38,672 bases of DNA from assembly GCA_945883495.1 (NCBI GenBank), contig CAMCXS010000056.1:1-38672 (forward strand). Reading direction: 5' to 3'. The position numbers were made by a program, and so were the translations under genes. Under the pieces are notes generated by a model. That model had not been told where the DNA came from. It searched no databases and worked only from the letters and a program-made list of their open reading frames with translations. The stretch is from Akkermansia muciniphila (GTDB lineage: Bacteria; Verrucomicrobiota; Verrucomicrobiia; Verrucomicrobiales; DEV007). This document shows positions 1 to 38,672 of the stretch, piece after piece (the first letter of the stretch is position 1; each line of letters starts with the position of its first letter).

Positions 1-1
1 G

Positions 2-2413
2 ATGGCGAACCACCAACGTCGCGCGCTGCTTGAAGAAGTGGTTCCGATGCTGCTCTATGCGCCCGCCTGCCGCCGCGAGGAGTTCGTCAGTGCGATTGGG
101 TATCTCATCCGCCGCATGGATGAAAATACGGGGGAAGAGAACTTTCTGCGACACGCTTTCCGGCTCGAAGTGGGCTCGGAAGATTGGGAATTGCTGGAGC
201 GGGGCTTTCGGGAATCGTTTGCACTCCATCCGGCGGAGGAGCCGCGCCGGCGGCAAGACCGCGCCAGTGAGGCGTTCGCGGAGCCTCGGCCGGAAATGCC
301 ATGGCATCAGTTGGAGAATGAACCGGACACGGATTGGTCGTTGCCGCAGAACGGACGATGGGCGGAATCGCTCGTGGTCCCGGGCGAGACCGTGACGCTT
401 CCGCTGGTCATTGATGGCGAGATCGTGGAGCGGCCGATTCTGCGTGAGCATCGCGATCCATCCCGGCCTGGTGTCGTGGTGGCGCGGTCCGTGGAGGGAA
501 CGGTGGAGGACGTGGAACGGGCGGTGCACTGCGCGGCTCTGGATCCGGATGGATGGCGATCCCTGAGCGTGGACCAGCGCAATGAGATCCTGGGGCGCGT
601 GGCCATGGAACTGCGGCGGGCCCGAGGCACGCTCATGCGGTCCGCGCTGGCGTGCGGGGGTAAGACGCTCCAAGAGAGCGATCCAGAGGTGTCCGAGGCG
701 ATCGACTTTGTGGAGTTCTACCGGTCCAGTGCCCGCGCTTTCATTGAGTGGGATACCGTCCGGGCGGAGCCGCGTGGCGTGGTGGCGGTGATCCCGCCGT
801 GGAATTTCCCGATCGCGATTCCCTGTGGCGGAATTGCGGCCGCTTTGGCCGCGGGGAACACGGTGATTCTCAAGCCAGCGTCGGACACGGTGCCGGTGGC
901 CTGGGAATTGTGCCAATGCTTTTGGCGGGCCGGGGTGCCCAAACGCGCCTTGCAATTCTTGCCGTGCCCTGGATCCACGGCGGGAGCGGCGCTGGCGGCT
1001 CATGCGAACGTGGATGCGGTGGTTCTCACGGGCGGCACGGAGACGGCGCGACGCATGCTGGAAGCGAAACCGGCGATGCGCTTGTTCGCGGAGACGGGAG
1101 GCAAGAACGCCACCATCATCAGCGGATTGAGCGATCGGGAGCTTGCCATCAAGCATGTCCTGCATAGCGCCTTCAGCCATGCCGGACAGAAATGCTCGGC
1201 TACGTCGTTGTTGCTATTGGAACGGGAAATCTATGAAGACGAAGGGTTTCAGCGGATGCTCCGGGACGCCGTGGAGAGTCTGCGCGTGGGCCGTGCTTGG
1301 GAGTTGGCGACTCGTGTCGGCCCGCTGATCCGGCCGCCTGCGGGGGAGCTCGAGACCGCGTTGAAAACCTTGGAACCGGGCGAATCCTGGCTGGTGATGC
1401 CGCGTCCGTTGGAAGGCAATCCGCACCTCTGGAGCCCTGGCGTGAAATGGGGCGTGACGCGGGGAAGCGTCACTCATCTCACCGAATTCTTCGGACCAGT
1501 CCTCGGCGTGATGGTTTACGACACGCTGGAAGAAGCGATCGACCTGGTCAATGAAACCGGATATGGATTGACCAGCGCGATTCATAGCTTGGATGAACGC
1601 GAGCTCGCGATTTGGCGCGATAGCATGGAAGCGGGCAACCTTTATATCAATCGCGGCACCACGGGTGCGATTGTGTTACGTCAGCCATTTGGCGGTATGG
1701 GGAAATCGAGCTTAGGACCCGGAATGAAGGCGGGCGGACCGAACTATGTAGCGCAGTTCATGCGTTTCACGGATGACGAGGCTGGGCCGGGTCAATGGAA
1801 TGGGATCGAGGTGCATGAACCACTTATCGCCGCTTTGTTGGAGGCGTTGCCAGAGGACTCCTTGCGCCTTCGCCGTGCGGCGCGGAGTTATCAACAGGCT
1901 TGGGATTTGGAGTTTAGCCGCGCTCATGATCATTTTTCGTTGCTCGGACAAGACAATGTGCGGCGCTATCTGCCGAGTGTAGAGGTCCGAATCCGGATTC
2001 ATCCCCGGGATCGTGATTTCGAGATCCTGGCCCGAGTGATTGCCGCCCGGATGACCGGCGCACGGGTGATTGTGAGTTCCCCACCCAAGTTGGAGAGAGA
2101 AATCATCGTCTGGCTGGATCAGAACACGGAGGCTTGGGCGGGAGCTATTGAGTTTGCCGTGGAGAGCGATGCGGCGTTGGCTCGAACGCTGCGGCTCGGA
2201 GACCGTGTTCGCTACGCAGCGCCGGACCGGGTGCCAGAACGGATCCACCGGGCGGCGGCGGAAGTCGCGGCGACGATCGTGGACGAACCGGTGCTCTCGG
2301 AAGGGCGGATTGAGTTGTTGTGGTACCTGCGGGAACAAAGCATTAGCTGGGATTACCATCGTTATGGGAATTTAGGAGGCCGGGCCCGAGGCGAACTTCA
2401 GGGGCCAGACTAA
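2..2413 (+). CDS. putA: Bifunctional proline dehydrogenase / L-glutamate-gamma-semialdehyde dehydrogenase (PutA), 3' part
   Basis: This is the C-terminal 803 residues of a PutA-type enzyme; the true start lies upstream of the window, and the ATG at 2 is only an internal Met. PutA oxidises proline to pyrroline-5-carboxylate (FAD barrel) and then glutamate semialdehyde to glutamate with NAD+. The end of the proline dehydrogenase barrel is visible as YLIRRMDENTG (residues 34-44), matching the family's YxxRRxxE substrate-binding helix. The aldehyde dehydrogenase domain follows at about 110-600, with the PPWNFP motif (265-270), the FAETGGKN general-base Glu364, and the catalytic Cys398 in GQKCSATS. 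About 180 further residues at the C-terminus are a PutA-type tail. The stop is TAA at 2411. Downstream is a 155-bp gap and then an oppositely oriented gene, so putA ends its transcription unit. The family call is firm; the trifunctional (DNA-binding) form cannot be judged from this fragment. Confidence 0.95.
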   Translation: MANHQRRALLEEVVPMLLYAPACRREEFVSAIGYLIRRMDENTGEENFLRHAFRLEVGSEDWELLERGFRESFALHPAEEPRRRQDRASEAFAEPRPEMPWHQLENEPDTDWSLPQNGRWAESLVVPGETVTLPLVIDGEIVERPILREHRDPSRPGVVVARSVEGTVEDVERAVHCAALDPDGWRSLSVDQRNEILGRVAMELRRARGTLMRSALACGGKTLQESDPEVSEAIDFVEFYRSSARAFIEWDTVRAEPRGVVAVIPPWNFPIAIPCGGIAAALAAGNTVILKPASDTVPVAWELCQCFWRAGVPKRALQFLPCPGSTAGAALAAHANVDAVVLTGGTETARRMLEAKPAMRLFAETGGKNATIISGLSDRELAIKHVLHSAFSHAGQKCSATSLLLLEREIYEDEGFQRMLRDAVESLRVGRAWELATRVGPLIRPPAGELETALKTLEPGESWLVMPRPLEGNPHLWSPGVKWGVTRGSVTHLTEFFGPVLGVMVYDTLEEAIDLVNETGYGLTSAIHSLDERELAIWRDSMEAGNLYINRGTTGAIVLRQPFGGMGKSSLGPGMKAGGPNYVAQFMRFTDDEAGPGQWNGIEVHEPLIAALLEALPEDSLRLRRAARSYQQAWDLEFSRAHDHFSLLGQDNVRRYLPSVEVRIRIHPRDRDFEILARVIAARMTGARVIVSSPPKLEREIIVWLDQNTEAWAGAIEFAVESDAALARTLRLGDRVRYAAPDRVPERIHRAAAEVAATIVDEPVLSEGRIELLWYLREQSISWDYHRYGNLGGRARGELQGPD

Positions 2414-2449
2414 GACATTCCGGTCGAATGCTCTCCAGAAATGCGGGCT

Positions 2450-2465
2450 CCAGACAGCTGCCTGG
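2450..2465. terminator. 16-bp near-perfect palindrome after putA
   Basis: CCAGACAGCTGCCTGG is palindromic apart from one mismatched pair. It lies 37 bp after the putA stop in a gene-free stretch (2414-2568) that also faces the stop of the leftward membrane gene. It could be a weak bidirectional hairpin terminator or a dyad protein-binding site. There is no T-run, so it is not a classical intrinsic terminator. Nothing else stands out in this gap. Confidence 0.3.
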
Positions 2466-2568
2466 GCCGACTTCTTTGGGCTGAGGGCTTTGCTCTGCTC
2501 CAGCGAGCGAGCGCGGTCCAATCGCCTATCACTGTTTGGGATCTCCGCCCCCGATCAATCGAGAGTGG

Positions 2569-3288
2569 TCAACGCCCGTGGCGGGTAGCGCGGCGATGCC
2601 GGTGCCGACGGATGGATCGTTTGCGCAGCGGCGTCCAGGGATGATCCAGAAGCGGCGCCTGCTCGTGCTCGTGCTCGTGCTCATCATCATGCTCATGCTC
2701 ATCATCATGCTCATCATCATGCTCATCATCGTGATGGCCGGCACCCAGGACGAAGTGCGGCATTTGCCGGGGGGGCTCGGGATAGGGGGCCGGGGCTGAG
2801 CTGGAGCGTTGGGCCAAGAAGCACCCGATGCTGGCGAGAAAGGTCAGGGCACCCGCCGCGAGGAGTACGGCCCCGGGGGCTGCCATCGCAGGGAGAGGAG
2901 CCGTGGGCCAGGGCAGAACATCCGTCCACCACCCGAGTTTCGCGCCAACCCCGGCCAGGAGGACAAAGATCGCCAGAAGCAGGGCCACCGATCCTCCGCG
3001 GCCTCTACCCAGGGTGAGGACCACGGCCATGACGAGGAACAGGCCCGCGAAGCCGATATCCGCCAACCACGCCAATCCGAGAACGGGATTCGCGGTGGCC
3101 GAAGCGGGGGCTTGGCCGAGGAGCGCAGCGGGCCAGCCTTGCAGCCAGCCGAACCCGGCCATGATGCCGAAGAAGATGGAGGCGCGCATCGCAAACCTGG
3201 CTCCTCGCACCCACTGGGACGCGATCGCGAGCACGATGAGCGCGCCCGCCAAGCCCAGCCAAAGCGGTGGCAACTTTGTGATCTCCAT
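2569..3288 (-). CDS. Multi-pass membrane protein with His/Asp/Glu-rich C-terminal tail
   Basis: A 239-residue protein whose first about 180 residues contain four or five hydrophobic segments: near the N-terminus (PLWLGLAGALIVLAIAS), around 47-65, around 80-97, 105-120 and 145-165. A short cytosolic or periplasmic tail then carries alternating DDEH and EH units, about 28 acidic and His residues in a row, followed by an Arg/His-rich end. Such tails usually bind divalent metals or buffer them near a transporter, but I do not recognise a transporter family. I chose the ATG at 3288 because it gives a membrane-type N-terminus. The open frame continues upstream to 3837, but that part overlaps the well-supported DUF3500 gene on the other strand and is rejected. 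It is divergent from the DUF3500 gene with a 105-bp gap. Whether it is expressed and metal-related is inference. Confidence 0.65.
   Translation of the reverse strand: MEITKLPPLWLGLAGALIVLAIASQWVRGARFAMRASIFFGIMAGFGWLQGWPAALLGQAPASATANPVLGLAWLADIGFAGLFLVMAVVLTLGRGRGGSVALLLAIFVLLAGVGAKLGWWTDVLPWPTAPLPAMAAPGAVLLAAGALTFLASIGCFLAQRSSSAPAPYPEPPRQMPHFVLGAGHHDDEHDDEHDDEHEHDDEHEHEHEQAPLLDHPWTPLRKRSIRRHRHRRATRHGR
2661..2732. repeat. In-frame 6/12-bp tandem repeat coding the His/acidic tail
   Basis: Three GCTCGT hexamers (2661-2678) are followed by four GCTCATCATCAT-type 12-mers (2679-2690, 2697-2708, 2709-2720, 2721-2732) with one GCTCAT hexamer between. On the minus strand these code DDEH and EH units. 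All units are multiples of three, so slippage would change tail length without breaking the frame. Confidence 0.9.
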
Positions 3289-3393
3289 GGCCTCTGTCAC
3301 GGCCACCACTCTAGACAGAGAGAGCGCCGGGACGCAACCGGCGTGGTGGAAATCGTTTGCGGCGCGAGCACGTCCCCGGGAGAATGCGCGGAA

Positions 3394-4410
3394 ATGCGCA
3401 AACTCCTTACCCCCATTCCCGTTTTGGCGGCGTTGGCCTTTGGTTGCCTGACGCCCCTTTCCGCTCACGAAGTGGCCGACGCCATGGCTGTCGCGGCTCA
3501 GGATTTCCTCAACAGCTTGGAACCCGAACAAAGCAAAAAGGCAAGCTACGCGTTTGAGGACGAGGAGCGTTTCAACTGGCATTTCATACCCCTGGAGCGC
3601 CGGGGACTTTCGATCCGCGAGATGCGCCCGGATCAGCGGGTCCTCGCTTATGGACTGCTGAGTACTGGGTTGAGTCACAAAGGTTATCTCAAGGCCACGC
3701 AGATCATGAGTTTGGAGCGCGTGCTCTGGGAGTTGGAGAATCATGCTCCCAAGCGCGACTCGGAATACTACCTGGTCTGGATTTTCGGCAAGCCGGACGC
3801 CAAGGGCACCTGGGGCTGGCGCTTCGAGGGCCATCACCTCTCCTTGAATTTCACGATCGTCGATGGCCAGCTCATCGCGGAAACCCCGGCCTTTTTCGCG
3901 GCCAACCCGGGCGAAGTCAAAGAGGGGGCGCGCAAGGGGCTCCGCGTCTTGGCCGACGAGGAAGATTTCGCCCGCGAATTGGTGAAATCACTCGACGACG
4001 CCCAGAAAGGCAAAGCGGTGATCGCCGCCGCCGCTCCCGAGGAGATTTTGACCAAGGATTTGCCGAAAGTCGATCCGTTTAAGCCGGAAGGGATCGCGTT
4101 TGGGGAACTCAACGACGCCCAGAAGCAACAGCTCTGGAAACTGGTCGATGCCTACCTCAGCAAACATCACCCCGTGTTGGCGGCGGAGGAACGCAAGCGC
4201 GTCGAGGCCGAAACCGGCGAGATCCGCTTTGCCTGGTCAGGCGGATTCGAGTTTGGCCAAGGGCACTATTACCGTGTCCAAGGCAAGACGTTCGTTCTGG
4301 AGTATTGCAACGTCCAGAACGGCGCCATGCACCCGCACGTGGCGTGGCGGAACTTCGGTGAGGACTTCGGCCGGGATTTGCTCCGCGAGCACGTCGCCAC
4401 GGAGCGGTGA
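3394..4410 (+). CDS. Secreted DUF3500 family protein
   Basis: A 338-residue protein with a signal peptide (MRKLLTPIPVLAALAFGCLTPLSAHE, cleavage probably after about residue 24). The mature part fits the DUF3500 family in length and motifs: an N-terminal helical stretch with SYAFEDEERFNWHFIP, a middle GWRFEGHHLSLNFTI segment, and a C-terminal HPHVAWRNFGEDFGRDLL block. The biochemical function of DUF3500 is not known to me. I chose the ATG at 3394 because it begins the signal peptide and has GGGAG about 11 bases upstream; the open frame reaches back to 2809, but the extra residues are low-complexity shadow of the opposite gene. It is probably exported to the periplasm or outside. Its 3' end faces the FAH gene across a repeat-rich 129-bp gap. 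Confidence 0.88.
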   Translation: MRKLLTPIPVLAALAFGCLTPLSAHEVADAMAVAAQDFLNSLEPEQSKKASYAFEDEERFNWHFIPLERRGLSIREMRPDQRVLAYGLLSTGLSHKGYLKATQIMSLERVLWELENHAPKRDSEYYLVWIFGKPDAKGTWGWRFEGHHLSLNFTIVDGQLIAETPAFFAANPGEVKEGARKGLRVLADEEDFARELVKSLDDAQKGKAVIAAAAPEEILTKDLPKVDPFKPEGIAFGELNDAQKQQLWKLVDAYLSKHHPVLAAEERKRVEAETGEIRFAWSGGFEFGQGHYYRVQGKTFVLEYCNVQNGAMHPHVAWRNFGEDFGRDLLREHVATER

Positions 4411-4420
4411 GCGGGCAGGT

Positions 4421-4450
4421 GTGGAGTGGTGGAGTGGTGGAGTGGTGGAG
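4421..4450. repeat. G-rich 9-bp tandem repeat (GGAGTGGTG)
   Basis: Just over three copies of a nonanucleotide made only of G, T and A lie immediately after the DUF3500 stop. The strand is purine/G-rich (GG doublets every few bases), so a G-quadruplex or slippage tract is conceivable. No coding function is seen. Confidence 0.8.
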
Positions 4451-4535
4451 TTCTGCCCCCTCAACCATCAACTCGCGCGGCGAGCGCGATCAGGAGTTCT
4501 GCCCCCTCAACCATCAACTCGCGCGACGAGCGCGA
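4447..4535. repeat. Two 43-bp direct repeats with internal hairpins between convergent genes
   Basis: Positions 4447-4489 and 4493-4535 are identical except for one base (G at 4480 against A at 4526) and are separated by only three bases. Each copy ends in an inverted repeat TCGCGC-(5 nt)-GCGCGA, so each RNA could fold a GC-rich 6-bp hairpin in either direction. The block sits between the stops of two convergent genes (4410 and 4540), the usual place for REP-like elements or bidirectional terminators. No T-runs are present. Confidence 0.85.
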
Positions 4536-4539
4536 ACTC

Positions 4540-5373
4540 TTACTCCACCGTGTTGATCAACTCACCCAACCCGTCGATGGCGATCGCGACCCGGTCGCCG
4601 GAGCGGAGGGTGAAACTGCTGTCCGGGACGATGCCGGTTCCGGTCAGCAGGTAGGCACCTTGGGGAAACTCGTTGTCCCGGAAGAGGAACTCGGCCAGTT
4701 CGTCGAAGCCGCGCTTGATTTGAGACACGCTGGTTTCTCCGCTGAAGGCCAAGGCGCCGTCGCGGAAGACCTGAAGCCGGATCGTGGTTTGTGGCGTGAT
4801 CACTTCACCGACCACCAGACCGGGCCCGAGGGCGCAAGAGCCTTTGTAAACCTTGGCTTGGGGCAGGTAGAGCGGGTTTTCCCCTTCGATCGAGCGCGAA
4901 CTGACGTCATTACCGATGGTGTAGCCGAAGACGTTGCCCTCTGAATTGATCGCCAGCGTCAGTTCGGGTTCCGGGACGTCCCAGGTGGAATCGGTGCGGA
5001 TGCGGATCGGAGCCAAGTGGCCGCGGGTGCGCATCGGCGTTGCCTTGAAGAAGAGTTCGGGGCGCTCGGCCTCGTAGACTTTGTCGTAGAAAACGTCGCC
5101 ACCTGCGGCCTCCGCCTCTTCCATCCGCGCGGTGCGGCTGCGGAAGTAGGTGACGCCCGCAGCCCAGACCTCTTGGGAGCCGATGGGGGCGAGCCAGGGC
5201 GTCGAGGCGACCTCACGCGGCTGCGCGAGGTTGTAATCTGGGAGCTTGGAGCGGAGCCACGCCAAGGGATTGGAGGCGGTGAAAAGGTCGTCGAAGGAAA
5301 AGTCCGCGGTTTGGAATTGCTGGCCATCGACGGCGATGATGAAATCCGCAGGGGCCCGGAAAATGGTGATCAT
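4540..5373 (-). CDS. Fumarylacetoacetate hydrolase-fold protein (possible 2-keto-3-deoxy-pentonate dehydratase)
   Basis: A 277-residue member of the FAH superfamily, Mg2+-dependent enzymes that hydrolyse, hydrate or dehydrate 2-oxo acids. The core is recognisable: [15 protein letters not shown], then VPEPELTL with the two metal-binding Glu residues, then [18 protein letters not shown], and [11 protein letters not shown] with the conserved Lys; the C-terminus has the usual [18 protein letters not shown] block. An N-terminal region of about 70 residues precedes the catalytic barrel, and the GVTYxxSRxxRMEEA segment resembles the 2-keto-3-deoxy-D-arabinonate dehydratase branch, so sugar-acid catabolism is plausible. 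The exact substrate is inference. No other sugar-acid gene is adjacent. It is transcribed leftward, divergent from the NlpC/P60 gene 67 bp away, where TAGAAT (5383-5388) could serve as a -10 element. Confidence 0.9.
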
Positions 5374-5440
5374 GGCGGCAGCCTAGAATTTTCAGGACAT
5401 GTTGCAAGCTCCACGCGCCGTCCAAAACCGCACCGACCGA

Positions 5441-6127
5441 ATGAAACGAGCCCTGCTGCTTTGCGCCCTTGTTCTGCAACCCGTGATCCGGTTGGAAGCG
5501 GGGCGCCCGGCGGACGTGGCCAATTTGAAACCGGAGGCAATCCGGGAATTTGAAGAGCTGCCGCCGGAGATCCAAGCGGTGCTGCGGTACGCCTTGAGCC
5601 TGACGGAGGAGAACTTGGGGTATCAATATGGATCCGGGGATCCGCTCCAGGGAGGGATGGATTGTTCCGGGACGGTCTCGCACGTCCTGAAACACCTCGG
5701 ATATCCCTCGCCGCGCCAGTCCAACGAGATCTATCTCTGGGTGGAAGCGGCGGGAAATCTGAAACGGCTCCGCAACCCGAAGAGCTTGGAGGATTCCGCG
5801 TTCACCGCGTTGCGCCCGGGCGATCTTCTCTTCTGGGAAGGGACTTACGAGGTGGGCAAGCGCAAGCCGCCGACCTCGCACGTCATGATTTACCTCGGGC
5901 ACCTGAAAGCCAGCGGCAAGCCGGTGATGGTCGGGGCCAGCAGCGGACGCTATTTCGCGGGGAAAGCGCGCCACGGCGTCAGCGTGTTCGACTTCGTTTT
6001 GCCCAAACCGGGGGGAGATTCTTCGTTCGTGGGCTACGGGCCCGTGCCGGGCTTGGCAAAACTTCCCGAAGAGGGCAACGGGAATGGCCCGCTCAGCACC
6101 ATTCTTTCCCGTCTCCGGGACCCCTGA
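5441..6127 (+). CDS. Secreted NlpC/P60 family peptidoglycan hydrolase-like protein
   Basis: A 228-residue protein with a signal peptide (MKRALLLCALVLQPVIRLEA), followed by an NlpC/P60 papain-like domain. Catalytic Cys75 lies in GGMDCSGTVSHVL and His147 in PTSHVMIYLG; the GDLLFWEG segment before the His is typical of the fold. NlpC/P60 enzymes usually cleave gamma-D-glutamyl or related peptide bonds in cell-wall stem peptides, in the periplasm or at the surface. The open frame begins at 5399, but I chose the ATG at 5441 because it places the Lys-Arg and hydrophobic signal at the N-terminus. There is no separate cell-wall binding domain. It ends in a short Gly/Asn-rich tail. Confidence 0.9.
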   Translation: MKRALLLCALVLQPVIRLEAGRPADVANLKPEAIREFEELPPEIQAVLRYALSLTEENLGYQYGSGDPLQGGMDCSGTVSHVLKHLGYPSPRQSNEIYLWVEAAGNLKRLRNPKSLEDSAFTALRPGDLLFWEGTYEVGKRKPPTSHVMIYLGHLKASGKPVMVGASSGRYFAGKARHGVSVFDFVLPKPGGDSSFVGYGPVPGLAKLPEEGNGNGPLSTILSRLRDP

Positions 6128-6179
6128 CCAGAGGCTGAATTCCATTGGAGTCCGTAGAGAACTGGGCTAAGAGGAAAAA

Positions 6180-6899
6180 GTGTCCCTTTTGATCCGCGAC
6201 TTACTCCACGAACCAATTCCGGTCATCGAGCTGAAGCCGGCGGCCCGGTTGTTGCTGTGGCGGCTGGCGGCGGCGGGTGGGGGAGAGTGGATCGGCGACA
6301 TTCGTCCGGCTCCCTCCGCGGCGGTGCGCAAGGAGCTTGCCGAGGCCGGTTTGGCGATGACCGAGGCGCGGCGGCATCCGGCGACGGGGCGCGGGGGCAC
6401 TTGGATCGAACTCACCGAGGCGGGGTGGGACTGGGCGTCCGGGAACATGGGCGAGGACATCGGGGCGGCGTCGGCGGCGGGCGATACGTTGACGTTGATG
6501 CTGCGGACGTTGCGTCAGTTTCTCGCGCAGCAGCGTCTCACGGCGGCGGACGTGTTCCGGCGCAAAGCGGAGGAAGCGGAGGCCGTGGGCGAGGAGGAAT
6601 TGGACGAAATCTCGGATGAGGACGCGATGGTCCTTACACCGATGGTCGAGGTCGCCATCGTCCGGGCGTATTTGCGGATCACCGAGGAGCAGCCTGGCGT
6701 GCGGGTGCTGCTGACGCATTTGCGGCAATGCGTGGAGTTGTCGCGGCCGGAATTGGACGCCGCGTTGCGACGGTTAGCGGCGGAGGACCGGATCGTCTTG
6801 GAGACGTTGGAGGAGGACGAGCTGTCGCCCGAGGATCACGAAGCCGCGCTGACGGGACCACATGGCGAGGTGTTTCACGTGGTTTCGATGGAGGCGTAA
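6180..6899 (+). CDS. Uncharacterised protein, probably two winged-helix domains
   Basis: A 239-residue soluble protein that I cannot assign to a named family. It starts with GTG at 6180, with AGAGGA upstream as a good ribosome-binding site. Residues about 18-80 look like a winged-helix unit (helices, then a GRGGTWIELTEAG wing). A central acidic stretch, EAEAVGEEELDEISDEDA, links to a second helical unit at about 155-205 (VRVLLTHLRQCVELSRPELDAALRRLAAEDRIVLE) with the cadence of a winged helix ending in a beta-wing. There is no transmembrane segment. It lies 14 bp before the moaD-like gene and probably shares its transcript. DNA binding is inference from fold cadence only; it could equally be a protein-protein interaction module. 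Confidence 0.7.
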   Translation: MSLLIRDLLHEPIPVIELKPAARLLLWRLAAAGGGEWIGDIRPAPSAAVRKELAEAGLAMTEARRHPATGRGGTWIELTEAGWDWASGNMGEDIGAASAAGDTLTLMLRTLRQFLAQQRLTAADVFRRKAEEAEAVGEEELDEISDEDAMVLTPMVEVAIVRAYLRITEEQPGVRVLLTHLRQCVELSRPELDAALRRLAAEDRIVLETLEEDELSPEDHEAALTGPHGEVFHVVSMEA

Positions 6900-6913
6900 A
6901 GGCGGATTCGATT

Positions 6914-7162
6914 ATGAAGCTTCGCGTGTTGTTTTTCGCTTCGCTGCGCGAGATCACTGGAACCGAGGAACTGGAATGGCCCTGGCCGGCGGCGGGGGAT
7001 TCGGTGGCGGTGCTTTTGGAGCAGCTTTTCGAGCGCTTTCCCCGGTTGCGGGACTGGGAGTCGAGGTTGCTGGTGGCCGCGGATTGCGAGTATGCGGGCC
7101 GGGATGCCCAGTTGCTCCCGGGGCAAGAAGTGGCTGTGATGCCGCCGGTGCAGGGGGGGTGA
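6914..7162 (+). CDS. moaD: MoaD/ThiS family sulfur-carrier protein
   Basis: An 82-residue ubiquitin-like protein: MKLRVLFFASLREITGTEEL at the N-terminus, a central helix (VAVLLEQLFERFP), and a C-terminal PGQEVAVMPPVQGG ending exactly in Gly-Gly. MoaD carries sulfur as a C-terminal thiocarboxylate for dithiolene formation in molybdopterin synthase; the FASLRE and PPVxGG motifs favour MoaD over ThiS. The ATG at 6914 begins the conserved first strand. No moaE, moaA or moeB gene lies next to it, so partners must be elsewhere, or it serves another sulfur-transfer role. It stands 4 bp before the RDD gene, which suggests co-transcription. Confidence 0.88.
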   Translation: MKLRVLFFASLREITGTEELEWPWPAAGDSVAVLLEQLFERFPRLRDWESRLLVAADCEYAGRDAQLLPGQEVAVMPPVQGG

Positions 7163-7166
7163 AGCG

Positions 7167-7778
7167 ATGAGGGATTACGAAAACTCCCGTTCCGGCGAGG
7201 AAGAAGATCCTGATGAGTTTGAACGCGGGATCGTTCCGTGGATTGATACGCGGATTGATTTGGGCAGTCAGGCGGAGCCGATCCCCGACGATCTTCGGGA
7301 GAATCCGATCAGCCGGAGTGTTGGCGAGTTGCAGGATCGGGCGTTTGGCCCCGTGATCGCGAGTTGCGGCCGCCGGTTCGTGGCCAAGGCGATCGATGGA
7401 TTGCTCGGCGTGTTGGGTTGCATCGGGGGCGCGATTTGGTGGACGCGGCGTTTTGAAGGGGAGCAACAGATCCTCTGGATGCTGTTCCTGGCCACGTTTG
7501 GCCTGGCTGGAGGCTGGCTGCTTTGGGTGATCTACCACGCGCTGTTGCGGGGAGATACCATCGGGAAGCGAATCATGGGGCTGCAAGTGGTCGATGAGCG
7601 GGCGCGTCCGATCGGGGTAGGGCGGAGCGTGGGCCGGGTTTTGGCGGAAACGATTTCCTTGGCGACCGCTGGGATTGGGCATCTGTTCGCGGTGGTTGAT
7701 CCCCACAAACGGAGTCTGCACGATCACTTGTGCGGGACGCGCGTGGTCAGGCGGGATTCGCTGCCGGGGCGGCTCTAG
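7167..7778 (+). CDS. RDD family membrane protein
   Basis: A 203-residue protein with an acidic soluble N-terminus of about 60 residues, then an RDD domain: RRFVAKAIDGLLG at the first helix (Arg and Asp of the family name), a second helix around 102-124 (LWMLFLATFGLAGGWLLWVIYHALL), GDTIGKRIMGLQVVD between helices, and a third helix (AETISLATAGIGHLFAVV) ending in DPHKRSLHDHLCGTRVV. These are the standard RDD landmarks. RDD proteins are inner-membrane proteins of mostly unknown function, some linked to ion exchange. The start at ATG 7167 follows a G-rich stretch. It is the last gene of the trio; 7779-7941 after it holds no gene and only a weak hairpin (CCCGC/GCGGG near 7890). Confidence 0.9.
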   Translation: MRDYENSRSGEEEDPDEFERGIVPWIDTRIDLGSQAEPIPDDLRENPISRSVGELQDRAFGPVIASCGRRFVAKAIDGLLGVLGCIGGAIWWTRRFEGEQQILWMLFLATFGLAGGWLLWVIYHALLRGDTIGKRIMGLQVVDERARPIGVGRSVGRVLAETISLATAGIGHLFAVVDPHKRSLHDHLCGTRVVRRDSLPGRL

Positions 7779-7941
7779 GGCTTCCGGCGACGATTCCGCG
7801 CAATGGATTCAACCCTCCTTGGCTCGGATCCGCTGCTGTCCGGGGCGATGAGGATCCTTGTCGGGCTATCGTAGAGAAACAATGCAACCCGCCGTCTCGC
7901 GGGCTTGATGGCGAAAAGCTTGGCGGCTATTCTGCCAGGCG

Positions 7942-9783
7942 ATGGGCGAAACCGCGGTAGATTTTGAGCCGGTGGCGCGGCAGGTGGGGCTCCGCCTGGT
8001 CATGCGTCGCGCCTTGTCGATGGCGAACCGGACCGTGCTCGGGGTGGCTCTGATCTCGGCGGCGAGCGTGGTGCTGGTGCGGCAGGCGAATCCCGGCGGA
8101 AGCGCTTGGTGGGCGGCTTGGGTCGTCCTGGCCCTGTGGGCGGGTGGTTGTGGCGCGCTCGCTTGGTGGCGCCGGCCGGATGCGTATGCGGCCCTGGCGC
8201 ATTGGGACTCCGTTTCGCAGATTTCGGGGAGCTTGGCGTCGGCGCTTTGGTTTCGCGGGAAAGGCCACGTCACGCCGGGGGAAGTCTTGCACTTGCGGGA
8301 GGCGTCAAAGATTCTGCGGAGCCGGTTGCCGAATTTAAAGTCCGAAGTGCCAGCTGGATCGGTGGCGCGGACCTGGGCTTGGCTGGTGTTGGTTCCGGTG
8401 ATCGTGGGATCGGGCCTCGGCCGCCGCACCTTGGCTTGGGAAGACCGGCCGGTGACGGAACGGATGAAGGAGGCGGCGGCGGCGCTGGCGGAGGATTTGG
8501 CTCAGCTTCAAGAAAAGCGCAAAGACGATGCCGTCGATCCGCCCGCTGAAACGAAGGGCCAGCTCGAAGAAATCTTGGCCGATGCGCAGGAGCTCTTGGG
8601 CAAGCCGGGGGAGGCGACTACTGGGGAGCTGCTCAACGCTCTTGAAGACCGGGCGCGCCAAGTGGAAAATCTGGCTCGCGAGTTTCAGGGGCAAGGCGAT
8701 TGGGTGCCCCCGGAGGTTTTGCGAGAGCTGGAACGGCATGCGGACACGGCGGATTTGGCCGAGGAAATCCGCGAGCAACGTGCGATGGGCGGCGCCAATG
8801 AGTCGGAACGGCTTGCGGAACTGGTCGGCACGGCGGCGTCGGATCGCCTGCGGCAAGCTCTCGACGCTTCGCTGGGGAAAGCACCGGCGGATTCCGCCGA
8901 TTCTCCAGTGATGCGGCACCTTACCTCCGCAGAGACGCATCTCGAATCCGGGGAACGGGACCAAGCCGCGGTCGATTTCCAGGAATTGAGCGATCACTTC
9001 CGCGGGTTGGCGCGGCGCCAGGAAGCGCGGGAGGAAATGCAGGCCTTGGCAGATCAATTGCGCGCCGGGGCCGAGGAGTTGGCCGGAGCCACCCAGGAAG
9101 ATCAGGCAGGCGAAGCCAATCCTTCCCAAACACCACCGCCGGGAGCGGAGTCTTTGGCGGCCCAGGTTCCTCCAAGTCCGTCTGCAGGAACCGCCACCAC
9201 GCCACCGCCGGTCGCTCCCGGAGACGCGAAATCGCCATCGCCCACCGGAAACGCCGCGCCGGTCCCGGGACAAGCGGGCGCTCCCGTTCCGGGCCAGGCT
9301 GACGCACCGGTGCCAGTGCCGGGAACCCAAACACCGCCACCGTCCGCCGCCTTGACGCTTGCCGCCCCCGTTCCTGGCCAGACTCCGCCCCCGGGAGGCG
9401 CGCTCCAATCGCAGACGTTGAGCGCCCCAGTGCCCGGTCAGCCTGCCCCTGGCGCACCGGGATCGACCGCCGGGTTGCAGCCGGGGCTCAACGCGGGAGA
9501 AGGGACCGCACCCCTTGTGCCGGCACCCACGGAAACGATGGCGAACGCCCGGGAAGACAAAGTGCAGGCGGCCATGGGCACTGAAGGCGATTCCGAAACT
9601 CGCGCGGTGCGCAGCGAGCAAGCCCGGGCGGAAGCCGCGACGCGGGAAGCCAAGGGCGGCGCCGCGGAGTTCCTCTCAGTGGAGGAGTCCTCCATGGATG
9701 AGCAGGCGCTGCCGGCGGGGCGGCGGGATCAGGTGCGCCGTTACTTCAACGCTTTGCGGCAGAGCCTGGAGACGGAGGAGTAG
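7942..9783 (+). CDS. Membrane-anchored coiled-coil protein with Pro-rich APVPGQ repeats
   Basis: A 613-residue protein with three hydrophobic segments near the N-terminus (about 31-48, 56-75 and 142-156), then a long helical, probably coiled-coil region (about 160-370, rich in Glu, Ala, Gln and Arg), then a Pro/Ala/Gly region (about 375-510) with five APVPGQ hexapeptides, and a helical end DQVRRYFNALRQ. I do not recognise a named family. Proteins with this plan (N-terminal helices, coiled coil, Pro-rich linker, RRYF-type end) are known to me beside VWA/MoxR gene sets in Planctomycetes and Verrucomicrobia, which fits the next gene. Its 3' end overlaps the convergent VWA gene by 38 bp. A role as a periplasmic or cytosolic scaffold for the VWA protein is inference. 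Confidence 0.7.
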   Translation: MGETAVDFEPVARQVGLRLVMRRALSMANRTVLGVALISAASVVLVRQANPGGSAWWAAWVVLALWAGGCGALAWWRRPDAYAALAHWDSVSQISGSLASALWFRGKGHVTPGEVLHLREASKILRSRLPNLKSEVPAGSVARTWAWLVLVPVIVGSGLGRRTLAWEDRPVTERMKEAAAALAEDLAQLQEKRKDDAVDPPAETKGQLEEILADAQELLGKPGEATTGELLNALEDRARQVENLAREFQGQGDWVPPEVLRELERHADTADLAEEIREQRAMGGANESERLAELVGTAASDRLRQALDASLGKAPADSADSPVMRHLTSAETHLESGERDQAAVDFQELSDHFRGLARRQEAREEMQALADQLRAGAEELAGATQEDQAGEANPSQTPPPGAESLAAQVPPSPSAGTATTPPPVAPGDAKSPSPTGNAAPVPGQAGAPVPGQADAPVPVPGTQTPPPSAALTLAAPVPGQTPPPGGALQSQTLSAPVPGQPAPGAPGSTAGLQPGLNAGEGTAPLVPAPTETMANAREDKVQAAMGTEGDSETRAVRSEQARAEAATREAKGGAAEFLSVEESSMDEQALPAGRRDQVRRYFNALRQSLETEE

Positions 9784-12379
9784 TCGTCTGGCCGGTGGCG
9801 AATTCGTAAAGTCCGAGGGCGTTTTCCCAGCGGCGCACGACGACGTCCACGAGGACCAGGAAGAAGAAGACGGCCAGAAGGTGCGGCCAGAGCTCAATGT
9901 GCCGGGCGATCCCGGAGCCCGTGAGTTCCAGTTTGTCCGAGGCGGTTTTGAGGGCTTGGCCTGCGGTGATTTCGGCGGCGCGCTCTAGAATTTCGCGCAC
10001 AGCCTGGCCAGTGGCCACTTCCGCGGCGGGCTCGTGAATGTGACCGGCGGAAGCCTGGGAAGCCCCGTGGCGCGCCCGGACTAGGTAAGCGCCGGGTTCA
10101 TCGGGCCGGAAGTTGGCTTCGTAGGCTCCGGGACCGCGTTGTTCGAGTTGAGTTTCGGCTACTTTCTTCAGCCCAGCGCCGAGGGAATTCGCAGGGACGA
10201 AGTAAACCTCGGCCTCGACGAGCGCGTTGTTCAGGCGGGTTCCGGCGTCCGCGAGGAGATCCACCCTGAGGCGAAGTTCCTCTCCGGCGGGTTCGAGGCG
10301 CAGGTCCAGGTTGCGGTTTTGCGGCGGGCGGGCCGTTTCCCGGAGAATCTGCGACCAAAGGCGAGAATATCCATCCCAACCTTGTACCCACAACGCGGCC
10401 CAACGAGATTTGCAGTCGCTGGAAAAGGCGGTGACTTTGCCCGCTCCGAAATGCCAATGAGCGAGGAGCGGATCCCCGGACGCGGTGAGCAAGGGGATTT
10501 GGGCGCCCGGTTTGGGGTTGGTGCGGACATAGCCAAGGAGCGGAGGGGCGTCTTGCGGGTTCCAGTCGCGGAGCATGGGGTGGGCCTCGGCGAGCTTGGC
10601 TTGGAACGGTTCCTCGCGGATGAGGCGGCCGGTGTGCATGAGGGTGTCCTCGGTGAAGATCCGGGTAATCGCCGATGGATCCATGGTCACGTAGGACTTG
10701 CCTCCTCCGGCGGCGGCGATGGCTTGGAGCAAACTGATTTGAGCGCCCGAACCGATGGCCACCGTGGAGATGGTGATCCCCTCGGCTTGGCATTCATTGG
10801 CCAACGTGGTGTACCCCTGACCGGCGGTCTGGCCATCGGTCAGCACAATCATGTGCTTCACTTTGGACTTCACCGAGGTCAAGGCTTGGCGAGCCATGAC
10901 CATCGCGGGAAAAGCGTTGGTGCCGCCGCCCGAGGAGAGTCCGGTGAGTTGGCCAATCACGTCTCCGGCGTTGCGGACCCGAGTGATCGGCAGGACCGGA
11001 TGCGCGCTGGAATCGAAGGCGTAGACCGCGATGTAATCTTCATCATCGAGCAACTGCGCCGTAGCGATCGCGGCGGACTTGGTGAGTTCGAGTTTGGTGC
11101 CCGCCATGGAGCCGGACCGGTCGATCACCAGCGCGAGAGCGGAGCCTTGATGCTCTTCGTGATCTTGACCGCGGAGTTTCACCGGAAGCATTTCCTCCAC
11201 GGGCGTCCGGTAATACCCGCCAGCGCCGAAGGAGTTGGGGCTGCCGATCATGAGGAAGCCGCCCCCGAGCTTTTCCACGTAATCGCGAATCGCCGTCATC
11301 CGCGCTTCGCCAATCTCCCGGGCTGGCACGCCGGAGAAGATGATGGCGTCGTAACCCGCGATTTCCAACGCTTGCGCCGGGATCCCCGAGGCGGATCGGG
11401 CGTCGAGACGGATCCCTTCCTTGGCCATGGCCTCGACGAGGAACCTCGCTTCGCCGGTTTCGCCTTCGACGTAGAGGAGCAGCGGTTGGCCGCGGACGTC
11501 GATCACGGCGAGCGCTTCGTTGTTCTCGACCAAGGAATCGGCAGCTCCGAAGCCTTCGAGGACGGCGCGGTAGTGGTAGATGTTGCGCTTTTCCGGGGAG
11601 CGCTGGAAGCGATGCACCGTTTGGGAGCCGGCGGTGACGGTGAGTTCTTGCCGGTCTACCTCGATGCCGTTCTCGAACAAACGCAAAACGCCTTTGCCGT
11701 TGAATGACGCCTGGACGGTGGCTTCCAGACCGACGGTCGCACCTTCGCTGATCGACGGTTGCGACGGGGTGAGGCGGGTGAGGCGGACATCGGATTTCAG
11801 GTCGCCGGCCAGTGGAAGCGTATGGATGCGGATGCCCTGAACGGCGGCTTCGCGGGCGGCCTGTTCGAGGTCGCCCTCGGTTTCTTCGCCGTCGCTGATC
11901 AAGACGATGTGGCGGGAAGTGCCCGACGGGAAAACGGCGGAGGCCAGGGCGATTCCCTTGGAGAGGTTCGTGCCGGAAGGGTCGGGTGCTGGGCCTTTCT
12001 GCCCGAGGTCAATGTTGGCTCCCGAACGCGGCGGGGCGAGGAGGAGGCTTTCGCGAGCGGCGAGCACGACGCCGGTTTCGACCTTGCCCGGCAGGCTCTT
12101 TTCGATCTGGCGGAAGGCATCGCGCACCCGTTGCCAGCCCTGATCTCCGAGGCTGAGGGACCGGTCCAACACGAAAACGACGCTCTGGCGGCTGCTCCGT
12201 TCCACCCAGGCGGGCGACGCCAAAGCCAAGACAAGAAGCGTGGCCAAGGCGCAACGAATGCCCAGAAGGAGCCGCTTTCGGGTTGGGCCCATCGGGTGCG
12301 AACTGCGCAGACTTGCCCAGACCAGCACGGCAAGGACTGGGCCGATCAGGAGAAGCAAGTAGGGGCGCTGCCAGTCCAT
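9746..12379 (-). CDS. BatA-like membrane protein with two VWA domains and a GATase-like domain
   Basis: An 877-residue protein with two N-terminal transmembrane helices (about 7-23 and 38-57) and one near the C-terminus (WPHLLAVFFFLVLVDVVV). VWA domain 1 spans about 65-195 with a MIDAS set of D72-x-S-x-S, Thr137 and Asp163. An Ig-like stretch follows at about 200-295. A class-I GATase-like segment lies at about 298-400 (LLYVEGETGEARFLVEAM, YDAIIFSGVP). VWA domain 2 (about 413-600) has DRSGSM at 420, Thr487 and Asp515, a complete MIDAS. Both VWA domains could therefore bind metal. The family is related to Bacteroides aerotolerance (Bat) proteins and envelope VWA systems paired with MoxR ATPases; none is seen nearby. 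I chose the ATG at 12379 because it precedes the first helix; the frame stays open to 13084 but would overlap the gene on the other strand. Confidence 0.88.
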   Translation of the reverse strand: MDWQRPYLLLLIGPVLAVLVWASLRSSHPMGPTRKRLLLGIRCALATLLVLALASPAWVERSSRQSVVFVLDRSLSLGDQGWQRVRDAFRQIEKSLPGKVETGVVLAARESLLLAPPRSGANIDLGQKGPAPDPSGTNLSKGIALASAVFPSGTSRHIVLISDGEETEGDLEQAAREAAVQGIRIHTLPLAGDLKSDVRLTRLTPSQPSISEGATVGLEATVQASFNGKGVLRLFENGIEVDRQELTVTAGSQTVHRFQRSPEKRNIYHYRAVLEGFGAADSLVENNEALAVIDVRGQPLLLYVEGETGEARFLVEAMAKEGIRLDARSASGIPAQALEIAGYDAIIFSGVPAREIGEARMTAIRDYVEKLGGGFLMIGSPNSFGAGGYYRTPVEEMLPVKLRGQDHEEHQGSALALVIDRSGSMAGTKLELTKSAAIATAQLLDDEDYIAVYAFDSSAHPVLPITRVRNAGDVIGQLTGLSSGGGTNAFPAMVMARQALTSVKSKVKHMIVLTDGQTAGQGYTTLANECQAEGITISTVAIGSGAQISLLQAIAAAGGGKSYVTMDPSAITRIFTEDTLMHTGRLIREEPFQAKLAEAHPMLRDWNPQDAPPLLGYVRTNPKPGAQIPLLTASGDPLLAHWHFGAGKVTAFSSDCKSRWAALWVQGWDGYSRLWSQILRETARPPQNRNLDLRLEPAGEELRLRVDLLADAGTRLNNALVEAEVYFVPANSLGAGLKKVAETQLEQRGPGAYEANFRPDEPGAYLVRARHGASQASAGHIHEPAAEVATGQAVREILERAAEITAGQALKTASDKLELTGSGIARHIELWPHLLAVFFFLVLVDVVVRRWENALGLYEFATGQTTTPPSPGSAAKR

Positions 12380-12493
12380 CGAGGGGAGCGAGAGCTTGGC
12401 ACGGACCGGGATTGAAGTCCACAGGGGAGCGGTTGAGGAAAAATTTGAAAAATACAACGTGTATGAATAATACAGAGATGCTAAATATTCGGC
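12380..12493. promoter_or_regulatory. AT-rich divergent promoter region
   Basis: The gap between the leftward VWA gene and the rightward gene at 12494 is locally AT-rich in an otherwise GC-rich area. On the plus strand TTGAAA (12445-12450) is followed 15 bases later by AATAAT (12466-12471), close to sigma-70 hexamers but with a short spacer. A transcription start shortly after would leave a 5' leader of about 15 bases before GTG 12494. Confidence 0.4.
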
Positions 12494-13288
12494 GTGACCT
12501 CCGAATTCATTCAATTCCGAAGCTCCGCTCCCGAGTCCGTGCGCCGATTGCCGAAGGACGACGGTTTGCCCTTTTTGTTGCACGCGGTGCAGGAACCGCT
12601 GGCCCAGCCGGTCATCTGCGATTTTCCGAAGCGAGCGGCGATGGATCGCTTCTTCCTCGAGGAGTTTCGTTTGGCGCTGAACGCCCGGGCGGTGTTTGAC
12701 CGGTTCCGTTCCGATCAGGCGCCGTCGGATACCGTTTTGGAGGCGATCCGGGAGCTTGTGCCCGAAGCGGCCGACCTCGGGGTGGTGGATTGGATGCCAT
12801 TGGACGTGGCGATCCAATTTCTGATCGACTGCGGGGCGGGCAAGGGGCGCGTACTGGTTCTGTCGGGAGTGGATGAGGCTCGCAAACATGGGGAGCGGGA
12901 GTGGAAGCGGGTCTTCATTTCGTTGCAGCGGCTGGCGAGCCAAGCGGGCGTTCGGGTGATCCTTGGGGAGGTTCGGCGCAAGCCAGTCAAAGTTCTTCCT
13001 CCCAACCCGGCGCGTTCTGGCGTATCGCCAAGGCAGATCCGTGGCGATGAAGATGCCCTGGAACGGGCCATTTTCCGGAGGCACTCGCGAGTCACCTGGC
13101 GCATTCGCGGGTCACATGGGGTCGCCACGGCCTTTGTCTCCGCCATGCTCATGGGAATGGCCGGGATCGCGATCGCCTGGGTTTCGGCGTCGGCTTGGCA
13201 TGCGCGTTCGTTGGCGCCCGTGGGGTATGAAGAACCGGCGGGGGCGATTGCGGCTTTGAGTGATCCGGCGACGTCTGGCGCGGAGTGA
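12494..13288 (+). CDS. Unrecognised protein with one C-terminal transmembrane helix
   Basis: A 264-residue protein starting at GTG 12494; no clear Shine-Dalgarno sequence is visible. The first 200 residues are soluble, with an alpha/beta-like middle: GRVLVLSGVDEARKHG (118-132) and ASQAGVRVILGEVRR (148-162) look like two beta strands each followed or preceded by helices. A single hydrophobic helix lies at 209-231 (GVATAFVSAMLMGMAGIAIAW). I see no Walker motif, metal site or named domain. Placed divergently from the VWA gene and 54 bp before the Fur gene, it could be a tail-anchored partner of the VWA system, but that is guesswork. Codon use and GC content look like the neighbours. Confidence 0.6.
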   Translation: MTSEFIQFRSSAPESVRRLPKDDGLPFLLHAVQEPLAQPVICDFPKRAAMDRFFLEEFRLALNARAVFDRFRSDQAPSDTVLEAIRELVPEAADLGVVDWMPLDVAIQFLIDCGAGKGRVLVLSGVDEARKHGEREWKRVFISLQRLASQAGVRVILGEVRRKPVKVLPPNPARSGVSPRQIRGDEDALERAIFRRHSRVTWRIRGSHGVATAFVSAMLMGMAGIAIAWVSASAWHARSLAPVGYEEPAGAIAALSDPATSGAE

Positions 13289-13296
13289 ATTTTGAT

Positions 13297-13311
13297 TTAG
13301 AATAATTCTTG
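13297..13311. promoter_or_regulatory. PerR/Fur-like palindrome upstream of the Fur-suf cluster
   Basis: TTAGAATAATTCTTG contains a perfect 11-bp palindrome AGAAT-A-ATTCT (13299-13309) in 7-1-7 form. Compared with the PerR box TTATAAT-N-ATTATAA it matches at about 10 of 14 positions. TAGAAT (13298-13303), inside it, could also act as a -10 element, so a bound repressor would block the promoter. It lies 32 bp before the GTG of the Fur-family gene, a natural place for autoregulation. Confidence 0.5.
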
Positions 13312-13315
13312 ATTT

Positions 13316-13329
13316 GTCGATTCGTCGAC
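13316..13329. promoter_or_regulatory. Small inverted repeat with TTCG loop in the fur leader
   Basis: GTCGA-TTCG-TCGAC forms a 5-bp stem with a four-base TTCG loop, 13 bases before the GTG start. In RNA this would be a UUCG tetraloop hairpin close to the translation start. It may influence initiation, or be a chance dyad. Confidence 0.35.
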
Positions 13330-13342
13330 CCATGGTGATTGT

Positions 13343-13849
13343 GTGGGGCACGACGACGCACACGAAAGCATCGCGGAGGATTGCGGAGGATTGGCGGCTC
13401 AGCCGGGCTTCCGAATGACCCGGCAGCGTCGGCTAGTCTACGATGTGCTGTTGCGCGACCTGGATCATCCTACCGCCTCGGAGGTTTTTCTACGGGCCAA
13501 GGATCAGTTGGCCGGGATTTCCCTGGCCACTGTCTACAATTGCTTGGAGACGCTGACGGATGCGGGGCTCGTCAAGCAGGTGAACTTGGACCGCGAGCCG
13601 TCGCGTTATTGCCCGAATCTCCACGAGCATGCCCACTTCTTTTGCATGAGTTGCGGAGCCGTCCAGGACGTCGCTCCCGCTTCCAATGACGGAGGGCTCT
13701 GCGGATGGCGCATTCCTGAGGGGAATCGCGTCGAGAAGATGGAGGTAGCGATGCGCGGCCTCTGCAGGCGTTGTGCCGCCGTCGAGGAGAGTGATTCTGA
13801 GGAAACCGGCGATGTGAGCGCGTCCAGGGCCGCTCGCGCCGCGAATTAA
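13343..13849 (+). CDS. Fur family transcriptional regulator (Fur/PerR-like)
   Basis: A 168-residue Fur-superfamily regulator. The winged helix is at about 23-85 (MTRQRRLVYDVLL, then HPTASEVFLRAKD, recognition helix in SLATVYNCLETLTDAGLV). The dimerisation domain has HEHAHFFCMSCG and two Cys pairs, C101/C104 and C141/C144, matching the structural zinc site of PerR-type and zinc-containing Fur proteins. The His-rich HEHAH segment supplies regulatory metal ligands. I cannot tell Fur from PerR: a peroxide-sensing PerR needs a specific Asp, and this alignment is by eye. The start is GTG 13343; ATG 13415 (MTRQRR) is a plausible shorter start. It stands 15 bp before sufC, so it is probably the first gene of the suf operon and controls Fe-S assembly, perhaps through the palindrome at 13297-13311. 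Confidence 0.88.
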   Translation: MGHDDAHESIAEDCGGLAAQPGFRMTRQRRLVYDVLLRDLDHPTASEVFLRAKDQLAGISLATVYNCLETLTDAGLVKQVNLDREPSRYCPNLHEHAHFFCMSCGAVQDVAPASNDGGLCGWRIPEGNRVEKMEVAMRGLCRRCAAVEESDSEETGDVSASRAARAAN

Positions 13850-13864
13850 TTATTTAAGGCTGAT

Positions 13865-14623
13865 ATGGATTGTCTCGAGATCAAAGAACTTACCGTCGCC
13901 ATTCACGGGCAGCGCATCCTTGATGGATTGTCGCTGGTGGTGCCAAAAGGCGAAGTGCATGCCATCATGGGGCCAAACGGCTCCGGGAAGAGCACGTTGG
14001 CGAAAGTCCTGGCGGGGCATGAAGACTATGAAGTGATCTCCGGACAGGTCCTCATGGACGGACACGACCTGCTCAGCATGGAAGTGGATGAGCGCTCACG
14101 GGCGGGATTTTTCCTCGCGTTCCAGTATCCCTACGAGATTCCGGGGGTGACCAATGCGAATTTTCTCCGGGAAGCGGTGCGCGCCCGGCTCGGCAATGGC
14201 GAGGAGATCGATGCCGTGGCATTCTACAAGCGCCTCTACGGGCTCATGGATGAACTCGGGATCGACCGCAAATTCACCGGCCGCTCCGTAAATGAGGGCT
14301 TTTCCGGCGGTGAGAAGAAGCGCAACGAGATTCTGCAGATGGCGGTGTTGGAACCGGTCTATGCAGTGCTCGACGAAACCGATTCGGGGCTGGACATTGA
14401 CGCTCTGCGCGTCGTGGCCGAAGGGGTAAACCGGATGCGCTCTCCGCACCGCGGATTTTTGTTGATCACCCACTATCAGCGGTTGTTGAACTACATCGAG
14501 CCGGATTTTATCCACGTTTTGGCGGGTGGAAAAATCGTCCGCACCGGCGGGAAAGAGTTGGCCCTGGAGCTGGAAGAGACCGGCTATGATTGGATCAAGG
14601 AAGGAGCTTTGGCTACCGCCTGA
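13865..14623 (+). CDS. sufC: Fe-S cluster assembly ATPase SufC
   Basis: A 252-residue ABC-type ATPase. Walker A is GPNGSGKST (36-44), followed by the SufC-specific [21 protein letters not shown] segment at the Q-loop, the signature [11 protein letters not shown], Walker [12 protein letters not shown] and the H-loop [13 protein letters not shown]. SufC binds SufB and SufD and drives conformational change in the SufBC2D scaffold that builds Fe-S clusters in the cytoplasm. Length is normal. The start at ATG 13865 is 15 bp after the regulator's stop, and 23 bp separate it from sufB, consistent with one operon. Confidence 0.97.
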
Positions 14624-14646
14624 AGGATACGTAATGGAGAACAGCC

Positions 14647-16065
14647 ATGAGTGAAGATTCCGCAACATTGGACGCCGTCCTGATCGATCAATCTCAGGGT
14701 AACTTCGCTTATCCCGAGGATTACGAACTCGACGCGGGCCGAGGCTTGGGACCGGAGACGCTGAACTATATTTCCGAGGTCAAAGGCGAAGATCAATGGA
14801 TCCGCGATTTTCGGCATCGCGCCTTAGAGATTTTCGAGCGGAAGCCAATGCCGACTCATTGGGCGAGCGAGGATCTCAACGAGATCAAGTTCCAGGATAT
14901 CCGCTACTATCTTGCGAAGGGCCGCCGTCCCACGCGCAGTTGGGATGAAGTGCCTGATGACGTCAAGCGGACGTTTGAGCGCCTCGGCATTCCGGAGCGT
15001 GAGCGCGGTTTCTTGGCCGGCGTTGAGGCTCAATTCGATAGCGAGGCCGCCTACTCGAACATCAAAGAGGAGTTCGACAAGCTGGGCGTGATCTTCGTGA
15101 ACAGCTCAGAAGGCTTGCGCGAGCATCCGGAGATCTTCCGGAAATGGTTCGGAAAGGTAATTCCGTCCGGAGACAACAAGTTCGCCGCTCTGAACAGCGC
15201 CGTATTCAGTGGCGGCAGCTTCATTTACGTGCCTCCGGGCGTGAAGGTGCGGCATCCGTTGCAGGCCTATTTCCGGATCAACGCGGAGCAGTTTGGACAA
15301 TTTGAGCGTACGCTGATCATCGTCGATGAAGGCGCTGAGGTGATGTACATGGAAGGCTGCACCGCGCCCAAGTTTGAAACGGCCACGCTCCACAGCGCGG
15401 TGGTGGAACTCGTCGCGATGCCGCACGCCAAGATCCAATACATCACGGTCCAAAACTGGAGCAGCAACGTCTTTAACTTGGTGACCAAGCGCGGAGTGGC
15501 GCATGAAGGGGCCGAGATTCGTTGGATCGACTGCAACATTGGCTCGCGACTCACAATGAAATATCCAGGCGTGGTCATGAAGGGCCGCAAAGCTCGGGGC
15601 GAGGTCATCAGCATCGCCCTTGCGAACAATGGGCAGCATCAGGATACCGGCGCCAAGATGATCCACGCGGCGGACGAAACGACGTCGAACATCGTGTCCA
15701 AGAGCATCAGCATTGGTGAAGGCCGGGCCACCTATCGTGGGCAAGTGCATATTCCGAAGCATCTCAAGGGGTGCAAGAACAACACCGAGTGCGATGCTTT
15801 GCTCATCAATAGCCACAGCCGTACGGACACCTATCCGGCGATCACGGTGCGCGGCAACCGGCACGCCACTCAGCATGAGGCCAGCGTCAGCCAGGTCAGC
15901 GAGGAGCAGATTTTCTACATGCGCCAACGCGGACTCACCGAAGGCGCGGCCATGAGCTTGTCCGTAAATGGTTTCGTCAACGATTTGGTCCGGGAGTTCC
16001 CCATGGAATATAGCGTTGAACTGAAGCGCTTGATCGACCTCGAGATGGAGGGCTCGGTGGGATAA
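14647..16065 (+). CDS. sufB: Fe-S cluster assembly scaffold SufB
   Basis: A 472-residue SufB, the usual length. Landmarks are the N-terminal [17 protein letters not shown], the [14 protein letters not shown] core, [10 protein letters not shown], the beta-helix segment [20 protein letters not shown], and [14 protein letters not shown] with Cys376 and Cys382, of which the first corresponds to the conserved Cys implicated in persulfide acceptance and cluster assembly. The C-terminus has [20 protein letters not shown] and the helical end that contacts SufC. SufB is the main scaffold of the SufBC2D complex in the cytoplasm. The ATG at 14647 lies 23 bp after sufC. No SufS desulfurase or SufU/SufE sulfur-transfer gene follows in this window. 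Confidence 0.97.
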
Positions 16066-16094
16066 AACCGCCTCCGTCGCATTGACCCGAACCT

Positions 16095-17282
16095 ATGATG
16101 ATTCCTGCCGTCCTTGACCCGGACTCCGTTGTGATACGCAGTTTGCCCGAGTGCCGCGCCTCTGCTGAGGAACGCTTTAACCTGGCCGCTTGGCCGACCC
16201 GCAACGATCAAACGTGGCGTTTCGCTGATCTCAAACGCAATACCGTGGAGGGTTTCGCGGCGGCGGCGAGTGTCTCGTTGGAACGGCTGGGGCCCTGGGA
16301 TCAAGTCTCCCGGCTCGATCTGGATACCGCCTTGCAGCTTCATGGGAATCTGTTTGGTCCCGCCATTGAGGAGAATCTCGGAAGCCTCGGCGCCGCGCGT
16401 CATTTGGCTTGGGGACTCAAGTCCGAAAACTTTGGTGGTGAATGCTGGGTGATCGGCGAGGGGCAGAGGCTGGAGACCCCTCTCAGCCTCGGGGTGCGGG
16501 CATCCGGGCACGGCCACGCGGCTTGGCTGAATCTGGTTCTCGTGAAGAGTGGGTCGTCCGCGATCATTTGGGAAAACCTCAGTTCCGCCACTGGCGATTC
16601 CGTGTACTTGGTCAATGGCACCGTGCTGGTGGTCGAGGATGGAGCGGACGTGACGTTCGTCGGCAGTCAGGAACTGTCAGGGACCAGCAAACTCGTCAAT
16701 TGCCTTCACGTCGTCCCCGGCGCCGAGGCGAAGGTGCGCGACATCCGGGTCAATCTGGGAGCCGAATGGGTGCGCCAAGAAGTGTCCGCTTCCCTGGCGG
16801 CGGCGGGTGCGAAATGCGAGTTGTTTGGCCTGAGCTTGGCCGGAGCTGGAGACGAGATTGATCAACGAACGCTCCAAGCTCACGCCAGCGGTGGCATTTA
16901 TAGCAATCTTTTGTATAAGAATGCGCTCTTCGGCGACGCCCGGAGCATTTTTAGCGGGCTGATCCGGGTGGATGCCGGTGCCCATCAGACGGACGCGTTC
17001 CAATCGTGCCGCAACCTGCTCCTTAGCGAGGATGCGGAAGCGAACGCGATGCCGGGCCTGGAGATCAATGCGGATCAAGTGCGTTGCAGTCACGGTTCGA
17101 CCTGCTCGCAGATTGATCCCGAGGAAGTCTTCTATCTTCGCGCCCGCGGCATTCCTGAAGCGGCGGCGCGGCACTTGGTCACTCTCGGCTTCGCTCACGA
17201 CATCGTTTCCCGCGTCGGGAACGAGTGGATGGAAGAGCAGCTTTCCGCGAAGGTTGAAGCTCGTCTGCTGGCAATTCAATAG
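16095..17282 (+). CDS. sufD: Fe-S cluster assembly protein SufD
   Basis: A 395-residue SufD, paralogue of SufB. The C-terminal half is diagnostic: TDAFQSCRNLLLSEDAEANA, MPGLEINADQVRCSHGST with His333 (equivalent to the conserved SufD His that works with the SufB Cys at the subunit interface), and QIDPEEVFYLRARGI. The N-terminal domain is divergent as usual. It begins with two adjacent Met codons (16095 and 16098); either could be the start. It follows sufB by 29 bp and is followed by a 58-bp gap, so it probably ends the suf operon or is weakly coupled to the next gene. Confidence 0.95.
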   Translation: MMIPAVLDPDSVVIRSLPECRASAEERFNLAAWPTRNDQTWRFADLKRNTVEGFAAAASVSLERLGPWDQVSRLDLDTALQLHGNLFGPAIEENLGSLGAARHLAWGLKSENFGGECWVIGEGQRLETPLSLGVRASGHGHAAWLNLVLVKSGSSAIIWENLSSATGDSVYLVNGTVLVVEDGADVTFVGSQELSGTSKLVNCLHVVPGAEAKVRDIRVNLGAEWVRQEVSASLAAAGAKCELFGLSLAGAGDEIDQRTLQAHASGGIYSNLLYKNALFGDARSIFSGLIRVDAGAHQTDAFQSCRNLLLSEDAEANAMPGLEINADQVRCSHGSTCSQIDPEEVFYLRARGIPEAAARHLVTLGFAHDIVSRVGNEWMEEQLSAKVEARLLAIQ

Positions 17283-17340
17283 CGAATCAGACTGCTGTGC
17301 GAGCTTGAGTTCGCCGGGAGGTGGCCCTAGAAACGGTGGC

Positions 17341-18282
17341 ATGAAGCCACCACCGCTGTTTGTCGTCACCTCCTTGTGCCTGTTCGCTCTTGCAAACGGA
17401 GTGCGCTCGGAAGACCGCTTGGTGCTGCTGGGCGCGTCGTACGGGAAGAATGTGTTGGCCATATGCGAAAGCAGTGGCGACGTCGTCTGGCGGCTTGATA
17501 CAGCCGGACCGGAGAAGGGACATGCTGGACATCACGATGTTCACATGTTGCCAACTGGACAGATCCTGTATCACGATTCCTGGACCCTGACGAAGGAGAT
17601 TACGCTCGGGAAGAAGACGGTGTGGGAGTACGATTCCAAAACGCAGAACGGCAATGCAGGCAAGGGCGTCGATGTCCATGCGTTTGCCCGTTTGGCGGAC
17701 GGAACAACGATGATCGCCGAGAGCGGGGTGGGCCGGATCGTGTATGTCGATGCCCAGGGGGTATTGCGGCGCGAGGTACCGCTGGGGGAAGGAGGCCGCC
17801 GGAAGACTCGCTTGGTGCGGCTGCTGGACAACGGCCATCTGCTGGCTTGCGCGGAGGATCCAGGGGTGGTGACGGAGTATGACGGTGCCGGAGAGATCGT
17901 TTGGGAATATCCCGTTGGGACACGGGTCTACGGTGCGATTCGGTTGCGTAATGGGAACACCCTGATCGCTTCCGGAAGCGGTCACAGTGTTTTGGAAGTC
18001 ACACCCGCCAAGGAGGTGGTTTGGGAAATTCGCGACACGGTTCCCGGAACGTCGATCAAATTGGCTTGGACGACGACTTTGCAGGAGCTGCCAAACGGCA
18101 ACCTCGTGATTGGCAATTGCCACGCTGGAGAAGGGCAGCCGCAGATTTTTGAGATCACCCGCGACAAGAAGGTGGTCTGGAAATTCGATGAATGGGAGCT
18201 GGTGGGCAATGGCTTGGCTTGCTGGGAGATCCTGGAGGGAGAGCGAGCCGCGCTGGTGCGGAAAGGCCTAATCGGCGGATGA
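17341..18282 (+). CDS. Secreted beta-propeller (PQQ-like repeat) protein
   Basis: A 313-residue protein with a signal peptide (MKPPPLFVVTSLCLFALANGVRS). The rest is made of about six beta-propeller-type blades with recurring G-x-V-V-W or G-x-I-V-W-E-Y units: SGDVVWRLD, KKTVWEYD, AGEIVWEYP, AKEVVWEIRD, KKVVWKFDEWE. These resemble PQQ-enzyme-like and arylsulfotransferase-like repeats. There is no visible catalytic motif, so a binding or scaffolding role in the periplasm is more likely than an enzyme. I chose ATG 17341 because it begins the signal peptide; the frame is open from 16972 but that part is shadow of sufD. It is convergent with the giant lyase, with 19 bp between stops. Confidence 0.85.
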   Translation: MKPPPLFVVTSLCLFALANGVRSEDRLVLLGASYGKNVLAICESSGDVVWRLDTAGPEKGHAGHHDVHMLPTGQILYHDSWTLTKEITLGKKTVWEYDSKTQNGNAGKGVDVHAFARLADGTTMIAESGVGRIVYVDAQGVLRREVPLGEGGRRKTRLVRLLDNGHLLACAEDPGVVTEYDGAGEIVWEYPVGTRVYGAIRLRNGNTLIASGSGHSVLEVTPAKEVVWEIRDTVPGTSIKLAWTTTLQELPNGNLVIGNCHAGEGQPQIFEITRDKKVVWKFDEWELVGNGLACWEILEGERAALVRKGLIGG

Positions 18283-18301
18283 GAGATGTTTGAGGGGGAA
18301 A

Positions 18302-21300
18302 CTACGGCCGGCTCACCGTGAGGCGGATGAAGCGAGCTCCCGGGCCGGCGGGGACGGTGACTTTGATTTGCTGTAGGGAGCCGTTGTCGCTCAGGACGAC
18401 GGGGGCGCTGACGTCGGCGCTGCTCCAATCGTTCGTGAGGGTATCGCTCCATTCCACGGTGTAGGTCAGGCCGGTGGCGGCTTTGTTTTTGGGATAGACG
18501 AACTCGAGGACGCTGCCGTTCCGGGTCGTGGTTTGGGGAAGCGTGCCGGCGGTGGTGGGGTTCAAGCCGGTGGCGAATTCCAGGAGATTGGCGAGGCCGT
18601 CGCCATCGAAGTCGGCGTCGTCCGCTCCGTTGCCCGTGCTGAAATAGGAGCCGAAGTGGGTGAAACGCCATTGCTCCATTGCATTGGGGAGGCGGGTGAG
18701 GACGACGTCATTTCCGTTTCCGCCGGTGTAGGAGATCTGGAAGGTGTAGCCATCGTCGGTGAAGGTGCTGTTCTGGGGGCGGGCATCAAAGGTGCCGGCG
18801 ATGGCGCCGCTGCTGGTTTTATTGAGGATGAGGAAGGTGCTGCCCGGGGCGAGATCGGGGCCGCAGATCAGATCGAGCGTGCCGGCCAGGGTGACGGTTC
18901 CGGCGGCGATGAGTTGGTCGTGACCGCTTCCAGGCGTCGTGTCGCTCAGTCGCAGTTGGAGGACGGGCCGGCCAGAGTGGATGATCGGACCGGCTACCGA
19001 AGGAGTGCCTTGAGGGGCGAAGATGGCACCGATGCCGGTCTGCACGGCTCCTGCCAGGCTGCCCGCCAGGATAAGGCGGCCAGAGTTGATCATGGTGGAG
19101 CCGGTGTAGGTGTTGGAGCCATTGAGCCGCAGCGTGTTGAAACCGGTTTTGGTCAAGCCAACGTTGCCGCCGGTGATGCCGGGATGAATCACAAGATCGC
19201 CCGTGCCACCGATGAAGGTGGACGAGGCGAGGCTCACGGCGGACAGGTTCGCGGTGGCCGCGGTGCCGGAGCCGCTGCTGAAGCTGACGGACGGCGCGCT
19301 GGTGTAGCCACTGCCGGATTGCGTGACCTGAATGCCGGAGACGACGAAGTTGCTGGCGTTCCCGGTGCCGGTGGGATTGGTCCCGGCGGTGGTGACGGTT
19401 CCGCCGCTGAAGGCGATGTCGGGAGCGCTGGTGTATCCGGTCCCGGCGTTGGTGATGGAGATCCCGGTGACGAGGCCGCTGGTGAGGACGGCGGTGGCGG
19501 TCGCCCCGGTGCCGCCTCCGCCCGTGATGGTGACCGTGGGCGCGGCGGAATACACCGTGGTGCCGCCGTTGATTGTGAAGCTGGGCGCGCTGACGCCGAG
19601 CGTGGCGATCGCCGTAGCGCCGGATCCACCTCCGCCTCCACTCAACGTAACCTCGGGAACGGCGCTGTGGACGCCACCGGCGGTCGTGGAAATGGAGGAG
19701 ACGACCCCCCCGGCGATGCTGGCGACGGCGTCGCCGTCGTTGACCAAGCCGCCGGTTAACACGAGCACGCCGGGGCCGCGCAGGGTAAGGACTTCGTTGA
19801 CGTTTGGCTGGCCGTTGAGATCGAGGGTAGCCCCGCTGGTGATGCTGGTGCCGCCGTTCCCGTTGCCAAAGGTGAATCCGCCATGACCCAGCGCGGAGGG
19901 ACTGCCGATGCGGAGTATCCCGGCGGCGACGGTGGTGGTGCCGGAGAAGGTGTTGTTCCCCGACAAAGTCCAGGTGCCGCTCTCTTCTTTGGAGACGGGC
20001 AACACGTTGGTGGCGTTGCCGTTGCTGAGATCGCCCGTGATCAGACCGGTGGCGGCGCCCATGAGTTTGAGCGTCCGGCCGGTGGTGTTCGGGGAGATCG
20101 CCCCGGTCAGGGTGAGCGTGCCGGCGTTCACATAGATCCGGCTGCTGCCACCGCCGGAAGCGAGCGTGACGGGGCCGGCGATGAGGTTGTCTCCGGCTTC
20201 GTTAATGATCGCTCCGCTGGTGTCGTTGCTGATGAGGAACCCAGTGGCGGCGGGGAGTTCGATGGGATTGCTGGTGCCATCGAGACGGAGTTGGGGATTG
20301 CCGGCGGTGCCGTTGGTCAGGGTGACCGTTTTGCTGCCATCGCCGAGGGCGGAGCTGTTGGTGATGCGGAGGGCGCCACTGACGACGCTGACGTTGCCGT
20401 TGAAGCTGTTGGTGCCGCTGAGGATGACGGTGCCGGCGTTGATGGGGCAGTCGATGGTGACGCCGCCGGAGCCACTGATGTTGTTCGTCACCTCGAGGGT
20501 GCCGGTGCGATCGAACCGGAGAGTGCCGTTGTTGAGGATATCGCCGCTGCCGGGCGTACCGTTGGCGCCGTCGTTGCCGATTTGCAGGGTGCCGGCGTTG
20601 ATGACGGTGGCCCCGGTGTAGCTGTTGTTACCCGCGAGGATGAGGCGGCTGGAACTGCTGTTGCGGGTGAGGCCGCCCGATCCGGAGAGATCCCCGTTGA
20701 AGATGAAGGTGCCGTTGTTCGTGGCGTTGACGGTGGTATCGGCTCCGAGCAGGATGGGGGTGTTGATTTGGTAACTGAGAAGATTGCTGCCGCTGCCGGT
20801 GAGATTCACGGTGGGTAACTGGGTGCCGTTGTTGAGCAGGGCGAAGTTCCCTCCGCTCACTGTGACCGTGGTGGCCGTAGTGGCGGTTCCGGCCAGGGTG
20901 AGGTTGTTCATCTGGAAGCTGCCGCCGATGTCGTTGTTCGAGGTGACGGTGCCGCCGGTGAGGGTTTGGCCGGTGAAGAACTGCACGGAAGCTCCGCGCG
21001 TGCTGGATGGCGCCGTGCCGCTTTGCCAGTTGGCGCCCGTGCTCCAGGGCAAACCACCGGTGGTGCTGGCGTTGGTCCAAACGTAATTCACGGCGGCGGC
21101 GGACAAGGAAATCGTCCCTGTGGTGCTGAGTCCTCCGAAATGCCGCACGGTGCCGCCGCTGGCCAGCTCCGCGACTTGCGAGGCATCGAGCACGGCCCGG
21201 GTCACGAGCAAGTCATCGAGCACGCCATCGCACCAGCGCCTCGGTTCGAATCCTGAGGTGGCATGCCCGCCGAAAACCAGCGGGGCAGCTTGGTTCATGG

Positions 21301-24300
21301 CGAAGGCGAACGCGGAGTCGCTCCCAATAAGGACGCCGTTCAGGTAGAGCGAAATCGTGGTTCCATTGCGCACCACGGCGAAGTGATGCCAAACGCCGAC
21401 GCTGACTCCGGTGGCCGTGATATCGACGTCGAGGGCGTCACCGCTGTTGCTGAAATGCTGGAGACGAACCGTGGATTGGCCGGTCGGGCAGTTGAGGTAG
21501 AGTTCGTCCGTGGAGCCGAAGCCATCACCATCGCCGATGTGCCAGATCATGTCGTCGTTGGTGGTATCGCGGCGCTTGAACCATCCCGCCACCGACCAGT
21601 TCGCGGTGTTCCAACCGAGTTCCGTGGCGGTCAAGGTGCGCTGGATGCGGCGGGCGTCGTTAACGTTTTCGACCAGATCAATGGAGCGCGCTCCTTGCGA
21701 GGCGAGGGAGGCGGGCCGGTCGGTGCCTAGGGTGTAGGTGCCCGCTCCGGCGGCGTCGATGGTGCCATCGCGGCCGTTTCCGGAGGCATCGGGGACGGTG
21801 TGCGGGGTGGAGCTGTCGGGCAGGTCGAAATCCCAGAGGAGAACCGTGTTGGCGTTGTCGCCGCCCGCATCCGTGGCGGTGAAGGTGAAACTGGGGACGC
21901 CGGAGTAGCCTGGGGTTGGGGTGAAGCGCGCGGTGTAGCCATCCGCCAGGAGGACGACGGTGCCGTTGACTGGCTGACTCACGCGGAAACGGAGCTGCGA
22001 ACCTGGCGTGGCGTCGTCGGTGACGTAGTTGCGGAGGTCGATATCTACGGGATTCTCGCCATTGCTGGTGGCCACGGTGCCGGTGGTGACGGGGGCGTCG
22101 TTGCTGGCGGCGATGTTCCAGGCGGTCAGCGGGGTGATGGCCGGGGCGGTGGTGGGCAAAGGTTCGCCCGTGGTCAGCGGCACGAACCAGACCGCGAGGG
22201 TGGTATCGGTGACGTTGGTCAGCTGGATCGCGAGCTTCTTGAAACCGGTGTTGGCGTTTTGCGCCGGGTTGGTGGCCGGATTGGGGGAGGTGGGGAGCGG
22301 CACCGCATCCATGACTTGAAACGTGCCGTCGCCGCTGAGGATTTTGCACCAGAGCCGTTCCGAACCCTTGGTCAGCAGGGCGCTGGAGCCGTCGGGATCG
22401 ATGGTGACAGCGGTCGAAGGATGGGAGTAGTGGGCGAACCACCAGACGGTCTTCCCGGTGGCGGCCTGGATTTCGTCCTGGATGAGCACCTCGTCCCGGG
22501 CGCCCAAGAGCCGCGCGCCGCGCCAGACGCGGGTCACGCCCGTGTAAACCGGAGTGAGGTCGTGAATCGCGAACGATCCGCTGCCACCGGGCTCGGATTG
22601 ATACGCCAGGAGTGGGGCGACCGCATGGAGGTTCATGTCCGCGTTGGCGCTGGGATCGATCGTCAACGTGTTCTGGCCTTCGGGCCGCATCCGGTAGTAA
22701 TCCCAACGATCGATCCCACTCGGATTCGAGGGTTCGATGAAGTAATTCGGCAGCGCGTAGTTGTCGCCGCCGAGGTCGTGGAACCAGCGCGTGCCCAGGG
22801 CATCGAGGACAAAGGTGCCGGCATCCAAGTTCCCGTGATCGGCGGCCATTTCTCCGCCTTTGCAGCCGAGGAAGGTGGTGCGGTTGTCGTTCCAGCGTCC
22901 CCGCATCGTGACCATCTCTTGGGGTTGGAAGGCGGTGCCGGCCTCGCCGTGGTAAGCCATGTCCGGGGATTGATTGGAGCTGACCAAAGAGGTGCTGCTC
23001 TCATTCCACCACAGCGCGCTCAGGGCGCTTCCAGAGGTTTGATTCTCCCACCAGTCATAAATCGGCAGGCCGTAGCGTCGGGCCATCCATTGGAAGACCG
23101 GGCCGCGTCCCGGGCCGCTCGCGGGAGCATCCGCGTAGTTGAAGATGATGTTCGTCGGTCCCACGGACTGCATCGGGGCGAAACCGGCCTCCGAAAGGTT
23201 CTGGGTCGTGCCGATCCCGAAATCACTGCCGAGCACCCATTCCAATGCAGCCAGCATGCGGATGCCATACTCCATGGTGTAACCCCAGTAACCTGGGCCT
23301 TCGTACCAGGCGCCGTTGTCGGTAGTGAAGTGGGCCCAGGTCGGCCGGGTGGAATTCAGCGCCCGGTTAAGGATGTTTTCGGTGAGCGCCTCGCTTTCGC
23401 TGCCCACGGCCAAAGCGCCCATGATGAGGCCGCCGTTGCAGACTTGGTTCCAGTTGTTTCCCGTGCTTCTGGTCCAGCCGGCGTTGTTGGTGAATTGGGT
23501 GAGCCCGGGATTGAGACCTTTGTTGATGATCGCATTCCGGATCGTATCCCGCCGGGCTTGGGTCCAATAATGATAGAACCAGTCATACCCGATGGCGCAG
23601 GCGTGGGTCATTTCCGCGGTGTCGAGGAAGTGGTTTGGATTCCAGTTTGGGAACAGGGTGTTGTCCGCCACGGTGTTCAGCTCCGTCCAGGCTCGCTCGG
23701 CATACTGCGGATCGTCGGTCATCCAGTAGGCGACCCCAAGTTTGTAGATGCGGTCGACCACCAAGCGCGACTCGGTGAGAATGACGCTGCGGACATCCGG
23801 CGCATAGGTCACTGGGGCTTGGGTGAGAATGGCGTTCGCGGCATTGATGGCGTTCTGCGCCCAAGTTTTCGCCTGGGAACTCGCCGGGTTCAGATAGGCG
23901 GCTTTCAAACGGGCGAAGCGTTCCGAGGTAGCGAAAATGCGCGGATGCTCTTGGGCCATGGTATCGAGCAAATTGGCCTGAGCGGGCTGCGCGCTCGTGG
24001 TCCCGGGTTGGGCGAGCGCGCTTCCGGGGACGACAGAGAACGAGGAATCTCCCGATTTCATCCAGCCGACGCTCCAGTGATCGGTGCCGGTGCTTTCTTT
24101 GTGAAGCAACTCCACGTAGTAACGTTGTCCCTGGGTGAGGATGCGCGGAGTGGAAGGTGTGCCCCAGGCGCGGAAGGCGGTGGCGCTAGAGACGCTGGCG
24201 ATGAGGGACTTGTTGGTGCTGGTGGCGTCCGTGCTCAACCAAAGTTCAACCGCATCCGCTCCGCTGAGGGCAAAGGAGTAGCTCCCGGTTTCCTGGGGAA

Positions 24301-24994
24301 CGATAAATCCGGTGACGCGCGTGCCGTAGGAGTCCGACCAATCTTGCGCCAGGCACTCGAACGAGGTGATGAATTCTCGCCCGGCTGGTTTGGCGGGATA
24401 ATTGGCGTTCGACGTGAGCGTGGCGATGCCGGTTCCCGTCAGCCCGGTCCAATGCTCCTTGAGTAGGGCTCCCCCGAGCTTAGTGACCCGCGCTGGGTAA
24501 AGCCGGGCGGTCGGGATGATCTCGCGAGCCCGGAAATCGCAGGCCCATTCCAGCTTCACGGAGGCGGAGCCGGTTTGCTCGATGTATTCGAGGCGAAGAT
24601 TGACCCGCTGACCCGCACGGAGAAGCATCTGGCCGCGCATTTCGGGGCTGGCCCCGGCGTAGGTTCGGCACGTGACCATTTGGTCGTTGATCCAGAGCCG
24701 AGCCCCGTCGTCCGCGGTCAGAAAAAACGTGTAGAGCGCGGTGAACTCTGGCTCGATTTGGCCGCTCCAGGCGATCGAGAAGGTATCGGCATGGGTGATC
24801 GCGGTTCCGGTGGGAATGGCGGTGCCGAAGTTGAAGTTGATCGTGGCGTCGGAGCGCGTGGTCCGCAAGGTGCCGAAGAACTCGGTGTCGTAGTACTGGC
24901 CGGTGAGTCCGGTGCCCTGGGCGAACGAACGCTGCGTGCCGAGCAGCAGAAGAAACAGCAACGGAAGGAGCGCCGGGGGAAAATGAGAAAGCAT
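18302..24994 (-). CDS. Large secreted heparinase II/III-type polysaccharide lyase with PA14, LamG and autotransporter-associated repeats
   Basis: A 2230-residue exported protein. In order: signal peptide (1-26); two PA14-like carbohydrate-binding domains (about 27-165 and 172-320); an alginate-lyase/heparinase alpha-toroid region from HPRIFATSERFARLKAAY (about 350) with NNWNQVCNGG and YEGPGYWGYTMEYG (Tyr near 564); the heparinase II/III beta-sandwich with DHGNLDAGTFVLDALG (His720), to about 900; an Ig/cadherin-like stretch to about 1050; a LamG-like lectin domain (about 1052-1290); PATR repeats such as LILAGNNSYTGATVINAGTL (about 1430-1985); four GYTSAP/GGGGTGATA repeats (about 1780-1900); a DADFDGDGLANLLEFATG motif (about 2130); and an Ig-like end. 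It probably cleaves uronic-acid polysaccharides outside the cell. The substrate is not predictable. There is no C-terminal beta-barrel, so secretion is not classical autotransport. Confidence 0.88.
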   Translation of the reverse strand: MLSHFPPALLPLLFLLLLGTQRSFAQGTGLTGQYYDTEFFGTLRTTRSDATINFNFGTAIPTGTAITHADTFSIAWSGQIEPEFTALYTFFLTADDGARLWINDQMVTCRTYAGASPEMRGQMLLRAGQRVNLRLEYIEQTGSASVKLEWACDFRAREIIPTARLYPARVTKLGGALLKEHWTGLTGTGIATLTSNANYPAKPAGREFITSFECLAQDWSDSYGTRVTGFIVPQETGSYSFALSGADAVELWLSTDATSTNKSLIASVSSATAFRAWGTPSTPRILTQGQRYYVELLHKESTGTDHWSVGWMKSGDSSFSVVPGSALAQPGTTSAQPAQANLLDTMAQEHPRIFATSERFARLKAAYLNPASSQAKTWAQNAINAANAILTQAPVTYAPDVRSVILTESRLVVDRIYKLGVAYWMTDDPQYAERAWTELNTVADNTLFPNWNPNHFLDTAEMTHACAIGYDWFYHYWTQARRDTIRNAIINKGLNPGLTQFTNNAGWTRSTGNNWNQVCNGGLIMGALAVGSESEALTENILNRALNSTRPTWAHFTTDNGAWYEGPGYWGYTMEYGIRMLAALEWVLGSDFGIGTTQNLSEAGFAPMQSVGPTNIIFNYADAPASGPGRGPVFQWMARRYGLPIYDWWENQTSGSALSALWWNESSTSLVSSNQSPDMAYHGEAGTAFQPQEMVTMRGRWNDNRTTFLGCKGGEMAADHGNLDAGTFVLDALGTRWFHDLGGDNYALPNYFIEPSNPSGIDRWDYYRMRPEGQNTLTIDPSANADMNLHAVAPLLAYQSEPGGSGSFAIHDLTPVYTGVTRVWRGARLLGARDEVLIQDEIQAATGKTVWWFAHYSHPSTAVTIDPDGSSALLTKGSERLWCKILSGDGTFQVMDAVPLPTSPNPATNPAQNANTGFKKLAIQLTNVTDTTLAVWFVPLTTGEPLPTTAPAITPLTAWNIAASNDAPVTTGTVATSNGENPVDIDLRNYVTDDATPGSQLRFRVSQPVNGTVVLLADGYTARFTPTPGYSGVPSFTFTATDAGGDNANTVLLWDFDLPDSSTPHTVPDASGNGRDGTIDAAGAGTYTLGTDRPASLASQGARSIDLVENVNDARRIQRTLTATELGWNTANWSVAGWFKRRDTTNDDMIWHIGDGDGFGSTDELYLNCPTGQSTVRLQHFSNSGDALDVDITATGVSVGVWHHFAVVRNGTTISLYLNGVLIGSDSAFAFAMNQAAPLVFGGHATSGFEPRRWCDGVLDDLLVTRAVLDASQVAELASGGTVRHFGGLSTTGTISLSAAAVNYVWTNASTTGGLPWSTGANWQSGTAPSSTRGASVQFFTGQTLTGGTVTSNNDIGGSFQMNNLTLAGTATTATTVTVSGGNFALLNNGTQLPTVNLTGSGSNLLSYQINTPILLGADTTVNATNNGTFIFNGDLSGSGGLTRNSSSSRLILAGNNSYTGATVINAGTLQIGNDGANGTPGSGDILNNGTLRFDRTGTLEVTNNISGSGGVTIDCPINAGTVILSGTNSFNGNVSVVSGALRITNSSALGDGSKTVTLTNGTAGNPQLRLDGTSNPIELPAATGFLISNDTSGAIINEAGDNLIAGPVTLASGGGSSRIYVNAGTLTLTGAISPNTTGRTLKLMGAATGLITGDLSNGNATNVLPVSKEESGTWTLSGNNTFSGTTTVAAGILRIGSPSALGHGGFTFGNGNGGTSITSGATLDLNGQPNVNEVLTLRGPGVLVLTGGLVNDGDAVASIAGGVVSSISTTAGGVHSAVPEVTLSGGGGGSGATAIATLGVSAPSFTINGGTTVYSAAPTVTITGGGGTGATATAVLTSGLVTGISITNAGTGYTSAPDIAFSGGTVTTAGTNPTGTGNASNFVVSGIQVTQSGSGYTSAPSVSFSSGSGTAATANLSAVSLASSTFIGGTGDLVIHPGITGGNVGLTKTGFNTLRLNGSNTYTGSTMINSGRLILAGSLAGAVQTGIGAIFAPQGTPSVAGPIIHSGRPVLQLRLSDTTPGSGHDQLIAAGTVTLAGTLDLICGPDLAPGSTFLILNKTSSGAIAGTFDARPQNSTFTDDGYTFQISYTGGNGNDVVLTRLPNAMEQWRFTHFGSYFSTGNGADDADFDGDGLANLLEFATGLNPTTAGTLPQTTTRNGSVLEFVYPKNKAATGLTYTVEWSDTLTNDWSSADVSAPVVLSDNGSLQQIKVTVPAGPGARFIRLTVSRP

Positions 24995-25276
24995 ACGGTG
25001 TGAGCGGAAACGTCTCGCTCCATGCCAAACGGTGTGGGGGGGAACAGCTCACCGGCAGGGAAGGAGCACTGCGGCCATTCCATCTTCTGGCTCGGTTGCT
25101 GTCAAGCTCGCTTGCGGCCAGGGGGAGCTTCGTACACGCACCTCTCGCTATCCTACGATCGAGAATGATTCGGGCTCATGCGGCGGCGCCTAGGATTGGG
25201 GGGGGCGGAATGGATGTTCGCTCCGGCCGTGAACCCCCGAGCAATCAGCACCCTAGGATTTCCGGCCCATCAACCC
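24995..25276. other. Gene-free upstream region of the lyase with a 9-bp direct repeat
   Basis: This 282-bp gap separates the lyase start from the stop of the small membrane gene. It contains CCTAGGATT twice (25189-25197 and 25252-25260, 63 bp apart), each beside a G- or C-run (GGGGGGGG at about 25198-25205). It should carry the lyase promoter, read leftward, but I see no convincing -35/-10 pair. The repeats could be regulator sites. Confidence 0.45.
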
Positions 25277-26029
25277 TCAACCTGATTGTCGCAATTCAAA
25301 TTCCGAGCGTTGGTTTGCTTTGCGGGCGAGGCGGCGTTCGATGAGTAGTCCAATGGCCGGACCGAGGCTAAGCAAGAGGATCGCCCAACCGGTTGCCATG
25401 CCCCAAAATGTGAGGATGGGAGCGCAGCAATCTTCCCGGCGGCGGCAGAGAATGTGACACGGCACGGCGATGAGAAGCTCCAGCACGCTTCCCGTGAGAA
25501 TCCAGGTGACGAAGCGGGCCGCCAAGCTTTCTGGAGCCGCGTTCCGCGCCACCGGCCCGAGCACGATCCACCAACCCGCCCACAAGCCGCCGATGAACCC
25601 AAAGAAAAGCGTCGGTGGAAGCCACCCGTCGGCGTTTGCGCCTGGGAAGGTTCTGTCGATCGCCTTCGCGGTCCACTGCATGCCGCCAAATGCATCATCT
25701 CCCATCGTGGCCATGGAGAGGCTGATCACCAAAGATGAGGTCAAGAGGCCCAAGCAACACGCGGCGGCGACGATTGCAGGCCAGACTCTGCGGCGCGCTT
25801 TGGGGCGTTCCCCGCTAGGCCGAACGCGGATCAACAGAACGCCCTGCGCCAGCGCGAGCAGCATGAACCAAGTGAGAAAAAGGGGCTGTCGCCACAAATA
25901 GGGAGTTTGTCCGTCCGGCCGTGGCGGCAGCGCCCATTGCTGTAAGGGCGCCAAACTCATCGCCAAGATGAGCCAGAACACGATCATCACGGGAATCGAC
26001 CAACGTCTCACGAATGCGGATTCTATCAC
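25277..26029 (-). CDS. Small multi-pass membrane protein, third gene of the export-like unit
   Basis: A 250-residue protein with about five hydrophobic segments (about 11-27, 47-66, 83-105, 140-162, 170-190 and 210-227 by eye, some uncertain). Between the last two is a Cys cluster, CHILCRRREDCCAP, with four cysteines in 14 residues, and the C-terminus is basic (RRLARKANQR). I do not recognise a family. It follows the M50-HlyD gene by 33 bp on the same strand, so it is probably co-transcribed. Possible roles are an accessory membrane subunit of the putative exporter, or a metal or redox-sensitive anchor; both are inference. Confidence 0.7.
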   Translation of the reverse strand: MIESAFVRRWSIPVMIVFWLILAMSLAPLQQWALPPRPDGQTPYLWRQPLFLTWFMLLALAQGVLLIRVRPSGERPKARRRVWPAIVAAACCLGLLTSSLVISLSMATMGDDAFGGMQWTAKAIDRTFPGANADGWLPPTLFFGFIGGLWAGWWIVLGPVARNAAPESLAARFVTWILTGSVLELLIAVPCHILCRRREDCCAPILTFWGMATGWAILLLSLGPAIGLLIERRLARKANQRSEFELRQSG

Positions 26030-26062
26030 CTCCAGGCGGCGGCCGTTACGAAAAGCGGTGCG

Positions 26063-28273
26063 TCAGCTCGAAGCTTGCGCTTGATCCAGCCAATCCGCCA
26101 GAAATTCGCCAATTCGTTCCGCCAAGACCCGGCGCTTCCCAGTGGCAAGCGTGACGCGGCCGCGCTCGCCGTCGATGAAAGCAACGGCGTTGGCATGCAA
26201 TGAGGCTCGCACTTCGATTCGTGGTGTCACCAATTCGTGATCGCCTATCCCGTGCTCCTCGCCCTCGCCGATCCGGCGTACCGCGAGGGGACCTCGGAAC
26301 GGAGCCATCAAAGCAAAGTGGCCAGGATGAAGCGTCGCGCCCGGGGCAACTCGGGCGATCTCGAGCGGATGGGAGCCAGCCCGGGCGGAGGATTCGAACC
26401 GGGCGGGGTTCTGAGTGGCGAGGGCGTCGCGGAATGAATCGGCATCGCGCGGCTCCGCCAAGATCAAGACTTCGCGTTTCCGCGGCGCTGCGATTTCGAG
26501 GAGGAGATGGCCGCTCGGCACCCAAGAGCCTTGCAAGTCTGCCAGGTTATCAGCGATCACAATTCCGTCTCGCGGGGCGCGCAGGGTGAGCGTTTCCACG
26601 TGAGTGCGCAACTCCTTGAGCCGTTGCTCCAGGGCGTCGAGGTGCTCACATTCGGCGCGGTAGGCTCCGGTGTTGCTTGTGGCGAGGAAAGCATCCCGCC
26701 GCATCCGGCTGCGAGCGGTGTCGATCTCCGCTTGCCGGAGTTTGGCGGTCTCCTCAACGTTGTGCAAAACGATCAAGGCGGCTCCTGCTTGAACGGATTG
26801 GCCGGGGTTCACCATGGCTTCAGCGAGGAATCCTGGGCAACTGGCCCGCACTTCGCCACCGCTCGTGGAGCGGATGACGGCCGGCGCGGAAATCTGGGAC
26901 TCCCAACCGGCAAGAAAAAGGACCGCAGCCATGCTGGCGGCGAGGGCGGTGAGGCGGCCAATCACTTTCCAAGGTGAAGAACCGTGGGCTCGGGAAGAGG
27001 AGATGAGTCCCAGCAGTCCGCCGCCTTGGTTGACCAATTGTGCTCCTCCGGCGAGGAGCGCCAAAGCCAAGCCGGCGCCGTGGAACAGCTGGGCGGCAGT
27101 GACGAGGAGGCCGGCCGATACGACAATGCGCCAGACGGCGGACGCCAAACCGTAGGCGGTGATGAGCCATCGGTTTTCGCCAGGCCAGAGCGGAGAGGAG
27201 GCGTCGCGGAAGCCGAGAACCCAGCGCTGCAGCAACCAGCTAACTATTTGCTGACCACGGGTGGCGAGATTGGGTTGACCTACGAGATCGGAGAACACGT
27301 AGTAGCCATCGAACCGCATCAGTGGATTCGCATTAAACAGCAACGTGGTCACCCCGGAGATGAGAATGACTTGGTGCAGAATGGCGCTGAGCATCGAGCC
27401 TGAGGAGAGTTGTCCCCAGGTGAGCGCGGCAAGGGCCGCCAGGAAAGCCTCCCCGTAAATTCCGGCGGCGGCCACTTGGATGCGCGACCATCGGGACGGA
27501 AACCGAAGGCTGGACGATGCATTTACATAACCCAGTGGCGTGACCAGCAAAAGGAAGGCGACTCCAATTTCTGGCACCTCGCCTCCGTGCCGCCGACAGA
27601 AGAGTCCGTGCCACATTTCGTGCCAGGCTTTGAGCAGGAGTGCGGCTGGGATGAGCGGCCAGAGATTGCCCACTTGGAACACGCCGGAGGTTTCCTCGGA
27701 AAAGCGGGCCCACTGGCTGGCCAGCGTCCAGGCCCCCGCGCCCACCAGAACGACCCAGAGCAGAAAAAACCATCGTCCCGTGAGCCAAGCCACGTGACGG
27801 GCCAGCCAAGCAAAAAAGGCGTCTGGATTTCCCAGCGGGATGCGCAAGCAGAGCAGATTTCCTGCTTTTCCAAGAAGCCGCGTGGCATCCGCCCGCTTGG
27901 CTTGGTCCCGGTCTACCCGGGCCGCGTGGCCCGCGTTCGCCGCTTCGATCAGTCCGGCGTCCGCCAGGGAGCGAAATAGGGAGACGGCTTCGCTCTCATG
28001 GAAGGAGCCGGATTGGCCCTGAGCGGAGGTCGGATCCGCAAAGCTGGACACGATCTCGCCCAGCGTGCGGGAGCCGTCTAGCGCGCGGGCGAAGCGGTAT
28101 TCGCGTTCCCCCAAACGGAAGAAGCGTCCGTGAAGGGGATCCTCCGCCAGAAAAGCCAGAGTTGGGCCGCTGTCCGGACGGAAACGGAGGTCGGTGCGCA
28201 ACCGGGGGCGGGCGGATTCCATTTCCCGGACGGCGAAGTCCGGGGATTGCAACGAGGATGGCGGCATGTTCAT
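26063..28273 (-). CDS. M50 site-2-type metalloprotease fused to HlyD-like adaptor domain
   Basis: A 736-residue membrane protein. An N-terminal soluble domain (about 25-115) has a PqqD-like cadence. The membrane part (about 160-450) carries HEMWHG (His218, Glu219, His222) inside a helix and NPLMRFDGYYVFSDL (Asp322), the HExxH and LDG-type motifs of M50 intramembrane zinc proteases; all metal-binding residues are present. After the last helix (about 440) comes a HlyD-like region (about 455-736): a lipoyl-like half (GFLAEAMVNPGQSVQAGAALIVL), a coiled-coil hairpin (LRQAEIDTARSRMRR to HLDALEQRLKELRTHVE), the second lipoyl half (LTLRAPRDGIVIADN) and a beta-barrel. M50-HlyD fusions of this plan occur beside peptide- or protein-export genes. 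It starts 3 bp after the stop of the GAF-HlyD gene; the start may be either of two Met codons at 28273 or 28267. Confidence 0.88.
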   Translation of the reverse strand: MNMPPSSLQSPDFAVREMESARPRLRTDLRFRPDSGPTLAFLAEDPLHGRFFRLGEREYRFARALDGSRTLGEIVSSFADPTSAQGQSGSFHESEAVSLFRSLADAGLIEAANAGHAARVDRDQAKRADATRLLGKAGNLLCLRIPLGNPDAFFAWLARHVAWLTGRWFFLLWVVLVGAGAWTLASQWARFSEETSGVFQVGNLWPLIPAALLLKAWHEMWHGLFCRRHGGEVPEIGVAFLLLVTPLGYVNASSSLRFPSRWSRIQVAAAGIYGEAFLAALAALTWGQLSSGSMLSAILHQVILISGVTTLLFNANPLMRFDGYYVFSDLVGQPNLATRGQQIVSWLLQRWVLGFRDASSPLWPGENRWLITAYGLASAVWRIVVSAGLLVTAAQLFHGAGLALALLAGGAQLVNQGGGLLGLISSSRAHGSSPWKVIGRLTALAASMAAVLFLAGWESQISAPAVIRSTSGGEVRASCPGFLAEAMVNPGQSVQAGAALIVLHNVEETAKLRQAEIDTARSRMRRDAFLATSNTGAYRAECEHLDALEQRLKELRTHVETLTLRAPRDGIVIADNLADLQGSWVPSGHLLLEIAAPRKREVLILAEPRDADSFRDALATQNPARFESSARAGSHPLEIARVAPGATLHPGHFALMAPFRGPLAVRRIGEGEEHGIGDHELVTPRIEVRASLHANAVAFIDGERGRVTLATGKRRVLAERIGEFLADWLDQAQASS

Positions 28274-28276
28274 GGC

Positions 28277-30196
28277 TTACCAAGTGGCTTGGCGAATCGC
28301 CATCCACGGAGACCGCAACCATCTCCAGATCAGCGGACGCTGAGGCCCTTGGAGCCGTGCTTTGCCTTTCAGTCCGGGGCGGAGAACGCCCTCCGGATTC
28401 GGGAGTTCCGTTTCGGAAAGAATCACATTCTGGCCCTCTCGGGCTTCCGAGCGCGGGGCGATGCGGCTCACCCGTCCGTGAAAGGTTTCCCCGGGGAAGC
28501 TTTCCAGTGAGATTTCGACGGGGGCTCCTTCGCGCAGCAGAGCCACATCGGTCGGAGCGGCGCTCAGTTGCACAAGCAAATGGTCGAGCGGGCCGATCTC
28601 GAACAGGGCATCCCCCAGCCGCAAGGGCGCGCCTTCCGAACGCTCCAGATCGCCCCGGAGGACAATGCCGTCGATGGGGGCTTTCACGGCCAAGTGATTG
28701 TTCCGGTACGTTAGGACGGCGATCTCCTGCGCCAGGGATTCCGCTTCCAATTCCGCCATGCGCGCCTCGGCGATCTTGCCGGCGGCCAGGGTCAGGTCGG
28801 CTTCGGCCAGGGCTTTGGCCCGCTGCGCCACGGCGTCGGCCAGCTTCCAGCGGATTTCGCGCCCGTCCAACTCGGCGAGCAATTGCCCTGCTTTGACGGT
28901 CTCTCCGGTTTTGACCAGAGAGCGTTCCAGGATGCCGTCGAATGGAGCGGCCACCACGCGGCGCACGACTGGTTCGAGTTCGCACGTGGTTGCCACTGGC
29001 AAAGGGGCTGGCGCCACCATGATCAGCGCGGCAATCCCGGCGGCGACGCTAGCGAAGCGCCTCTGGTTGGCGGTGGCGCGTCGCCAAACGCGGATCACCG
29101 TGCCGCGGGTCGGTCCCGGCTTGGCGGCGCGCAGGAGGGGGAGGAAGGCCGCGACTTCTGGTCCGGCAGCGTTGATGAGGGCTTCGATCCGGTTGGCGTC
29201 TGGCAGCGGCTGCTTCCAGAGGAAAATCCAACCACCGCGCTGGGTGCCGTCCGGTTCTTCCAGAGGTGCGATAAGTCCGTGGGCCGGACCGAACCACTCC
29301 CGCAGGCTTTGGATGGTCACGTCTTCGTCCACCCCGCTCTCGGGGGCGGGGCCAAGGACGCGGGGCTGGCTTTGGCGCATCACTCCGTCGATGCTGGCCT
29401 GGAGAACGGCGCGTCCGGCGGTTTGGCCTTCGGCGTTCGGGTTCCAGCCGGAAACGGAAACTAAGCGAGTCTGCCCCCGCCTCCGCACGGCCAAGGCGAC
29501 CAAGTCACAGCCAAAGGTGTCCCGCAGATGATTGGCCAGATCACGGGTGCACTCTAGGAAATCGCTGCCCTTTGAAGCGGCGGCGAACAGCTCCGTCAGC
29601 GCGGCCGCGCGCCGGAAGAGCGAGCGCTCTTGAGCGGCCTCGAGGCGCACGGTCTGGAGGGTGGCCAGTTGGGCGGCGATGGGAAGCAGCAGGCTGGCGG
29701 ATATCCGGGGGCTCTGGGACTGCATGGAGGCTTGGCAGATCGCTCCAAGAATCTGTCCGCGGCTGATCACCGGGTAGGCCAGAGCGGTGGCTGGCTGCCG
29801 GAACAAAGGAAACCCTACGGTCGCCTGGGTGCCGGTCTTGGCGGCGAGGAGCGCCGCTTGCAGCGCGGCTCTTTCCATGGATTCCACCATGTCCCCCAGG
29901 AGCTTCCGGCCGTCGTCCTCGGCGGTGGAGCTGTCCTCAATGACCGGTTCCCCAGCGGAGCCCGGCGCGCCGGGAGCCTGAAAGCGAACGTGGAACCATC
30001 CCATGCCGCCAAACTGTTGGCGGAACGTCCGCAGGACCGTGGCCACGAGGGTTTCCGGTGGGCATGCGGCTAGATTCGCCAGTAACCGCGCGGAAATGAT
30101 GGTGCCGTCTGGTGCCCCGGGGGCTTGGAGGCCAGCATCGTTGGGATCAAGTCGGAGCGGGAGCGGAGAAGGCACGGCGGGTATGAATTTAAGCAT
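28277..30196 (-). CDS. GAF-domain protein fused to HlyD-type membrane fusion adaptor
   Basis: A 639-residue protein. The first about 360 residues are cytosolic: a region at 45-180 that resembles a degenerate GAF domain (ATVGFPLFRQPATALAYPVISRGQILGAICQ) and a second GAF-like unit at about 195-355 (FGCDLVALAVRRRGQTRLVSVSGW). One transmembrane helix follows (RFASVAAGIAALIMVAPAPL, about 380-399), then a periplasmic HlyD-like adaptor (about 405-639) with lipoyl halves APFDGILERSLVKTGETVKAG and VKAPIDGIVLRGDLERSEGAP around a helical hairpin (460-500), and a beta-barrel. A sensor domain on an exporter adaptor is unusual. It is the first gene of the leftward unit and is divergent from the giant repeat gene. 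The ATG at 30196 has no visible Shine-Dalgarno sequence. Confidence 0.87.
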   Translation of the reverse strand: MLKFIPAVPSPLPLRLDPNDAGLQAPGAPDGTIISARLLANLAACPPETLVATVLRTFRQQFGGMGWFHVRFQAPGAPGSAGEPVIEDSSTAEDDGRKLLGDMVESMERAALQAALLAAKTGTQATVGFPLFRQPATALAYPVISRGQILGAICQASMQSQSPRISASLLLPIAAQLATLQTVRLEAAQERSLFRRAAALTELFAAASKGSDFLECTRDLANHLRDTFGCDLVALAVRRRGQTRLVSVSGWNPNAEGQTAGRAVLQASIDGVMRQSQPRVLGPAPESGVDEDVTIQSLREWFGPAHGLIAPLEEPDGTQRGGWIFLWKQPLPDANRIEALINAAGPEVAAFLPLLRAAKPGPTRGTVIRVWRRATANQRRFASVAAGIAALIMVAPAPLPVATTCELEPVVRRVVAAPFDGILERSLVKTGETVKAGQLLAELDGREIRWKLADAVAQRAKALAEADLTLAAGKIAEARMAELEAESLAQEIAVLTYRNNHLAVKAPIDGIVLRGDLERSEGAPLRLGDALFEIGPLDHLLVQLSAAPTDVALLREGAPVEISLESFPGETFHGRVSRIAPRSEAREGQNVILSETELPNPEGVLRPGLKGKARLQGPQRPLIWRWLRSPWMAIRQATW

Positions 30197-30300
30197 TAAG
30201 TATAATTATGCAAATGATTAAGAAGATTTGATAATTTAGGCAATTTAGTAATTGAAATAGCCGTAATTATGCGAAAAACTATGCGCTCATACCTCAGCTC
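30197..30300. promoter_or_regulatory. AT-rich divergent promoter region of the exporter unit and giant gene
   Basis: This 104-bp gap is only about 30 per cent GC, in strong contrast to its surroundings. It contains a perfect TATAAT (30201-30206, plus strand), TTGAAA (30252-30257), and the nonamer TAATTATGC twice in direct orientation (30203-30211 and 30264-30272, 61 bp or close to six helical turns apart). Both divergent genes must be transcribed from here. I cannot choose the promoter pair by eye; the spaced repeats look like operator sites for a shared regulator or sites for an AT-binding nucleoid protein. Confidence 0.6.
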
Positions 30301-33300
30301 ATGAATGATTCCGCAGCTCCTTCCCCTGCTCGCAAAGCTCCCGTGGCCTTCGAGGCCCTAGAGGCGAGAGTTCTCTTCGATGGCTCTCCAGATGCTCCGG
30401 TTGCCGATGTTCAGGTCTCCGTGGTCGAGGAGGAGTTTATCAATGAGGATGTGACCTTTGCCGTCACTTTCGACAACACTGGGGCCACGGAGGGATATGC
30501 GCCTTACGTCGATTTCATCGCTCCAGCGGCTTTAGAGATCGGAAGTGCGACCACCTTTGGCGCCAGCGCGACCAATCCTTCCGGCAGCGCGGTGATTCCC
30601 ATCGGCCGGATCGCGGCGGATGGCCAGTTGGTGGATATCACCACGGGCGTGCCGGTGGATCATCCAATGTATGCCGGCGCCAGCGATGGCGGAACCTATG
30701 GCCGAGCTGGATCCGGGACGGCTCCAGTTCTCTACGACGTCGCGGGAAATCCAAATCTCGTGGGCATGCATGTCTATTCGGCGCAATTGCCATTTGGGAG
30801 CTACACACCCGGCAATCCCGCGGCCACGGTCTATTTCACGGGCAGTCTGGATAAGGACAACGGCATCCTTCCTCATCAGGAGGTAGTGACGTATGCAGTC
30901 GGCGGCTTCGCCTATGGAGCGGACGCGCTGCACAATCCCGTGTCCGATGTGCCGGTCGCCTCGAACATGACGTCGGCCGGGGTGATGCCGTTGGTGATCG
31001 ATCTCGTGAAAACGGCAGTGGTCCCGGAAGAGGACGGGATTTACACCGGGGAAAACGTATCAGGCCCGAACCATCCCATCACCTACCGGTTGACCGTGAA
31101 CCTGGCGGAGGGGGAAGAAGTGACGAACTTGGTGATCCGTGATCTGCTTCCCGATGATCTGGCCTACACGGGCAACCTCGCCGTGACCTTTGGAAGCGGC
31201 ACGAGTGGCTCCCGGAGTTATGTGGTCCAAGCGGAACCGGAGTTAAACACGGACGGGCTCACCGCAGTAGATCCGGCGGATGATGAGCTGCGGATCGTGG
31301 TCGATCGGATTATTGGTCAAGGCGGAGGTGATATCGTCGTGACCTACACCACGTTTGTGCCTTACCGGGAAGTGTCCGGTGCCTTGGTGGTTGAAGCCGT
31401 GAGCGGTGAAGAAGGAGATCTCGATGCGGACGAATATAACGATGCCTCCGTCACCGCTACCTATGATGCAGATGGCGCGGGCTTGGCTTTGCCTTATTTG
31501 ATTGGAGATCATGAAGGTCCGATGCAGCCGGGCACGGCGTATCGTTCCTTCAATTCGGACACAGACTACCGTATTGAAGAGCATTCGATCGCGATTCAGA
31601 AGGGAGTGGACTTCGCTCCCGGAGGAGATCGCGCTGCCACCGGGGTTTCTCAGGGAGATGTCTTGGAGTACCGGATGAACTTCCAAATCTCCGACTATTT
31701 CGCTTTTGACCAAGTGGTGATTGACGACTTGCTCGGCGATGGACAGGAGTTCCTTCCCGGTGACGGCCGGATTGGGTTTAACGTGGATGCGTTGGAGAGC
31801 TTGCCGCAGCTGACCTTCACCATGCATGGGACTGCGGTTACGCTCGCCTTCGACTCTGCGAATTTCGAGGCGGTGGAGAATGCCAATGGGACAACTTCGA
31901 TCCGCTTCAACGTCTATCAACAATTGGTCGATTCCGGGTTCATTGCCGCCGGAGCACCGCTGCTAGGAGGTTTAGTGGAGACCACTGGAACCGCCCCAAC
32001 CGCGCTGAGTCCAGGGAACTTCAACGGCGGGCCGACCACTGGCACGGTGACCTTCCGGGCCAAAGTCCGGGATGCCTACGAGAGCGACTTCATCACCGAT
32101 CCCCGGATCAACCAAGGGGATGTCCTGCGCAACACCGTTTCGATCACCGGCCGCAACCTGGATATTGAGACTTTTGCGCCATTGACCGATGTCACCGACG
32201 GCAGTGCCGCATCGGTGACCGTCCCCGTCGGCCGGGTGACAAAGGAGCTGCATTCCGTGACTCACTCGGGAACCATCATTCCCGCGACTGGATTGACTGA
32301 GGGGCGTCAGGTGGTGCCTGGAGACGTGGTGACTTGGCGATTGACCTATGTCTTGCCCATCTCGGAGTTCGAGGCATTGACGGTAACGGATTTCCTGCCG
32401 ATGCCAGTCTTCGACGTGAGCCAAGTGGATACCACGCAAGTTTATGCCTGGAATCCCGCGACGTACAACGTCGCTGGCCGCATCAGTTTTGGACCGGGTG
32501 ACACCTTTTTCGGGGCGAGTGGAGCGAGCGCGACCGGAGATGGGGGGCTTGATGATACATTCGGCTATCTCACGCCAGCCACGCCGACGATCACTCTGGA
32601 TCCGGCCTACAACAGTTTCACGATTCATTTCGGCGATTACATTATTCCGGCTACCGTTGATCCCGTCGCCACCACAATCGAGATCTATGTATCGACGGTG
32701 ATCCAGGATGGTCTGTATGCGGATGGACTGCTCTTCACCAACCAAGTTGAGGTCCGGGAGCAGAACTCCAATGTCGTCTCCGTCGCGTCGAATCAGATCG
32801 CGCAGATTGATATCACGGTTCCCGATCTCCAAATCACCAAAGGCGTCGTAGCCGCGTCATCGCCGAATAGCGGTAGCTTCACTGCGATCACCGGACCGGC
32901 GGGAGTCACGTTCAACGCACCCGGAAGCGCGTCCGCTTTCTCGGGCACGGTGAATTCAGATGGCTTGGCCACGCGCCGAATCGATGCCGATCTCAACAAT
33001 TTGGATGCTGGAGATATCGTTACGTTTGCGATCTCCTTGGAAAACTTTGGTGACGGGGCGTTTGGTGCGTATGACGTACGGATTAGCGATACGCTTCCCG
33101 CTGGATTCGTGACTCCGGGGGCCCCTGGAGCGGTGCCGCTGAACCTGCGGGTCACCGATGGCACGGGCGCTGCCTTAGCCTACACGATCTTGGGAGGTGG
33201 AACGGACGCGGATTTTTTCCTCAGCGGTTTGGAGCTGACGGACCCGTCGTCGACTCAAGGCAGCATTGGCAGGTTTGACGCATCCAGTGGCGGGAACGTG

Positions 33301-36300
33301 GTGATCATCGCCTATGATCTGGTTCTCGCGGACGCGGTGGAGGCAGCATCGGCCCAGACCAATACCGCTGCGTTGGAGAACTATTCTTACCGCGAAGGCG
33401 GAGATGATTACTCTACCGCCGCGGACCGCGACACCGCGACCGTAAATGTGCTGCAGCCCAGCATCACGAAGACGGTCGTGGATACAAGCCACGACGATAC
33501 AGGGAACGTGGATCTCGCGGGCGGAGGTGGTGCTGATCAGGTGGCGGTGGGCGAAGTGGTGACCTATGAGGTGACGGTGACCGTGCCGGAGGGACAGCTG
33601 ACGAACTTGCGGCTCCGGGACACGTTGCAGTCCGGTTTGGCGTTCTTGGCTCTCGACAGTGTGACCGCATCATCGGGGCTCAGTTCGGCGTTAGGTGCCT
33701 GGAGTTCCGTGGTCGGCATTGTCAGCGGCGGGACGGCGGGCAGCGCGAATCAGGGGACCGTGCTCGAACTAGGCTTCGGAACCACACCTGGGCTTGGAAA
33801 TGTGACGAACTCCAACCGGGATAACACCGTCACGGAGACAATCACCATTCGCTATCGGGCAGTCGTCACCAACGTTAACACCAATGACCGGGGGGACGTT
33901 CTGGACAACACGGCCACAGTCACCTGGCAAGTGGGAGGCACGGACCAGACTCGTTCCGCAGGCGATTCGGTGACCGTCGTCGAACCGCGGATTACCTTGG
34001 CGAAGGACGCATCCGTGACATCGGTGGAAGGAGATGATTTGGTCACCTACACGATTGTAGTCAGAAACCTCAATCAGACGAATGTTTCCGAAGCCTACGA
34101 CCTGGTACTGGAGGATTTGTTGCCAAATGGCGTTTCTTATGTTGGAGGGCTGACTCACGTGGCGGGTGTAGCGCCGAATGCAGGCAGTCTTCTCTTCGAT
34201 CCGTCCGCCGGAACGGATGGGGCGGTCCGGGCGGTGTTCGACCGGCTAGCGCGTGGGCAGTCCAGCACGTTGAGTTTTCAGGTGCGCGTCGATAATGGGC
34301 TGAACATCGGCACCGTGGTGCGAAACACCGCCACGGTAACCTTTACCAGTCTGCCGGGGACGCCTTCCTCCAGCACGCCACACAACGCCTTTGGCGCCGA
34401 GCGAACCGGTGATTCTACCGGAATTGGCGGCACCGCCAATGACTACCGGGTCAGCGACCCGGCTGAATTCACCATCGTCAGTCCTGTGTCGTTGTCCAAG
34501 GTGGTCGTCGATACCTCGGAAGATCACACGAGCGCTGATGCCACGTCCTCCGGAACCGTGCGCGCGGCCATCGGCGAGGTGGTGCGCTTTGCGGTCACAT
34601 TTGAAGTTCCCCAGGCGAACAATCCCTCGGTTCAGTTGGTGGATACCTTGGATTCGCGCCTCGTTTGGCTCGACCCAGCCAATGTTCAGATTCGCTTCGA
34701 TGGGTTTGACTCCAGCGGGAGCACGCTTGGGGTGGGGGGAGATCTCGTTGGAGCCAATGGGACAACCATCACTTTGGACTCGTCCCGAATCTCCTTCGAT
34801 TCGGCCAACAACCGGGTCACATTCAATCTGGGCGACATTCTCAATACAGAATTAGATACCTCCGCCGCCGAAACCGTCACCATCCTTTATAACGCGGTGA
34901 TTCGTAACGCCGCTCCGGTGGACCGGGGGGATGTTTTGGTGAATAGCGCGCAGTTGCGGGCCAACGGTGCCAACCTCGGCAGCCCGTTGACAACGTCTGT
35001 GACCGTAGTGGAACCGGTGCTCACGGTTACGAAGACGGATAACGGAGTCAATACAGCCGATGCTGGCGATCTTATTAATTACCGCCTTCTGGTCAACGCA
35101 TCCAACGCGACGAATACCGCAGCAGCGTTTGATTTGGTGCTCTCCGACTCGGTCCCAGATGGCCTGGAGATCGTGACCGGATCCCTTGCGTTCAGTGGCC
35201 TTCCCGCCTATGTCAGCGGCTCCAGCGTGGGCTTTACGGGGCAAAATATCACGGCGACCGTCAACGAACTTCGCCCAGGCGATTCGTTTGAAGTTCTCTT
35301 CCAAGTGCGCGTCCGGGACAGCGGACCGCATCTCCTCCAAGCCGGGGAGCGAATTCAGAACACGGCCCAGTTGACATTCTCATCGCTCCCAGACGATGGC
35401 ACGGACAACGGTGTGTCCGGGAATGCGACGGGCAGCGAGTCTGGTGCACCTGGAAGTGCCAGTGGAGAGCGGAGCTACAACGCTTCCGGAAGCGACTCCT
35501 TTGATGCTCCCGTTCCGGTATTCCGCAAGGTGCTGGGAGATCCATCTGACACCACATACACCATCGGTGAAACGGTGGAATACGTTATGACGGTGACGAT
35601 ACCGGAAGGACGCACTGGGGGGCCGGAGGCGTATATCTTCGATACCGTGGATGCCGGATTCAGCTTTGTGTCTGGATCCTTGACGGTGACGGTCGGCGCC
35701 GGCATCACCGTCGGCACGACGGGGGCACTCGATGAAGCCAATAGCAGCTTCTTCACTCGCTTGGATGGAGGTGCGAACGCCACCGAGAGCCTCCGCTTTG
35801 ACTTTGGCCATCTGGATCTCAACAACGGCTCCGCCGGGAGTGGGCTGGCGTCTCAGACGGTGGAGATCCGATACCGGCTTTCCGTAGATAACATACTGGC
35901 CAACCAAGCGGCCCAGACGCGCAACAACGTTGCGGACTTTTACTACACGGATGACGATGGCTCGACGCGCAACTTGGCGAGTGATGCCAGTGGCGATACG
36001 GACACCCGCGTCACGATCGTGGAACCCGTCGTTGCGGTCGGCAAGCAGATTGCCAGCATTGCGGCTTACCCAGACGCCGGGGATACGGTGCAGTACGAAC
36101 TCGTCATCCAGCACACGGGAACGGCGCATCCGAATAATGTCACGGCTTATGACGTTACGGTCCGGGATGTACTGCCGGCCAATCTCACCTTGGAGACCGC
36201 TTCCTTCACGGCAACGTTGAACGGAACGACGAATGTCAGTTCCTGGTTCACGGTGACTGCCACTGGGCTTGAGGCGATCCCGGGCGCGATCGATCTGAGT

Positions 36301-38672
36301 CCTGGCGACCGAATCGTCATTACGTATGGAGCTACGATTTCCACGGCGGTGCGGGACGGAGACACATTCCTCAATGAAGTAGACATCGAGTGGTCCACTT
36401 TGGATGGCACGGTGGTTGGGGAACGAAGTGGGGATGGCGATCTCGACAATCCAGTGTCGCCCTCAAACCCGAACGATTACGAGGCTGCGGCAACCGCGTC
36501 ATTTGTCGCCGATCTCACCCCCATCTACGGGGTGACCAAAGAGGTGATTGCCACTTCCGCCGCCCATACAGGCAGCGCCAACGGTGCCAGTGCCACGCTT
36601 ACGGATCTGACCATCGGGGAGACTGTCACCTATCGCGTTACGGCAACGATTGGCCGAGGCACCACGGAGAACGTCCGGCTGGTGGATGCGTTGAGCATCA
36701 GCAACGGCCGTTTGCACATTTATAGTGTCAGCTACTCGGCTGGTGCTGCGTTGCGCCTCGCCAGTGGGGATCCGATCAATGGGATCGTTCCGGTGCTTAC
36801 TGATGCCGCCGCTGCGGATGGCTATACGGACAGAGTCGAGTTGGATTTCGGCACAATCATCAATGATCCGGCTTTGTATACCACGGCGCAAGACGAGCAA
36901 ATCGTCCTGATCATTGAGGCGGTGGTGGTCAATGACTCCGCGAATCAGCAGGGAGACGTTATCCGGAATACCGGGACTCTGTACTTCAATGACGAGACCG
37001 GAGCGCGAAGCCTGAATGGGTTTGTGGATGTCGAGATTGTGGAACCCGAGTTGGGAGTCGTGAAGACGGTGACAAATGCGCCGGGTACGCCGGAGGCAGG
37101 CGACATCATCTCGTACCAGATCGAAGTTCGAAATAACGGCACAGCAAATGCGTTTGAGGCAACTCTCTCGGATGTGGTGCCCGCGGGGATGGATCTTCTT
37201 CCGGCCAGCTTCTCGGCGGTCCGGGTCAGTGATTCCCTCGACGTGACCTCTTGGTTCACCGTGACCGCGGCCGGGATCACCGCCACGAGTGCCTTTGACC
37301 TCGCCGCGGGAGACAGTCTGCGGTTGACCTACGACACACAGCTATTGACTCAGGTGACCGATGGTGCGCGGCTGACGAATGAAAGTGATGTTTCGTGGAC
37401 TTCGCTGACAGGGAGCGATGCGGGTGAGCGGACCGGAAGCGGCGCAGGGCCCAACGACTATTTGGCCGGGGATGACGCCACCGTCGTCGTGGACTTGGAG
37501 CCAATCATCACCAAAACCGTGCAGACAAGCAGCGCCGCCCATACCGGCAGTGGTCAAGGGAACGTTGCGCTCACGGACCTAGTGGTTGGAGAGTCGGTGA
37601 CCTATGAGCTAGTGGCTCAGCTGGGGCGGGGGACCACCCATGGAGTGGTCATTGAAGACATTCTGGATTTGTCCCAAGGCATCCTCAATATCCGCGCTGT
37701 CCGCGTGGAGAACGGAGCGGCTTTGACGGTTTCCAGCCCTGTTATCACCTACACGGATAGCAATTTGGATGGCTTCATGGATCAGGTGCGGCTCGACTTC
37801 GGCACCGTGGTCAATGAATACTCGCTCTCCACAGGGGCGGGAGACGAGCAGATTCGTGTCTATATTGAGGCGGAAGTGCGCAATGTGCTCGCGAATCAGG
37901 CAGGTGACACCATCAATAATACGGGGCGCCTGATCGTGCTCGAAGATACCAACGGCGATGGCGTGGCCGCCGAGTCCGTCACTCGCTCTAGCACAGTGAG
38001 CGTTGAAATCGTCGAACCAGCTGTGACTGCGGCCAAGACCGTCACGTCCGCTCCGGCGCACCCAGACGCTGGTGATTCCGTTAGCTATGAGGTCGTTCTG
38101 CAGAATACCGGGTCCGCCACGGCATTCGATATCACGTTTCGAGATGTCGCGCCAAACGGCCTGGTATTGTTGCCGAGCACATTTACCGCGACGCTGAATG
38201 GCTCCACGGACGTAAGTAGCTGGTTCACTCCGACGCCGGGTGGCATCACTGCTTCGACCGCTTTCCAGCTGGCGATCAATGACCGGGTGGTGATCACCTA
38301 CGATGCTACTCTTCAAACAACGGTGCGAGACGGTCAACGTCTCGTCAACGCCGTGGCCGTGGAGTGGACTTCTCTCGACAGTACGGATCCTTCCGATGGC
38401 TCTAATGTTGGCGACACTCTCGAACGAGGTGGCGACGGGGATCTCGGCACGACCTCCGGCCCGTCGAACCCGAACGATTACGAAGCGGCGGCTCAGGCCA
38501 CGGTGACGGCCAATCTCACACCTCTGTATGCGTTCACGAAGTCGATTCAGTCGACTTCGGAAGGGCATACCTCGGGCTCGCAGTTGGTGGTGGGCGAGAC
38601 GGTGACCTATGAACTGGTGGCGCAGATCGGTCGCGGGACCACGCATGGGGTGGTGATTGAGGACCTATTGGC
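30301..38672 (+). CDS. Giant LEPR-like, DUF11-repeat surface/secreted protein, 3' end beyond window
   Basis: The frame starting at ATG 30301 stays open to the window edge: at least 2790 codons with no stop. The N-terminus has no signal peptide but has FEALEARVLFDGSPD (residues 17-31), a variant of the LEPR-XLL motif that begins many giant secreted proteins (LExRxLxD, with Ala22 in place of Pro). After about 220 residues come repeated Ig-like beta-sandwich domains of the DUF11/fimbrial-isopeptide D2 type: each starts with a TKTV-like strand, has a GD-x-V-x-Y or GE-x-V-T-Y strand, a D-x-LP-x-G loop, and ends in an N-T-A-x-V-like strand. From 33982 they form a super-repeat of about 1 kb. The protein is rich in Thr, Ser, Asp, Gly and Val and poor in Cys. 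It is most likely a very long surface adhesin or sheath protein exported by the divergent HlyD/M50 unit. ATG 30301 lacks a clear Shine-Dalgarno sequence. Confidence 0.88.
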   Translation, partial: MNDSAAPSPARKAPVAFEALEARVLFDGSPDAPVADVQVSVVEEEFINEDVTFAVTFDNTGATEGYAPYVDFIAPAALEIGSATTFGASATNPSGSAVIPIGRIAADGQLVDITTGVPVDHPMYAGASDGGTYGRAGSGTAPVLYDVAGNPNLVGMHVYSAQLPFGSYTPGNPAATVYFTGSLDKDNGILPHQEVVTYAVGGFAYGADALHNPVSDVPVASNMTSAGVMPLVIDLVKTAVVPEEDGIYTGENVSGPNHPITYRLTVNLAEGEEVTNLVIRDLLPDDLAYTGNLAVTFGSGTSGSRSYVVQAEPELNTDGLTAVDPADDELRIVVDRIIGQGGGDIVVTYTTFVPYREVSGALVVEAVSGEEGDLDADEYNDASVTATYDADGAGLALPYLIGDHEGPMQPGTAYRSFNSDTDYRIEEHSIAIQKGVDFAPGGDRAATGVSQGDVLEYRMNFQISDYFAFDQVVIDDLLGDGQEFLPGDGRIGFNVDALESLPQLTFTMHGTAVTLAFDSANFEAVENANGTTSIRFNVYQQLVDSGFIAAGAPLLGGLVETTGTAPTALSPGNFNGGPTTGTVTFRAKVRDAYESDFITDPRINQGDVLRNTVSITGRNLDIETFAPLTDVTDGSAASVTVPVGRVTKELHSVTHSGTIIPATGLTEGRQVVPGDVVTWRLTYVLPISEFEALTVTDFLPMPVFDVSQVDTTQVYAWNPATYNVAGRISFGPGDTFFGASGASATGDGGLDDTFGYLTPATPTITLDPAYNSFTIHFGDYIIPATVDPVATTIEIYVSTVIQDGLYADGLLFTNQVEVREQNSNVVSVASNQIAQIDITVPDLQITKGVVAASSPNSGSFTAITGPAGVTFNAPGSASAFSGTVNSDGLATRRIDADLNNLDAGDIVTFAISLENFGDGAFGAYDVRISDTLPAGFVTPGAPGAVPLNLRVTDGTGAALAYTILGGGTDADFFLSGLELTDPSSTQGSIGRFDASSGGNVVIIAYDLVLADAVEAASAQTNTAALENYSYREGGDDYSTAADRDTATVNVLQPSITKTVVDTSHDDTGNVDLAGGGGADQVAVGEVVTYEVTVTVPEGQLTNLRLRDTLQSGLAFLALDSVTASSGLSSALGAWSSVVGIVSGGTAGSANQGTVLELGFGTTPGLGNVTNSNRDNTVTETITIRYRAVVTNVNTNDRGDVLDNTATVTWQVGGTDQTRSAGDSVTVVEPRITLAKDASVTSVEGDDLVTYTIVVRNLNQTNVSEAYDLVLEDLLPNGVSYVGGLTHVAGVAPNAGSLLFDPSAGTDGAVRAVFDRLARGQSSTLSFQVRVDNGLNIGTVVRNTATVTFTSLPGTPSSSTPHNAFGAERTGDSTGIGGTANDYRVSDPAEFTIVSPVSLSKVVVDTSEDHTSADATSSGTVRAAIGEVVRFAVTFEVPQANNPSVQLVDTLDSRLVWLDPANVQIRFDGFDSSGSTLGVGGDLVGANGTTITLDSSRISFDSANNRVTFNLGDILNTELDTSAAETVTILYNAVIRNAAPVDRGDVLVNSAQLRANGANLGSPLTTSVTVVEPVLTVTKTDNGVNTADAGDLINYRLLVNASNATNTAAAFDLVLSDSVPDGLEIVTGSLAFSGLPAYVSGSSVGFTGQNITATVNELRPGDSFEVLFQVRVRDSGPHLLQAGERIQNTAQLTFSSLPDDGTDNGVSGNATGSESGAPGSASGERSYNASGSDSFDAPVPVFRKVLGDPSDTTYTIGETVEYVMTVTIPEGRTGGPEAYIFDTVDAGFSFVSGSLTVTVGAGITVGTTGALDEANSSFFTRLDGGANATESLRFDFGHLDLNNGSAGSGLASQTVEIRYRLSVDNILANQAAQTRNNVADFYYTDDDGSTRNLASDASGDTDTRVTIVEPVVAVGKQIASIAAYPDAGDTVQYELVIQHTGTAHPNNVTAYDVTVRDVLPANLTLETASFTATLNGTTNVSSWFTVTATGLEAIPGAIDLSPGDRIVITYGATISTAVRDGDTFLNEVDIEWSTLDGTVVGERSGDGDLDNPVSPSNPNDYEAAATASFVADLTPIYGVTKEVIATSAAHTGSANGASATLTDLTIGETVTYRVTATIGRGTTENVRLVDALSISNGRLHIYSVSYSAGAALRLASGDPINGIVPVLTDAAAADGYTDRVELDFGTIINDPALYTTAQDEQIVLIIEAVVVNDSANQQGDVIRNTGTLYFNDETGARSLNGFVDVEIVEPELGVVKTVTNAPGTPEAGDIISYQIEVRNNGTANAFEATLSDVVPAGMDLLPASFSAVRVSDSLDVTSWFTVTAAGITATSAFDLAAGDSLRLTYDTQLLTQVTDGARLTNESDVSWTSLTGSDAGERTGSGAGPNDYLAGDDATVVVDLEPIITKTVQTSSAAHTGSGQGNVALTDLVVGESVTYELVAQLGRGTTHGVVIEDILDLSQGILNIRAVRVENGAALTVSSPVITYTDSNLDGFMDQVRLDFGTVVNEYSLSTGAGDEQIRVYIEAEVRNVLANQAGDTINNTGRLIVLEDTNGDGVAAESVTRSSTVSVEIVEPAVTAAKTVTSAPAHPDAGDSVSYEVVLQNTGSATAFDITFRDVAPNGLVLLPSTFTATLNGSTDVSSWFTPTPGGITASTAFQLAINDRVVITYDATLQTTVRDGQRLVNAVAVEWTSLDSTDPSDGSNVGDTLERGGDGDLGTTSGPSNPNDYEAAAQATVTANLTPLYAFTKSIQSTSEGHTSGSQLVVGETVTYELVAQIGRGTTHGVVIEDLL
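33982..38672 (+). repeat. Composite ~1-kb protein super-repeat in the giant gene
   Basis: Units begin at a (V/I)VEP motif: 33982, 35011, 36022, 37042 and 38014, giving lengths of 1029, 1011, 1020 and 972 bp (343, 337, 340 and 324 residues) and a fifth unit cut by the window end. Each unit holds two Ig-like domains of different type: one beginning like VTKTxxxxxDAGD and one like ITKTVxxTSxxHTGS followed by VGETVTYELVAQ-GRGTT. A longer, less regular forerunner spans about 32821-33981. The last units are most alike at protein level (GRGTTHGVVIED occurs in both 37.6 and 38.6 kb), pointing to recent duplication. Confidence 0.88.

Follow-up and report, generated by a model that had tools for sequence, protein, structure and literature searches.

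The window, by which we mean the whole stretch of DNA analysed, is the entire 38,672-bp contig C56 of genome G000 (6.46 Mb in 206 contigs). Three leftward genes, for a GAF-HlyD adaptor, an RRE-M50-HlyD protein (M50-HlyD below) and a small multi-TM protein with a Cys cluster, lie divergent from a giant repeat gene, and all four were found at exactly the coordinates that the first-pass annotation of this DNA had reported (Table 1). Since the window is one whole contig, the assembly breaks off inside the giant gene, and little can be read from the absence of TolC here. The stretch separating GAF-HlyD from the giant is presumed from its sequence to be a shared regulatory region. As claimed before, the window shows neither an exporter ABC ATPase nor TolC; a scan of 10 other ORFs there gave a single ABC ATPase, which is SufC-like and adjoins two SufB/D-type genes.

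Table 1. Features of the window, of contig C99 of the same genome, and of DnaJ genes at related loci
Feature	Location	Strand	Remarks
Small multi-TM protein, Cys cluster	25277..26029	-	250 aa, GTG start
RRE-M50-HlyD	26063..28273	-	736 aa; 3 bp from GAF-HlyD
Periplasmic adaptor part of M50-HlyD (predicted)	about 26099-26911	-	
Site-2 protease core of M50-HlyD (predicted)	about 27095-27679	-	
Second active-site motif NANPLMRFD (N314 to D322)	27308..27334	-	alignment of 48 homologues
HExxH zinc site (H218, E219, H222)	27608..27622	-	invariant in 48/48 aligned homologues
PqqD/RRE-like domain of M50-HlyD (predicted)	about 27932-28216	-	
GAF-HlyD	28277..30196	-	639 aa; ORF call
MacA-type periplasmic adaptor of GAF-HlyD (predicted)	about 28307-29011	-	
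One transmembrane helix of GAF-HlyD (predicted)	about 29015-29071	-	
Tandem GAF of GAF-HlyD (predicted)	about 29117-30130	-	
Divergent intergenic region GAF-HlyD/giant	30197..30300	.	104 bp; from sequence alone
Giant DUF11/isopeptide-domain repeat protein	30301..38672	+	first 2790 aa, open at contig end
LEPR-XLL leader core of giant, VAFEALEARVLFDGS	30343..30387	+	residues 15-29
Probable C-terminal part of giant	G000:C99:1-3654		1217 aa, DUF11 repeat
OEP	C99:3879-5636		PF02321 above cut-off
SecA-like ATPase	C99:5633-7621		
Short HlyD	C99:7623-8438		
DnaJ/DnaJ_C gene	L043:7487-8476		
DnaJ/DnaJ_C gene	L044:11971-12975		
DnaJ/DnaJ_C gene	L045:11933-12925		

The Cys-cluster protein had been counted as a core part, a status that the comparison of loci does not support: it is present in 2 of 13 window-type loci (the window and the twelve nearest M50-HlyD relatives, E < 1e-140, with flanks), both from one genus, and its sole match among all loci read is in G181, of that genus (64%). 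No family scored over cut-off for it in the domain scan. As far as its sequence tells, it is a conserved gene and a genus-level accessory.

M50-HlyD is, on its AlphaFold2 model (mean pLDDT 86.2) and profile matches, a three-part fusion of a leader-binding PqqD/RRE fold, an RseP-like site-2 protease and a MacA-type adaptor. Structure matches were taken from VIA-align, whose lists give single domains, the absence of other folds there carrying no meaning. For residues 20-114 the match is to the N-terminus of TigE (8vpo; Z 10.3, rmsd 2.1, 83 aligned), which we take to be an RRE, and the sequence profile matches the PqqD structures 3g2b (E 3.3e-4) and 5sxy (4.8e-4); profile and model together give the N-terminus a winged-helix PqqD-like fold. 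The site-2 protease (M50) motifs, HExxH and N-x-x-P...D in membrane helices, are both there: N314, N316, P317, L318 and D322 are invariant in 48/48 aligned homologues, as is the K preceding HExxH. The Pfam M50 score of the window protein is 22.9 bits, under the cut-off of 27.2; its model matches RseP with Z 11.0 (7w6y, residues 199-334) and Z 10.5 (7w6x, 200-393). The adaptor part is above the Pfam cut-off (PF13437), and residues 455-725 match MacA/AcrA/MexA with Z up to 16.4, the value for residues 458-712 against MacA 9qgy.

The partner adaptor, GAF-HlyD, is modelled with a mean pLDDT of 90.3 and a tandem-GAF arrangement. In VIA-align it matches MacA with Z 18.1 and the single GAF 3o5y with Z 14.0 (rmsd 3.0); the match to the tandem GAF of PDE5A (Z 14.8) has an rmsd of 13.4, the two domains standing at another angle. 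PF13437/PF16576 are above Pfam cut-off. GAF itself is below it in the window protein (19.7 < 28.6 bits) and above it in a Pontibrevibacter relative (40.7 > 22.4 bits). A DnaJ/DnaJ_C gene (one member scanned) lies divergent beside GAF-HlyD in three genomes (Table 1).

The 2790 aa of the giant in the window are built of DUF11 and isopeptide-forming repeats, according to domain scans. Its N-terminus had been called LEPR-like and free of a signal peptide, and so it appears: the first 72 residues hold no signal-peptide-like hydrophobic stretch, as judged by Kyte-Doolittle hydropathy alone (highest 13-residue mean, 1.07). The protein reads LEAR where the family has LEPR, and for LEPR-XLL (NF012209; cut-off, 17) it scores 11.5 bits by hmmscan on the whole window giant and 17.3 in the genome search.

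We aligned the leaders of 34 giants, 30 chosen by eye from a listing and four from plasmids. The pattern [LVI]x[FL]ExLEPRxL[LF][SD]A is conserved and its flanks are not: mean pairwise identity is 52% over the 17-column core, 10% over the ten columns before it, and 9% and 8% after it. Because the search pattern fixes columns 0-3, 5 and 6, the free columns carry the conservation test. Here E at -2 occurs in 31/34, F/L at -3 in 26/34, S/D at +7 in 31/34 and A at +8 in 32/34. An unpicked recount, which took all 32 long or open frames with the narrow leader pattern, gave 30/32, 23/32, 28/32 and 28/32 for the same positions and supports the conservation, at the sequence level, of the free columns. 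Conservation stops within about two residues after A at +8; a conserved core that ends so abruptly has the shape that suits recognition plus a cutting site. Near the leader the giants are modestly hydrophobic (best 13-residue mean: median 1.07, highest 1.94), the upper value making a signal peptide possible for some of the other giants.

The same genome has a second LEPR giant (C8:30188-85951; L010, L011), whose open frame spans 18,596 aa and has, in the part scanned, Calx-beta and PATR repeats. It was rejected as an export-cluster locus: the genes that flank it in the two stretches read are PD-DEXK, UvrD-type, sulfatase and ArgC/ArgJ-type genes, with no HlyD pair. Adjoining the window locus (18302-24994, minus strand) is a 2230-aa protein that looks secreted from an N-terminal hydrophobic stretch in its translation; it has a local match to the C8 giant (32% over 208 aa), and no tie between it and the export cluster was seen.

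The first-pass annotation had placed an outer-membrane channel outside the window and looked to the DNA beyond it for TolC or SecA-like genes. Contig C99 of this genome has both, the channel being a TolC-like OEP. The opening 1217 aa of C99 align over their full length (73%) with the final third of the giant of G181, from the same genus, while the window giant aligns with the first 2487 residues of that protein (76%), its last 300 residues matching a repeat there at 51%. The ends of C56 and C99 do not overlap. From order and homology, C99 is very probably the missing half of the window locus.

A LEPR giant directly adjoins the GAF-HlyD/M50-HlyD pair in 8/13 window-type loci, divergent from it in the window and G181 and, in the other six (G187, G138, G075, G002, G152 and G112), 3′ of M50-HlyD on the same strand at roughly 100-220 bp. 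The LEPR start is about 8 kb from the pair in G178, the pair has no adjacent giant in G118, G016 and G158, and it lies at a contig edge in G061. Beyond the giant the gene order is OEP (PF02321), SecA-like ATPase, short HlyD. The giant's 3′ end precedes the OEP in 10 of the 12 window-type loci with an OEP (for L095 inferred from frame length), the exceptions being L043, with no giant 3′ end before the OEP, and L110, which is cut. Among the 21 loci read from this order that hold the SecA-like gene, 17 have the OEP next to it; in the remaining four the OEP is elsewhere in the cluster (L058), not detected (L092, L107) or lost to a contig cut (L108). These genes were called by a codon-score caller that misplaces some starts. 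Genome G000 also has a paralogous pair on its 9.5-kb contig C142, with no giant there; relatives of this type of pair carry SecA-like, short HlyD and OEP.

Co-occurrence was assessed in 189 genomes of the order (thresholds: M50-HlyD, E <= 1e-30; SecA-like, E <= 1e-90, housekeeping SecA scoring near 1e-75 in the latter search). M50-HlyD relatives are in 61 genomes, own genome included, and GAF-HlyD in 51, of which 46 have SecA-like. SecA-like occurs in 47 genomes and LEPR-8K matches over cut-off in 50, with both in 45 and neither in 137 (Fisher p 2.8e-35, in which kinship among genomes is not accounted for). HlyD-bearing genomes without a giant had been named as a test of the earlier proposal, which came through it: 45 of the 47 SecA-like genomes, all of them with M50-HlyD, have LEPR, and the other two are 86% and 75% complete. 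Among the five LEPR-only genomes, three owe their matches to short open frames alone (of 21, 294 and 327 aa), probably by chance, and two are incomplete (83%, 82%) and have GAF-HlyD. Short LEPR frames are also among the 45 (G078, 202 aa; G166, 227 aa), both on the same contig as the SecA-like gene and within 600 bp of it.

Fourteen of the 61 M50-HlyD genomes have no SecA-like gene, and LEPR matches among these are confined to G013 (the 294-aa frame) and G014. LEPR therefore follows SecA-like rather than M50-HlyD as such (Fisher p 4e-9 within M50-HlyD genomes), and the M50-HlyD family has other uses too. Twelve of the 14 are also without GAF-HlyD. A second kind of M50-HlyD was seen in 12 genomes where GAF-HlyD, SecA-like and a convincing LEPR were not found, at one locus beside a short HlyD (L060, G008:C11:120000-139999); it probably represents a different role for this fusion. 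In some genomes LEPR matches far outnumber the SecA-like genes, two of the latter being accompanied by 18 matches in G023, 13 in G158 and 12 in G016. None of the 12 in G016 is beside the pair, and the operon itself has no giant, which fits a portable address tag.

A search of genome contigs with a profile of the M50-HlyD alignment confirmed at least 543 relatives, and the best 80 of these, nearest to one query and so not a random draw, were read as cross-phylum loci. By title and tree label they belong to Pseudomonadota, Desulfobacterota, Myxococcota and Nitrospirota. In these best 80 of at least 543, M50-HlyD was found in 80/80, GAF-HlyD in 77/80 (the three misses start at contig edges), SecA-like near M50-HlyD in 75/80 (three of five misses at contig ends; not found in L138 and L189 despite room), short HlyD in 57/80 and DUF3467 in 29/80. 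For OEP the counts are 8/80, or 11/80 with a looser threshold, from a profile whose narrowness makes it unsuited to counting across phyla. In 35 loci the start of the giant could not be seen; leaving out L130, LEPR was found in 32 of the 34 genomes behind them, the best matches mostly in frames of 4,600 to 13,700 aa.

The same gene set is found on Alphaproteobacteria plasmids of Pontibrevibacter, Mesorhizobium, Alisedimentitalea, Pseudosulfitobacter and Methylosinus (with TolC). The Pontibrevibacter annotation lists a LEPR-XLL giant, DUF3467, an adaptor, a 'PqqD family peptide modification chaperone', a 'DEAD/DEAH box helicase' and an adaptor. Pseudohalocynthiibacter has DUF3467, an adaptor, M50-HlyD and a SecA-like protein of 668 aa that is annotated as hypothetical and was itself part of the SecA-like profile. 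At a Thalassospira plasmid locus (with TolC) SecA-like was neither annotated nor found by profile, and a Rhizobium plasmid has M50-HlyD, a GAF-HlyD truncated where the record begins, and SecA-like in two overlapping frames (L117:3270-5410), perhaps a broken gene or a sequencing slip. Among six plasmid records with a giant beside the cluster, five have the LEPR leader at the giant's start; the sixth, from Alisedimentitalea, has no LEPR at the annotated start, which may be wrong.

We consider it likely, from sequences and models, that these genes encode a dedicated SecA-powered exporter with an adaptor/TolC-type conduit, in which the RRE-protease binds the LEPR leader and probably also cuts it. 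The window is proposed to hold the inner-membrane/periplasmic half of this exporter and its cargo. The giant preprotein would bear the short N-terminal LEPR-XLL leader in place of a Sec signal peptide, and the cytoplasmic PqqD/RRE-like domain of M50-HlyD would, judging from its fold, bind that leader. The truncated SecA-family ATPase, which is present and linked to the other genes, may power movement of the unfolded chain. GAF-HlyD, M50-HlyD and the short HlyD, as their adaptor families suggest, would form a funnel of conjectural stoichiometry onto the OEP/TolC-like channel, the giant's exit; the inner-membrane pore could be either the lone housekeeping SecYEG or the membrane portions of the pair of fused adaptors. 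Since the active site is intact and conservation stops just after the motif, the intramembrane M50 site may cut the leader near LEPRxL(L/F)(S/D)A, freeing the chain. More speculatively, the tandem GAF domains might sense a cytoplasmic ligand and gate assembly. The first-pass annotation had proposed a dedicated export and processing system for the giant, with an adaptor pair of which one member carries a protease. This was largely right, including the pair and the protease-adaptor fusion (M50 motifs intact, RseP-like and MacA-like folds in one protein), and incomplete in three respects: it missed the RRE/PqqD domain that could read the leader, the SecA motor, and the short HlyD, a third adaptor that belongs to the set.

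The nature of the motor bears on another possible route, which we regard with some doubt: the SecA-like protein may use the housekeeping SecYEG to bring the giant into the periplasm, with adaptors and OEP acting later or in surface display only. The SecA-like proteins (about 660 aa) are of the SecA family by sequence, sharing with SecA and SecA2 the NBD1, the preprotein cross-linking domain (PPXD) and NBD2 (PF07517, PF21090 and PF01043 above Pfam cut-off; GEGKT motif) and, with housekeeping SecA, 42% identity over 319 residues. SecY is single-copy in 7/7 genomes searched, which suits passage through SecYEG and also means that no second SecY accompanies the motor there, and in Gram-positives SecA2 exports giant adhesins. 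Unlike SecA, the SecA-like proteins of L043, L091 and L111 have no detectable wing/scaffold domain (SecA_SW, PF07516), and SEC-C (PF02810) was not found in SecA-like proteins by Pfam; the housekeeping SecA of G000 has both. The alignment with solved SecA ends near what we take to be the start of the scaffold helix, and the two-helix finger that touches SecY is presumably in the missing part. The SecA-like proteins scored, three of three, fall under every NCBIfam SecA/SecA2 cut-off (for L091 the best score is 572.7 against a cut-off of 862). In an unrooted tree one branch (100/100) splits 50 SecA-like rows (a hand-made list plus the even-numbered loci, 560 aa or more) from five canonical SecA/SecA2 rows, the very long branch of row L166 making its placement unsure. 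Also against passage through SecYEG are the window giant, without a signal-peptide-like stretch, and the protease-adaptor fusion, which suggests one conduit.

It is rather unlikely that the leader is instead a membrane plug, cut by M50 on a GAF signal to free a surface giant exported beforehand, somewhat as LapG releases LapA. An M50 part with the fold of RseP and an unvarying active site would fit such a release, as would the GAF input domains on GAF-HlyD and the presence, at 17 loci, of a nearby member of a similarity cluster that includes a PAS-GGDEF protein. However, it leaves the RRE domain, the SecA-like motor and the need for an export route unexplained, and the leader is N-terminal, short and weakly hydrophobic.

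As in type I secretion, HlyD/MacA-family adaptors (PF13437/PF16576; MacA fold Z 16-18) and a TolC-family protein (PF02321 on C99; 17/21 loci of the order) are encoded near giant repeat cargo. Unlike type I secretion, the conserved leader of the LEPR giants is N-terminal and the cluster has a SecA-family ATPase, with no frame for an ABC ATPase lying less than 1.5 kb from it in 80/80 loci (the best 80 of at least 543, scanned with a six-sequence home-made profile; five of them have one further out) and none annotated inside it in six plasmid records. Because the energiser in the cluster is a SecA-family motor, the route is not 'type I-like' in the ABC sense, as had been suggested. An ordinary ABC type I system elsewhere in the genome might still export the giants, the cluster merely maturing them or exporting something else, and this we think improbable. 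A MacB-type operon does adjoin the G181 locus, and one published LEPR-XLL protein (PMC10868602) has C-terminal RTX domains that would suit an ABC type I route. Against it, Pfam gave no RTX family for the C-terminus of the C99 giant, and LEPR tracks SecA-like (45/47) and hardly occurs without it. That the neighbourhood is chance or hitch-hiking of unrelated genes is hardly credible: the giant is divergent and not in the same operon in the window's genus, and the pair is kept without an adjacent giant in three genomes (G016, G118, G158), but the same set recurs across phyla, and its genome-wide co-occurrence holds even with the LEPR genes scattered, as in G016.

Returning to the SecA-powered exporter, we lean slightly towards regarding it as a new type of diderm protein secretion, in which a stripped-down SecA motor would drive LEPR-leader giants through an adaptor/TolC conduit. 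RRE receptor, site-2 leader protease and adaptor would be parts of a single polypeptide, which would couple recognition, cutting and export physically, under gating by the tandem GAF of the partner adaptor; its range would span the window's order (Verrucomicrobiota-type), Pseudomonadota, Desulfobacterota, Myxococcota and Nitrospirota. Judged by the anatomy of its genes the cluster looks categorically new, a description elsewhere being possible: in the open-licence literature (without bioRxiv and most subscription journals) we found none of a SecA-like/HlyD/OEP exporter, and no ABC-free route for such giants.

The nearest parallels are partial. PCATs also have leader recognition and leader proteolysis built into the exporter (PMC8277102), with a C39 cysteine protease and an ABC motor where this cluster has RRE, site-2 protease and SecA-like. 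Site-2 proteases of RiPP systems (daptide_HExxH, YydH/LiaK) provide the best NCBIfam match of M50-HlyD (NF041824, E 1.8e-40), which at 139.2 bits is below the cut-off of 300; unlike them, M50-HlyD has a periplasmic adaptor as fusion partner, and its linkage is with giants rather than peptides. Proteins of the LEPR-XLL family (NF012209), whose motif the window giant appears to carry, are the cargo here, and the single mention of that term in each of PMC10868602 and PMC9611531 ties no exporter to it. As energisers, PMC8277102 names ABC, RND and MFS, and PMC13243786 names ABC for type I.

LEPR giants reach open frames of 18,596 aa, and the one in the window has no visible Sec signal. If correct, our reading would name motor, leader, receptor, protease and conduit for giant-protein export, place a SecA-family ATPase in a tripartite TolC-type machine, and assign a role to many database genes (at least 543 M50-HlyD relatives). 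It predicts that LEPR-leader proteins in such a genome are secreted cargo, wherever encoded. Public records label the SecA-like proteins 'prepilin peptidase' or 'DEAD/DEAH box helicase' (H1, H34, H2, H28), which hides the family, and partner genes carry these labels or 'efflux adaptor'.

Clustering of neighbouring genes by similarity found DUF3467, SapC and GGDEF proteins, none of them universal. The small DUF3467 protein lies between giant and GAF-HlyD (L111:17848-18129, L115:17723-18043 and others) and is a possible cargo chaperone. A SapC family gene, presumably named after an S-layer locus, occurs at L114:22245-23066, there between M50-HlyD and SecA-like, and at L179:7213-8055, its similarity cluster covering 17 loci. 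The PAS-GGDEF protein near the cluster, for example at L152:15162-16661, may indicate a link to c-di-GMP.
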